From positions 558,001 through 622,000 of the forward strand of contig JAWWNJ010000028.1 of the NCBI GenBank assembly GCA_037176885.1: a DNA stretch of 64,000 bases, read 5' to 3'. Each line of letters begins with the position of its first letter. Position 1 is the stretch's first letter. Positions 1 through 64,000 of the stretch are shown piece after piece. The translations under genes and the position numbers were made by a program. The notes under the pieces are model-generated. The model was not told the origin of the DNA. It saw only the letters and a list, made by a program, of their open reading frames with translations, and searched no databases. This DNA is from Favolaschia claudopus. Lineage: Eukaryota; Basidiomycota; Agaricomycetes; Agaricales; Mycenaceae.

Positions 1-1013
1 CGGAACAAAAATATATTGTCTTGCGATGAGTACGTTTAGTATCTGTGATCTCTTCCAATTTACCGACGCATTTGAAGTTCTCAATCCCACTATCAAGCTC
101 GAGTGGTTGCGTAAACATTGGTCTGAAGAGGACTTTACGGTGGCCAAGAACTCCATTCGTGGCGTGGTATGGATCCCGCAAAACCCTACGCTGCATTTTG
201 CTCACTTCGACTTTCCAGATGCTCGAGTTTCGGAAGGAGGAGCGCCTACGGCAAGGTGCCCTACCTGCAAGGCCAGCTGTTGGGACCCGAACCATCGCAA
301 TTCCTTCGTCCTCGAAGGCAGCACAATCTCAGCGAAAGGGTTTAGCGCGCTTCAACGAGTTGATGAAATCAATGTCGGGCTCTGATCTAGAGTCCGAATT
401 GTCTTCAGACAATTCTGCGCCGGAGGTCACATCAGAGGAAAGCGCTGAGGCAGAGCGCCGTGCTCTCATTGAGGACGAGCGGATCGTTGACAACGAATTG
501 TCCCGTTACGAGGCTGAAATCATCAGTCCTGCCGAGGAGGAAGATTTTGACTTGATACGCTACTGGCAGGTGAAGTTTCTAATCTCTGTCTTCTGTATTT
601 CTCGTCACTCACATTCACGGCAGCGCCGCCAGTTTGACTTCGTCTACCTGTTCCGTGTTGCGCTTGATGTTCTCCCAGCACAGGCCTCGGCTGTCCCATG
701 TGAACGGGTTTTCTCCTCCAGCAAGGAAACCGACTCCCTCCGGCGCTCCAGTCTATCCCCAGAGATGATGGAGATCCTCCAGATTCTCAAATTCATCTAC
801 CGACAAGACCGTCTTTCATTCTGCGATGAATGGGTTGCAACCGAAGCCGAACTGTCAGTCATCGATGTCGATCCGGAAACCATCGATTCGTTGCTTGCAT
901 CTGGAGATGCTGCTGAACTCGAGAATTTGATAAATTCCTCGACTTCAGCTGAAGATTTGCCCGCTGATTCGTCTGAGGACTTGCTAGACGGCGACGAAAC
1001 TGACGTAGAATAG
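1..1013 (+). CDS. hAT-family transposase, C-terminal part (5' end outside window)
   Basis: The reading frame is open to the window edge. Three short introns (30-77, 167-218 and 570-623; 48, 52 and 54 nt) restore one continuous frame: exons 1-29, 78-166, 219-569 and 624-1013. The joined product reads LNPTIKLEWLRKHW near its start and later YWQ, LFRVALDVLPAQ, PCERVFSSSKETD and LQILKFIYR. This is the order of the hAT dimerisation region (the W, the SERvFS-like block and the LK-like block). The catalytic DDE core must lie upstream. The C-terminus after about 830 is acidic and low in complexity. It ends with TAG at 1011-1013. I see no frameshift or stop in the visible part, so it may belong to an intact element. 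Confidence 0.8.
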
Positions 1014-2100
1014 GGTTTTATGTAAAATTGTATATTCAATCGCTATTTTTACCGTGTTCTATATGGCTTCCAGCATAATCCTGATCACCCACCATGTTAA
1101 ATGACTCTTATTGCTGCACTTGCTGGCCTGTAGAGCGAGAACGAACGTCTTGCAAAAGCGTGCGACAGGGCCTTCCGTATATGGAAGAAGAGCTCGAGCT
1201 GGCTTGAGCTCCACCGATTTTGATCCCCCATCAGCTCGAGCTCAGCTCGAAATCGGATCGCGGCAGCACTAGCCGGTACCGTCAGAATCACAGCAAAACT
1301 TGACCGAACTTTGACATTTTTGATGGCAATTACCCGTTTGGGGGCTTATGTATTACTTACGTATGGGGGGTGGGGTGTCAACCAAGCCTTAAGTCAGTTT
1401 TCCGACCCCGTGTCCAAGATTTTAAGGATGGGTGCCCCTTGCGAGTGAGCGAGAGAAATCGTGAGAGCTGCACAGCCACTGATGAACGCTTTTGCACTTG
1501 AACTTTTTCCAAACTTTTTCCAGCTATCTACAAAACACTGGAGCGCTCCGAAAAAAAGTTCCCATTGATGCGATGACGTCAATTACCATATGAGGTAGGC
1601 ACTGCCGGATCCATTGCGTCGACGGCTGGCGCGTCAGGGCGGGGCGACCTCGTGTTGCAGCCTAGGCGGCCATGGTAATTAGGAGCCGCTTGTGTGCAGG
1701 AGGGATGTAGCGGAAGGTATTGTAGGGCATGGTAGGCGAGAGAGACGTTCCAGGAGCAGTGACGAAAGGGCGAGTGTCGTTGGAGAGAGTGGAGCGGGCT
1801 GGCCGAATTAGGCAGGAGCTGTCAAAACCGTTGTGTGAACTTTTTTTCGGAGCGCTCCAGTGTTTTGTAGATAGCTGTCAAATCATTTTGCTCGAATTGC
1901 TCAGTTTCTCAACCCACACTTGTCGGTCCTGATACGGTCAGCTGCCAAGGCCCCAATGGATGGGCTTGGAGGCGTAGCCACTTGACTAGGAGCAACCGCA
2001 CCATGCTTCTACTTGCTATGTACTGTGAAAAGTAATTCAAAGCGACCGCAATGAGTTGACTGGAACCTCGAAAACTCCGAGTCCGAATGTCAAAAGCTTG
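1014..2100. other. No gene seen; probable 3' end of the hAT element, then an inverted-repeat insertion
   Basis: No convincing reading frame. At 1190-1255 there are several copies of AGCTCGAGCT-like palindromic words in both orientations, of the kind found as subterminal repeats next to hAT ends. The 5' end of that element is outside the window, so its termini cannot be matched. The rest holds the long inverted repeat listed separately. Confidence 0.5.
1521..1877. repeat. Perfect 41-bp inverted repeat, 275-bp spacing
   Basis: Positions 1521-1561 and 1837-1877 are exact reverse complements over 41 bp (CAGCTATCTACAAAACACTG followed by GAGCGCTCCG and an A-run). Homology stops abruptly at both ends. 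The arms enclose 275 bp without a coding frame, giving a MITE-like unit of 357 bp. The arm carries the internal palindrome CGGAGCGCTCCG. I could not define a target-site duplication, so it could be the palindromic part of a larger element. Confidence 0.6.
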
Positions 2101-3800
2101 AAGCCGACGTGGTCCGACGGTTTCGAGGATTGTGGTCTTCTCGGGCATGTACCATCCAATGAGGTGCGAATTTGCGCTCGAATTTGCATTAATTGCACTT
2201 TGCACAGCGGATGTAAATTTACATCCGTGTCTGAGATTACGGTTCCCAGCTCCCCCTCCAATGGTATAAATTAAACAGCACCCCCAGCCTATCCTCCAGC
2301 GAACTCGTTCCCTCCTCCAACAGAGGGTGCGACAACAAGTGAGTGAAGCCGATTTATTCCCTTTACGCTCAAGGGTTTGCAGAGTCGCAACACCGTCGCC
2401 AATCTCCATACGCCGGGAGGAGACCGGAAACCGCAATGACTTCCCGATTGTGGATCGAGCCGTTCTCCGTGTTGACTTCTTGAATCGCCCATTGCTTCAT
2501 GCCTCTATCGACCGGTAAGTCGAATCCATCTTCTTGTCTTCAATCTTCAACTGATTTGATTTCATTCAGACACCTGGCCGCCTTTCGACTTCCTCTCAGT
2601 CGGGTACCCTCCCGGAAGCATAGCGAGGGCACTTCATAGCCCGACCATTGAATTGGAACGCATGTACCGCCGAGGGTGCTTTTGACTTGAGCCGAGAAAA
2701 GTTCACAAACGACTTGGGGTGTTTGACCGGGTTCCGCGATGACTTCCCGATTGTGGACCGAGCCGTTCTCCATGTCGCCTCCTTGCACCGGTGTGTTCTT
2801 GGACCGTCCCTAGCGAATCGCCTCTTCCGATCAGTGAGCCCAATCTATCTTCTTGTCTTCAATCTTTTGACTTGCGTTTCACTCAGACACTTGGCCGCCT
2901 TTCGACTTCCCTCTCAGTCGGGTACCCTCCCGGAAGCATAGCGAGGGCACTTCATAGCCCGACCATTAAATTGGAACGCATGTACAGCCGAGGGTGCTTT
3001 TGACTTGAGACGAGAAAAGCTCACAAACGACTTGGGGTGTTTGACCGGGTTCCGCGATGACTTCCCGACTGTGGACCGAGCCGTTCTCCATGTCGCCTCC
3101 TTGCACCGGTGTGTTCTTGGACCGTCCCTAGCGGATCGCCTCTACCGATCGGTGAGCCCAATTTATCTTGTTGTCTTTAATCTTCTGACTTGCGTTTCAT
3201 TTAGACACCTGGCCGCCTTTCGACTTCCCTCTCAGTCGGGTACCCTCCCGGAAGCATAGCGAGGGCACTTCATAGCCCAACCATTGAATTGGAACGCATG
3301 TACAGTCGAGGGTGCTTTTGACTTGAGACGAGAAAAGCTCACAAACGACTTGGGGTGTTTGACCGGGTTCCGCGATGACTTCCCGATTGTGGACCGAGCC
3401 GTTCTCCATGTCGCCTCCTTGCACCGGTGTGTTCTAGGATCGTCCCTTGCGAATCGCCTCTTCCGATCGGTGAGCGCAATCTATTTTCTTGTCTTCAATC
3501 TTCTGACTTGCATTTCATCCAGGCACTTGGCCGCCGTCGACTTTCCTCTTCTCCCCACCCTCTTTTGCCCTTCTTTGTTCTCCTTTTTTTGCGCAGACCA
3601 CCTGGGCTTCTCTTTCTTTCGCCCTGGTGTTTTCACCTCCATTTTCCCTCTTCGCCTTTCTTCGTTTTCTTGTAGATAGTTTCCTGGGAGTGGGTGAGCA
3701 GCCCTCGCACCGCCTTGTCGTGGCCTCCTGGGCTTGAGATTCTTCGGAGTCGACCAAGAGTGCGGAATTTTGCTTTATGTCAGTAGTGAATATATTCTGC
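2100..3800 (+). repeat. Tandem-unit repeat, copy 1 (three units), spliced-transcript-like
   Basis: Downstream of the TATA box are consensus splice sites: GTGAGT at about 2340 and TTTGCAG at about 2386, then GTAAGT at 2518. Next come three units whose exon-like parts are 2570-2833 (264 nt), 2887-3151 (265) and 3205-3469 (265). Each is bounded by GTGAGC and a pyrimidine-AG, with intron-like parts of exactly 53 nt (2834-2886, 3152-3204, 3470-3522). The unit period is 318 bp. A pyrimidine-rich tail follows, with further TGCAG and TTGTAG sites, and the repeat ends near a conserved block TCGACCAAGAGTGCGGAAT (about 3750). Exon length is not a multiple of three and each unit carries stops, so a non-coding or untranslated role is more likely than a protein. 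A short peptide from one exon frame is not excluded. Confidence 0.6.
2208..2273 (+). promoter_or_regulatory. Palindrome plus TATA box of repeat copy 1
   Basis: A perfect 20-bp palindrome (CGGATGTAAA then TTTACATCCG) at 2208-2227 is followed 37 bp later by TATAAATTA at 2265-2273. The same pair, with nearly the same spacing and flanks, occurs at the other three copies. Conservation of the block suggests a polymerase II core promoter with a dimer-binding upstream site; the function is inferred. Confidence 0.65.
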
Positions 3801-4216
3801 TTCGTTCCACGCATGCATCTGGGCAGTTTCCTTTTTTGAACTTCGATTGTCTTAGCACTCAAATTTTTCTCTTCACACTTTTTCGACTGTGCAATGTAGA
3901 GAGCTTAAGAGAGGCGTCGAAAAAAGCTTCCCGAAGTGTGTGAGGGTGGGTGTTATTCGAGTGCTTTCAGGTTCTGGAATCAATACTCGCACGAGGACAC
4001 AATACCCAGAGCTGGCAGAAAGAGAGGAGAAGTCATAATTCATGAGCAAAGAAATTTCTCAATGAAGTCACAAACACGTCGCGTCACGTCAGACCGCGAA
4101 CGGTCACACGAAAATGATACACATTCATTCGAAAGCATTGCGAAAGCCACGAGTAGATACATGATGGATAGATGTAGAGGAGGTGAGAAACGTGCGTGGG
4201 GGGGAAATGCTGAAAG

Positions 4217-4930
4217 TTATGACATTGTCCGACTTCGGGAAAGGTAGTCGGGCTTCTCCAAGTCGAGAGTGGCAAGGAGCCGAGGCTGCTCTTGTGGATC
4301 GTCGACCTCCCCCGCACTGAAAAGCGCCTCGTCGGCATCAGCATCTGAGCTGCCCGCGAGCCAGCTTCGCATAGTCTTCAGCCATCGACGATCCACCTCA
4401 TAGTCGCCCCACGCTGTGCTCGCCTTCACGAATGCCTTCGTATCGTCTTCGATGCCTGTGAAGTGGCTATCCTCGCTGATGCTTCCCTCCCGCGCTGAGT
4501 CAGCGGACTCAAGCCCAACGCAAAGCAGTCGTCGCTTTGGTTCCCGACGGGAAACAGAGCTGAGCGCATCCCAGTTTACCTCAGCCGACTTCCGCTTTGG
4601 ACTCGAAGGCGCGTCATCTTCTGGCTCGACCATAGTCTGGTCGGAGTCAGCGGAGAGGAAGCTTGATGGCACACACTCCGCCCATGAACAGTTGTTATAG
4701 ACATGTTGCATTGTCGAGAGGTTATGGGAACTGAGCACGGGGCGATCATTGTGAGTCACTGCCTTTGCTCGCTCGACCAAAGAGGCGCAGTGAGCAGTCC
4801 AGTCTGCAGCAGAGAGTGACCCCCAGGCCTTCATCATCTTTCCGAAGGTAGTGCAAAGCACGAGATGGGGTGGTAGTTGAAAAGTCGAGAGATGAGGAGC
4901 AAAGCTGTCGGCAGGATCGATGGAGAGCAC
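4217..4930 (-). CDS. Gene D, left copy: acidic protein of unknown function
   Basis: Open frame of about 237 codons ending with TAA at 4217-4219. No domain is recognised. The N-terminal third contains PPHLVLCTTFGK and KAWGSL. A basic patch SPKRKSAEV and EPKRRLL (possible nuclear signals) is followed by a strongly acidic stretch rich in D, E and S, and the C-terminus is LATLDLEKPDYL. A TATA-like TATATA lies at about 5025 on this strand, and an ATG at about 4957 is out of frame with the ORF, so the start is uncertain: either a missed short exon or a downstream Met. The paralogue at 26875-27622 has the same 3' half but a stop codon in the 5' half. The gene opens towards repeat copy 1. Confidence 0.5.
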   Translation of the reverse strand: MLSIDPADSFAPHLSTFQLPPHLVLCTTFGKMMKAWGSLSAADWTAHCASLVERAKAVTHNDRPVLSSHNLSTMQHVYNNCSWAECVPSSFLSADSDQTMVEPEDDAPSSPKRKSAEVNWDALSSVSRREPKRRLLCVGLESADSAREGSISEDSHFTGIEDDTKAFVKASTAWGDYEVDRRWLKTMRSWLAGSSDADADEALFSAGEVDDPQEQPRLLATLDLEKPDYLSRSRTMS

Positions 4931-5232
4931 AAGATACTCGAAACAATCGCAGCCATTGTATAACTCGAGACGAAGAGTCAGTACTAACGCGAGATCAAGA
5001 AAGAAGGGGATTTACTTTCTGTATATATGGTCGACGAGCCCATCTTTCCTCCGATTTTACGACAAAACAGCGCGTCGATTATTTTGTTGTTACTACAATG
5101 TTAGGGAACATGAGCACGGTTTCGTTCGTTAAGAATCCTTGCGGATCCGCTATAAAAACCACTTGAGGATTATGGGCGTGGGCGGGACAGCATGTCTACT
5201 CACAAAATTGTTGTAGATGCTCGTCTAAATGT

Positions 5233-5389
5233 TCATGCCCAAGTCCCCACGTCCATTCCAGCCGGTCGCGCTGGAAAGGTGGTGAGCTCACAGAATACGG
5301 ATTCACCCAAGTGGCATACCACACCGCTTTGAGTTTCAATACCGTCGGGGGTTACGAGCTCGATTATTCGCGGGGAAGGGATCGCCATA
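5233..5389 (-). CDS. Small ORF E, left copy (about 51 aa)
   Basis: ATG at 5389 opens a short frame starting MAIPSPRIIELVTPD and ending TWA. The matching frame on the right arm begins at about 26442 and has the same start with only a few substitutions. It lies upstream of gene D on the same strand, before that gene's TATA-like box. It could be a small protein, an upstream exon of D, or an unrelated conserved segment; retention in both arms is weak evidence because the surrounding non-coding DNA is equally conserved. Confidence 0.3.
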
Positions 5390-6231
5390 GCGCGTTGAAG
5401 TGGGTGTGGGTGGTCCACCAAGGAAATGTTGGGAAGTGACAAATGGCGCTTGTCACTCTTTGTGACCCTCTGGCCACTGGCTGGCACAACGCACCCTTCG
5501 CATGTGGGTCCCAGAAAGCGTCGGTGGGCAATGAGCCAGCTTCACTGTATCGTCAAAGGCGCAAGTTGAGGGGACAAGCAAGGGAGCTGCGTCATGCGTG
5601 TGGAAGTCGGATCAATTTGCCGAACAGGATGGTCTCAAGATGGTCTTCAAGTTTGACTGTGACGCCCACGACACGACAGCAAGTTCAGCAGCAAACCCAT
5701 AACCACTTTTCAGTAGCGCAGACGGGCCCATAGTGCAGCAATGGACCATATATCTCTGCTTGTCCTCCCACGGCAGACACGACCCTTTTTACTCCAGACT
5801 ACTTCAAGCTTCGAGTTGCTTCAAGTATTCGAATTCATCAAGATATGTGCGCTAAAGGGTCTAAGGCGACACTATCGAGTATATGCGAGAATGCATCTCC
5901 GGGGATTGCTGTCTGGGGGTAACGTTTACCGCGGATGCGCAGGCATTTTTGTGGTGGAATAACTTGAAGACATTGTCACATCGAGTAGGCTGATAACAAC
6001 TCTCAAAGTACCGCCACAAATTTTTTAAATGGCTTCATTCTGGCTGGCCCGGTTCTCTACGCCGCAAAAGCTCAGCGCTCACCCTTTCGATCACTGCCCC
6101 AAAAAGGAAATCAAGATATCATCGCTTTGACAAGGGTGACATAACCAAGCCCGCCTTCCACCACAACCACCACGACTACTTTCGTCAGACGCTCTTTACG
6201 TTCACGACCTACACGCTCACTTCAACAAACT

Positions 6232-6846
6232 ATGGCATCCCTTCATCGTATCTCGTTCGGCGAGCCTTCCATCCCCACTGTCGAGGAATTCCGCATGTGG
6301 CGGGAAATCGCCACCAGCCCTGCGCCTGCGACAACCGCTGTCATGAAGGTCGTCAATGACATAGGCACGCGAATAAGCATTTCCAACCGTGCGCGACTCG
6401 CCCTGCACCGCACCCACGAACAGCAAAGGGACAAGGACGCAACGGAGCTCAATCTCGCCGTTGAAGCAGAGATAGACGCCGTCGTCGCCACTACTGAGCG
6501 CTATAAGTTGAGATGTCAAGCCTTAGAAGCCAAGCTCAACGGCCACCAAGGTTGGTTCCTCCTCGTAGATGCATTGCAGTAGATAATGACCCGCCCTAAT
6601 CACAGGCGTTCTTCACTTCCACCGGAACAAGATCCAAACTCGCCAGGTTAACGAGGAACGAGGAAGACTTCGCAGCCCTCGGGTCGTAATCGTGAGTGCC
6701 AACTTTGCTGCGAGGTGGATCATGATCTTACAATCCTTCAGACCACAGCACCTCTGAAGGACGTGGACCGCAGTTCGCCAAGCAAGCGTAGATCTCCCTT
6801 GAAGTCCGGCAAGCGGTTAACGTTTCTCGCGAATGTGAAGAAATGA
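6232..6846 (+). CDS. Gene C, copy 1: small coiled-coil protein with basic C-terminus (169 aa)
   Basis: Three exons: 6232-6550, 6606-6691 and 6742-6846, with phase-1 and phase-0 introns of 55 and 50 nt. Function unknown. The N-terminus has PTVEEFRMWREIATSP, part of a pattern shared with the other C genes (P-T-x3-E/L, then S-P-A-x3-T, then a helical stretch). A predicted helical, charged middle is followed by a basic end with SPSKRRSPLKSGKR, which resembles a nuclear localisation signal. Copy 3 on the right arm has the same exon-1 length (319 nt) and the same phases. It converges on gene B copy 1, whose stop is 33 bp away. The roughly 150 bp upstream of the ATG is nearly identical in the right arm. 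Confidence 0.65.
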
Positions 6847-6878
6847 ACTGGTAATTTTTTACGGGTCGGGAATCGGGA

Positions 6879-7537
6879 TCACTTTGAATTCTCTTGTGCA
6901 CAATGAACTATACGATGCTCTTTTACGCCTTTCTTCCGTCGGATTGCTTTTTTGACCTTGGCGGCATTGAAACCTTGACCTCGCCGACACCATCCTACAG
7001 CTTTTTGCCGCTGATCTGGCTTCCACCTTGACAAGACGGGGGAAGATCAGTCGGATCTGGGAAGTCAATCTATAGTCTACCATACCCGCTTTAGCCTTGA
7101 TACTCGCCGACGCTACGCAAAATGTGATGAGAGATTTGACAGACTGATCGTAAACGAGACTCACTGTGCTGTTTGGGTTTCTGAGCAGCCGTTGCTTTTG
7201 GCTTGGGTGCGGCTGCAGGTGCGGCAGGTGGTGCGACTGGTGCGGCGGGAGTCGGTTTCGCAGAACTGGGATCTTGGGAACCAAAGAGATTGGGCACAAG
7301 TGCTAAAAACCATTCGAGATGATGAATGAAGCGAAACCAAGTCACGGCAGTCGTACTCTGGGCGGTGAGGTCCTCCTCTTTGCTCTTCCACACCCGCTTT
7401 TCTTGGCGCAGCCGACCGAGGCGCGCGGTTTGCGTCGCATGTTGTTGCAGTCGGGCTTCGGTTCGTTCGTTGAGGGCCTCGATGTCGGCCCACAAGTCTT
7501 GATTGCCTGAGGCGGTTTCGTCTGTGTGAGGTGGCAT
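6879..7537 (-). CDS. Gene B, copy 1: coiled-coil protein with proline/alanine-rich segment
   Basis: ATG at 7537. The first exon (7537-7357, 181 nt, phase-1 end) encodes a charged helix with DLWADIEALNERTEARLQ and RLGRLRQEKRVW, typical of a coiled coil. The second exon is rich in P, A and K (PAAPVAPPAAPAAAPKPK). Further exons end in a basic stretch with RRKKGVKEHR and a stop at 6881-6879; the middle exon borders are not certain. The paralogues at 18721 and 24344 share the coiled coil, the phase-1 intron after about 60 codons and the basic end. It lies between A and C in a tight convergent set. No known family was recognised. Confidence 0.55.
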
Positions 7538-7700
7538 GAGGGAAAAGGGAAGAGCGGCGGTTCGCGTCATTAGGTAAATGACTCTCGAGGAAGCTCCCGT
7601 TGTAACGCCGATCAAGATACAGTATCGAATGTGTGTCTAGAGTGTACAAATTGCGCGTTGTAGGAATAGTATACAGCTGTCCAGTCCCTATATCTCCCAG

Positions 7701-9190
7701 TTACTTTCGCCTACTGGGGTTTTTAGGATGCCTGCGTGATATGTGACCATCAAGGGGGACTGAGGGAAGTAGGAAGCACGCACATGATTTGGATGTGGAC
7801 GTCGAAAGTCACCGGGGAGATAATCTGTCGCGCGTGGCTGCCTTCAGGACAAATCAGACAACCTCTGGAACCCATCAGCACTATGGGCTTCGCCACTTTG
7901 GGGGGACTCGGCGGAAGCGCTCGTTTGGTCTGGATTTCGGCCATGACTCGAGGACGGATGATTGACCAGTCTGAGACCAGTGAAAGAGGTTGATCAAAAG
8001 CAGGAGGCGGGCGGAGTGAAGAGTCTAACCGGTAATGCGCATCTCCTCCAAGTCGCGGTCAAACGCTTCGACAACTCGCTTCAACGTCGGACTCAGTAGC
8101 AACTTACTCCGCTTGACCCGTACAGTCACGGCGACGTCCTTCAGGCTTGAGAAAAGCTTCAGAACATACATTGCGGCAAAAGAAAACGCACAATTTGAGG
8201 TTTCGAGCTGCGAACGACGTCTTGCATTCGAGGTACTGTTTCTGCCATATCTTGAGAGAGATTGATTTCTGCCCGGGGTCAGTGCGTTCAATGACTAGAT
8301 TCCCTCACGAACTTTGGCTTCCTCATAAATCAGTCCTGCCACATATTCTTTCTAGAGAGCTCATCTGAGACCCACACAATTCACGATGTAACTCACTTAC
8401 GTCTTCATCGTTCGCCGAATTCGACTCATGAAGAACACGATGACATTCCTCCAACACCTTAACGTCTGCTTGTCTGAAAACCGAGCCGCCGGTCTTAACA
8501 GACTCGCGAGGAGCCCAACGGGTACCAGCCGACTTGGGAATCTTTGCTTCCGAGACGGTCATGAGGCCAGGAAGGGTCCTGAGCCAGGCTGAACGTTGGC
8601 GAGGAAGTGGGGAAAAAACTCGAATACTACGCACCGATAGTTCAAGGCGGTACTACTGCAACTCTGAAGTTCGTGTCAATGACTGAAACTTCTTGAAATA
8701 CACGGAAAGCTTGAGTAGACTCACGGAACAACAACGAATGTTTAAGGCATGCGAAAGCATCGGCTCCTCTGTGTAGATTCCGCATGCCTGAGAGAGGATG
8801 TGAGTTCCAGAGTAATTACACGAGTGGAACAGGGAGTCACAGCACAAGATCCACCTTCGAATAACGTCCTGGCGAGCTGTACTTCGCTCATACCGAATGG
8901 CGGGTCGGGAATGGACATGGTAGAGCGGGCTTCGGCCCAGCAGCTCCAGTTTTCGTCAAGAACGCATCGAAACACGGCGATTTGATTGAGATTGACAAGA
9001 TCCATAGGGCTGCAGTATTGAAGAATCTGAAAATTAAGCGCAAAGTTCAGCATCGGGGTGGCTGCGAACTGGAATGATGACGGCGACCGACCATGAGAAT
9101 CAACTCTGGGCAAACCGCGCGTAGTGGAGCAGGGAACCCCGAGGCGAGTTGGAAGAGGGAGCTACGTAGAGGAATGCGAACTGGAGGCAT
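7701..9190 (-). CDS. Gene A, copy 1: F-box-like protein
   Basis: ATG at 9190. Exon 1 is 99 nt (9190-9092, starting MPPVRIPLRSS and ending CPELILM). The next exon starts at an AG near 9030 and reads ILQYCSPMDLVNLNQ, then FRCVLDENWSCWAEARS, IPDPPFG and LARTLFEGG. This order (PELx-L-I-L-x-CSPxDL, W-x2-AR, IPDPP, LF) matches the F-box region of agaricomycete F-box proteins, which recruit targets to SCF ubiquitin ligases. Later exons contain CLICPEGS and RQIISP and end with a short exon reading MHPKNPS before TAA at 7703-7701. The same final mini-exon rule (AT, then G) holds in copies 2 and 3. Copies at 16868 and 22674 are paralogues. Intermediate exon borders are approximate. Confidence 0.6.
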
Positions 9191-9449
9191 ACTAGTAGTA
9201 GATGATGAGCGGAAGAAACAAGGAACCTCGGCAAATCCCGACGCGACGCGACGCGATAGCTTCCTTATCCGGCAACGGCCATTCTCGCCAACCTCGAGCC
9301 TTAACCAGGGTTGCATTTCACTCGCAGGGTGCGTTCATCCAGGATCAAAATGAATACAACTTGAAAAATCAGCATAGAAACTTACTGTAAATCCGTTTGC
9401 TAGAAGTTGGTCCTCAGGTTTTCTGTTAACATGTACTTTATTTGCAGTC

Positions 9450-10770
9450 GACTCGAGGACTGGCGTACAGCGCCGCGGCCAAAGCAACCGCGTACGCCGA
9501 CAAACGATCGTTCTGCTCAAGCATGTGTTTTCCGCTAGGCCAATGAGATGCGAATTTGCCCACGAATTTGCATTAATTGTACTTTGCACAGCGGATGTAA
9601 ATTTACATCCGTGTCTGAGATTGCGGTTCCCAGCTCCCCCTCCAAAGGTATAAATTAAACAGCACCCCCAGCCTAACTTCCAGCGAACTCGCCCCCTCCT
9701 CCAACAGAGGGTCCGAGAGCAAGTGAGTGCATCCGATTCATTCCCTTTACGCTGAAGTGTCTTGCAGAATCGCAACGCCGAGGCGACTACAGATCGGTGA
9801 GTTGAACCATTACAGTGATCTTCACGGCAGCTTATCATCGCTTGTAGACACCACACCCACTTTCGACACGGCGGGTCATCCCTTTTCAGTCGGGTATTGC
9901 TCCCCGGAGCATAGCGAGGGCACTTGTCCGACCATTAAATTGGAACGCATGCACGGCATGAGGGTACTTTGTTGACTTAGGGCGAGAAAGGTTCGCATAC
10001 GACTCTTGGGAGACCGGAATTCGTGACGACGTCTCTTCGGGGGCCGAGCGGTGCTCCGTGTTGACTTTTTGTGACGGTGTGTTCTGGAATCGTCCGTTGA
10101 GAATCGCCACTACCAATCTGTGAGCCAAATCTGTCTTTTCTTTTCAATCTTCTGACTTCACTTCACCCAGACACCTGACCCTGCCTTCGGACGCTCCCTC
10201 TCAGTCGGGTATCGCTCCCCGGAGCATAGCGAGGGCATGCAAGTTCTTTGTCCTACCATTAAATTGGAACGCATGCACGGCATGAGGGTACTTTGTTGAC
10301 TTAGGGCGAGGAAGGTCGCATACGACTTTTGGGAGGCCGGAATTCGTGACGACGTCTCTTCGGGGACCGAGCGGTGCTCCGTGTTGACTTCTTGTGACGG
10401 TGTGTTCTGGAATCGTCCGTTGCCAATCACCACTACCAATTTGTGAGCTCGATCCCCGCTTTTATCTTCAATCTTCTGACTTCACCTCATTCAACAGACG
10501 CCTGGCCGCCCTCGACCTTCTTCTTCTCGCCACCCTCTTTTATCCTTCTTCTGTCTCCCGTTTTTATGTAGACCACTCGGGCTTCCCTTTCTTTCGCCCT
10601 TGTGTTTCACCTCCATTTTCCTTCTTCGCCTTTGTCTTCTTTTCGTATATAGTTTCCTAAGAGTGGGTTAGCAGCCCTCGCACCGCCTTGTCGTGGCCTC
10701 TTAGGCTTGAGACTCTTCGGAGTCAACCAAGAGTGCGGAATCTTGCTTTTGTTAGTAGTAGAATGAATAT
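9450..10770 (+). repeat. Tandem-unit repeat, copy 2 (two units)
   Basis: Same plan as copy 1. After the TATA box come a first exon-like piece, an intron with GTGAGT and CTTGCAG, a short exon ending GATCG before GTGAGT (about 9800), then two units marked by AGTCGGGTA at 9888 and 10203 (315 bp apart). Each carries the conserved words GGAGCATAGCGAGGGC and ATTAAATTGGAACGCATG. The pyrimidine tail and terminal block around TCAACCAAGAGTGCGGAAT (about 10720) match copy 1. The reading frames seen in copy 1 are interrupted here, which argues against a conserved protein. Confidence 0.6.
9592..9657 (+). promoter_or_regulatory. Palindrome plus TATA box of repeat copy 2
   Basis: The same 20-bp palindrome lies at 9592-9611 and TATAAATTA at 9649-9657, in the same arrangement as at 2208-2273. 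The 60 bp upstream, including a TTTGCATTAATT-like word, are also conserved with copy 3. Confidence 0.65.
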
Positions 10771-10980
10771 TCGCTTTGATTTATCGCTTCATTCGCAATT
10801 GAACGTATTTTCTCTTTTGAGCTGTGATGAGTTGGCAGGGACACCTGAGATTCTTGTTGAATCACGTTCATGTCTCTGAATCGCGAGAAATGTGAACATT
10901 ATCAAAGGCTTTAATAATAGAGATATAAAAAAACGTTCGCCATTGGAGTATTGCTCCGAGTCGGAATACATTCGCTCTAA

Positions 10981-12486
10981 TCATGCTTCCTGGTGCGGAA
11001 TCACGACTTTCCGCCCCGTGATTTCAAACGACCTAAGCTCGTCAATGACCTTGTTGACATTCTCCAGAGGCTCGGAATGTACAACAGCTTTGATGATTCC
11101 CTAACGCGCCGCCGGATTAGAGCCAGGATTTCACCAGATACACGACTTACCTTAGCAAAAAGATCCAAGACTGCGACAAGATCGTTTCTTTGGCCGTACT
11201 CGCTAGTGATGACTGATGGAAAGAGATACCGGTCAACCTCCGAGTCACGAGCGAAAAAAGACTGACTTTGAATGCCTGATCCCACGGTGGTAAATGTGTT
11301 GAAAACAAGATTTTCCGAGCTGGCGCCAATCTGCAATGGACATACGAACAAACCCTTGGAATTAGACGAAACGAAAAACTAACCAAAACACATCGGTTCG
11401 AATTAGGAAAGTGCTCTGCATTGCCCTTCAGGGCAGCGATCGCAAGATTGAAAGCTGAAGATATATGAGTAATGGCGCTTTCAACGAGACGAAGAAATGC
11501 ATTACTTTGATTGGTTGCCACGAAATCTATTGTCGTGTCCACTGTGAAACCGGCGTTCGTTTTGTCTGTGAGTTCGATCAGGTCGAAAGCTTCCGTAGCA
11601 CCCAGCCGAAGAGCCAATTCCCGAGCAGCAGGTTTGAAGTCGCATGCGTATACTGCACAAAGAATTCAGTGACAATTTCAAGAACTGGGTCAGGCCGCCT
11701 ACCAGTTGCACCGAGATGTTTGGCATATTGAACGGCGAGGTGACCAAGCCCCCCAATTCCAAAGATCAAAACTTTGTCTCCCGGTTTGACCTAGCGAATG
11801 CAAATGACTTGTATCCCTTGATCGCGAATATAGAGAAATAAAAAAACCTGGGCGGCATGATGAACTCCTTTGTAGGCTGTAATCCCAGCGTCGCTCGCGA
11901 TAGCGGCCACCTCGTGAGGAACATTATCCGGCTACAAAGATGAGTTTTCCATGGGGCGCGGAAAAAGAAATAGGCTGCATACTACGGGGACTAGTGTGTC
12001 TTCAGTTGCAATAAGGTACTCGGCGTAAGCACCGTCCCTTCCGAGTCCCGTGCTGTTGAAAATGACCGGCTGATTATCCAACCCACGGGTGCAGCTGTCA
12101 AGTGCGAGCACCGAATAGAATTTCCCCTCCTGGATGACGTTTGCGTCGACTTTCGATCCCAACCTGGAAATCGGCATTTAGTCCGGATCTTTGAAAGCTT
12201 TCCCTGATCTTCACTTGACCGGAGTCCCGCAAGCTTCATGACCGAGGATATACTTCCGTATGTCCAGGGTGAACCCACTCAAGAGCGCTACATCGGTGTG
12301 GCATACTGCAGCTGGGATTGAGCGACACAGACTTATGGAGAGAGAAAAGAGACACGAGCCTCCGGCAGCAGCGACCTTGAGTAAAACCTCGTTGTCTGCC
12401 AGGTCACGGATAGGATAGTGCTTGTCGAATACGAGTTTCTGATTACCAGGCTGGTAAACAGCTGCTAGCATGGTCTTTGGAGTCAT
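10981..12486 (-). CDS. Zinc-dependent alcohol dehydrogenase (MDR family)
   Basis: ATG at 12486 starts MTPKTMLAAVYQPGN; TGA at 10983-10981 follows GRKVVIPHQEA. Exons separated by short introns carry the family signature in order: CHTD (catalytic zinc ligand), GHEACG (catalytic zinc and proton relay), GRDGAYAEYL, then the Rossmann fold GIGGLGHLAVQYAKHLGA, and near the end GIIKAVVHSEPLENVN. The usual four-cysteine structural zinc lobe is not obvious. The product would act in the cytosol, oxidising alcohols or reducing aldehydes with NAD(P); the substrate cannot be told from sequence. The first intron border (near 12360) does not give a clean GT-AG solution. It lies just inside the left arm and has no partner on the right. 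Confidence 0.8.
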
Positions 12487-13616
12487 TGACGTGAGTAGGA
12501 GTGGGCTGCGTGAATTGAGTGAGGGACTAGCTCCTGAAATTCAACGGTTTTATATGATCTGGGACACTGCCCATTCTTCTCTGGCCTCGAGACTCAATTC
12601 AACGGAACACTTACTTCGAGCAACCAACCTCCCCTGGCATTAGTCTGAGCGGCTCATGGAGAGGCTGGAATTGGACACTGCCTGGATGGAAATGAATTGA
12701 GTTCCTGAACAGAATATGGCTCGCCGTATTGACCGGGAGTTTCGAAACGGTTCACCCCGCACAATAGAATGGAGACTGGGCGCCCCGAGGGATAATTACG
12801 GAGCGCTCGCTGCAAGCGGGGTAGCTCAGCGAATTGCGAAGACGGATCTCTGGATCGTCTCTTGTGCATCGAATGGAACGCCGCTCGGTATGAAACTGGC
12901 TCCGGGTTGTTGTTCTTTGGTGACCGCGTACCGGTGTGTACCGGCTACACCGAAGAACACCGCCAATTCTCCAGATGTTGCTTCGGCAGTCATCATACTT
13001 GAAGGGCGCTATAGCTACCAGCTAGGTGTAATTTCTTGGCGACACGGCTGATGCGGTTAACCTGCGGGTAGCTTGTCAGCCAGCGAAGTTGTAGCGGGAG
13101 CAGGGTATATAAGTACCACCGGGAATGTCGAGTTCTTACTGGCACTCACACCATACACAGTATGAACCTCGCGTCCAGCATCCCATCCAGTGCTTGCACT
13201 GATACTTACTCATTCAGGTTTAAGGAGATCCATTTCGGTCAAGAGAATTCCCGTGAAGAATTTCTGCGATGACGCTCGGTGGGTTCAGAGAGTGTTCAGA
13301 GTCAGGCGGTGGATGGTGAACTGCGGTGAAACTTGGGTAGAACATGAAGTGTTTCGGAACTTGCCGACGCCGACATGCAGATCCCAGCCATGCAAATCCA
13401 GGCAAATCCCGAGCAGTTTTTGAGCCATGCAGATCCTGTGCAGATCCCGAGCTGATCCTCCGGTTGCATGCGTTCCGTGCAAGGTTCTGTTGAATCTGTT
13501 TACATTGTCAACCAGCAACACCTCAATTTCAAGGAAATCAACCTAGAGTTCCATCTGCCAGAGTTTTTGCCTCGTCGTGCTGACACGATAAGTATCCATT
13601 GGCTTCTGAGGTTTTT
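12487..13616. other. Intergenic; one promoter-like site with a tiny ORF
   Basis: A TATATAAG box at 13106-13113 lies about 50 bp upstream of an ATG at 13162 that opens a 36-codon frame (MNLASSIPSS...) ending at 13272. No similarity is recognised and it may be part of a longer spliced gene or nothing. The remainder, including the CAGATCC-rich tract at 13375-13450, shows no gene. Confidence 0.3.
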
Positions 13617-14663
13617 TCATCGTTGACCTATCTGACAAGACCAAGTCACAGGAGCTATCCAGCGTAAATCCGAGAAGTTTTCGCTAGGCTTGAACAGTTC
13701 AGTGACGCCCTGAAAAAATAACATCATTCGAGGCTCAAATTGAGGACCCTTACCGTCGAAAATGGCGAGGAGTGTACCAAACTCAAGATGGATTTATCTT
13801 CTTCAAGCTTTGCCTGTATTTCAGCTCGGTTGAAGCGTACACCAGGTCAGTGTTGTGCCTAAGCCCTAAGCCCTAGAGGGTCTCTAAGGCCTAAGGCCTT
13901 AGCCTAAGCCCTATGATAGGGCTTAGCGTGCGGCCGGATTTTTGAAATTTATTGCTAAGGCCTTAGAGACCCCCACGTGCCGCTGACAAAAACTACTTAG
14001 GCATTGATTGCCGCAGCACAGCCGGGATGGCAAACTCTTCTCACCCTTCTCAGATGCCTGCCGACGCACCTGAAGGGCACCCAGCTAACAGCCCGAGCAT
14101 TGATGGTGGGTAGTTCAATATTGTTGTGCTGTGAACTATTAACAATAGGTAATTCCGGAAGGATTTTTTTCCCTTGACAAGTCAGAATCTGAAGTCAGAT
14201 AGCCTTGGGGCAGGGAATACTACAGTCTCGAGTGCTCAGGGAAGCAACAGAGAAGCGTTGGGAAATGAGAATATCTTTTTCTAAAAATTTCCTTTTTTGG
14301 GGGTTCTAAGCCCCCTAAGCCCTTAGAGGCTCTAAGCCCTAAGGCCTATGCTAAGGCCTAAGGGCTTAGAGTGCCGGGGGGTCGTAAACTAAGGCCTTAG
14401 GCACATCACTGGTACACCTTGGTCGAGATTCTCAACCCTCATCTCGGCAATTACAACTTTGTCTGGGACAACCTGGAGCGGGAGCGCCCAACACGTGTTG
14501 GTTGTTCTTCCGTCAAACGCTGGGGATTATCCATAGCGACCACCGTTATCCGTAGCACTCTGTGATTTTACTGTGAGTTCAACGCTTCATCCACAGTCCG
14601 CCCTTGCGTTGCAAGTTTGAAATTGAACGGTTCGAAGTCGACTTGGAGCAAATTTGAAGCCAT
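13617..14663 (-). pseudogene. Unknown gene disrupted by a MITE
   Basis: On the minus strand, ATG at 14663 begins MASNLLQVDFEPFNFKLATQ. A second exon-like frame to the left reads WALPLQVVPDKVV and EMRVENLDQ and runs straight into the MITE at 14411. If 13844-14418 is removed, the frame continues without a break into GVRFNRAEIQAKLEEDK and SILSLVHSSPFST. A 45-nt intron (GTAAGG to TTTCAG, near 13750-13705) then leads to VTELFKPSENFSDLRW and a TGA at 13619-13617. The first intron does not join cleanly in frame, so there may be a second lesion. Family unknown. It is divergent from the EH-like gene, with 249 bp between the two start codons. Confidence 0.55.
13848..14411. mobile_element. hAT-type MITE (about 564 bp) with subterminal TAAGGCCTTA repeats
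   Basis: The left end CAGTGTTGTGCCTAAG and the reverse complement of the right end, CAGTGATGTGCCTAAG, differ at one base. CAGTG termini are typical of hAT elements. GTACACC occurs at 13837-13843 and again at 14412-14418, consistent with a target-site duplication of 7-8 bp, although four extra bases separate the left copy from the end. Both ends are packed with palindromic TAAGGCCTTA and TAAGCCCTA words (13860-13960 and 14300-14400). No transposase frame is present, so it would need one in trans. Confidence 0.65.
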
Positions 14664-14912
14664 GCGGTGATTTTCCTACTCGTGGCCAGATTTTCTTGGA
14701 CAATAGAGAACGTTGCAAGAGGAATATGAGGGAATACGTTGCAACTCCTTGGATTTCATGTTTCAGCCGTCTCTAACGTCGTTGAGCGCGATGATGGTGG
14801 GAAAAGCGGTAAATCAAATCGTGATGGATGTGTATGGCAGTGTTATGCTGCGGTCACCGCAGGGCCGGCGGCGCAGTGGCTTGGCAAACTTGTTCTGCTA
14901 CTTCGACGTTCT

Positions 14913-16560
14913 ATGCGTCCTCTCAGTCTCCATTCCTCTGCCCTCAACGATGCCGAATACACTTTGTTCACCGAGAATCTATCTTCTATCGTCGACTCCG
15001 ACGGCGACCCCGAAGCCCAGGCGTTGACAATACGAGAAGTCCGTGCTTGGATGCGTGGTCGATATCCCGCGATTCCTGCTGCCACCATCGACAAGGTAGG
15101 TCGGTGTATTGTGTGCTCGAATGGATCTCACAACTATATTGTAGATTTTGGCCCTCTTTCCTTCCAAGGATGGTATCAGCGGTGCTGAATTCTTTGCCGC
15201 ACTTCGCCTCGTGTTGCATGTCGAAGCTGGGAAAGACGTGGATAGAGCTCTGGCTTTCGTTCAGGGTGAGGCGCATCTTCAAAATATTCAAGGATCAACG
15301 ATCTAAGGCTTCGCTCCAGTTCATCCAGATTCTACACCGGCTATCGCAACTGCACCCGCAATCGCAAGTTCTTCGCTTTCACAAGGACTTGCCACTCCTG
15401 CAGACGAAGCGGTACATGCTGCCACACCGCAAAGGCACAATCCCTTTCTCCCTCCCACACCATCTCTTACTCGTTCGAAAACTGCGCCGCCTGCTCCCGC
15501 ACCTGTTCTTCCTCCCCGGCGGACAGTCCCCGCACCATCTGCGCCGGTACCGCCGCCGCGGCATCCACCTCTGCCACCGCGTTCACTAAGTCCCCCCAAG
15601 CCTTCAACACCTGCCCATATCACTTCTACACTCATGAAGCAAAGTTTACAAGCATCGAAGACAGGTCAATGGCTAAAGCAGGGCCAAGCTCGACTAGAGC
15701 AGGAACGTGTTCTTCAGGTCCTTCGAAGTTCCTCCAGCACCCCTCGTCCTGCAGCTGCAACCTCAAACGAGACTGACTATATGTCTGCTTCTGCTTCGTC
15801 CTCAGACGGTAGCCGAGGGAATCCACCATCTATTCCCCTCAGTGCTAGTTCACTAGAGCAAGTAGCTCTTGCTTCTCCGTCTAACTCTCTCCAACGTGCT
15901 TTCGACGACGCTTACAAAGACCGCGAGCCTCCACCCACTCACCCCGATCGCAAATCCGCCCCACCATCCGTCATCTCCTCCCGCGCCTCCGCCTCTTCAG
16001 GCTCCTCTTCTCGCGCACATCCCCAGCCGTCCCCCGAGCGCGAGAAACCGCGTCCACCCCCCAAACCGCGGTCACTTACGTCCTCCATGCACGCTCCCAT
16101 CTCCCCATTCGATCCTCCCACCCCGCAAACGCGTCTGACGCGCTCGCACTCCCTGCGCCCCTCGCCACCGCCGCCTACCGCCCGCGCAGGCCGCGTGCGC
16201 CCCGAAAGCGTACACGCCCTCCTCGGCAACCTGGGTTCATTGCGGCTTGCCGAGTCGCCTTTCGGCGACCCTGTACGGCCGCACCGTGCGCGGCCGGAGG
16301 AACGCGAGTCGCTCGTTTCGCGCAGGCAGGCTGATGAGGATGAGTCGGACTCGGATTCGGATGACGAGGAGTGGGTTGGGGTGCGGAGGTTTGAGGATTC
16401 GGATGGGGATTCGAATTCGCCGGATATGGCTGGTGTGGGCGGGAGGAGGAGGCCTGCGAGGCAGGATACAATTACGCCACGGACAACGGCGACAACACGG
16501 GAGCGGGACTCCCTGAAGTGGCCTGTGGATGTCGAGGGGGAGGGGTGGCGGCCGCTGTGA
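14913..16560 (+). CDS. EF-hand/EH-domain-like protein with long proline/serine-rich tail (518 aa)
   Basis: Exons 14913-15095, 15145-15265 and 15308-16560, with introns of 49 and 42 nt, give one frame of 518 codons. Residues about 10-100 look like an EH domain, a pair of EF-hands: EYTLFTENLSSIVDSDGD, TIREVRAWMRGRYP, ILALFPSKDGISGAEFFAAL and LRLVLHVEAG. The rest is low complexity: proline-rich (VPPPRHPPLPPRS), with one NPF motif (RHNPFLPP), serine-rich stretches and an acidic run DESDSDSDDEEW near residue 440. EH domains bind NPF motifs in endocytosis and actin regulation; an adaptor role is inferred. An upstream open frame begins at about 14739, so an earlier start is possible. The gene appears intact and non-repetitive, unlike its neighbours. 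Confidence 0.7.
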
Positions 16561-16867
16561 TAGACCATTTTAGACGAACCGTGTGGGTTCATGCGGTATC
16601 GGACGTTGGGTTTCGTCTGTGTGTATAAAATAACATTGTAATCATTGCAGCTGTATTCATTGATCGGTCACTGATGTCTCTCGTCAAGGTGTGGGCTGCG
16701 CATTTGCGGAGAGGATGCATTCCATTGGTGATAGCATTTCCAGGTTTCGAATATCCTCTTAGAGTCGGAATCGGGACTATCCGGGCTTCCATAAAAGGAA
16801 ATGCCAGTTGGTCGCCCGAATCTCATCCTCTCTCTCTTTCCCACCACCACCTGGCACCTGCAGCATC

Positions 16868-18551
16868 ATGCAGCGAGCACCAAGACACACTATCACTCGC
16901 TCTCTTCCGCATCCTGGAGCCGCTTCCCGCTTAAGCACCGAAGTTCACAAGATGGTACAAAGATTCGATTCTTCACCATCTGCCGCCGACTCCTTCTTAC
17001 CACGAGAGTAGATCCTGGAATCCTGCTCTCCCGCAGATCTCGTTATATTGAATCAAGTCCCTTTTTTTCGCCATGTCCTGAACGCCAATCCCGACATCTG
17101 GTCGACTGCTCGAACGGCTCTCCGGATTCCACCGCCCGATTTCGGTTTTACGGAGCTGCAGCATGCGAAGAGGTTGTTTGAAGGGGGGAGAGTGCTCGGT
17201 GAGTTGGCTCGTGTCATCAGGGACTTCTTCTTGAATTCAATAAAGGTCTGTTTTTCGTACACCGCCGAGCCCATCCTGTCGTTCAGTCTTCGCATTCGCT
17301 GCTGCACGGTGAGTGCCACGCGTTCCTCCCACGGCGGACAACTCGTTGTCACCTGCGGATTCGGACGCGTCTGTCCTCATGTTGTCACCTGCAAGTCCTT
17401 TGCTTGAAGACAATCATTCGGACAAAGAAATGGGCGGCGGACAATCAATTGGACAAAGAACCGAGCAAAGGACAAGCAAGGGACACCACAGGTGACAATC
17501 GCGTCTAAATCTGCAGGTGACAGCGATTTGTCCGCCGTGTCCAGCTGCGCTCGAATGTTGGTTGCTGACAACCTCTACTATCTGGCAGGGTTGCAAGGGC
17601 AAGGTGTATCGGTACGCACTTTGCGCGTTGATATCGAATGTTGTCACTCAGCTTGCGATTCGCGCGCTAGTACACTGCGGGGCTTGAAGACCATCTCGTA
17701 CGCTGAGATATCAGTTGCGTCCGCAATCAACTGGGCTCCATACCAATCTGTTTCCTCGGGGTATCTAATTCGCTACAACGACCTCGCCTTTGTAAACGAA
17801 TGCTATCGCATAGTACGCGAGCGGGATGACATAGCGGTAAAGTTCCTTTTTCTCAACTTCACGCCAAGCTTACTACCATCTTCGCTCAAGACTGAATTAG
17901 ATATTGTCACCCACATTGCTGATCAATCCGAGGTCTGAACTACATCGCTTTTTTTAAGACATTCATTGACGTAGCCTTGGGGCGCTTAGTCGTGTTTAGC
18001 ACTTGAGGAATGGCAGTCTGCATATCCAGAGTTAAAGGCTGAGGTCGCGGCCTTGAACGAGCAATTGTGAGTTGAACTAGTCCCTTTGGAATGTTTCAAC
18101 AGCATGACAACATCTGTTCTCCAAGCTTGCGCCAGTTCGCATTCGACAATCGCGTCAAATATGCCAAGATGATGGCCGCCCCATACCTTTCTCGCGTCTT
18201 TCACGCTTATAATCGCGATTTGGTCCTCATGGATGGAACGCCCGGTACGATTTGATAGTCTTCCCCCGCACTCAATTTCACACTTTACCGAAGCATGGAA
18301 CATAATTTGCCACAAAGTTCTGTCAGAAGTGACCTCAAAAGCAAACATGCCCGCCCAGGTTGGTAAACCGACTTTGCCGCGCAATCGGGAAGGAAGTGGT
18401 TGCCCGCGATGCCCTCCGGATAGCGTGGGTCGTCAACTTACCGACAAGTTGATGTTGTACATTCATAATCTGGTCATGTAAGTCCTGCATTTGTAAACGA
18501 TGTGAAGCGTCTTCGGGAACTGACGTCGGGGTTTATAGGCACACTGCTTAA
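16868..18551 (+). CDS. Gene A, copy 2: F-box-like protein, spacer copy
   Basis: Exon 1 (16868-16954, 29 codons) ends TEVHKM. Intron 16955-17011 joins it to ILESCSPADLVILNQ, followed by FFRHVLNANPDIWSTARTAL, IPPPDFG and KRLFEGG. This matches copies 1 and 3 residue for residue in its key positions, with the first intron at the same place. The third intron (17309-17587) is enlarged to 279 nt by a 210-bp inverted-repeat insertion. Further exons read INWAPYQSVSSGYL, then GCPRCPPDS and RQLTDKL, and the last mini-exon gives MHTA before TAA at 18549-18551. One cysteine of the post-F-box cysteine pair seen in copy 3 seems lost. The middle exon borders are approximate. Confidence 0.55.
17330..17539. 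mobile_element. 210-bp MITE-like insertion in an intron of gene A copy 2
   Basis: Positions 17330-17369 and the reverse complement of 17500-17539 match over 40 bp with few differences (CACGGCGGACAA, TCACCTGC and GACGCG are shared). The interior repeats GGACAA and TCACCTGC words. Removing it leaves an intron of 69 nt, a normal size here. At most a 3-bp flanking duplication (TCC) is visible, so the superfamily is unknown. Confidence 0.5.
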
Positions 18552-18720
18552 CACGTTTTATCATCGGAGGGAATAAATTCAAGTGCAGACAGACTATTAC
18601 ATCCTTCATTAGTATCCAGTTCAATTACCTTGTTGTACCAATTTCGCCAATGTAGAGAACCAAGGCCGCTTTTACCTAAGATCATATCAAAGTCGTGGCC
18701 TTGCTCTCTCGTCTTTACCC

Positions 18721-19214
18721 ATGCCTAGCACGCAACCTCCGAACGACTATTTGGCGCCTTCGGTGCCTGAGGAAGACAAACTTCTCAACCAAGTTCATGC
18801 TCTGAGAACGAGGATTGCCGGAGCCAGGGTCAGGGAGAAGGTCGAGAACGATGCCCAGATCGCACTCGCAAGAAAAGAGGCTGATTGGGACGCCAACGTG
18901 GCGGCCATGTCGACCCAAGGTGCGTCTTGCCACTGAAAATACCTGCTCTGAGTCTGCTTTGTGACCTCACTGCATATCGCGCAGAGCATTTTCCTGACCT
19001 CCATTACGATGCGCTCTCTGAGCGGTCGAAAAGCTACGGAAAGGACCGCTCTATTGCCCATCCGCCTCCAGACATTCCAGCTGCCGGTGCTTCTTCAGGA
19101 TGGTCACAAAGAGACAAAGGGTCCAATCCGAGCAGGACTATAGTTGTCAAACTTCCCGGGTCCAAGACGAAAGCCAACAATGCTGCACCCACCGGCGAGA
19201 CATTCCATCATTAG
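18721..19214 (+). CDS. Gene B, copy 2: coiled-coil protein (142 aa)
   Basis: Exons 18721-18919 and 18985-19214, phase-1 intron of 65 nt, total 143 codons. Residues about 15-60 form a charged heptad-like helix with EEDKLLNQVHALRTRI and ALARKEADWDANVAAM. The second exon is polar, with HPPPDIPAAGASSGWSQRD and TIVVKLPGSKTKANN. Copies 1 and 3 share the coiled coil and a phase-1 intron at the same relative place, but little sequence beyond that. It lies 170 bp after gene A copy 2 and converges on gene C copy 2, the same order as on the right arm. No known family was recognised. Confidence 0.6.
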
Positions 19215-19374
19215 CTTTTCACGGGCGAAATTGACAGCATTCACAGGCTCGGCTGGGGCTTAGATGGTTAGACTTAGATGCTGGAGCAAAGCAGCGCGAT
19301 AGAAAGTCTGTTTGCCGTTCCTCATTGACGGTCTCAGCTGCTTACGGTCCGATAGTAGCAGAATAGATTGAATG

Positions 19375-19989
19375 TTACATGACTGAAAGAAAGTGTTCAC
19401 AAGCCAGTCGCCTTCCCCCTCCCCCCGAGCTTTTTCGCCAACGTGGCTTGATACCAGTCTGAGGATGTTAAATCAGTCACTGAGGATGGGCAAGGACCAT
19501 TGGAGACATACCGCCGTGACAGAGCGTGGTTTCGAGGCGCGTTTTTGCTTGGTTGCTTCCACCACCGCAAGATTTCTATAGATCCGATCTTGCTGCATTC
19601 GAACTTGTTCTATGACTCGTTGTAAGCGGCCAGTTTTCGAGGACATACATAGATGAGCACTCACGGTATTTGGTGGGTGGGCGGGAAAACATTCCATCAT
19701 AGAACTGTTTCTTCAGCATCGTTGCCCTTTGAATGGTCGCCAAGTTCTCCTCGGAAGCCTGGCGTGCCTTTGCGTCTGCGTCTTTGGCTGCCTCCTCGAG
19801 ATCAGACACATGTTGCTTGAGGTGGTACATAAGGGATTGATGAAGTCGCGTAGCCAGCTTGATCGCGTCTCGCAAGGTTTCTGGGGACGCGGCGGAATCT
19901 TGAGCAATGCTGCTGAGGTGCTTGAGCTCCTTGCTTGTGAGAGGAGTTGTCTCGCCAGGTATAGAAGTGGTGTGCGAGGTAGATGTCAT
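19375..19989 (-). CDS. Gene C, copy 2: small coiled-coil protein (168 aa)
   Basis: Exons 19989-19665, 19609-19512 and 19458-19375, introns of 55 and 53 nt. Exon lengths (325, 98 and 84 nt) and intron phases (1 then 0) parallel copies 1 and 3. The N-terminal pattern is TPLTSKELKHLSSIAQ followed by SPETLRDAIKLATRL. A long helix with HVSDLEEAAKDADAKARQ and RATMLKKQFYDGMF follows, and the C-terminus is basic (KPRWRKSSGGGGRR). An in-frame upstream extension exists, but the ATG at 19989 matches the start of the other copies. It converges on gene B copy 2. Confidence 0.6.
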
Positions 19990-20064
19990 GGGAGCCAGAG
20001 GTATAAGGTGGGCGTGGAAGTGCGGTACGGCGGATGAAGCGGGGTGGTGGTAGTTGAAGACCAA

Positions 20065-21060
20065 GGGACTCGATTATGTCACCAAAAGTATCGATTGCCT
20101 TTTTGAGACATCAGCGAAAGACACGCAGACATATAAAACTAAGTAGAAAAAAAGTCTTGACAGAGTCGATTGATTCGGAAAAAAAGCATCGCTGCGGCAC
20201 AGATTGGGTTCGCAACGACTCGTAGGATTGAAAACAGCAATGATAACAAAAAACGGTCAGGACTCAGTTTGGCCGCTGTGTCCGATTTTTCGAGCCGCCA
20301 ATAGGCGTAGTGCGCAATTGTCTTCCGAAAGAGCGTTGCAGAGAATGCAATTGGGGGGTGGCGTTAGACGACAACGAGAAGAGAAATTTTGCAGCCGATC
20401 TTTTGCACAGTGGCAAGTGCAAGATGGTGTATCCCCTAGTGTAGTCAAAGTCTAGGAAGAACTTGCGATTCGATACTTGGCGCTTAGCGCGCAGGTGTAT
20501 GCCTCATGAACAGACAAGTGAGGCAACTCTCCCACCGTAAAACATGGTGCGTATTTTCATGAACCGGTGCTTGGAGTTCTGTGAACGGAAGAGGTTCATA
20601 TCGCATCTATTTGTCGAACCTTGGGTAGTCTCACCGTCGAACTCTGCAGCATTCCGAATCACCCAACATACACTGAAATGCTGATGCCCGTCTTGGACTG
20701 CCCTAATTCCTCGAACATTTGGGTGGGTGTAAACAGTTCTACCGTTGGGTTTGGCAGGGAGAGGAACTAATCAGACAGCATTCAAGAGCAGGCTTCAGAG
20801 TGAGTCATCGACTTCAAGGAATTATGGGACTAGGTAAGAGAGCGTTGTTGGAGCGTTGCGAGAGCGCGTGGCAGCTGTGGGAGGTTCGCTGGCCCGGTCC
20901 GGCCCGCCGAATCGGAAGGCTTGCTTTGTATTGAACTTACCGGATTCCTTCTCAGTCCTTTCTCAATCTCCCCCAAACTCATCCCTGGTGGCTCTGAAAT
21001 ACGTGACTCGCTAGTGCTGATTCGGTTGTGATACAGTAACAGAAAATATATTGGAGGAGT
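20065..21060. other. No gene seen
   Basis: Between gene C copy 2 and repeat copy 3 there are only short frames without family features or plausible splice patterns, in either strand. Confidence 0.5.
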
Positions 21061-22430
21061 CGTGGTTATTACAAAAGCAAAATTTCGCACTCTTGGTCGA
21101 CTCCGAGGAATCTCAAGCCCAGGAGGCCACGACAAGGCGGTGCGAGGGCTGCTGACCCACTCCCAGGGAACTATCTACAGGGAAAAGAAGAAGGAAAATG
21201 GATATGAAAACACAAGGGCGAAAGAAAGAAAAGCCCAAGTGGTCTACGTAAAAAACAGGGAGAATGGCAGAAAAAAACAAGAGGTAGGACAGAAGAATAA
21301 GGTCGAGGCCGTCCGGAAGTCTCGATGAGGTGAAGTCAGAGATTTGAAGACAAAGAAATGGATTCGACTCACCGGTCGATAGAGGCGGCAAGCAATGGAC
21401 GATTCCAGAACACACCGTTTCAAAGAGGCGACGGAGCACGGCTCGGTCCACAGACGGGAGGTCATCACGGATTCCGGTCTCCCCCAGGCGTATGTGAACC
21501 TTCCTGCGTCTCGAGTCAGAGCACCCTCGGCCGTGCATGCGCTGCGGTCCCAATCTAATGGTCGGGCCATTATTTGAAAGCGCGCCTCGCTATGCTCCGG
21601 TGAGGGACATGTACCCGACCCTGAGGGACACAATAACAAGTCGAAAGGCGGCCAGGGGTCTGAATGAAATGGAAGTCAGAAGATTGAAGACAAGAAGGTA
21701 AATCGGGCTCACCAATCGATAGAGGCACCAAGCAATGGACGATTCCAGAACACACCGTTTCAAGGAGGCGACGGAGCACGGCTCGGTCCACAGACGGGAA
21801 GTCATCACGGATTCCGGTCTCCCCCAGGCGTATGTGAACCTTCCTGCGTCTCGAGTCAGAGCACCCTCGGCCGTGCATGCGCTGCGGTTCCAATCTAATG
21901 GTCGAGCCATCATTTGAAAGCGCGCCTCGCTATGCTCCGGTGAAGGATATGTACCCGACTCCTACAACGTCAATGTCGGTTTCTGGATCGCACAATCTCA
22001 GCAACGGTATACAGCTCAGCAGAGGTCTAGCTCACCGATACGTGGTCGCGTCGTCGGAGAACCCTAGAGGTTGGCGGCGTTGCGATTCTGCAAGACACTT
22101 CAGCGTAAAGGGAACGAATCGGCTGCACTCACTTGTTGTCGCACCCTCTGTTGGAGGAGGGAGCGAGTTCGCTGGAGATTAGGCTGGGGGTGCTGTTTAA
22201 TTTATACCTTTGGAGGGATGCTGGGAACCGCAATCTCAAACACGGATGTAAATTTACATCCGCTGTGCAAAGTGCAATTAATGCAAATTCGTGGGCAAAT
22301 TCGCTACTCATTGGCTGGCGGAAAACACATGCTCGAGCACATCGATCGTTTGTCGGCGTTCGCGGTTGCTTTGGCCACGGCGGTACGCCAGTCCTCGACT
22401 GAGTCGACTCGAATTTGAAGGTAATCAACT
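21060..22430 (-). repeat. Tandem-unit repeat, copy 3 (two units)
   Basis: Reverse-strand partner of copy 2. The terminal block lies near 21085-21110. Two unit markers (TACCCGAC on the plus strand) at about 21612 and 21953 are 341 bp apart. The leader exons and the palindrome/TATA block lie to the right. Homology with copy 2 continues upstream of the palindrome to about 22430, including a GTTAACATGTA word. Confidence 0.6.
22198..22262 (-). promoter_or_regulatory. Palindrome plus TATA box of repeat copy 3
   Basis: The 20-bp palindrome lies at 22243-22262 and the reverse complement of TATAAATTA at 22198-22206. Geometry is as in the other three copies, directed to the left. Confidence 0.65.
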
Positions 22431-22673
22431 TGAAATATTTACATGTTAACAGAGAGACCAACCTCTAGTGAACGAGACCAAGCCTCTATGTAGATACTTG
22501 TATTTATTTTTATGCTGAATTCACGCATCTTGCGAGTGAAATGTCACCCTGGTCGAAGGTCGAGGTTGGCAAGAATGACCGTTGCCAGATAAGGAAACTA
22601 TCGCGTCGCGTCGGGATTTAAATTTGCCGAGTTCAAACGTCCTTCTTTCTTACGCCCATCATCTACCAGTAGT

Positions 22674-24163
22674 ATGCCCCGAGCTCGCATTCCTCTACGC
22701 AGCTCCCTTTTCCAACTCGCCGCGGGATTCTCGGCTCCACTATGCGCTTTGTGTCCAGAGTTAATCCTTATGGTCGGTCCTCGTCATTCAAGTTCGCAGC
22801 AACCCCGACGCTGAATGCGCTTGATTTACAGATTCTTCACCGGTGCAGCCCCATGGATCTTGTTGTTCTCAGTCAAATCGCCGTGTTTCGATGCGTTCTT
22901 GATCAAAATGAGAGCTGTTGGGTTCAAGCACGCTCTTCCATGGCTATTCCCGACCCGCCATTCGGTATGAACGAAGAGCAGCTCGCCAAGACGCTATTCG
23001 AAGGTGGATCTTGTGCTGTGATTGCCTGTTCCACTCGTGTGATGACTCTGGAACTCATATTCTCTCTCAGGCATGCGGAATCTACACAGAGGAGCCAATG
23101 CTTTCACATGCTTTAAGCGTTCGCTGCTGTTCCGTGCGTCTACTACATGTCTTGCAATTGCAATTCTCCACGGCGCCATTCATTTACATATATTATACTC
23201 CAGCGCTGCCGCAGTACCGCCTTGAACTATCGGTGCGCTTTCGCCTTACTATTCCTCACTCTCGCCAACGCCGAGTCCGTCTCAGCACCCTTCCTGGCCT
23301 CATGACCGTCTCCGAAGCTAAGATTCCTGACTCGGCTGGTACTCGTTGGGGTCCGTGTGAGTCTGTTGAGAGCGGCGGCACCGTGTTTAGACAAGTAGAC
23401 GTCGCGGTGCTGGAGGAGTGTCACCGCGTTCTTCACGAGTCGAACGGGGGGGGCAATGGAGACGTAAGTGCGTTACATCGTGAATTGCGTGGGGCTGATG
23501 AGCTCTTTAGAAAGAATATGGTGTGGAACAACTGGTTTATGAGGAAGCCATAGTTCGTGAGGTCATCTAGCCATTGAACGCGCTGACCCCGAGCAGAACT
23601 CGCTCGCTCTCAAGAAATGGCAGAAACAGTACTCTGAATGGAAGGCGTTGGTCGCAGCTCGAAACCTCGCGTTGTGAGTCTTCATTTGACGCGATACATA
23701 TGCTGAAGTCTTTCTCAAGTCTGAAGGATGTCGCCAAGAGCGTACAAGTCAAGAGGCGTAAGTTGCTGCCGAGTCCGATGTTGAAGCGCGTTGTCGAAGC
23801 GTTTGACCGCGACTTGGTGGAGATGGGGATTACCGGCAAGGCTTTCACTCTTCCCGCTTCGTGCTTGTGATTAACCTCTTTCGATCTCAGACTGGATAAT
23901 CATCCGCCCTCGAGTCATGGCCGAAATCCAGACCAAACGAGCGCTTCCGCCGAGGTCCCCCCAAAGTGGCGACGCCAATAGTGCTGATCGGTGCTGAAGG
24001 TTGTCGGATTTGTCCCGAAGGCAGCCATGCGAGACAGATTACGGCCCCGTTGACCTTTTACATCCACACCCATATTATGTACGCACTTCCTTCCTTTCCC
24101 TTGATTCCCCTTGATAATAACCTATCATACAGGCATTCAGACCTCCTCGTTGGGCACATATGA
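22674..24163 (+). CDS. Gene A, copy 3: F-box-like protein, right arm
   Basis: Exon 1 22674-22772 (33 codons, ending CPELILM, same length as copy 1); intron 22773-22831. The next exon reads ILHRCSPMDLVVLSQIAVF, CVLDQNESCWVQARSSM, IPDPPFGMNEEQ and AKTLFEGGSC, and the following one ACGIYTEEPMLSHALSVRCC, giving a C-x2-C and CC pattern like that after the F-box in fungal F-box families. Later exons include VLEECHRVLHESN, then EQNSLALKKWQKQYSEWKAL, then KLLPSPMLKRVVEAF, with the last mini-exon MHSDLLVGHI before TGA at 24161-24163. The family is expected to act as a substrate receptor of an SCF ubiquitin ligase; leucine-rich or WD repeats are absent, so the target-binding part is unknown. In the CCPEGS-like block near 23990 a local frame change may be a lesion. 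Confidence 0.6.
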
Positions 24164-24343
24164 TTTGATAAGTGTTAGGCACTGAATTCAACTCCTACGA
24201 ACTGTATGCTATTCCTACAACACACATTTTGTACATCCTAGACACACATACATCTTTATCAGCATTGCAATTGAAACGTGAGCTTCGTCCGCACCAATAC
24301 CCTCATTTACCTGATAACTCCAATCACAGCTCTTCCTCCCTTC

Positions 24344-24917
24344 ATGCAACGAAACACAGATGAAGATTCATGGGCGCAGGTGGAGGCCCAGGGCAAGCGA
24401 GCGGACCTGGCAGAGCTCGAGCTTGAGAGCAAAAAGGCACGGCTGGAACGACTACGTCAGGAAGAGAAGACATGGCAGCGTAAAGTAGCGGACCTTACCA
24501 CACAGCGTACGATCACTATATCTCTCACATTCGTTGACGATCTCAGATGTTTTAGTGCTGATCCCAAACCCAGCTCGTCAGCAAAGGTCATGGACTGGAG
24601 TACCGATCCAACACGCGCAAGGCGTGCCTCCCGCCGCATCCTGCAGCACCACCTGACCCGGAAGTCGTGGAACCTCAGCCGTTTGCAAAGGCTGGTAAGA
24701 TTCGTTTGCAGTGCATGTTTCCATTTTTCTTATCGCATACGAGCAGCGAACAGAGATTCCAAGTAGTACAAAGCCGGTACGATCCAGCGAACCAATTTTC
24801 CTTGAAGCTGTCGTCAAGATTCACAGCAATCGAACAAAACGGTGTAGGAGCTCAGATTCAGAAGCAGTTTCGCGGCAGAAAGGCGTAGAACGGTATTGGC
24901 AAGCTCATCGACAATGA
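24344..24917 (+). CDS. Gene B, copy 3: coiled-coil protein, possibly damaged
   Basis: ATG at 24344; first exon 24344-24506 (phase-1 end as in the other B genes) with WAQVEAQGKRADLAELELE and KKARLERLRQEEKTWQRK, a clear coiled coil. Downstream, the proline/alanine-rich part seen in copy 1 is recognisable only by changing frame (PPHPAAPPDPEVVEPQP against another frame), so an indel may have damaged it. A basic end, AVSRQKGVERYW, ends at TGA 24915-24917. It converges on gene C copy 3, 71 bp away. Confidence 0.5.
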
Positions 24918-24987
24918 ATGTGTAGTGGTATTGCGCAAGGGAAAAAAATACAAGCGGCAGTTCCGATCTCATACAACGCCGGGCTCA

Positions 24988-25598
24988 CTACTTCCCTGCG
25001 AGAAACCGCTTCCTAGCCTTCAAAGGCGAGCATCGCTTGACCGGCGAGGTGCAATTATGGTCCTTCAGAGCGGCTTTGTTCTGACGAGTTGTGAGCTGCT
25101 TGGGACCCATTACCCGCCTCCCAGCAGAGTTGACACTCACGACTACGAACCGGCGGGGGCTGCGCAGCTTCCCTTTCTTCTCGTTTGTTTTGAGGTTCTG
25201 AGCATGCTGCCGGCGATAATATAGGATGTCTGTTAGGATGGGTTAGCATCAACTGCGATCCATCTGCGGAGAATCCAACCTTGCGGGGTCTTCCACAGCT
25301 TGTACCCAATCTTGATGCACCGCCGTCTTAGCCTGTCTATATCGTCGACGACGGCGTCGGCCTTCAAGTCAACATCGGCACTTGTTGCTTGTGCGATCTC
25401 GCCTCGCTGTTGCTCGTCCTCGAAATGCTGTTCCAGCCGGGAGCGATTCACGCTGTTGATCCTTGCCCCGATATGAACGACCTTCATAACGGTGGTTGTC
25501 GCGGACGCAGGACTGGTGGCGATTTCCCGCCACATGCGGTACTCTTCGACGGTGGGGATGGAAGGCTCGCCGAGAGAGATGGAGTCGATGGATGCCAT
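24988..25598 (-). CDS. Gene C, copy 3: small coiled-coil protein (171 aa)
   Basis: Exons 25598-25280 (319 nt, identical in length to copy 1), 25229-25141 and 25095-24988, phases 1 and 0. It begins MASIDSISLGEPSIPTVEEY, continues MWREIATSPASATTTVMK, has a helical middle and a basic end ALKDHNCTSPVKRCSPLKAR ending FLAGK. The SPVKR/SPLK pair lies at the same place as SPSKR/SPLK in copy 1, suggesting a selected basic signal. Promoter and first 40 codons are much closer to copy 1 than the rest of exon 1. Confidence 0.65.
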
Positions 25599-26441
25599 GG
25601 GTTGTTGGAATAGGGAGCGTGTAGGTCGTGAACGTAAAGAGCGTCTGACGAAACTAGTCGTGGTGGTTGTGGTGGAAGGCGGGCTTGGTTATGTCACGGT
25701 TCACCCTTGTCAAAGCGATGAAATCTTGATTTCCTTTTTGGGGCAGTGATCGAAAGGGCGAGTGCTGAGCGTTGAGCTTTTGCGGCGTAGAGAACCGGGC
25801 CAGCCAGAATGAAGCCATTTCAAAAATTTGTGGCGGTACTTTGAGAGTTGTTATCAGCCTACTCGATGTGACAATGTCTTCAAGTTATTCCACCACAAAA
25901 ATGCCTGCGCATCCGCGGTAAACCCCCCAGACAGCAATCCCCGGAGATGCATTCTCGCATATACTCGCTATAGTGTCGCCTTAGACCCTTTAGCGCACAT
26001 ATCTTGATGAATTCGAAGCCTTGAAGCAACCTGAAGCTTGAAGTAGTTTGGAGTAAAAAGGGTCGTGTCTGCCGTGGGAGGACAAGCAGCTTATATGGTC
26101 CATTGCTGCATTATGGGCCCGTCTGCGCTACTGAAAAGTGGTTATGGGTTTGGTGCTGAACTTGCTGTCGTGTCGTGGGGCGTCACAGTCAAAGACCATC
26201 CTGTTCGGCAAATTGATCCGACTTCTTCCGACTTCCACACGCAGCTCCCTTGCTTGTCCCCTCAACTTGCGCCTTGGCGATACAGTGAAGCTGGCTCATT
26301 GCCCGCCGACGCTTTCCGGGACCCACATGCGAAGGAGGCGTCGTGCCAGTCAGTGGCCAGAGGGTCTCAAAGAGTGACAAGCGCCATTTGTCACTTCCCA
26401 ACATTTCCTTGGTTGACCACCAACACCCACTTCAACGCGCT

Positions 26442-26600
26442 ATGGCGATCCCTTCCCCGCGAATAATTGAGCTCGTAACCCCCGACGCTATTGAAACTCA
26501 AAGCGGTGTGGTATGCCACTTGGGTGAATCCGTATTCTGTGAGCTCACCACCTTTCTAGCGCGACCGGCTGGAATGGACGTGGGACTTGGGCATGAACAT
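26442..26600 (+). CDS. Small ORF E, right copy
   Basis: Same start MAIPSPRIIELVTPD as the left copy, with GARL-free body CHLGESVFCELTTF, but a base change near its end extends the frame into GLGHEHCRRAS. The function and even coding status are uncertain. Confidence 0.25.
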
Positions 26601-26874
26601 TGTAGACGAGCATCTACAACAATTTTGTGGGTAGGCATGCTGTCCCGCCCACGCCCATGATCCTCAAGTGGTTTTTATAGCGGATCCGCAAGGATTCTTA
26701 ACGAACGAAACCGTGCTTATGTTTCCTAACGACAAAATAATCGACGCGCTGTTTTGTCGTAAAATCGGAGGAAAGATGGGCGTTCGTCGACCATATATAC
26801 AGAAAGTAAATCCCCCTCTTTCTTGATCTCGCGTTAGTACTGACTCCTCGTCTCGAGTTATACAATGGCTGCCA

Positions 26875-27622
26875 TTGTTTCAAGTATCTTGTGCTCTCCA
26901 TCGATCCTGCCGACAGCTTTGCCCCTCATCTCTTGACTTCTCAACTACCACCCCATCTCGTGCTATGCACTACCTTTGGCAAGATCATGAAGGCCTGGGG
27001 GTCCCTCCCTGCTGCCGATTGGGCTGCTCACTGAGCTTCTCTGGTCGAACGAGCAAAGGCAGCGACTCATAATGATCGCCCTGCGCTCAGTCCCGACAAT
27101 CTCTCGATAATCCAACATATATACGACAACTGGTCGTGGACGGACTACGTACCATCCAGTTTCCTCTCCGCAGACTCCGACCAGACTATGGTCGAGCCAG
27201 AAAATGACGACGAGTCCTCGAGTCCAAAGCGAAAGTCAGCTGAGGTGGACTGGGACGCGCTCAGCTCTGTTTCTCGTCGGGAACCGAAGCGACGACTTCT
27301 TTGGGTCGAGCTCGAAGCGGACGCCAACTCAGCCGACGCCTTGAAACGGGATGAGAGTATCAGCGAGGATAGCCACTTCACAGGTATCGAGGATGATACG
27401 GAGGCATTCGTGAAGGCGAGCGCGGCGCATGGCGACTATGAGCTGGATCGTGGATGGCTGAAGGAAATGCGACGCTGGGCCGCAGACACCTCAGATGCCG
27501 ATGTCGATGAGGCGCTCTTTACTGCCGGGGAGGTCGACGATTCACGAGAGCAGCCTCGGCTCCTTGCCACTCTCGACTTGGAGAAACCCGACTACCTTTC
27601 CCGGAATCGGACAATGTCATAA
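26875..27622 (+). pseudogene. Gene D, right copy, with premature stop
   Basis: It matches gene D left through FKYLVLSIDPADSFAPH, PPHLVLCTTFGK and KAWGSLPAADWAAH, but there the left copy has CAC TGC and this copy has CAC TGA (27032-27034), a nonsense change. The frame then stays open to TAA at 27620-27622 with the same acidic middle and LATLDLEKPDYLS end. Translation could restart at MVEPEND (27188). The left copy is therefore the better gene model. Confidence 0.6.
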
Positions 27623-28059
27623 CTTTCAGCATTTCCCCCCCCCACGTTTCTCACACTCCTCTACATCTATCCATCATGTATCTACTTGTGGCTTTCGCAA
27701 TGCTCTCGAATTCGACCGTGTACCATTTTTGTGTGACCGTTCGCGCTTTGATGTGACGCCACGTGTTTGTGACTTCATCGAGAATTTTTTTCGCTTAATC
27801 ATAATTTCTCCGCGCTTTCTGCCAGCTCTGGGCTATTGTGTTCGTCGACTGAATCCGAAATCAGAAAGCGTTCGCATAGCACCCACCGTCACAATCCCCA
27901 CTTCGCGAAGCTTTCTCCGACGCCTTTCTGCATTGCACAGTACTAGTCGAAAGAAAAAGTGACAACAATAATTCCAGGTGCACCCCAGGCTGTTAAGACA
28001 ATCAGAGTTTCAAAAGAGAAAATTGCCCAAATGCATGCGTGGACCGAATCAAAATATAT

Positions 28060-29590
28060 TCTTGTACTACTGACATAAAGCAGAATTCCGCACTCTTGGT
28101 CGACTCCGAAGAATCTCAAGCCTAAGAGGCCACGACAAGGCGGTGCGAGGGCTGCTAACCCACTCTCAGGAAACTATCTACAAGAACAAGACCAAAGGCG
28201 AAGAGGCAAAATGAAGATAAAAGCACGAGAGCGAATGAAAAGGAAGCCCAAGTGGTCTACGTAAAAAAGGGAGAAACAAGGACAAAAGAGGGTGGCGAGA
28301 AGAAGAAGGTCGAGGGCGGCCAGACGTCTGTAGTGTCGCAAAGTCAGAAGATTGAAGACAAGAAGGTAAATTGGGCTCACCGATCGGTGGAGGCGATTGT
28401 CAACGGACGATTCCAGAACACACCGTTGCAAGAAGTCAACACGGAGAACGGCTCGGTCCAGCTAGGGACGTCATCATGGATTCCGGTCTCCCCCAAGTCG
28501 TTTGTGAACCTTTCTCGTCCTAAGTCAATAAGTACCCCCGACTGCCGTGCATGCGTTCCAATTTAATGGTCGAACAATTAACTTGAATGCCCTCGCTATG
28601 CTCCGGGGAGAATACCCGACTGAGAAGGAAGGAAAGAAAGACGGTAACAAGTCGGAAGGCGGCCAGGTGTCTGAATGAGGTGAAGTCGAAAATTTGAAGA
28701 TTAAAGTGCGGATTGAGCTCACAAATCGGTAGTGGCGATTCGCAACGGACGATTCCAGAAGACACCGTCACAAGAAGTCAACACGGAGCACCGCTCGGCC
28801 CACGAAGAGACGTCGTCACGGATTCCGGTCTCCCAAAAGTCGTATGCAAACCTTCCTCGCCCTAAGTCAACAAAGTACCCTCATGCCGTGCATGCGTTCC
28901 AATTGAATGGTCGGGCAAGTGCCCTCGCTATGCTCCGGGGAGCAATACCCGACTGAGAAGGGAGCGTCCGAAGGCAGGGTCAGGTGTCTGAACGAGGTAA
29001 AGTCAGAAGAATCGAAGAAAAAAAGATAGATTCGACTCACAGATTGGTAGTGGCGATTCGCAACGGACGATTCCAGAACACACCGTCACAAGAAGTCAAC
29101 ACGAAGCACCGCTCGGTCCCCGAAGAGACGTCGTCACGAATTCCGGTCTCCCAAAAGTCGTATGCGAACCTTCCTCGCCCTAAGTCAACAAAGTACCCTC
29201 ATGCCGTGCATGCGTTCCAATTTAATGGTCGGGCAAGTGCCCTCGCTATGCTCCGGGGAGCAATACCCGACTGAAAGGGATGACCCGCCGTGTCGAAATT
29301 GTGTGTGATACCTACAATCAATGATAAGCTGCTGTGGATGTCACTGTAATGGTCCAACTCACCGATCCGTAGTCGCCCCGACGTTGCGATTCTGCAAGAC
29401 ACTTCAGTGTAAAGAGAATCAATCGTCTTCACTTACTTGTTCTCGCACCCTTGTTGGAGGAGGGGGCGAGTTCGTTGGAGGTTAGGCTGGGGGTGCTGTT
29501 TAATTTATACGTTTGGAGGGGGAGCTGGGAACCGTAATCTCAGACACGGATGTAAATTTACATCCGCTGTGCAGTCTGCGATTAATGCAA
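28060..29590 (-). repeat. Tandem-unit repeat, copy 4 (three units)
   Basis: Reverse-strand partner of copy 1. Three unit markers (TACCCGACT on the plus strand) lie at about 28613, 28946 and 29267. The terminal block ATTCCGCACTCTTGGTCGAC is at about 28083-28102. The palindrome/TATA block is at the right end. The conserved words GCCCTCGCTATGCTCCG and CATGCGTTCCAAT occur in every unit. Homology with copy 1 continues past the terminal block into gene D. Confidence 0.6.
29501..29566 (-). promoter_or_regulatory. Palindrome plus TATA box of repeat copy 4
   Basis: Palindrome at 29547-29566 and reverse-complement TATAAATTA at 29501-29509; the same layout, firing leftwards. Similarity to copy 1 ends shortly beyond, near 29590, marking the outer edge of the right arm. 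Confidence 0.65.
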
Positions 29591-31844
29591 ATTCATGCCC
29601 TTCGGCCGGCCCAGTCCGACTTGAAGGTCACAGTGCAGGCTAAGCACTGTACTCTGAGCGGAACCAGTCATGAACTCAAAAACTTTGAGAGACGACCAAA
29701 GAACCCGTATAGCCCCTGAATTAGCCAGAAAACAGTCCTATAGAGACTCTGTTGACGGAGCAGTCCCCTGGGGTCCATCGCTGTAGATACTGGGCTGAGA
29801 ATGACGCTTGCGACCTTAGCGTTGCGTGTATCCGGCCACTGGAGTACGTGGGGATAGACTCTTCTACTTTGAATGCAGATATCTCTCGGTGTTAACGTGA
29901 CGGTCGTCGGTCGGCTGGAGCATCTTGGAGTAGGAGGTCGTTTAGTAGTAGGCTAGTACCCATGCATTTCCATCGATTGTGGCATTGGCAGTCAGCGCTA
30001 GTCAGCTTCCAGCCTACCAGCTGGTCGTGGTTGTAGTGAGCATTCAGCGTTCGGCAAATGGCCCGGGGCGTGCGAAAACGCTACCCTTGACCTTGACCTT
30101 CACATTTTACTTTCTATCGAATCCACAGCTTCTTTCTACTTCTCCCCCCAGTATCTCGTTCACCCCGAAGGCCTGACGATTTTCAAGTCTTATATGGCGA
30201 GAGGCTGAGGGCAATCGCATCGCTCGCGCGATCGCGTTGGAGTCCTGCAATACCCTCGTTTGCGAGGACCGTCTTCCGTTTGTCGTCTACGTATACGCTT
30301 CCACCTTCCCGCTCTGGACGGGAAAGCGTTCACCTTTTTGCGGCATTTGCCCCTCTGTTTCTGGCGAACCAATCCTCTTTGTCTTCACTCATGAATACTT
30401 GTACCATTCTTCTGGTCGATTCTCCTTCCTTTCGTGCTTTATTTTCGTCCGGTTCACTGTCTCCTACGTCGCTCGGCGCGTTCCGGTTCCCCCCTATATA
30501 TCTTATGCCGTTTATGGGCGGTCAGAGCTATCCGTCCCGCTGACATCCTTTCGGATGGGGCCTGGCCTGTACACCACAATCCCCCATGAATAACCTGCTG
30601 TTGCTATTCATAGTCAATTGCTATGTCCCTGGGTGAAATGCATTCATTGCCACTCACCCAGAAAAACCAAGTCCTTTGGGTTTTCTGATAGGTCGATGCG
30701 CTTGTATACGCCTCGATGTGTTCCCAGTAGATGAAGGTGGATAAGTGCAGCCATACTAGCAGCTTGTCTCTCGCACGAAAGTCTCCTGCGAGCCTCGTCC
30801 AATTGGACCTCGGTTTCTTGGCTGCTCTGTGTCCGCGAGCCCGTTCGTGGCCAGCAGATTGTCTCGTTTGCATTTGTTGCACATAGATTCAAGTTCCCGA
30901 AGGATCTCTTGTTCTGCTCAGTTGTTTTCTTTGCGAGAGAAGGATCTACGGTCGCCTAATCCGATATCGGATTCTTCTTCGTTTCTGATTCATCCTGCCT
31001 TTCGTGCCTCGCTCCCTTCCTGTTCTTGTTCACTGCGATCCCTCGATGGGCTGGGTCGGTTTTGTTGTTATCGACTTCATCTGTATCATCGTGTTCTATG
31101 CATCGGAGCTCGAATTGGCACTCGGGTGTTACTCAGTTTTGGACATAAACGACTTCCCACCCCACCCTCTACCATTGGCTTTTCCTCCTCCACATCCGTC
31201 GGTCATGGTGGGTTTCCAGTCGTTGGCGACGAAGGTTGTAGATTTGTCGTCCGACTGCTTGGGGTGTTTCCTGGCGCGTACGGCGGCGTACGCTGATGAG
31301 ATATCATCATGATGCGAAACATCTACTGTTTACCACCTTCTACCGCTTGCGCTTCTTCATTCACATCCACGCGATGGTGAAGGTGGTGGTGACACCAGCG
31401 TTGCTGTTAGTGCCGGAGGTGCCACCAAGGACCGGAAGAATACGTTCCCGCTTAGGCTTCCATTGACGTGACTGGCATGCTTGGCTCCGCTTCGTGAGTG
31501 TAGACGTAGGGTAGATGGAGTCGTTGAGTGCGGTAGCAGAGGTGAATCTTGTGGAGGCGGTCCAGGTGCAGAAAACTTATCCGGAGCCGCGACAGCGATA
31601 CGAAGACTGAGGTCGAAACACCGCCTTTGCCTTCGTGAAAAAACTTTGAAAAGGCATGGATATGAAGATGATCTGTGTCGTTTTGATGATTGTACAGTGA
31701 TAATGTTCAGATGCAGGTCTATACATCCAAAATATTCATACAAGTCGCTTGCTGGACACCCTCTTGCCCTTTGTACACCCTGATGATCACCAGAGTGAGA
31801 ATGAGACAATCGAAAGAGAGGAATAACGCCACCACGTACAACTG
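29590..31844. other. No firm gene; possible fragments
   Basis: This 2.2-kb stretch has several open frames on both strands but none with domain motifs or a consistent splice pattern. A minus-strand frame near 30890-30650 with TQSSQETEVQLDEARRRLS looks helical and ends at a GTGAGT, so it may be an exon of a small gene. The 3' end of the interrupted gene C copy 4 may extend into 31845-31930. Confidence 0.35.
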
Positions 31845-32420
31845 TCACTCGCAGCATCCTTTGCGGTAGAGGGCGTTGCGGACGCGTCTTCGGATCCGTG
31901 GACGTTCCATCATCCTCAGCCGCCCTACAAGCACGAGTCAGCGACGATACATGAACCAGCGCATATGAGAATACGGACGACGCAGGATTTGTATGCGGCG
32001 GAAGGTTGCCTGAGTCTTCTGTGTAACAAGACGCGCATCTGCCTCCGCTGCGTCGGCTTGAAGCTTCGTTTGTTCAAGGAGTCGTCTAAGACGAGCGGTG
32101 AATGATGCCCCAAAGAGCGAGGTGATCTTGATTGCCTCGCTGAGCGACTCGGCAGGCGCGATGGGATTATCGAGGACTTGAAGCACGGTATCCAGCTGCG
32201 CAAGTGTAGGGGTCACGGTCTCGGTCTCGTTGGGCATGGTTGGTGATGACTGCCCCTCGTCTTGGCATCGCTCACGGACCAGTTCTTTGAGACGCGCGAC
32301 GTATCTGGAGGCCTCGCGTAAAGATTCGCTTGGAGCGGTGGTATTGTCTATCGTTTCGAGCACAAAGCTGAGCTGCGCGAGTGTGGGGGTGTCGCTGGAC
32401 AAGGTTTGAGACGGAGACGC
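31845..32420 (-). pseudogene. Gene C, copy 4, split from its start codon by the giant retroelement
   Basis: The minus-strand frame entering from the LTR border reads SPSQTLSSDTPTLAQLSFVL, then APSESLREASRYVARLKEL. After a spacer it repeats the same pattern (VTPTLAQLDTVLQVLD, then APAESLSEAIKI), so the family's N-terminal domain is duplicated within the protein. A helix with LQADAAEADARLVTQ follows; the last exon is unresolved between 31930 and 31845. The native start codon with codon 2 lies on the far side of the element at 56639-56633. Reading from there across the target site into this segment gives one frame. With the 24-kb insertion the gene should be inactive unless a downstream start is used. 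Confidence 0.65.
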
Positions 32421-34250
32421 TGATAGGGCCGCTCAGCGGCTACGCGTGAAACCACAGAAATTTGTCGATTTCTGTACCTATCAGCGGGAGGAAGTGAGGC
32501 TAGGATTACAGAAGATATACTCTTCCTCGAGGGTAGTATCTTATTGCTTAAGATGGCCGATAAGCCAGCGGGACATCATTATCTGGTAGCGGGAGCTTAG
32601 CGACGTCTCCCTAAACATGGGAGCGGAACTCTGACTTCAACTACTACTACTGTTGGGCCAAGGGCGTAGCGGGAAACCGTTGCCCTAAGGTGCCGGAGGC
32701 CACCAAGAGGAATTACCGAAACCCTGAATTTAGGCGCTAAACCGCCGAACCACCATAGACGAATCAGACGGACGGACAGACGAACTCATTAGTACTGGCG
32801 GGGACATGCCGCCGGGAACATCACCTTCGGCGGGTCGAACAAGACCTCACAGGAGGGCCAGATCAAGGAAGACTTGATCCTACACGAGCAGCGGGCTTAT
32901 CGCCGAGTACCCGACTAGCCGGCGGGTGGACTGGATCAACCAGGGAGCATCGGCTGCCTCGGGTTCACTAGCGGGGAGACCAACCGACGACGCCGGTGTC
33001 AAATACCGTTGATATCGGGGAGTCTCTCGGCGAGTGGCGAACCTTTGGATTATATCGGCTTGACCTGCTTTAAGCGGGAGCCTCTTTCCTGATGACAGAA
33101 GAACTTAGAAGAACTTGACCGCACTCGAGCCGCCACCAGTACGGACGGCGGGAGGTGACCTTGACCTTTGCTCGACCAGCGGCAAGCAGCCATTATGAAG
33201 AAGATATTTCGTGTCTCTCCTTGAAGACATGGCAACCAGCACGCCATTGCACTGCAATAAGGCGCGATACCCACCCGCCCGCATGGACTTTCTCCGGGAA
33301 GCAGTCTATTCACTCACGACTCGCAATCCTGAATATACCATTGGTTCCCAGCGGGCGCGGCATCACTCTTGGACACTCTCTCATCATGATTTTATTTGGT
33401 TGTTTCTGCTCCCGTTGGATGTATTTAATCTCCCGCTGTACTTTTGGTTACTCAGTCAATTACCTACCCGTAGACAAGGGCAGTTTGTAGCGGACTCTAG
33501 AATTTGAATTGAACTTTGAAAGAGACTAGACTTGATATCTGAGAGAGACTCGAGTGATACGGAAAGACTTGTGGCATACCGAGCCGCCAGAACTTTGAGA
33601 GCCCCGCCAGCCTTTGAGCCCGAGCCCTCCTGAAATACGAAGCCCCGTTTCTCGCCGTTCCGCGGTATAACCAAGACCCCCGTTCGTGCTTGATTCCGCG
33701 CCGTCGACGCCCCGTGTGCCAGCCGTTCCGCGGTATACCCAAGACCCCCGTTCGAGCTCGCCGCCGCGTAGTGGTGTAACTGCCCGGGTCACTGTTAGTG
33801 TCCGCGCCATCGACATAAGAGCCCCGCTTCTCGCCAGAGCCGCGCCGGTCGTATAAGAACCCCGTCCCGCTGAGCCGCGCCTTCTGCCCGCCGGTTGTCA
33901 TCCAGAAAGCTTCTTGCCGGTTGACGATCCACTACCGGGCGACGCTTTTCTATTGGCACGGAGACCCTCCCCGCTAGACTCAGAATTTCTCATTTCGAAG
34001 TCTCAGAAAGAGTGACTCTTCGCTTCTCCCGTTGCGAATCGTTTTGCCCGCTACGTTCTCGCTAGACAATCTAGTAGTTCGTCCCGCTCAAACGTAGCGA
34101 CCTTGATTGATTGAAGCTTGCACAAGTATTCTGAGGGACGATACGTGCTCCCGCCACCCCGAACACACACACACACACGTCGTATTGGATTAGATTTTGT
34201 GATTTTATATTTCGGTATATTTCACGCCTACACCTACACGCACCGTTTCA
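32421..34250 (+). repeat. 5' LTR (1830 bp)
   Basis: TG...CA ended. It contains a short direct repeat (CCGCGGTATA followed by CCAAGACCCCCGTTCG at about 33660 and 33727) and a TATAAGAA word at about 33853 that could serve as the core promoter. By hand count GCGGG/CCCGC occurs at least 20 times. Small open frames in it are not counted as genes. Confidence 0.92.
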
Positions 34251-34252
34251 TC

Positions 34253-34270
34253 TGGAGCCCACCGCGAGGG
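34253..34270 (+). other. Putative primer-binding site
   Basis: Two bases after the LTR the sequence reads TGGAGCCCACCGCGAGG. The TGG would pair with the 3' CCA of a tRNA and the following bases with its acceptor stem; the exact tRNA cannot be named without the tRNA set of this organism. Confidence 0.6.
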
Positions 34271-34793
34271 GTGACAGATTATTTGTGTCAAGTCGAAAGA
34301 AATCACTTGTGGACGCTGCTCTAAACTAGCACGAACCATCCGCCGGTTGACTCGAGAATAGAATATACACCCGCCCGTTGAGCCATTAGCTCCAGGCCCG
34401 CTATGGAAGATTTTGCCATTTAGTTTCGGAAGAGACGTGGCTTCAGAAGGACGATCCGCTAGAGCACCACCACCAAAACCTCGGTCGACCAACACTAGCC
34501 TACGTGCCGCTGCCGCTGCTCTCGATCTCGAGACTGACGATCCTTCCCGCCCGCCTGTTGCTCTTGCCCGGGAACTCTATTCTCTGCGCGGACGAACCCA
34601 AGCTCACGCTTATCGTACCCGCCAAACCCAGTCGTTGAGCCCCTCTGCTCCGCTGGAACAACAAACCTCAACTCAACCGCCCGGCACAAGACCTGTTACG
34701 CCCGACGGTGCAGCTACCCAGTCGTCAACGACTCTTTCGTCTGTCTCTTCACCACTACTCAACACTTCACCAACCCCTTCAAACAATCCGATG

Positions 34794-37700
34794 GCTGACG
34801 ACGGCAACAACAACCCTGTCGTTCGAGGAAAGAAGCGCGCGCCGGAACCATGGGACAGGAACGCCCCGCTCTTCAAAGAGGAAGAGCCGGAGGAACTCGT
34901 TCGTTTCCTGGACCATGTGGAGCGTATGATGGAATTAGATGAGACGCCGGATGATAAGACACAAATAGAAGTAAGGGAAAGCCTTCCCAGGTGGTACCAG
35001 CCAGCGCTACCGTTGTCTTTCGGACTGGATCTAGCCAGGGCCTGGCTGGAGCAAAATTTGCCCCTTTATAGCACAGTGAATAAACAATTCATTTTCTGTT
35101 GCCCGAGCATCACGGGCAACAACCAAGATCACTTGGCCATGGTCGGCATCACCCCAATTTCTCAAAAACATTTATTCAAAAAAGCGACAAAAAAAATATA
35201 AAAAGGCTAAGATATATACGAATATCTAAATCAGGCGCTAAAATAGGGTGAGAAAAAGGAAAGGCTGTGCGTCCAGACAGGCGCCCACCCGCTACAAAAA
35301 CACCATAAAAGAACAAATAAAAAAATCCTTACCAAATGAAAAAGCGCGGGCGTGAAGAAAAGGGTCTAGCTCGATGAAACAGTGATACCAACGTATCCCC
35401 CCGCCATGACGTTTGAGGGCGAGGCGGGGCTGGGTGCAGATGCGGGCGGGGAACCGTGGGGGTTGTGGGGCGGGGCGTCGTCCGGCGAGGCGGCGAGAAT
35501 GTTGGCGTCGTGGGCGTCGGCGGCGATGTCGGCGATGCTGGCTGGCAGGCGTCGGAATCGATTGGAGACGGTCGATTTGCGGCGACACGGGGCGAAGCGG
35601 CGGGATGGCGGGGGGATGACGAGCATCGGGAGCGGCGGTGACGTCGCAAAACAGAGGCGAGTTCGGAGGCGGAGTCACGAGGTAGTCAGGTACAGCGGAA
35701 GTCTATGAGCGGGCGGATGGCATCAGTAGACGTGGTGGGTGGCGGTGGAGGCGGGTAGGGCAAAGCGTTGGCGGTCGTGGTGGAATTGAAAGAGATTGGC
35801 GTGGCGACGGATGGCGTCGTAAGGTTCGGGGAGTGGACGGTGCGGTGCGGTGCGGTGTGGGGTGGGTTGGACACAGCGTGGGCGGTGCTGGGGCCGATGA
35901 TGGTGGACTGGAAGGGATCCGGTCTTGAACGTCATGGGTCGTTGCAATGTGGTGGCAGCACGAAGCTTGCGAGGTGGGGATAAGTTTTGAGAAGCGGCAG
36001 TGCTGAGTCGTAGATGGCACGGATGGTGGTGGGGCGAACCAGGTCGGCGGGGGTGAACGGTAGCAGGAAGAACGGAGCCCAGTGTCGTTGCGACTCGAAA
36101 GAAAGATGATAAACGAGGAGACATACCATTCTAGTTCGACCCCAGGCTTCCATCCCGATCCTTTCAAATCTTCAGCCATTGAAAACCCCTCCCCCGCGTC
36201 AGCAAGTGAAGCTAAAATGAGATTTGGTGGGAGCGGTGAAGGCCAGCGTTGGTCGCAAGTGAGTTGGGGCTGTGGCGTCGACGTCAACGAAGTTGGGAGA
36301 AGCGAGAGAGAGTAGTGCTGGTGTTGACGTTGGCGTTGTGTCGACGATGGCGGGGACAGCGGAAGTGGCGAGGTAGCGGCGAGGCAATGGGTGGGAGAGA
36401 CGAAAAGATCGATGAGCTGGCACTGTGACGGTGTGACTCACGCCTTCGGCGTCGTTTCCGACTGGCTCGGGCGGTTCGGTGCGATCACCGATACTGAACG
36501 CCCGAGTCCAAATCTGGTAATTCCGTCTATATGCAAGCCGAATTTTCGAATTAGAGAGCGTTCTGCCTCAGGCTTGAGCTCTAACGCATTTCAAAACAGT
36601 TAATATTCATTCTTACACTATTTATGGCTAACTCTGGCACTCTGATTCAACAGGGTCCTACCAAATGACACAACCACGCATTTGGGATGAAACCCAAGCT
36701 TGAAGGGCAGTTAAGCGTCTAGGGAAAGGATGAATAAGGTAAGTTATATTGAGCCGCACACTCCAGGCCTCTGAAACGCACTACAATACTATAATTAAGG
36801 GATACAAGATATATGTTGGAATGTATGCTGTTTCGGGTTTTGTGAACCACAGACGGGATTTCAATACAAAGGGTTCAAGAGAGTAGAAACAGAGTCTCTA
36901 TAGCATACAAAACGTCCTGCGAGAACCTCGAACGGAAGTGAAGTACCTTGAAGTTCGTCAAAATCTTCATTTTTGCTGATTTCTGGGCTTCGAAAGAGCG
37001 GTAAGGCCGAAGGAACGCCACAAAATGAACAAGAAAACGTTAACGAATAGGATTTGACTAACAAAAGCCCTTTCTTCGATGTTTTGTTTCAAGAACTACG
37101 AACTCCTAGACATCGGAGTAGGTGCGTGTGTTAAACTTGACTTCTAATTGGTACAATTTCAACGACTTACTCTTAAGTATTGTCAACTGCTTGATTGGGT
37201 GAAATTTATGAAGGTAATCCATTTCTATATTGTCCCTGACTCTGAAACCCCCTTCCTAGATGCTTCAGGGCCTCACAATCAACAAAAACAGTAAAAAGAA
37301 AAGGCCCACATGGGGGAGTTCGTCATAAAAGTCTTGAAACAGCCGAAGTACAACAAGGTTCGAAACAATTTTGACGCATAACATTCAAATTGAATGTTAG
37401 ACATGCACCGATGCCTCAGACGCGTCCGTTGTCGAGAAACGCGTCGACGTTGTTGAAGGTCACGGCAGTCGGGCCGTCTGTCCAGCCAATGGGATGGCGC
37501 GCGGAACGCCAAGCCGGTCGCTTCCGTGGGCGCTTAACCAGCGCTTAAGGCTGAGTCCGAATGACCGTCTGCTAATGATTAATGATTATCAAAGGGATTC
37601 ATTGCGTGGCTAAAGTACACATGCTATACATTAAGTATGGGTAGAGTGAGACTGTGTAAGTAGTGAAGAAGAGGAAAGCTGTCGAGTGTAAGTCACCGAA

Positions 37701-40542
37701 TTCGGTCTGTGGAAAGGGGAGAAACAGGTCGACAAGGGCGAGTCGGATGGGTCTGAGATCGCAGGGTGTATTGAAGACGTTGAGTGGGACGTCAAGAGGG
37801 TGGGCGTCAGCGGCGTTGACGGCGGCGAGCGGTTGAGCAAGGGTCATCGACGTCATGTCGTGCTGGAAAATTTGGATGTGAAGAAGAGGACTCTTGAAAG
37901 TTGATCGGAGGGACAGCGGCTAAGAAGGTGATGATGATGAAGCTCAGAGCAATACGTTGACGGTGGGGGAAGAAGCGCCGACGGTGGAGCAAGATGAGCG
38001 GAGGGTGAGAGTTGACTGGTGAGCTGGACGCTGGCGACGGGATGATTGGCGTCGAAGGGGCAGGCTATGTGTGGGGCGGCAGCGGATGACTCCTGATCGG
38101 AATTGAAAAAGAGATTGAGATGTGCGTACTATTTCCCTTAGCCACACTTTCCCTCCCGCGAGCGACACGGTTAGCGGCGACGTACGCTCGGCCTCCCACA
38201 GCCTTCAGCAGAGGGCGCGCTCCACGGTTGTCGAGCGTGACAGCACCAGCATACCGGTGGGCGGGGTAATTCGGACGGGTAGCCGCGGCATCCCGGGTGA
38301 GAGTCTGGTAGATGGGAGAGGAGGTGAGTATGCCGGTTGAGCGTGGAAGCCAGAGATGATATTGACGTACCAGTCTCGTCGCCTGTCCCCGACATTTTTG
38401 TATACCCAGTCTGCATTGCCGAGGTAACGAGCGGCGGTCGTCGCGGGAAAGAAGAATACAGAGTTGCCGAGGGGATGGTCTTGTAGGGGAGTGGAGTAAG
38501 GTGGAAGCAGGCAAACAACGAAGTCCATCTTGGTGTCATGAGAGTGAGGGGGTCCGGCGACAAGAAGATGTCGGGCTAATGGGTTGGCGATACAGTCGCC
38601 GCTGATTGTACGACGTTGACGAATTTGATGGCTTGTTGGGAATGGTGGGCAGAGATGTCCATCAGGGCTGAAGCGGGGGCGGCCCAGGCAGACGGCGGCA
38701 GGCGCGCGCGAGGAAAGTGGGAAGGCGGGTGAGTGACGATCGATGAGGTGGCATGTCACGCCTTGTGACATGTGATGTACGCCTTCCCAAGGTTGCTGAC
38801 GGCGGCCAGAATTCTAAATGCTAGGCGCCGCCGCATCGAAGGCGGTGCACTGACGGGAAGACCCGAGGAGCGGGAGCGGAAAGGCACACCGATACGTGTC
38901 ACGTGATCACCGCCGATTTTTTGTAATTTGTAAAGAAGAAAAAAAATGGATATGTATATATATCTAATAATCATGTTTAGTAGATCTCGGCACTGTGCTG
39001 AGCCGCATCAATGCCAAAATGGGTCCCAAAAGAGCCCCAACATAAAGGGTTGACTTGTGGTGCTAGCCAACCCCTTCGTAGATCCAGTCCGAAAGACAAC
39101 GGTAGCGCTGGCTAGTACCAGTCCATTTAGTCTTTATATTACATCTAGAGCTCAAGAAGAACGAGTTCGTCTGCCGCTATACTGCTCAGGCAACCGCCGA
39201 GGAGTGGCGGCAATTCGCCTCGTATTCTAAGAAGTTCGACGACTTTAAGAAAGAAATCCTGGAAAATTACCCGTCCGTAGTCGACCAAAAGAAGGGCTCT
39301 GTGCAGAAATTGCACCGGCAGCTTCGTAAGTTCACGGAAGAGGGGATCGACCGGGACGATGAAGACGAACTCATGCGCCTAATGCGCGTCATGAACGTCG
39401 AGGCAAACAAGCTTCTCGATTCGAAATTAATTTCGCACCGGGAGGCTCTCCCGATGTTCTTCTCCAAATTGAGTCCCGAGTTCAAGGAACGGATTCTGGA
39501 GAACCTCGAGCGGAAACCTCCCGCTGCCGGGGATGATGCTGACGAGCCAGAGGTCCGCACATGGACGCTGGCCGAGGTCATGACAGAAGCCAAAAGGATC
39601 GCAAAACGCTCGACCGCTAACTCTGAGTTCTTCGGCGCCTCTGACCGGGGTTACTCGAGCAAGTCCAAGAACGCCAGCGGGTCTGGAAAGGCGTCGAGCG
39701 GGCGATCCATACTACCTCACCCAAACGTGACGGTAAAGAAAGAAGAAGAGGACCCTAACAAGTCCCTTCTTGAGACGATTAAGGTGTCGGTCGTCACTAT
39801 GATGGAGCGGCTGGATAACCAGACCTCCCAATTAAAAGAGATCGACGCCGCGACCAAGAAGAGGATGGCCGAGCTAGAGTCCTTCTATAAGTCCCTACCG
39901 GGCAGAGTCCCGGGCGCCGCTGACTCCCAGTCTTTCCCGCGAATGCCAACCGTGCAATTCAAAGGGAACCTGGCGGATCAGGGGTGTCTTTATTGCGACA
40001 AGTTTGGGCATTTTAGAGACAAGTGTCTCATCCGGCAGGCCCACATAGGGAGTGGAAAGATGAAGGTCGTAGGGTTCAGAGACTGTTTCCCCGATGGGAT
40101 ACCAATCCCGAAAGACGGGCACAAGTCCAAGAAGCAGCAGGTAGAGGAGTACCGCCCGGCCGCCCAACCCACGGCCGCTGCGCAAAACTACCAGTCTGTC
40201 TTCGCTCAGCTCTCCGTTCTTGACATGGACGAGCAGGAGCTGGAAGCTGCGCAAGCCGCGTTCAGCCAGAACGAGGAATTCTACTATGACCCGAGAGAAG
40301 AAGAATTGGTTTCTTTGCGAGCTGAGCAAGTAAACCTCCAGCGGCAAGTGACGCAACTCCAGTCGCATGGTTCAGGGGGTGTTCAACCACCCCTTGTGGC
40401 TCATCAAAGCCAATCTCCCCCGCCGCAATTCGACGCCAACGCTGTTGCGATTCTGCTGGCGGCTGTCTCAGCGAACTCTCGCTCTTCCAACGGGGCTGGT
40501 CCTTCCCGAACGGGGAACAGCGTCGAAGGTGAGCATTTTTAG
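34794..40542 (+). CDS. gag: Gag polyprotein (two exons around a nested element)
   Basis: Exon 1 34794-34970, beginning at the first in-frame ATG (MADDGNNN) although the frame is open from 34413. Exon 2 runs from 39151 to TAG at 40540-40542. The join GAA|CTC puts EEPEELVRFLDHVERMME and DDKTQIE in frame with LKKNEFVCRYTAQATAEEW, which is how Gag core helices of this family run. Exon 2 carries LPMFFSKLSPEFKERILENL and a zinc knuckle CLYCDKFGHFRDKC (C-x2-C-x4-H-x4-C) at 39985-40026. Gag would form the particle and bind RNA. Without splicing, a TAG follows in frame within the original intron. The C-terminus runs into a probable second intron (40529-40620) that would fuse it to protease. Confidence 0.8.
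34992..39120. mobile_element. 4.1-kb terminal-inverted-repeat element nested in the gag intron
   Basis: Positions 34992-35033 and the reverse complement of 39079-39120 match over 42 bp with one mismatch (core CCAGCGCTACCGTTGTCTTT). Because the outermost 8 bp (TGGTACCA against TAGTACCA) are nearly palindromic, they may be a target-site duplication rather than part of the repeat. Removing the element leaves a 59-nt intron, normal for this genome. The interior (about 35300-38970) is GC-rich with overlapping minus-strand frames; 38510-38340 reads FVVCLLPPYSTPL, then VFFFPATTAARYLGNADWVY. No transposase motif was recognised. Confidence 0.65.
38065..38520 (-). pseudogene. Coding-like minus-strand fragments inside the nested element
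   Basis: Frames at 38520-38345 (MDFVVCLLPPYSTPLQDHPL, ARYLGNADWVYKN) and 38285-38110 (TLTRDAAATRPNYPAHRY, KAVGGRAYVAANRVARGRES) have protein-like composition and lie around a GTACGT and a TACCAG, but the phases do not join. More scattered frames occur down to 35390. This could be a decayed multi-exon gene, captured host sequence or the remnant of a transposase; I cannot assign it. Confidence 0.3.
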
Positions 40543-40620
40543 AGAGTTCGAGGAAGGGGGCCAAGGGGAAACCCACTGCGGATAAGCCCCCGGAGAACCG
40601 ACAAGCACGCCCGCCCGCAG
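40529..40620 (+). other. Probable 92-nt intron joining gag to protease
   Basis: GTGAGC at 40529 and CCCGCAG at 40620 bound a segment that contains the gag stop codon. Splicing turns codon GAA plus G into an uninterrupted frame through GKKMEVVMPKL into the protease ORF. Retaining the intron would give Gag alone, splicing would give Gag-protease. Confidence 0.55.
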
Positions 40621-41792
40621 GAAAGAAAATGGAAGTTGTGATGCCGAAGTTGCCCTATAAACCGAGGACGATACGAAAGCCCGCTGTCGAAGCACAGCCG
40701 GCGATCGTGGAGACCAAGGAAAAGGAGCGGGAGGAGACAGAAGAACAAAATGGCACTCAGCCGCCGGAACTTCCGTATAGGAACGTTCCCCCGGTCAAGC
40801 CAGCCAAAAGGCCCAACGAACCTAGAGTTCGGCCGGCGGGAAATCCGCAGGCGGCGGCCAACGAAAAGAACTACGAGTTGAAGGCGCCAGTAGAGGACCA
40901 GGAAGATGAGGAGGTCGAATCCTTGATAAAGGAGATCTTTGGAAGCCTGGAAATAGCGCTCCCGCTGGGGAGGTTGTTCGCCCTCAGCCCGAAGTTGCTG
41001 CGTCAGGCTAAGGCGTTGCTCTCGAAGAAGAGAGTCTCGCCCGCTGTTCGAGTCACCCTCGAGCAATTGATTAGCCACGCAGAGAAAGAAGCCGACGAAG
41101 ATGATGAGTCCTCCGGCGTAGCCTTGGAGGACCTCCCTTACGAAGCATTAGTTCAGGTCTCAACTGTGGCCGATGGACTCATGCCAGCGGGAGCTCTCAT
41201 CACTGTCGACCCGGCAGTGCAATATTGGCAGTCGGTAGCCGATGGTGAGCCGGTGAGAGAAATCTTCGTCGCGATCTCCGAAGCTTCTGCTGGAGAATCA
41301 GCGGCCCTGAGAGTGGTCTTCCCGCTCATTCATGGAGCCGCCGAAGTCGAATGCATTCTGGATGGTGGATCACAGATAGTGTCCATGGCCCTGTCGGTAG
41401 CCACCGAGCTGGGAGTCAGTTGGGACCCGGATAACTGTATCCACATGATGAGCGCCAACGGGCAAACCGAAAAGTCAGTCGGGTTAGCGAGGAACGTCCC
41501 CTTCAGGTTCGGCGATATGACAGTGTACCTACAAGTGCATGTTATACGGAACCCGGCCTACAAAGTGCTGCTGGGGCGGCCCTTCGAAATTCTGACCGCC
41601 AGCGGTATCAAAAATACTTCTGACGGGAACCAGTTCCTGACTCTGACCGACCCCTCCACTTCGAAGCGGGTGGTCGTCCCTACCTTCCCCAGAGGTCAGC
41701 GGCGGCAGGTGCGGCGCGTACAAAACGATGCGCCACCGGCTGCGCAGGCGAGCGGCGAAGAGGAACAAAATTTTCAGAATTCGAGGAGTTGA
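40621..41792 (+). CDS. Retroviral-type aspartic protease ORF
   Basis: The frame begins at the 3' edge of the putative intron (or at ATG 40629) and ends with TGA at 41790-41792. The N-terminal part is charged and variable (EKEREETEEQNGTQPPE). The protease core lies at about 41320-41650: VECILDGGSQIVSMAL, PFRFGDMTVYLQVHV and YKVLLGRPFEI, matching the D-x-G, hydrophobic and LLGRPF blocks of Ty3-type proteases. The usual active-site triplet D-T/S-G is D-G-G here, an unusual form. The frame is followed by a -1 slip site leading to Pol. Confidence 0.75.
41768..41774 (+). promoter_or_regulatory. -1 ribosomal frameshift site A AAT TTT
   Basis: In the protease frame the codons CAA AAT TTT present the classic X XXY YYZ heptamer. 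A -1 slip continues as TCA GAA TTC GAG GAG TTG, which is exactly the Pol frame, while the 0 frame meets TGA 16 nt later. A downstream structure was not analysed. Confidence 0.7.
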
Positions 41793-44700
41793 TTAACCAT
41801 CAAGGAGAGTTAGCGGTTCAGATAGAACTGGACGAGAATAATGTTCCTAGAATTTGCGCTTTGATGAAATCTGGAGAAGAGGGGTTTTCGATGGCCGAGA
41901 CGAAAATGGCCTACCTAGCGGCTGCCATGCCAGAAGTTGATGACAAACCCGCTGCTCAGCTATTTCAGGAATATAATGAGCAGCTGACAGAAGGAAAGAA
42001 CGTCGGCGAATCCTATGTAGCCATCGTAGCTAATATAACGGATAAAGTCAGAGAGAAACTGAAGGACCCAGCCGCTGTGTTCATGACAGCCGGTGCCGAT
42101 GTTGAGTCGCTCAAACAGGAGCGGTCTCGGCATTCAGCAGGGGAGCGCTGTCAGTGCTGTGACTACGCCGACTGGGTGGTGCCCGGGTTCGAACACAACG
42201 AAACGAAAGTGGTGTTGATGGAGGAAATCGTTCCCGAGGATCACCCGCCTGAAGTCGAGGTGAAGGAGGTGTTCTCGAAGAAATATAAGCCGGTAGCGCT
42301 GAAAGTAAAGCCGGTCCTCGAGCCGCTCCCTCCCGAGTTCAGGATAGAAAGAAATATCATTGGGGATCCGCTGCAGAATCTCGTCCCGCTAGACCCTCAC
42401 CCGCCAGAGTTCGTTCCCGTAGGGAGGTACACAGCGGAAAGGAAAGCGGTAGTGGACGAACTGCATAATGATGGGTTCCTGAATGATGAAGAGATGAAGC
42501 TGGTTCATCACATGTTATCTATACACGAAAATACGGTAGCATGGGATGACAGTGAACGAGGAACTTTCAGGACGGATTTCTTCCCGCCAGTCAAGTTCCC
42601 GGTGAAGGCAGACCATAAGGTCTGGGTGGAAAGAAATATTCCCATCCCGCCGGGACAGCTGGAAGAAGTCTGCAAGGTGCTTAGGGCGAGTATCGACGCC
42701 AATATCTACGAACCGTCCAACGGCTCGTACCGCACCAAGTACTTTGGAGTTCTGAAGAGTGATAAGAAGTCAATTCGGTTAGTGCATTCGTTGGAGCCGC
42801 TGAACGCGGTAACCATTGCACACTCTGGGGTGCCTCCCGGCGCCGCGGATCTAGCCGAACATTTCGCAGGAAGGGCTTGTGGGTCCACGTTTGATCTTTA
42901 TTCTGGGTACAACCACCGGCTGATTGACCCGGAATCTCGAGATTACACGACCTTCCAAACTCCGTTTGGGGCGCTTCGATTGGTAAGATTGCCGCAGGGT
43001 TGGACCAACTCGGTGCCGATCTTCCACGAAGACGTAACCTACATCCTGCGAGATGAAATTCCTGCGGTCACCCGGCCGTATATAGATGACGTGCCTGTCG
43101 CCGGCGGCTTCACTCGATATGAGAAGCCTGACGGGATGTACGAGACCATCCCAGAGAACCCGCTGATAAGGGTCTTTGTGTGGTTACACTTGGTAGACTG
43201 CAACCGGGTACTTACCCGGCTAGCCTATTCTGGGGCGACTGTAAGCGGGAAGAAGTTGCAGATTTGCCGGGGAACCTTTAAGGTGGTCGGGCATGTCTGC
43301 TCATACGAGGGCATGCGCCCGGATGAAGATAGAATCGGCGTCATTGAGCGTTGGGGCCCGCTGAAGGATTTCCACGATGTGAAAGCCTTTCTGGGAACTG
43401 TGGGCGTTATGAGGATGTTCATCCAAGACTACACGGTCAAGGCTGAACCGATTCAGAAGCTCACCCGGAAAGAGGTCATATTCGAGTGGGGCCCGCCCCA
43501 AGACGCCTGCATGAAAGTTTTGAAGAAGGCTTTGCGAGAATGTCCCGCGCTTAGACCTATAAGATATGAATGGGACACCGAAGTGGTGCTGGCGGTTGAT
43601 ACGTCGTACCTTGGAGTTGGAGTGCATGTGTACCAGCGGGATCCTTTGGACCTAAATAAGCGGTACTATGCCCGCTTCAGCTCCATACCTTTGAATGAAC
43701 GAGAGTCGAGGTATTCTCAGCCCAAGCGGGAATTGTTTGGCTTGAAGAGGGCGCTAGACCACATGCAATATTGGCTGTTGGGCTGCCGCAAACTGGTCGT
43801 CGAGACCGACGCTCAGTACCTCAAGGGCATGTTGGATCACCCGGGAATGGGACCCAACGCTACGATCAACCGCTGGATCGAGGAGATCTTAATGTTTCAT
43901 TTCACTCTGAAGCATGTACCGGGCAAGACTTTCGGGCCAGATGGACTCTCCCGCCGGCGTATCCAGCCGGGGGATCCAGAGTATGATCATCCAGAAGACG
44001 AGTTCGATAATAACGAGCCGCCGGGTCTTCATCCTGAAAGTAGCGCTTGGCCGCCTCTCAAGAATTTCGAGGATTTCAAGCACGATATTGACACCCGAGG
44101 TGGATATATGGTAGCTGAATTGGCGGGAGATGAGGCTCGGTCAGCCGCTGACTTCGAAAACGACGCCGAACAGGCCTGGGCTTACACCCGCCTTAGTAGA
44201 GAATATGTTTTCGAAGTCTTCTCTCAGTCAAAGGGTGACGACAAGCCAGCAGGCGAGCCGCTGATCCCTGACCTCGAATTGAAATACGACCCGACGAAGC
44301 GGGAACCGTATCCTGAAGACCAACGATCTGTAGCGGCGGAGCTAGCGGACGAGCGGCTGCTCCTCATGAAGGAATGGCGACGAAACACCCTGGCTCGCCC
44401 GGATGGCATGAACGACAAGGAATACAAAGCTTTCCTACGATTCGCCACCGGCTTCTTCGAGGATGCAGATGGAAAACTCTATCATAAATCCACAACGGGG
44501 AGCGCACATCAGTTGGTGGTAGACAAAGAACACCGAATGTATATGATGCGAGCGGCTCATGATAGCCTAGCTCATCGCGGCGTCTTTGCTACCAAATCCT
44601 TGATAGAAATGCGTTTCTGGTGGCCTGAGATGGAGCGGGATGTCACCTGGTACATTAAGACTTGCGAATTGTGTCAATTGAGGCAAAGGACTTTATTAAA

Positions 44701-45877
44701 GATCCCGCCCGTTGTCACCCATACCCCTTCGCTCTTCCAGGTGGTACACGTCGATGTGATGGTCGTTGGTACTCCTTCCAACGGCTTCAATAAAATTGTC
44801 AACGCCCGCTGCTCTCTCAGCAGCTACATAGAAGCGCGGCCGATAAAGAACGAGAATGCCAGAACGCTGGCCTTGTTCTTACTTGAAGATGTGATTTGTA
44901 GGTGGGGTTGCCCGGAGGAACTGGTGACAGATAATGCGCCGGCCTTCCTAGCGGCCGTAGCCTACCTTGAGTCTAAATACGGCATAAGAAATATTAGAGT
45001 TTCGCCGTATAATTCTCAAGCCAACGGGAAAGTCGAAAATGGGCACTTCTCCATGAGGCAATCCTTATGGAAAGCTACTGGCGGGAATCCCAGCAAGTGG
45101 TACTGGTTCTTCCCGCAGATGTTGTGGGCTGACCGGGTCACTATTCGACGAGGAACGGGTTGTTCACCCTACTTTATGGTAACGGGCGCACATCCAGTCC
45201 TCCCGCTGGATATAGAAGAAGCGACTTGGCTAGTGCATCTGCCCGGCAGGACTCTAACGACCGCTGAGTTAATCGGCTATCGGGCCCAGGCTCTGGCTAA
45301 GCACGCCACTCACGTCGAACAGATGAGGGAGCGGGTCACCGACGAGAAACGAGCGAATTTGCGCCGGTATGAGATAGCACATAAACATACTATCGAAGAT
45401 TACCGTTTCGAGCCGGGAGACTTGGTGCTCATCAGGAATACGACCGTTGAGAAATCGCTGAATACGAAGATGGCCGCCAGATACCTGGGACCAGTAATTA
45501 TCATCCGGCGTACGAAAGGTGGAAGTTATATCGTAGCGGAGATGGACGGTTCTGTCTTTCAATCAAAGATTGCTCAGTTCAGGGTAGTCCCCTTCGAGCA
45601 GCGGCGCTCTATCAAGCTGCCCGCTGACATTCACGACTTAATTGACCTCTCAGCCGAGACGCTAGAAAAGATGGTCCAGGAGGAAGACGGTTATTCTGGA
45701 GACGACTTCCAATTCGGGAATGTAAGGTTAACCCCCAGCGGGACGGCTGACGAAGAGCCGGCCCTGCAGGAGGCCTTGCCCGAGGAAGAAGAAGAGGGAG
45801 AGGAACCTGACACGGATGAGCCGCTGCCTTTCAAACGAAAGACTCGTTCTGCTACGAAAGCCGCTGCGCGGAAATGA
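41774..45877 (+). CDS. pol: Pol: reverse transcriptase, RNase H, integrase
   Basis: About 1365 codons in the -1 frame. The RT has VHSLEPLNAVT, STFDLYSGYNHR, LVRLPQGWTNSV and the catalytic YIDD at 43079-43090. RNase H has LAVDTSYLGVGVHV, REL in KRELFGLKRAL, and VETDAQYLKG, with LSRR closing the domain. Integrase has an HHCC zinc domain (AAHDSLAHRG with CELCQLRQ at 44545-44685) and a DDE core with HVDVMVVG, VTDNAPAF and KVENGHFS (44745-45060). A C-terminal GPY/F-like RYLGPVIIIRRTKGGSYIV follows. No chromodomain is obvious. No stops or frameshifts interrupt it, so it could be active. It ends with TGA at 45875-45877. Confidence 0.92.
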   Translation, partial: SEFEELINHQGELAVQIELDENNVPRICALMKSGEEGFSMAETKMAYLAAAMPEVDDKPAAQLFQEYNEQLTEGKNVGESYVAIVANITDKVREKLKDPAAVFMTAGADVESLKQERSRHSAGERCQCCDYADWVVPGFEHNETKVVLMEEIVPEDHPPEVEVKEVFSKKYKPVALKVKPVLEPLPPEFRIERNIIGDPLQNLVPLDPHPPEFVPVGRYTAERKAVVDELHNDGFLNDEEMKLVHHMLSIHENTVAWDDSERGTFRTDFFPPVKFPVKADHKVWVERNIPIPPGQLEEVCKVLRASIDANIYEPSNGSYRTKYFGVLKSDKKSIRLVHSLEPLNAVTIAHSGVPPGAADLAEHFAGRACGSTFDLYSGYNHRLIDPESRDYTTFQTPFGALRLVRLPQGWTNSVPIFHEDVTYILRDEIPAVTRPYIDDVPVAGGFTRYEKPDGMYETIPENPLIRVFVWLHLVDCNRVLTRLAYSGATVSGKKLQICRGTFKVVGHVCSYEGMRPDEDRIGVIERWGPLKDFHDVKAFLGTVGVMRMFIQDYTVKAEPIQKLTRKEVIFEWGPPQDACMKVLKKALRECPALRPIRYEWDTEVVLAVDTSYLGVGVHVYQRDPLDLNKRYYARFSSIPLNERESRYSQPKRELFGLKRALDHMQYWLLGCRKLVVETDAQYLKGMLDHPGMGPNATINRWIEEILMFHFTLKHVPGKTFGPDGLSRRRIQPGDPEYDHPEDEFDNNEPPGLHPESSAWPPLKNFEDFKHDIDTRGGYMVAELAGDEARSAADFENDAEQAWAYTRLSREYVFEVFSQSKGDDKPAGEPLIPDLELKYDPTKREPYPEDQRSVAAELADERLLLMKEWRRNTLARPDGMNDKEYKAFLRFATGFFEDADGKLYHKSTTGSAHQLVVDKEHRMYMMRAAHDSLAHRGVFATKSLIEMRFWWPEMERDVTWYIKTCELCQLRQRTLLKIPPVVTHTPSLFQVVHVDVMVVGTPSNGFNKIVNARCSLSSYIEARPIKNENARTLALFLLEDVICRWGCPEELVTDNAPAFLAAVAYLESKYGIRNIRVSPYNSQANGKVENGHFSMRQSLWKATGGNPSKWYWFFPQMLWADRVTIRRGTGCSPYFMVTGAHPVLPLDIEEATWLVHLPGRTLTTAELIGYRAQALAKHATHVEQMRERVTDEKRANLRRYEIAHKHTIEDYRFEPGDLVLIRNTTVEKSLNTKMAARYLGPVIIIRRTKGGSYIVAEMDGSVFQSKIAQFRVVPFEQRRSIKLPADIHDLIDLSAETLEKMVQEEDGYSGDDFQFGNVRLTPSGTADEEPALQEALPEEEEEGEEPDTDEPLPFKRKTRSATKAAARK

Positions 45878-46099
45878 ATTACTGCTACGATATCTACGTT
45901 ACAGTCTGAAACGAGATTCGAAGTCTTTAAGTAATTGAATTTCCTTCATCTCCCGCCAGTGCGCTGCGAACAGGTTGCGCACCCGGGGAGTGTGTGGCGG
46001 CCAGCAGAAGGATGAGCCGTGAGGTGTCCGAAACGATTGAGCCAGTACCGAGGATTCTGAAGAAAGGGGGACCCGCTGGGGGAGCTCTTTAGGAACGAG

Positions 46100-47338
46100 T
46101 CAGGGAACATGAGCATCGACGCCGGCAGAAGAAGACTCGGGGAAGTCGCGAAGGCGAGCCGAGATCTTCTCTCCTTCGTCGAGGAGCTGCTCGCGCCGGG
46201 CCAGAGAGCTACGAAGGTTCTCGTGGATGACCGCCAGCTCGACCATGATGAAATACATCCGCTTGCGCAAGGCAAGGTGGTTGCTCATGAACTCGGTACC
46301 CATCTCAACGACGCTAGCGGCCTCGTCGACAACAGCACCTGAAGCGGGTGCCGAAGCATAAAACTCAGCCGTTGCTGTAATAACATTCAGCGGGAAACCA
46401 CTGACAATGGACGGGAAACTCACCGTGGGTGAGGAAGGAGTCCTCGTGGAACGGGACACTGTCGATGCGGGCGCGCTTGTTGCCCTTGCCCTTCTTAGCG
46501 GGGGCCGGGCTATGCTGAAAGATTGAAATAAATGACAGAAGCTAAAGCAGAAATAACGTGCGACTTACAGCGCACGCACCCTTCTTGCCCGCCATGGCTG
46601 ATTTAGCCTTGGGACCGGTAGGGGGAGCCTTGGGAGCGGGGACATGCTCATCGTCAACGAGCATCTGGGTGAACAAACACCCAACGGCGATGATAGAAGT
46701 GTCAATCGTCAGCTCTACACAGGCCAGCTGTTAAACGAAAGAACGAACCTCGTCAGCACCAAGGGTGGTGAGAGCGGGCGATGGAGCACGAACGGTGCCT
46801 TCGTCCTCGTCCTCAGACTCAGGTTCACCCTGAGACCGCCCGCGAGTACTCTTCTAGCGGGGGATGATTGTGAGTCAATGGTGGACACGACAATAAAAGT
46901 TAGTGAAACCGACCCGGGTCCCCTTGGAAGAAGAAACGGTGGAGACGGGCGGGATCGCCTTCTTGGAACGGTCTTCGTGAATGGCCTTGGTGATCCGCCG
47001 CAGGGCATCGTACCCAGCGGGGAAGGTCACGTCCCGTTTACCATCCGGGTCGTACAAGGAGTGGTAATATTCACGCGAGGTGAAGATTGCCTCACGAAGA
47101 ACCGCGCTCTTGTCTTCCAAAATGAAAGGCATGAGCGGGGGAAGGCGCGCCTACGAACGAAAGAATAATGTTAAAAACGATACTGGTCAACGTAGCCGGC
47201 GACTCTTACAAGGATCTCGGCGACGTCCTTGAGCTGGTTTTTGCGAGACTCGGGCGGCGAATACTTGACGAGGTTGGCGGCAACGTCCATAGCCTTGAGG
47301 AAATCGGCTTTGACGGTGTTGTAGTCGTTTTGAGACAT
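46100..47338 (-). CDS. Antisense gene 5: basic/acidic protein with C-terminal coiled coil
   Basis: ATG at 47338 (MSQNDYNTVK), 65-70 nt after a TATAAG box (47403-47408). Exon 1 ends at 47192. A 41-nt intron leads to 47150 and ARLPPLMPFILEDKSAVL, then REYYHSLYDPDGKRDV. Further exons give KSTRGRSQGEPESEDEDEG, then VPAPKAPPTGPKAK, then SPAPAKKGKGNKRARIDSV (nuclear-signal-like), and finally a helical exon with EMGTEFMSNHLALRKRMY, LARREQLLDEGEK and stop at 46102-46100. It has no six-cysteine cluster, unlike its four neighbours. The exon at 46850 joins only if the donor is GTCGGT. Function unknown; a nuclear role is inferred from the basic patches. Confidence 0.6.
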
Positions 47339-47402
47339 TTTTGAGGAAGCAGAGTAAAGACAGTAGACGAGGCTGGGGAGTATACCCGTCCGCCCGCTGC
47401 TT

Positions 47403-47408
47403 CTTATA
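47403..47408 (-). promoter_or_regulatory. TATA box of antisense gene 5
   Basis: On the minus strand GCTCGAG is followed by TATAAGAAG, 65 nt before the ATG. Antisense gene 1 has the similar CGCTCGACG-TATAAAAG context, suggesting the two promoters share an origin. Confidence 0.5.
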
Positions 47409-47758
47409 CTCGAGCGGCCGTAATTAACGCCGTAAGGATAATTTGGACGAAATTTGGTCAACGGCCGAACTTGGATTACCCTTTATGGTAGATGCACCCG
47501 CCGGTGGCGCAGAAAATTATTTCAAACGCACCCGATCGTTCCGTGGCACGAAAGTTTGCTGCCGGGGAACCTGAATTTCCTCTGATCAATCAACTGGGGA
47601 CAGTTGAGATTTCTGAAAGGGGGAGAGGTGGGTCACCTAGCACGTCATTTGAGGGCAGCGGGCACATCTTTACCAAGAAATAAATGTTTCCAAGGCCTCA
47701 CATGGGGCGGGAGCGTGTGTTATCGGAACGAACTATCCGAAAGTACATGTGCCTGTAT

Positions 47759-48387
47759 CTACACTGCCCGCATCCTAGCCGGAAGATCCAGGAAAAGATT
47801 ATTGGCGAGAACGTCTAACCGCTCGCGGATAACAGCAACATACGCAGCCGGGAGATTAGCCGTTTTGGCCTCCTGAAGAAGATGGAAAACCAAGCGGGCC
47901 TCGAAGTAAAAAGACAGCCGTTGGGCTGCCTCTGCAACGTTCCGCCCGACGATTACAGAATGGTATTGTTGCCAGAATGGGAACTGCGCCAGGGTCCCCT
48001 CATGAAGGACGTCCCAAGCAGCTAGCTGTTCCTTCGTAGCCGCTAGAAGCGAGCGGGGAATCAGTTGTGGCGCAACAGATGAGAAAGAAGTCGTCACTTA
48101 CGATCGGGACCCTCTTTGAAACGGTGCCGGCGGGCAGCAATTTCATCGGCCAGCTCAGCGGTCTGGGTGTACGAGCAGTTGTGCTTCAGCAAGTAACAGC
48201 GGGTGCACGGCTCTCCCCACTCAGTAAACTCGCAATGAGAACGGGCGTTGAGGCACGCAGAGCATACCCGGCCAGGCTGCCGAATGATGAGGAATTACCC
48301 GAGGCAAAATGTTCAGGAACGTACATAGTACTCCCTGAGCGGGCCGACGGGGTCATTCGGGAAGAGTGGATGTTCCAGCAAAGACAT
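47759..48387 (-). CDS. Antisense gene 4: six-cysteine zinc-cluster-like protein (173 aa)
   Basis: Exons 48387-48325, 48276-48102 and 48042-47759 (63, 175 and 284 nt). Exon 2 carries VCSACLNARSHC then EFTEWGEPCTRCYLLKHNC, that is C-x2-C-x6-C-x8-C-x2-C-x6-C, the spacing of fungal Zn2Cys6 binuclear clusters, although the basic residues usual in the first loop are missing. Exon 3 is helical (TKEQLAAWDVLHEG, AEAAQRLSFYFEARLV). Exon order and phases match antisense genes 2 and 3, so they are likely tandem duplicates. DNA binding is inferred, not shown; a purely structural or protein-binding zinc fold is possible. Confidence 0.7.
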
Positions 48388-48670
48388 GAGTAGACGACTG
48401 AAGCAAATGGGACCTTCCCGCCAGCTTAAATATCTCTCTGAGACCTGGCGGGAGACCCAAAAGCAGAGAGATCGACAGCGGGACTCATTGCACCCGACGC
48501 TCCCGGAAGATCCGCAATACATGTGGAATATCCAACGAGGTGCTGAGCTCCCGCTGGGCAAAAACACGAGGAAGCTTTGGTTTCTAAGAAGCCTTCCTAA
48601 TCGGGCAGCTTGAAACAGAGTTTTAAAGATGCAAGTTCGTTTGACAGTGGGAATATATTTCCTACTACGC

Positions 48671-49342
48671 TTACGGCCCGATGAACATAACGGGCGGGAG
48701 CCTTGCGCCGGACTGGAGGGCTACAGCGTCTAACCTATCCCGGAGGAGATCTACAATTTCCTTCCGTACGCCCGCCCCCTTCGCGTCAAACCACAGTCCG
48801 TACAAGAAGCGTAGCTGGCCAAACCCAAGGGTGCCGAGCATGGACCTGGCGGCGAGGATGGTGCAAGTACGCACGTCAATGTACCGCTTCTCGTCGAGTC
48901 GGGCGCCGGCAGCCCTGGCGTACCAGTCAAACTGAGCGATCCGTCCGGCGGAGGGAGCTAAAATTCACTAAGGCCCCCGCTGAGAGGTATAAAGATAGAA
49001 AGCAGACTTGCCTGGCCGAGAGGCTAGGAGAGTGTCGCGACGACGGCTGTTCTCGGCCTGCCAGACGGACTTCTTAGTGTAGCAGCACAAGGCGGCGCGA
49101 CCTATGAACATGCAGCTGAGGCAGGCTTCACCCCACTGAATCCAGATGCAATGGCGGTAGTTCTTGAGGCAGCACTGGCATTCGTACTCCGGCTAAGAAG
49201 AGGCACCCGTCAGCGGGAGAGCACTGAGAAAGAACGAAAGACCCACAAACTGAGCTTGAAGTACGAGCTGGTACTCTGAGGGACCGGTGAAGCTCCTAAA
49301 GCGTTCTGAGTAAAAAGTCGCTGCCAAAGAAAAGGCGGGCAT
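48671..49342 (-). CDS. Antisense gene 3: six-cysteine zinc-cluster-like protein (187 aa)
   Basis: Exons 49342-49247, 49192-49012 and 48957-48671 (96, 181 and 287 nt). It starts MPAFSLAATFYSERF. Exon 2 has ECQCCLKNYRHC, then IWIQWGEACLSCMFIGRAAL and C: C-x2-C-x6-C-x8-C-x2-C-x8-C. Exon 3 reads AQFDWYARAAG, then CTILAARSMLGTLGFGQL and FLYGLWFDAKGAGVRKEI, helical. The second intron uses a GC donor (GCAAGT), a rare but accepted variant. Its tryptophan/glycine context (WGEAC) is shared with gene 4 (WGEPC) and gene 2 (WGSKC), which supports common descent. Confidence 0.7.
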
Positions 49343-49515
49343 CGCTCGAAGGACTCACTGGGCACCGGCCGCTATAAGTAAAAACCTATAGCCGACGGGT
49401 GAGTACCACCGGCTGCCGGACCAAAAGTTCAGGTGGAATCAGACATCACGATAACGGCTTGCGACCGGGCACAGAGATTTATTTGACCCTAACGGGGAAA
49501 AGCTACTAGCCTGGG

Positions 49516-50258
49516 TTACCGCTCGAAGGTCTGGCGGCGCGTGCCTTGGGCCAAGGGCACGACGGTCGGAACATTAGAGTCCCGTCGCCTGATATCATGG
49601 AGCGAGATAGCTGCGTCGACGTCGCACTGGGCATGGATCGAGTGATCCTGGGTACGCCACTCGCGTAAAACTCGAGACAGGATGTTGTAGAAATACAGCC
49701 GCCGGCTGGAGTGAGCGGCGTGATTTAGGTCGTGAGCAATGTCCCAGTCACGAAGGTCGCCAGCAAATTCCTCCCGCCGACGCAAGAAGTCAGCGGGCTC
49801 ACCGTCCACCGAACCTATAAACATATCGGGGCTTAAGCCGCCGAGGCGCAGGTGGTACCAGAGTTCGAGGAATGCAAGGTCGTATAAAGTGCCGCCTGAA
49901 TAACATAAGAAAGATGAGGATTTGAAGAGCGGCAGGACTTACCGCTGCGATAGATGAAAAGTGTCGGAAAGGTCGAAGAAGGATAGGTATACTTGAACCA
50001 ATCCACCCCGGCGAACAAGCATTTGGGGACCTTCGCTTCCCGGCACCTAGTGCACTTAGACCCCCAGTGAAGGAATTCACAGTCTTCGCCAGCGTCACTG
50101 CAAGGCGTGCAGACGAGGTTTGGCTAGCGGCTGGTTGGACTTGGCGCAGAAATGTGTCGAGGACAGCCTACCACAGTATAAATCTTGCGCACGAAGTCTT
50201 GACTGGCCGCTGGGAAGAAATGGTAGTCGATTAAGACTTCACCTATAGGCTGAGGCAT
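49516..50258 (-). CDS. Antisense gene 2: six-cysteine zinc-cluster-like protein (215 aa)
   Basis: Exons 50258-50172, 50123-49943 and 49895-49516 (87, 181 and 380 nt), introns of 48 and 47 nt. It starts MPQPIGEVLIDYHFFP. Exon 2 has VCTPCSDAGEDC, then EFLHWGSKCTRCREAKVPKC: C-x2-C-x6-C-x8-C-x2-C-x7-C. Exon 3 reads LYDLAFLELWYHLRLGG, then FAGDLRDWDIAHDLNHAAHS and YFYNILSRVLREW, helical. The cysteine exon has exactly the same length as in gene 3. It lies in tandem with genes 3 and 4, 174 nt from gene 3. Confidence 0.72.
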
Positions 50259-51069
50259 GACAATGAAGGAAAAAGATGGTTTGATTGGCTATCTACCCCT
50301 ATCGACTATACAAGTACGGTAGCGGGCAGCTCGGGCCGCCGGGCCAGTCCTACTCTACGTTATCACTCTTACGAGTCCAGCGGGAGGAATAAGGAACTAG
50401 CCACCCGGTGGAGTCCGAGGACAGCCGCTGATAGTTAGAAGAGAAGCCGCGGGCAATCCCCGCTAACTGATGAAGCACGGTGATAAGCGTTGATGCCGCT
50501 CGGCATGTTGAAAAAACTTGACGTTCAAATGTTCAGCCCGCTCTCCAAGTCGTACTCAGTCGACGGGCGTGGTACTTTGTCGAAATTCCTCAGCCTGAAC
50601 TCTTAACTCAAAACTTAAGAAGGTTTCTGGCGGGATCTTGACTTAGGAACTTAAAAAGAACTTAAGATGTTCACACTTAAAAGAGCAGCGCAATTCAAAG
50701 CTTTTATTTCATTGGCTCTTTGGCCGGCACATGCTGCTGTACTATGGAAAGAATATTTTTATTTTTGAAGGGTGCAGCGGGCAGAACCGAATGTTCTGCC
50801 AGGCTGCACCGCGCGCACGAAACCGTTTGCAATCGGGTTGAAGGGACCCGGACCCTGCGATACGTATAGCGAATAAAATATTTTGGGGGCCGCTCGGCCC
50901 CCGCGATGAAACAATCTCCTGGCGGGCGAAGGACTTGGTCAGAATATTGAAAGAGAAAGAATTAAGAAAAGGGGAGACTTACCTCCCCGCCCGGCCGAAG
51001 ACAGTGGCCGCCGACAAGCTGTGAAGTAGTCAGCAAGGTGGGCAAGGGAGATCAGGTGAGGACATACCT

Positions 51070-54000
51070 TCAAGACGCCGCGCCATCGAACGGAGGCGGC
51101 GGCATTCCCCAGGTGCTGGGGGCCATGTCGTCGTCCTCGCCGGCCGCATCCACGTCCGCCTCCTCCTCCCCCGCGCTGTCAACTGGAGTCGCGGCACGCT
51201 GCTTGCCCGCCCGCTTGGCAGACATTACAGGCGCTGGCGGGAGGCGGTCTTCGGCTAGGAAAGAAATAAGTGACTGAAAGAAAGATGAATGATAAAGCCA
51301 CTTACGGTCGGTTGACTCTTCGGAGTCTTCGTCCTCCTCCTCGGCGTCGGAAGCGGCAGTGGGAGTTTTGGGGGCGGGGGCCTCAGCCGGCGGCTCGTAT
51401 TCCCCGTCGGACTCGACGGTGGGCTTGCTGGTTGGAGCCTTCTTGCCTTTGCGAGCCTTCGAATTCTTCTTGGCGGGAGCGGGCTTTGGCTCAGCGACGT
51501 CGGGAATATCGGTCACCTTGCCAAGCTTCTTGAGTTTGCCCAAAAACCCGGGTGTGTCGCGGAGGACTTTGAAAGGATGGGGCCGCCCGTCGGCTGTCTT
51601 CTCGGGGACGGTGAGACCCTCGAACCGCTGAAGTTCGCGAGCGAGGCGGTTGCGCAACTTAACGTCCGACACACCCGCTGGCAACTTCTTGTCGTCCAAA
51701 AGGACGTCGAGGCAGTCGTCGGCCTGGCGGGAATAGAATTAAGAAATAGAAAGAATTAGAAACCTTGAAGCTCACCTTGACTTCGACCCACTGAGCCTTG
51801 CCCTCTTTGTCGGCGAGAGCGGGGATGAGGAAAAATCCGTAGTGGTCATCAAGCTCGCGATTGTCGACAGCCTTGTAGAAATCCCAGGCGGATTTGAAGG
51901 GAGCTGGCAGCGGGGAGCGAAGGTCGTCGTAAGCGGTGGCGTGCCAGACCCAACCACGATGAAGGTTGGACTCGGCGGTCAGCGATTGAGCCATCGCCAA
52001 CTTGAGTGTGACTTCCATGAGGAAGTCGCACTCAGCCTCGTCCTCCCCGGCGAATCGGTCCAGGAATTCCTCGTAAGTCAGCGAGCGGCGGGTCTTGAGG
52101 ATCACCAGAAGAAGTTGGAGGAGACCATACTGGTACTCCGAGTTGGCGCGGACGGCGGCGGCGTTAGCGTCGGCGGCGACGCGACCGAGAGCCATAGCGT
52201 TCTCCATTTTCTCCTTCCAGCCTTGAAATTGAAAGATTGTAAGAAAAGTCCGGCGGGAGCCAAGAAATTTGAATAAAGCTCACCGGCGTTGGACATATCG
52301 GCGTAGCGTAGGACTTCGGGACCTAAAGCACCCAAGACCTCACCGCTCATGAGCAAGGAGCAGCTGTTGGTGGTCTTCTTTTGGCGGCAACCGCGACACA
52401 TGGCGGGGGTGCCCTCGATGACACACGAACTGCCGAAGCTGAGGCAGTTGGTGCACCGGGGGCCGACCTAGAGAAACTCATGAATCGAGTAAAGTCGAGG
52501 GGCGGCCAGGAGGAACTTACCTGCGGGCGCGCCAAATTCAGCATCTGGCGGATCCAGATGTCCGAGATAATGAAGCGGTTCGTCTCCTCGTCGAAAGGGA
52601 GATCTTCGCGGACTGTCGCCGGGAGCATGCTAAGGAACTGGTGAAGCACGCCTTTGTTGGGCTGCAGGAATCCGACTTCTTCTGGCAGGCGGTTGCGGCG
52701 GGGGTGAGAGCGCGCGTTCAGCGTCTGGCTATGCGCAATCCCGCTGTAAGCAAGGAGGTCAGGACGGCCGCTACGAGGGGAATTTTTAAAGAAAAACTCA
52801 TCTTGGTCGTGACGGGGATGATATCCTCTGAGCGAAGGATGCTCTGGATGAGCATGGCCTCCGACACGTCCTTGACCGCGACTGAAGCGGAGACAGGGAG
52901 TGGCGCCTTTGCGCCGGCCTTGGCGACTTTGGGAGCGGGAACGACTGTTGTCAAAGAAAAATAAGAAATCTAAAGGAAAGAATGAGAAAGAAAAGACTAT
53001 ACCTTTGCGGCTGGAACTCGCTACCGGGGCCTTGGGGGCATCCTTGGTCTCGATCACCTCGATGTCGGAGTCGTGGTCTGAGCGGGCGCGTCCGTTATGT
53101 TCGCAGAGGAACTGATAAATGTTGAAGATACCTTCCGATGCCGGTGCCTTGGCGGGCTACAAAAAGGCCTAAGTCAGGAAACGAAGGGGTCTTCTGGTAG
53201 CGGGACTTACCTTGGTCTTTTTGCCTTTAGGCTCCTCGTCCTCAGCGGGAGTATCGGGTTCCTTGCGCTTTGAGCCACCAGCGGGCGTCGACTTGATGAT
53301 GACGACCTGAGGGACTTCCTTGGGGACAGGACCGTAACGAGGCCCACCGCCGCCCTGAAAATTCGGACTAAGTCAGTCGAGCGCGGTGGAGGAGCCGGCA
53401 TATCGGCCTACCCTGGTGGACTTCGCGGACGCGGAGGAGCCGGGTTGAGCAGGCCCCTGCAACGAAGAAGACGAAGTTACCTTAGCAGGGCCTGACTTGC
53501 GCGACTTAGAGCCCGCTGGGTGGTCCGACACGGGGGTGACCTTGGGCGTTTGAGGAGGCGCTGTGGCGGGCGGGGCGACTGGAGGTTCAGCCGGCAGCTG
53601 CTTGGCCGCGGTCTCATTCGTGAAGTCTCGCAGATATGCGGACTGCGGCAATACGTGGAGGAGTTAGCCATGAATCGGGAAGAAAGGCTCGAGGGTTGCT
53701 CACCGGGCAGCCGAAGTTGATAATCTCCGACTTGGTCAACAGAAACTCCCTCAGCTTGGGGTAGTCTTGGCCCGGGTCGGCGAGGTTCACGGCGGTTCGA
53801 AGAGAGTAATGAAGGGCGATCAGCCATGGCGGGCAGCCACGAAGATCGCCCAGGCCGGCGCGCGAATCGGTCTAAGAATGAAAAGAAGGATAATCAGGGA
53901 GAGCCGCCGCCGACTAGCAGCAGCAGGGACCTACCAGGACAACCCGAACGTTGTTGAGGAACCTGAGGACGTTGTCGGAGTCTTGCTGTTTGGCCACAGC

Positions 54001-54102
54001 GGGGATGGCAATTTGCTTGAGGTCGCGGAACTCGTCGCGACCAAGGCGGCGGAGGGCTGCATACCAGTCCTTGGCGGGAGCAGGAGCGGCAGCGGAAGTC
54101 AT
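51070..54102 (-). CDS. Antisense gene 1: large multi-exon zinc-cluster-like protein with nuclear-type basic regions
   Basis: ATG at 54102. Clean exons are 54102-53935, 53871-53704, 53642-53412, 53354-53211 and 53156-53003; further exons follow to a TGA at 51072-51070. Order of regions: helical N-terminus (DWYAALRRLGRDEFRDL, LREFLLTKSEIINF), a proline/serine/lysine-rich linker (KSRKSGPAKVTSSSS, then GGSKRKEPDTPAEDEEPKGK), a helical part with GVLHQFLSMLPATVREDL, then at 52467-52340 RCTNCLSFGSSC and VIEGTPAMCRGCRQKKTTNS ending C (C-x2-C-x6-C-x8-C-x2-C-x8-C). A long helical region follows (EYQYGLLQLLLVILKTRR, RGWVWHATAYDDL), ending in a charged tail with KARKGKKAPTSKP and acidic runs. The join near 52800 is unresolved. 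It resembles the small genes 2-4 only in the cysteine exon. Confidence 0.65.
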
Positions 54103-54276
54103 GCTGGGTGTGAAACATCCAACATGATTCCAAAACTTAGAAAGGGCTCAGAGACGGTTGGCGGGGAAGACTCACGTAAATCCGTTGGCGGGCTTGGGAT
54201 AAAAGAAGTTAAAGATAGATGAAAACAGGGTGAAAAGAGGAAAATTTGATGGGAACCTCGACGAAACCTCTGGCTC

Positions 54277-54284
54277 TTTTATAC
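54277..54284 (-). promoter_or_regulatory. TATA box of antisense gene 1
   Basis: TATAAAAG on the minus strand, about 175 nt before the ATG at 54102. It indicates a promoter inside the element that is independent of the LTRs. The rest of 54103-54790 shows no gene. Confidence 0.5.
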
Positions 54285-54790
54285 GTCGAGCGGCGGAGCT
54301 CGAAATTCTTGATGGGATTCTCTGAAAACCTCAGAGAAAAACATTTGAATGAAGAAGCGCCGCCGTGAGAGCGAAAAATCTGAGTCAGACTGCGGCTGCG
54401 GGCCTAGAAAGGTGGAAGCAGGGACCTACAACGATAAAGTTTGGATATAATGAAAAGAAGCTGATGTACTTCCCAATCGGGAAGTCAATACATTCCCGAT
54501 GACGATTGACGAAGTCCGAGCGCCGCGGCGAAGGATAAGGTTCGAATTGAATGGCCTTGCAGGGTCTGCCTAAAAATAGGTCGAAAGAGAGTTTGGGAAG
54601 GCCCGAGGGCTGATTCTGGCATGGAATACAGAAGGGAACTGGCGGGATCGTCGGGCCTCGCTGGCGGGCCGCCAGTATTTTATCGAAATCGTTCCAAGAC
54701 GAGATTGTCTTGAAGTCCCCTTCCTCTGAAAGATGACAAGTCGCTCAGCGGGCGGTACACCCACCGTCAACTCGGGAGAGTTGAAATCTA

Positions 54791-54802
54791 GAAAGGGGGA
54801 GA
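54791..54802 (+). other. Polypurine tract
   Basis: GAAAGGGGGAGA lies directly before the 3' LTR, the expected primer site for plus-strand DNA synthesis. Confidence 0.8.
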
Positions 54803-56632
54803 TGATAGGGCCGCTCAGCGGCTACGCGTGAAACCACAGAAATTTGTCGATTTCTGTACCTATCAGCGGGAGGAAGTGAGGCTAGGATTACAGAAGATAT
54901 ACTCTTCCTCGAGGGTAGTATCTTATTGCTTAAGATGGCCGATAAGCCAGCGGGACATCATTATCTGGTAGCGGGAGCTTAGCGACGTCTCCCTAAACAT
55001 GGGAGCGGAACTCTGACTTCAACTACTACTACTGTTGGGCCAAGGGCGTAGCGGGAAACCGTTGCCCTAAGGTGCCGGAGGCCACCAAGAGGAATTACCG
55101 AAACCCTGAAGTTAGGCGCTAAACCGCCGAACCACCATAGACGAATCAGACGGACGGACAGACGAACTCATTAGTACTGGCGGGGACATGCCGCCGGGAA
55201 CATCACCTTCGGCGGGTCGAACAAGACCTCACAGGAGGGCCAGATCAAGGAAGACTTGATCCTACACGAGCAGCGGGCTTATCGCCGAGTACCCGACTAG
55301 CCGGCGGGTGGACTGGATCAACCAGGGAGCATCGGCTGCCTCGGGTTCACTAGCGGGGAGACCAACCGACGACGCCGGTGTCAAATACCGTTGATATCGG
55401 GGAGTCTCTCGGCGAGTGGCGAACCTTTGGATTATATCGGCTTGACCTGCTTTAAGCGGGAGCCTCTTTCCTGATGACAGAAGAACTTAGAAGAACTTGA
55501 CCGCACTCGAGCCGCCACCAGTACGGACGGCGGGAGGTGACCTTGACCTTTGCTCGACCAGCGGCAAGCAGCCATTATGAAGAAGATATTTCGTGTCTCT
55601 CCTTGAAGACATGGCAACCAGCACGCCATTGCACTGCAATAAGGCGCGATACCCACCCGCCCGCATGGACTTTCTCCGGGAAGCAGTCTATTCACTCACG
55701 ACTCGCAATCCTGAATATACCATTGGTTCCCAGCGGGCGCGGCATCACTCTTGGACACTCTCTCATCATGATTTTATTTGGTTGTTTCTGCTCCCGTTGG
55801 ATGTATTTAATCTCCCGCTGTACTTTTGGTTACTCAGTCAATTACCTACCCGTAGACAAGGGCAGTTTGTAGCGGACTCTAGAATTTGAATTGAACTTTG
55901 AAAGAGACTAGACTTGATATCTGAGAGAGACTCGAGTGATACGGAAAGACTTGTGGCATACCGAGCCGCCAGAACTTTGAGAGCCCCGCCAGCCTTTGAG
56001 CCCGAGCCCTCCTGAAATACGAAGCCCCGTTTCTCGCCGTTCCGCGGTATAACCAAGACCCCCGTTCGTGCTTGATTCCGCGCCGTCGACGCCCCGTGTG
56101 CCAGCCGTTCCGCGGTATACCCAAGACCCCCGTTCGAGCTCGCCGCCGCGTAGTGGTGTAACTGCCCGGGTCACTGTTAGTGTCCGCGCCATCGACATAA
56201 GAGCCCCGCTTCTCGCCAGAGCCGCGCCGGTCGTATAAGAACCCCGTCCCGCTGAGCCGCGCCTTCTGCCCGCCGGTTGTCATCCAGAAAGCTTCTTGCC
56301 GGTTGACGATCCACTACCGGGCGACGCTTTTCTATTGGCACGGAGACCCTCCCCGCTAGACTCAGAATTTCTCATTTCGAAGTCTCAGAAAGAGTGACTC
56401 TTCGCTTCTCCCGTTGCGAATCGTTTTGCCCGCTACGTTCTCGCTAGACAATCTAGTAGTTCGTCCCGCTCAAACGTAGCGACCTTGATTGATTGAAGCT
56501 TGCACAAGTATTCTGAGGGACGATACGTGCTCCCGCCACCCCGAACACACACACACACACGTCGTATTGGATTAGATTTTGTGATTTTATATTTCGGTAT
56601 ATTTCACGCCTACACCTACACGCACCGTTTCA
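54803..56632 (+). repeat. 3' LTR (1830 bp)
   Basis: Same length as the 5' LTR; the only difference noticed is G at 55111 for T at 32729. It ends TTTCA, followed by ACGC and then the reverse complement of the ATGGC start of gene C copy 4. Confidence 0.92.
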
Positions 56633-57145
56633 ACGCCATAGCGAGTTTGGCGGAGGGCGATTATTGGATAGGAAAAGGTATGCTGCTGGCGGTGAACCTG
56701 GTGGTCAAGAACAAAGGCGAAACTCGGGACGTCATCCTTGTCGTACGAGGAGGTTTTGATTTCCTTTTTGGGATGTGGAGGAAGAGCGGCCAGAGAAGGC
56801 TGACGGTTCAGACGCCTAGGCAGTCTGCGGTACTGAGAAACCAGGCCAAAAGAATCTAGATCTGTGGGGAGGGGCTGACCGGACGCGCCAATCGAAGACA
56901 GAATTTTCGAAACCAATCACTGATTTAGATACTGTACAGGCATTGGTGAATGTAAGCCGGCCAGTAGAAGTCCCGTCAATGCAGCCGCTCTATGACCAGC
57001 TACCACGGGCATATCGCCTGAATGCGATGTCGAGCGAGCAGCAGCATCATATAGCTTAGAGTAAAGCCCTTCACATGTAGTTCACATGTTATCCCATCGC
57101 ATTTCCAGATCCTTACGCAGCGCATGCGCTTCTTCTGTGGTGGTA
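56633..57145. other. Start codon and promoter region of interrupted gene C copy 4; otherwise no gene
   Basis: On the minus strand, 56639-56633 is ATGGCGT, the first two codons and one base of gene C copy 4. The next few hundred bases to the right are its presumed promoter; a CCCAAAAAGGAAATCAA word (about 56745-56761) is shared with the promoters of gene C copies 1 and 3. The plus-strand open frame 56500-56859 is a chance read-through from the LTR. Confidence 0.6.
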
Positions 57146-58719
57146 TTAGATCGGAGTAGCAAACATTGAAATTTGGCGACACTGACCCCATTTCTCTTCA
57201 TCGTCGTTGTAGTCAAAAGAGCACGAATCATACTGCACTCCCGGAACACCTCGCTGCCAAAAGTATAAGAATCCGGGCGAGCCATCTATCCAAATCACTT
57301 TGAGTTTGGGATATCTGGAGAGAAACTCGTCTTCGAGTGCATTTAGATCCGGGACTCCTTGGTCGAGATGTGAATCGTCGTCTTCGTATTTCCAGCGAAC
57401 GGAGATCTTCTCGATACCAGTGGGGAACGGTGGGCTCTCCATGAGTTCCGTCAAGAAGTCGAATGCCTGCACATATGAAATCAGCCAAAGAACACGTAAA
57501 ACGGGCATGACACAACCTCGAAATTGGTCTGCTTGCCGGGATGATACTCTTCATAATCATCCTCTATCCAATACGGAACTGTGACCTTCACGCGAAGATC
57601 GGTGAGATGTGGGAAGAACCCGCAGAGCTCACGAAGCTCCTCATGAGTGGGATCCAAGAAGTGGACATGTAAAGAGGTGATGTGATTTGGCCCATTGATT
57701 AAGCGCAAGTGTAGCAGAGCGTGATCTACATCGTCACAAGAGAGAAACAGACGATGCAAGGAAGAAAGCGGAAGGAAGAGCTTCAGAAGATCTGGTGGGC
57801 CTCTATATTCGCCAAGTGAAGCCAACACTGGGCTGAGAGCATCTTGGAAGTCCCCATTGCCGTTTGGCCGACGAGGTTCTGTCGATGCAACCACAGCTAA
57901 GGATTGTATCGCAGGGAATTTTTCGAAGAGTTGAACATTTTGGAGCAGTGTACGGACGCTCACGACGAGTTCGAGGTGGGTGACAACCATGAAGGGCTGA
58001 CCCATGAGTATCTGACTGAGAATCCAGGTGTGTAGTGATGTGGAGAGTTTGCGAAGGGTGTCACGACGCAACAAAGGATACCAATGCTTGGCAGAGATGC
58101 CTGGGGACGCCGGCCAAGCGCTGTACTCCAAAGTCGCCTCGCAAAGTGGAGGGGGATCGAGGGTAGCCGTAGCTGTGTGGGGCCTTGAGTCTGTAGTACC
58201 TTCATGTTCCTGTGGGTAGCAGCTCCGTACGTCCAGATATCGGAGGTTAGGAAGCACGGAGATGCTGCTCAACAAAAGTGCAGGGTACTCGATGTCAAAG
58301 AGCTTGAGATGACGGAGGTTGACGAGATGATGCAAACGGCGACAAAATCTTCCAACCAACTCCCACGTAGCAGCACTGCTTGTCACTGACATCCAAATCT
58401 GTTGTGGCGCGGAGTCCATACGAAGGGATCGGGATCGAGAGACGGCGCAAAGGTGAACGTAAGAGGCGATGTCGGAAGAGGTCCAGAACTTCAGCCGTTT
58501 AAGAATGAAGCTGTCCGGGTCTTGGAGCGTCTTTTCATCCTGAAGCAAACGTCCGACCGGGATTCCAACTTCGTATGGGTCAAACACGAAGTTTCGAAAG
58601 AGTAACGGACGAGCCAGGGAGTAAAATCGTTTGTGGGTTAGATTCAGCTGCATGAGCGCCTCTCTAGGTCCATGTAAGAAGATCTCGGTCCAGAGCTCGT
58701 TGGGAACGTCGTTGTGCAT
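57146..58719 (-). CDS. F-box protein with leucine-rich-repeat-like body (507 aa)
   Basis: ATG at 58719 (MHNDVPNELWTEIFLHGPRE); exon 1 58719-57517, exon 2 57466-57146, intron of 50 nt. Residues 1-45 read as an F-box (VPNELWTEIFLHGP, LTHKRFYSLARPLLFRNF). The body has irregular leucine-rich stretches spaced as in fungal F-box/LRR proteins: LVNLRHLKLFDIEYPAL, VLPNLRYLDVRSC, VVTHLELVVSV, SLHRLFLSCDD and HLTDLRVKV. It would act as a substrate receptor of an SCF ubiquitin ligase. An open extension upstream to 59025 lacks F-box features. It is unrelated in sequence to the A genes beyond the F-box. It looks intact. Confidence 0.8.
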
Positions 58720-59380
58720 CGCGGCGACGTGCAAGCAGCTGTTCGGCCGCTCGGTCCGGAAAATCGATGCCGGAGTTTGCCGAATTGTTGGTTCAAAGAT
58801 TTGGTCCAACCTCAGAATTCGGATTATTTCGACTCGTAGGTGGTCGAGAATGGATCTGACTACAAGCCATTGAGTCATACATACTGTGAGTAGCTGCAGA
58901 CTTCCCGGAATCTGGCGAAGGAGCAGGGCGTTGTACCGTATAATTTCGTTCAATTCGGATGTCCCGGACTCCTGCGTCACACAACCCCGTGTCGATCCGA
59001 ACTTTGGGTTTTGGTCCCGCGTCACAATGGTCGTTGTCGAACGTCTTGGGCGTCACGGTGAGAAAAAAAATGCCCAAATCGTGCAAAAAAGAGAAGATTT
59101 TGCGGTTTTGAAATTTTTTCTTCGAAATTTTGCGCCTGGTCACGCATCGAGTTGTCGAATCGGTTCCACAAGGTCACTGGCACGCGTCACACCCCCTGTT
59201 GAATTGAACGTAGTTATACGGTATCATACCGGTTCATACTAAGTAGTCAAATACTAGTAGTACTTCACTGAGTTCATACTAAGTAGCCTCGGCGGCGCTG
59301 ATTGCAGTGGATTATCACTCGGGAAGCTTGTGTCACTCCGAAAAAACTCGTCTTACCAGGGTCAGGAACTCGTCTTGGGA
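58720..59380. other. No gene; short repeats
   Basis: Upstream region of the F-box gene. TTCATACTAAGTAG occurs twice (about 59236 and 59274), with TACTAGTAGTA between. An A-rich tract lies at 59060-59130. No reading frame with gene features. Confidence 0.45.
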
Positions 59381-59790
59381 AGATAAAGTTTCCGCACCAG
59401 TTTCCAACCCCCGGAAACCGTTCGTGAAAACAATTGTTTCCGCAACAGTTTCCAGCGGTCGGAAACCTTGGCGGAAAACAAAAGAATCCGTGGTGGATTC
59501 CGCGGACCGGAAATGTAATATTCCGGCAACAGTTTCCCGAAGGTGCCGGAAACTAAACGTTTCCGGCCCCTGGAGCCGCGTTTCCGAGGATTGGAAACAT
59601 TTGTTTTCCATCACTGGAGGAAACTGATCCGGAAACAATTAATTGCCGAGGACCGTAGACTGCCGAGGACTCTTTTTGTTCTGCACGCGGCCGAAACTGT
59701 TCCGGAAACAATTAGTTTCACGAACAGTTTCCGGTGGGTGGAAACTCTTGCGGAAACTTTTGGTCTCCAAGACAAGTTCCTGCCATCGGA
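59380..59790. repeat. Dense GTTTCC/GGAAAC array
   Basis: GTTTCC and its reverse complement GGAAAC alternate roughly every 15-25 bp, often as TTTCCGG and CCGGAAA around GC-rich spacers, over about 400 bp. Open frames cross it on both strands, but their proteins only mirror the repeat (FRPLET/FRGLET on one strand, VSSGRKP on the other). It has no period and no defined ends, so it is neither a normal satellite nor a recognised transposon. Confidence 0.55.
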
Positions 59791-60021
59791 GATACCGTTT
59801 TTTTCGGAGTGTGTGGGGAGTCGTCTCCTTTCCTTGGGCTTGAATTTACCGAGACTTCCTCTCGCAGGAGTTCGAGTGGGAATTGAAAAAGGTTTTGATG
59901 TTCATCCGCATTCCTTGAAATAACTTTGTATTAAATCATCTCGACGGCGTCCGAGTCGGATATAGCATAGGCACGTAGTCTATCAGTATGTAACTCCCAG
60001 ATTTCCTGTCGGTCTGTCTAT

Positions 60022-62562
60022 TTACTGCTTCTCAACATCTACCTTCCGCCCCTCCGCCAAGTTCACCTCCCCCTCCTTCGCTTTCTCCTGCAACGCGTAA
60101 CTCTCATCCACCGTCGTATGCATCGGAATCTCCTTCATCAGCAAACTCAACAACAACCCCAGCCCAGCAAACCCAATCATCGTCTGCCACACGACACGCA
60201 GACTGTCCGCAAACGACGCCCGCACCTCCGTACGAAGTGGCTCCTGGAGCGTTCGGATGACGGGGACCGCGGCGTAGGCGATTTCGAAGCCCGGCGGGAA
60301 TTGCGCGACAAAAGCTGCAGGGAGCTTTTTCTTGAGTTCGTTCTGGAGGTGTTCTTGATAAGCAAATCGGTAGTGTACCGTGGTAATTACATTACAAACC
60401 TGTAGAATTGTGCTCGATATTGTGATCCCGAAGGTCTGGAGTAGTATTCATTCAACGATGTTGAGTTATAGTCAATGATCAGAGAACAGCGCGCACCTGA
60501 GAGAAAGCACGAGTGAATGAAAAGAGCGCCAATGCGCTCGCAGCGCGGTTAGTCGGCGTAGCAGCCAGTAAAGCAAACATGGGTACACCAAACTGAACCA
60601 GTTCTTCCTCAGACAAAACATACGCCAAAACATTTGAAAGCGATCCACTCACCAACGGCCCCACCCCTGCCGCGATGACCACTTGAAATCCCGCCCACAT
60701 TGCCGCTGACGAATCCTCCTTGATCATACTGAAGAGCCCGAAGCCGACGACGACTATGATCCAGCTGATCCAATTGACTTCACGGTATCGTTTGAAGTAC
60801 GTGAGGAGAAGGACGGAGATGAAGCCGATGGGGGTGTTAGTGAGGGTGGCGGGGAGAAATTGGACCGCGGATCGGAGGGGGGAGGAGCCGAAGCAGGCTT
60901 GAAAGAATACTTGGTTGGGGATGTCTGAATTTAGTAGAGTGTAAAGCGGGATGAGGTGAGAGGGCTTACCGGGGAGGTAGAATACCATACCTGCGAGTCG
61001 AGATGAGAAAGAAATCAAACATCGACGCGAGCGTTCAAAGATGCACTTACAAATGCTTACGATCGAATGAACGACAGTGGTTGAAAGACTATTCTCATGT
61101 TCAATTGGTCACTCAATACCAAAGAAAATGAAAACACCCACGCGCTAATGGAAGTACGATTATTAATGAGGTCTCGGGGGACTGTAGGCGCTACAGCAAT
61201 CTTCGCTTCATACGCCGCAAACACGAGAAAGAGAATCAGTCCAATGATCAAAGGCGCGAGCACCTGGGCGGAATTCCAGGGATATCGGATGCCAGCCCAC
61301 GAGAGACCGATATTTGCCAAGGTCGTTGCGGTGATTATGAGTGCATTGCCGCTATCAAGAAAAGTGACTTGCGATGAGAGGGAGGTGGTGTAAGAGTAAC
61401 ATAAGTGGAAACACTTACCCCCAGTCGACTTTTGCTAGCTTTTCCCGTACGGAGCCCTCGGGACGTTTGACGGAGAGGAAGAACGTAACCAATGCGATGG
61501 CAATCCCACCCACAGGGAGATTCAGGTCTATAGGGACGGTATATTAGCGACAGGTTACAAGTGCGTATGTCAACGCACAGAAAAGCCATCGCCACGCTTT
61601 GCCATTTTGCGATAAGCCGCCTCCCTTGAACACGTTTTGACGTTACCTAGATGAAAACAACAATGGAGGGTAAACGTACGATCGGTGGCCCCGAAAACTG
61701 ACAACCCTTTCAGTTTGCATATGCCAAGAGATGGGAAATATACTCACTGATGCGATAGCCCACACCAAGGCTAGTAGGCCTTGATACAATCCCCGTTCTG
61801 CGAGAGGTACGAGATCGGCAACAATGATTTCGGTCAGGGTCAAGATTCCGCCGCCACCGATGCCTCAAGGGTCAGGATGAGAAAGAACACAGTGTGGCAG
61901 ATTCGATCACAGACTCACCCTGGATCGCTAAAAATGATGGCTTTCAACAAAGAGAAAAGCATAACAGATATGACTTACTTCGGGCAGCAATCATCATGTC
62001 CTGTTCACGCAGTGAGTTCTCCTTTAACTCACAGAATGCGCGGGTTTGTGCTCACTATATTCTGCGCTGCACCAGCCAAAGCACTTCCGATAGTAAAAAA
62101 TACGACGCTGATGAGCAAGATCGACTTTCTGCCCGACCGACGTCAGCAAATTTCGGCATATTGAACGAAGCATCGACCAACCTTCCGAAAACATCTGCAA
62201 GATTCCCGCTCAATGGAATAAACGCCGTGCTAGACAATGCATAGGCTGATCCGACCTATATGTAAGCGAATGAGTGCAGGTTGAACTGGAAGAAGACACA
62301 AGATATTCACCCAGATGTAATTGCCTTCGCTGTCATTGAGAGACTCTGCGATAGTTGGCAGAGCGGTGCCAATAGCCGCCAAATCGAGTGCGGCCAAGAA
62401 CGTCGAAGCCATCAGCGCGAGAAACGTGAGCCAGAAAGCTCGTCCTTTCGGGGGGGCAGAGTTCGCCGGACTCGTAGGGGCCGACTCCTTTGGAGATACA
62501 TGAAGTTCGAAGACGGTAGGGGCGGCCAGGTCTGAGGTTGAAGTATTCGAGAGTGTTGCCAT
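60022..62562 (-). CDS. MFS multidrug transporter (DHA2-type, 14-TM)
   Basis: ATG at 62562 (MATLSNTSTSD), stop at 60024-60022, about 11 exons separated by 50-100 nt introns. A polar N-terminus precedes FWLTFLALMASTFLAALDLA and IGTALPTIAESLN, the TM1 motif (LAALD-x-T/IG-TALP) of drug:H+ antiporters. It continues with YALSSTAFIPLSGNLADVFG (motif A-like), GGGI, VWAIAS, FLPATLTNTPIGF and VVIAAGVGPL, then the late TM segment TMIGFAGLGLLLSLL and a hydrophilic tail EGEVNLAEGRKVDVEKQ. A plasma-membrane or vacuolar exporter of small molecules, in exchange for protons, is expected; the substrate is unknown. Exon borders were not all resolved, but no fatal lesion was seen. Confidence 0.8.
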
Positions 62563-62868
62563 TGCAGACAGCAGAGTACATTGACACCGGAGGCGACCTC
62601 CTTACTTATAGTCCACATTTTGTTGAAGCCGCCGGAAGCAAGTTGATTTGAAGTTGATGCTGTACTTTTCTGTCTGCCGTCCGCGACACGTGTGGCGGCA
62701 GACTGTGATCCAACGGATGTTCCCGCGGAATGATCTATTTTTGTCGTATTGAGCTGTCCATACTTGCAAGTGAGAAGGTGTGTAAGCTTGAGTATTTGAG
62801 CCCACAAACGCATGGAGAAGGAAGATTCAAGTCATCTAACGAATAAACATAAGTAGGTCAAAATCTTA

Positions 62869-63133
62869 CTGTACTAATCCGACCGGTTGTTCACGTTATG
62901 CGTGACGCCGGTTCGTGAACTGAACAATTTTGAACAGGGTGATGGGTGACGGGGGGTTTTTCGGCCCAAAAAGGACCACAAAATCACAAAAATTTCCGGC
63001 CGGCACCTGCCGAGCAGTGCCGACCTTCCATATATGGCAATTTTTCTGTGATTGCCGTGATGTGAGCGACTTGTCCGGTGAACGATTTGGGTGACGGGTG
63101 ACACCCAGTGAACAACCGGTCGGATTAGTACAG
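62869..63133. mobile_element. TA-flanked MITE (265 bp), Tc1/mariner-like
   Basis: Perfect terminal inverted repeats of 26 bp (CTGTACTAATCCGACCGGTT then GTTCAC on the left, exact reverse complement on the right), flanked by TA at 62867-62868 and 63134-63135. No coding capacity. A perfect TIR suggests recent mobility with a transposase supplied in trans. Confidence 0.75.
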
Positions 63134-63135
63134 TA

Positions 63136-64000
63136 GTCGTGGTCGCAGATGGAGAAGAGTTGTCACGCAAGTCACACCTGTCACCAGTGCCACTTGAATT
63201 TGACGCCTTTCGCTGCCATCAATTTATTATTTATTCAGAGCCAATCTTACTCCTGCAAAAATTCCCGCCAGATCCAGATATTTCACTGCTCTGCTTATAC
63301 AGTATGTGATCCGCACAATCACAGAGCTTGGCCGCCGCGAAACTCGATTACTGTAGTACTGTAGTCTCAAGTTCGCTTCAGGATCGATCCCAGCCTGGCT
63401 TGCAAAAGAGGGAGACATTTCCCCGCCTTGATTTTCCCTGTCTCAATATATCCAAAGATATGTTCTTGTTGGAATTCGTTCTGGATTGCTTGAAGTGTGC
63501 GTTTCCCACGGTTCAAACCAAACTTCCCACGGTTCGACTTTGTGTCAAGCAAAGGAGAAAAGGTGGGGTGGACGGGAAGGAGGAATAAAAATGGGCAAAG
63601 AAAGTGTTTACGCATAGGGCTCCTATTGGGAGTGCGTTATCTGCTAGCAAATCTGAAGTACCATTGATGCTGGCGATCTAGAGTTTTTGTCAATGTAAGT
63701 AAGGTGATCAACTGGACCGCGGTAATCCGCCAGACTGTAGATGGCTAAAATCCGACGAGAGGAATTGACAAACAAACTGGCCGCAGGCTGAAACCGCCAA
63801 AATTTAAACGAATGGTCATAGAAGCAAATTCGGACTGAAGCTAACGGGTGTTCGACGCCATCATGATGTTTCTAAGTAATCCTGCATGCCGTGCGTCTAT
63901 ATCAGGCCGTGTAAAAATGTATAGTGTTGTCGGATGAGGTGCTGCCACGGTCTGTACGGCGAGGATACGGCGAGGATGGAAATTTCGCGGGAGGTGAAGG
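63136..64000. other. No gene seen
   Basis: Only short frames without motifs on both strands; A/T-rich stretches near 63230 and 63590. A gene could begin to the right of the window. Confidence 0.45.

Follow-up and report, generated by a model that had tools for sequence, protein, structure and literature searches.

A Ty3/gypsy retrotransposon family of Favolaschia claudopus carries five intron-containing genes antisense to gag-pol

The window analysed here, a 64,000-nucleotide stretch of the Favolaschia claudopus genome (C28:558001-622000), contains a Ty3/gypsy LTR retrotransposon with a cluster of five intron-containing genes (A-E) on the strand opposite to gag-pol. The cluster is a standing part of an element family and not a one-off capture: its location is shared by the copies examined, genes B-E are under constraint and have retained their splice borders, and the elements have a mosaic structure. 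We think it probable that this is a ~20-kb family with a standing five-gene accessory module, that the introns survive through the antisense layout, and that the products are nuclear regulators. An intron in the sense orientation of a retroelement's genomic RNA is spliced out before reverse transcription, so that intron-rich cargo should not persist. With 21 predicted antisense introns and the borders of B-E kept, the antisense solution to this problem can be tested in a natural, multi-copy, young family.

Structure and length of the element

The element occupies positions 32421-56632 of the window (24.2 kb; Table 1). The two LTRs of 1830 bp have a single base difference between them and TG...CA ends, and both flanks of the element carry ACGC, a 4-bp target duplication. 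The order of the pol domains (RT, RNase H, integrase) and their similarity to Ty3 agree with the Ty3/gypsy classification, the best solved-structure match of pol being Ty3 Gag-Pol (E = 6.6e-34).

In both of the two sister copies examined (C104 and C8), gag is uninterrupted, with 34959 joined straight to 39154 and AAGA at the joint. The window copy therefore holds a nested 4.2-kb insertion, near the ends of which there are 56-nt inverted repeats. The limits of the 24.2-kb element proposed in an earlier, sequence-only reading are upheld; 24.2 kb as the length of the family is ruled out, ~4.2 kb being the nested insertion. LTR class 1 spacings were 16.4, 18.2, 18.2, 22.1, 22.2 and 22.4 kb (6 pairs; 40 matches scored of 366 candidates), and those of LTR class 2 were 18.5-18.6 kb in seven of nine pairs and 22.8 and 23.7 kb in the other two (40 scored of 376 candidates). 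Agreement among 9 of these 15 pairs sets the usual element length at ~20 kb. The C8 copy (22.1 kb) lacks the gag insertion, and its extra length thus lies elsewhere.

Table 1. Features of the window copy, in window coordinates.
Feature	Position	Strand	Description
5' LTR (LTR class 1)	32421..34250	+	1830 bp, one mismatch to 3' LTR, ACGC duplication
gag frame, first part up to nested insertion	34362..34959	+	stop-to-stop frame 34362-35201
Nested 4.2-kb insertion in gag	34960..39153	.	the C104 and C8 sister copies lack it; not counted in the usual element
gag, second part	39154..40542	+	reading frame; pN/pS 0.03 vs copy C104
Protease frame	40533..41792	+	Asp_protease_2
pol: reverse transcriptase, RNase H, integrase	41624..45877	+	RT_RNaseH and Integrase_H2C2 above cut-off; RVT_1 slightly below
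Gene E	46100..47338	-	6 exons, 310 aa; has a basic stretch and, by a low-confidence prediction, a long helix at the C-terminus
TATA-like site 5' of gene E	47401..47408	-	kept in 21/21 copies
Gene D	47759..48387	-	3 exons, 173 aa, Zn2Cys6-spaced motif
Gene C	48671..49342	-	3 exons, 181 aa, Zn2Cys6-spaced motif
Gene B	49516..50258	-	3 exons, 215 aa, Zn2Cys6-spaced motif
Gene A	51070..54102	-	11 exons (intron 6 uncertain), 810 aa, Zn2Cys6-spaced motif
TATA-like site 5' of gene A	54276..54283	-	present in 5/21 copies, all class 1
Polypurine tract, adjoins 3' LTR	54790..54802	+	AGAAAGGGGGAGA
3' LTR (LTR class 1)	54803..56632	+	LTR comparison, TG...CA ends

The antisense gene cluster

Between the pol stop at 45877 and the 3' LTR (45878-54802, ~8.9 kb), the longest plus-strand stop-to-stop frame is at most 188 aa. 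The sequence-only reading had placed five minus-strand genes in these ~9 kb, each with consensus introns, and five gene models, each open end to end, bear this out. Together they contain 21 predicted introns of 47-89 nt, 20 of them GT-AG and one GC-AG. In gene A, GT is missing at the place expected for intron 6, and we modeled a provisional GTCACG...CAG intron with the phase of the homologous intron of the other gene A classes; this intron is uncertain, since two annotated F. claudopus proteins whose match to gene A, judged by eye, covers most of their sequence (P0001 and P0003) set the junction differently. The sequence-only reading gave at least two of the genes their own TATA boxes. The TATA-like site of gene E is kept in 21 of 21 copies and that of gene A in 5 of 21, all of them with class-1 gene A; most of the copies without the latter site hold another gene A class or are disrupted there.

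Copies, linkage to pol and relatives

In the genome searched (264.6 Mb, 460 contigs), 145 matches, fragments among them, were obtained with 91 residues of gene E; 95 of the matches are identical over this whole length (hand count). Each of the 40 pol matches that were scored (of 322 candidates; 75 of the 145 gene E matches used) has gene E antisense in its vicinity, at a distance of 2.10-2.14 kb in 39 of them and 3.9 kb in one, and in 27 copies an LTR adjoins gene A. Homologous elements without the cluster would have marked it as a one-off, and the scored pol matches include none. According to the genome report on strain CIRM-BRFM 2984, for which mRNA was also sequenced to annotate the genes, 86.8% of BUSCO genes are duplicated in the assembly (PMC10905254); both haplotypes are thus probably present, and the element copies are not all independent.

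More distant relatives carry parts of the cluster. The C7 copy matches each of A-E, with piecewise identities of roughly 40-95%. In another family (C33), whose integrase is 72% identical, matches to gene E (39% over 54 residues and 27% over 62) are antisense to pol and end ~0.27 kb from the end of the pol frame, compared with 222 bases between the gene E and pol stops in the window copy; of the cluster genes, only E was found in the C33 stretch. Gene E homologues in Mycena galopus, M. olivaceomarginata and M. albidolilacea are 35-45% identical (7 of 8 matches), and basic residues of E are invariant in the Mycena homologues. One M. olivaceomarginata model of gene E starts with a gene C-like stretch scoring 10 standard deviations above shuffles (reached by 0 of 1000), against 4.8 for B, 1.4 for D and none for A; a C-like gene may therefore be located upstream of E in this species as well.

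Mosaic structure of the elements

Twenty clusters were fetched from the genome. From ~50744 toward the pol side, 11 of these match the window at 93-98%, and the gene A slot of the same 11 is occupied by a homologue too divergent for DNA alignment (in one, L011, 26-38% identical residues by tblastx). Classified by motif, gene A belongs to class 1 or a sub-class of it in 8 of the 21 copies (window included), to class 2 in 5 and to class 3 in 6, with the motif absent from 2. The LTRs of two clusters with divergent gene A are ~78% identical to the window LTR over 250-350 bp, yet the pol piece of one of the two, C242, scores 1801 bits, compared with 1806 for the window itself (1001 bases). In the 2.6-kb stretches examined for the C242 and C48 copies, no 3' LTR was found. 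In the linkage count (115 of 137 gene A matches entered, 27 with a scored LTR), gene A class 1 occurs with LTR 1 in 10/10 copies and class 2 or 3 with LTR 2 in 17/17, LTR 2 accompanying two gene A classes. Gene A and the LTR are therefore linked divergent classes and the pol-to-B part is common, which makes the elements mosaic. Such chimeras would be expected from crossing over between genes A and B in the course of reverse transcription.

A more specific possibility, which we put forward tentatively, is a retrovirus-like regulatory module: gene A would be an LTR-class-specific activator or anti-silencing protein that diverged with its LTR, gag-pol and B-E would have been exchanged between LTR classes by recombination, and the antisense layout would let a retroelement keep an intron-rich cluster. 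Gene A and the LTR adjoin, so that linkage by itself is no proof of recognition. The mosaic nevertheless offers a natural test of whether an accessory protein recognises the LTR of its own element, which can equally be asked of the antisense genes of plants and Botrytis.

Proteins encoded by the cluster

The fungal Zn(2)-Cys(6) binuclear cluster (PF00172) has the spacing C-x2-C-x6-C-x5-12-C-x2-C-x6-8-C. Set against this pattern as generally given, the six-cysteine spacing is present in gene A in 19/21 copies, B in 19/19, C in 18/19 and D in 20/20. The Pfam Zn_clus score of gene D (14.3 bits) is below the 21-bit cut-off, and we therefore call A-D Zn2Cys6-like and not members of the family; a Pfam search of A, B, C and E gave no match, and no known retroelement or transposase family was found by Pfam among the A-E proteins. 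Judged by alignment scores (D-C +18, D-B +15 and B-C +5 standard deviations relative to shuffles), B, C and D are paralogues; gene A is just 3.0, 1.9 and 3.5 standard deviations above shuffles against B, C and D, respectively. A protein search with gene D found no match outside (0/139 candidates), and region 300-640 of gene A matched six Favolaschia proteins only (7993 candidates scored). The cluster genes sit in databases as hypothetical proteins of Mycenaceae, and are thus of relevance to annotation.

We favor nuclear regulators on the basis of the cysteine motif, the invariant basic residues of the Mycena gene E homologues and the parallel with the plant element Grande (see below). A set of particle or nucleic-acid-handling proteins, env-like or nucleocapsid-like, is an unlikely alternative. 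In its favor, nucleic-acid chaperones could also have zinc-binding motifs and a helical build, and solved structures lend the regulator type marginal support, the best match of the motif profile being Leu3 (E = 0.037) with unrelated chains scoring close behind. Structure predictions were unusable (mean pLDDT 43 for a gene E homologue and 33 for gene A). Against such a set, the cysteine spacing is that of a Zn2Cys6 cluster and not of a CCHC knuckle, going by the patterns as generally given, and the basic stretch of E is conserved in Mycena.

Selection on the cluster genes

Selection tests covered 20 copies including the window (B and C scorable in 19); one fetched cluster, L025, of which only 2.6 kb aligned, was excluded. 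For B, C, D and E, pN/pS was 0.097, 0.089, 0.133 and 0.119 (19-20 copies), with intact frames in 17/19, 18/19, 20/20 and 18/20 copies, respectively. Their intron borders are GT...AG in all scored copies (19-20), except that one intron of gene C starts with GC in 3 copies. Intron divergence (B, 0.059; C, 0.058; D, 0.013; E, 0.043) is above pN and below pS in every gene. Between the window and C104, pN/pS was 0.12 for A (264 changes), 0.11 for B (15), 0.00 for C (6), 0.11 for D (4) and 0.08 for E (20), compared with 0.03 for gag, 0.10 for protease and 0.06 for pol. The frames of B-E are thus under purifying selection about as strong as that on gag-pol. Gene A gave higher ratios in a wider comparison: pN/pS in class-1 copies was 0.45 for the first six exons (six copies, 4/6 frames intact) and 0.29 for the remaining exons (eight copies, 4/8 intact), and its borders are not retained in all of these copies (e.g., third intron, 3/6); these values come from runs with provisional exon limits and gappy alignments.

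When the same exons were read in the wrong frames, four of the five frames gave ratios of 1.1-5.1. The fifth, the antisense frame with the same wobble positions as the true one, gave 0.14-0.29, which for gene E almost equals the true-frame value. Since this antisense frame is also low, pN/pS alone does not name the strand; open frames and splice borders name it. The control bears on the idea that the minus strand matters as RNA, its transcripts pairing with genomic RNA and silencing it, with coding incidental. Antisense transcripts have been discussed as regulators for plant elements (PMC7264820), and an RNA role may exist in addition to the proteins. As the sole role we reject it on the wrong-frame control; the excess of third-position changes, in-frame pN/pS of ~0.1 and retained cysteine motifs all argue against it, and we rate this reading as quite unlikely.

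Codon-level selection says that the proteins probably matter to the element; the genes look preserved by selection and so probably help it, instead of being accidental cargo. Passive cargo would be a cluster of host genes that was captured a single time in the interval from pol to the 3' LTR and has since been copied without benefit to the element. The A-E proteins belong to no known retroelement family, and similar capture is described for LTR elements (PMC6431247). Purifying selection comparable to that on gag-pol, the linkage to every scored pol match and the corresponding position of gene E in the C33 family nevertheless lead us to reject passive capture, which we hold to be very improbable. 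Least credible is that A-E came from another mobile element inserted long ago between pol and the LTR and now co-travelling: a polypurine-like site inside the cluster (47615), retained in 21/21 copies, could mark an older 3' end, against which stand the absence of a transposase family in A-E and the nearly constant distance from pol to E in 39/40 copies.

Proposed mechanism

Under the accessory-module explanation, A-E would be transcribed from their own internal promoters in integrated DNA and then spliced. In the plus-strand genomic RNA the introns are reversed; they would not be recognised as introns and would survive copying. That antisense orientation explains intron survival had been proposed in the sequence-only reading, and the argument gains support from the persistence of the B-E splice borders in every scored copy. 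The Zn2Cys6-like A-D proteins and the basic helical E protein may act in the nucleus, where possible targets are the element's LTR or internal promoters, or host silencing; gene A might be specific to one LTR class.

Comparison with known systems

The antisense gene brtn in Boty-like elements of Botrytis cinerea was reportedly described by Zhao et al. in 2011. Boty-like elements are Ty3/gypsy elements (PMC7264820; PMC8365987) and, like the Favolaschia element, are fungal LTR retrotransposons with extra antisense coding between pol and the 3' LTR; compared by description, they have one antisense gene, whereas the Favolaschia element has five genes with 21 introns, among them paralogous zinc-motif genes. 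In the literature searched, brtn is the sole fungal case of an antisense gene, and description beyond that literature is possible.

Plant elements with antisense ORFs include Grande (gene23), RIRE2 and Retand, the one in Grande being described as nuclear and as transcribed from a promoter of its own (PMC7264820; PMC11963269). The pol-3' LTR region of Retand is 2.9-6.6 kb and holds mostly TRP28 (PMC11963269), in contrast to ~8.9 kb with five spliced genes here. The word "intron" appears in neither of these two papers (PMC7264820; PMC11963269).

The giant retroelements Burro, Ogre and Terminons share a size of at least 20 kb and added coding capacity with the Favolaschia element; their account in PMC6431247 describes extra ORFs or domains and no antisense spliced cluster, and Terminons, unlike the Favolaschia element, are Penelope-like and not LTR elements (PMC6431247). 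In bdelloid rotifers, LTR elements with a captured ORF3 show that additional ORFs are common to several element types, the relevant part of that account describing no antisense intron-bearing cluster (PMC5408684). A cluster of five intron-rich, partly paralogous antisense genes has no precedent in the literature searched. An antisense gene in the interval from pol to the 3' LTR is in itself already known; the cluster of five in the Favolaschia family appears to be new.

Sequence features of the antisense gene cluster and its copies

A second polypurine tract lies between genes D and E of the five-gene minus-strand cluster, with 12 bases identical to the tract preceding the 3' LTR, and is present in all 21 copies of the cluster scored for it in the genome. 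This may be a central tract or the leftover of an older 3' end. Another site resembling a polypurine tract is seen in the window. Intron 2 of gene C has GC-AG borders in 3 of 19 copies, including the one in the window, and GT-AG borders in the remaining 16.

Genes E and D lie at identical distances from the contig start in C19, C66, C121 and C420 (12384 and 14403, respectively), and are likewise equally placed in C64 and C73 (13953 and 12019). These shared positions reflect repeated contig ends, perhaps subtelomeric or produced by assembly breaks within elements.

Nested insertion and flanking sequence

The gag region of the element carries a nested insertion with inverted repeats close to both ends (89%). 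Elsewhere in the genome its central part is matched nowhere over its full length; only partial matches (~70-87%) were recovered. Outside the element, the window holds two large, mutually inverted copies of a different repeat, with pieces up to 99% alike and internal direct repeats of ~320 bases in each. An open frame directly outside the element would encode a protein that, by eye, looks like an F-box protein.

Coordinates of features in the window
Feature	Position	Size	Remarks
Different repeat, copy 1	2156-10752
Different repeat, copy 2	21071-29597
Nested insertion in gag	34960-39153	4.2 kb	AAGA on flanks
Inverted repeats of insertion	34992-35047, 39065-39120	56 nt
Site resembling polypurine tract	46061-46071
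Second polypurine tract	47615-47628
Gene C intron 2	48958-49011
Open frame	57481-59052	523 aa	Minus strand
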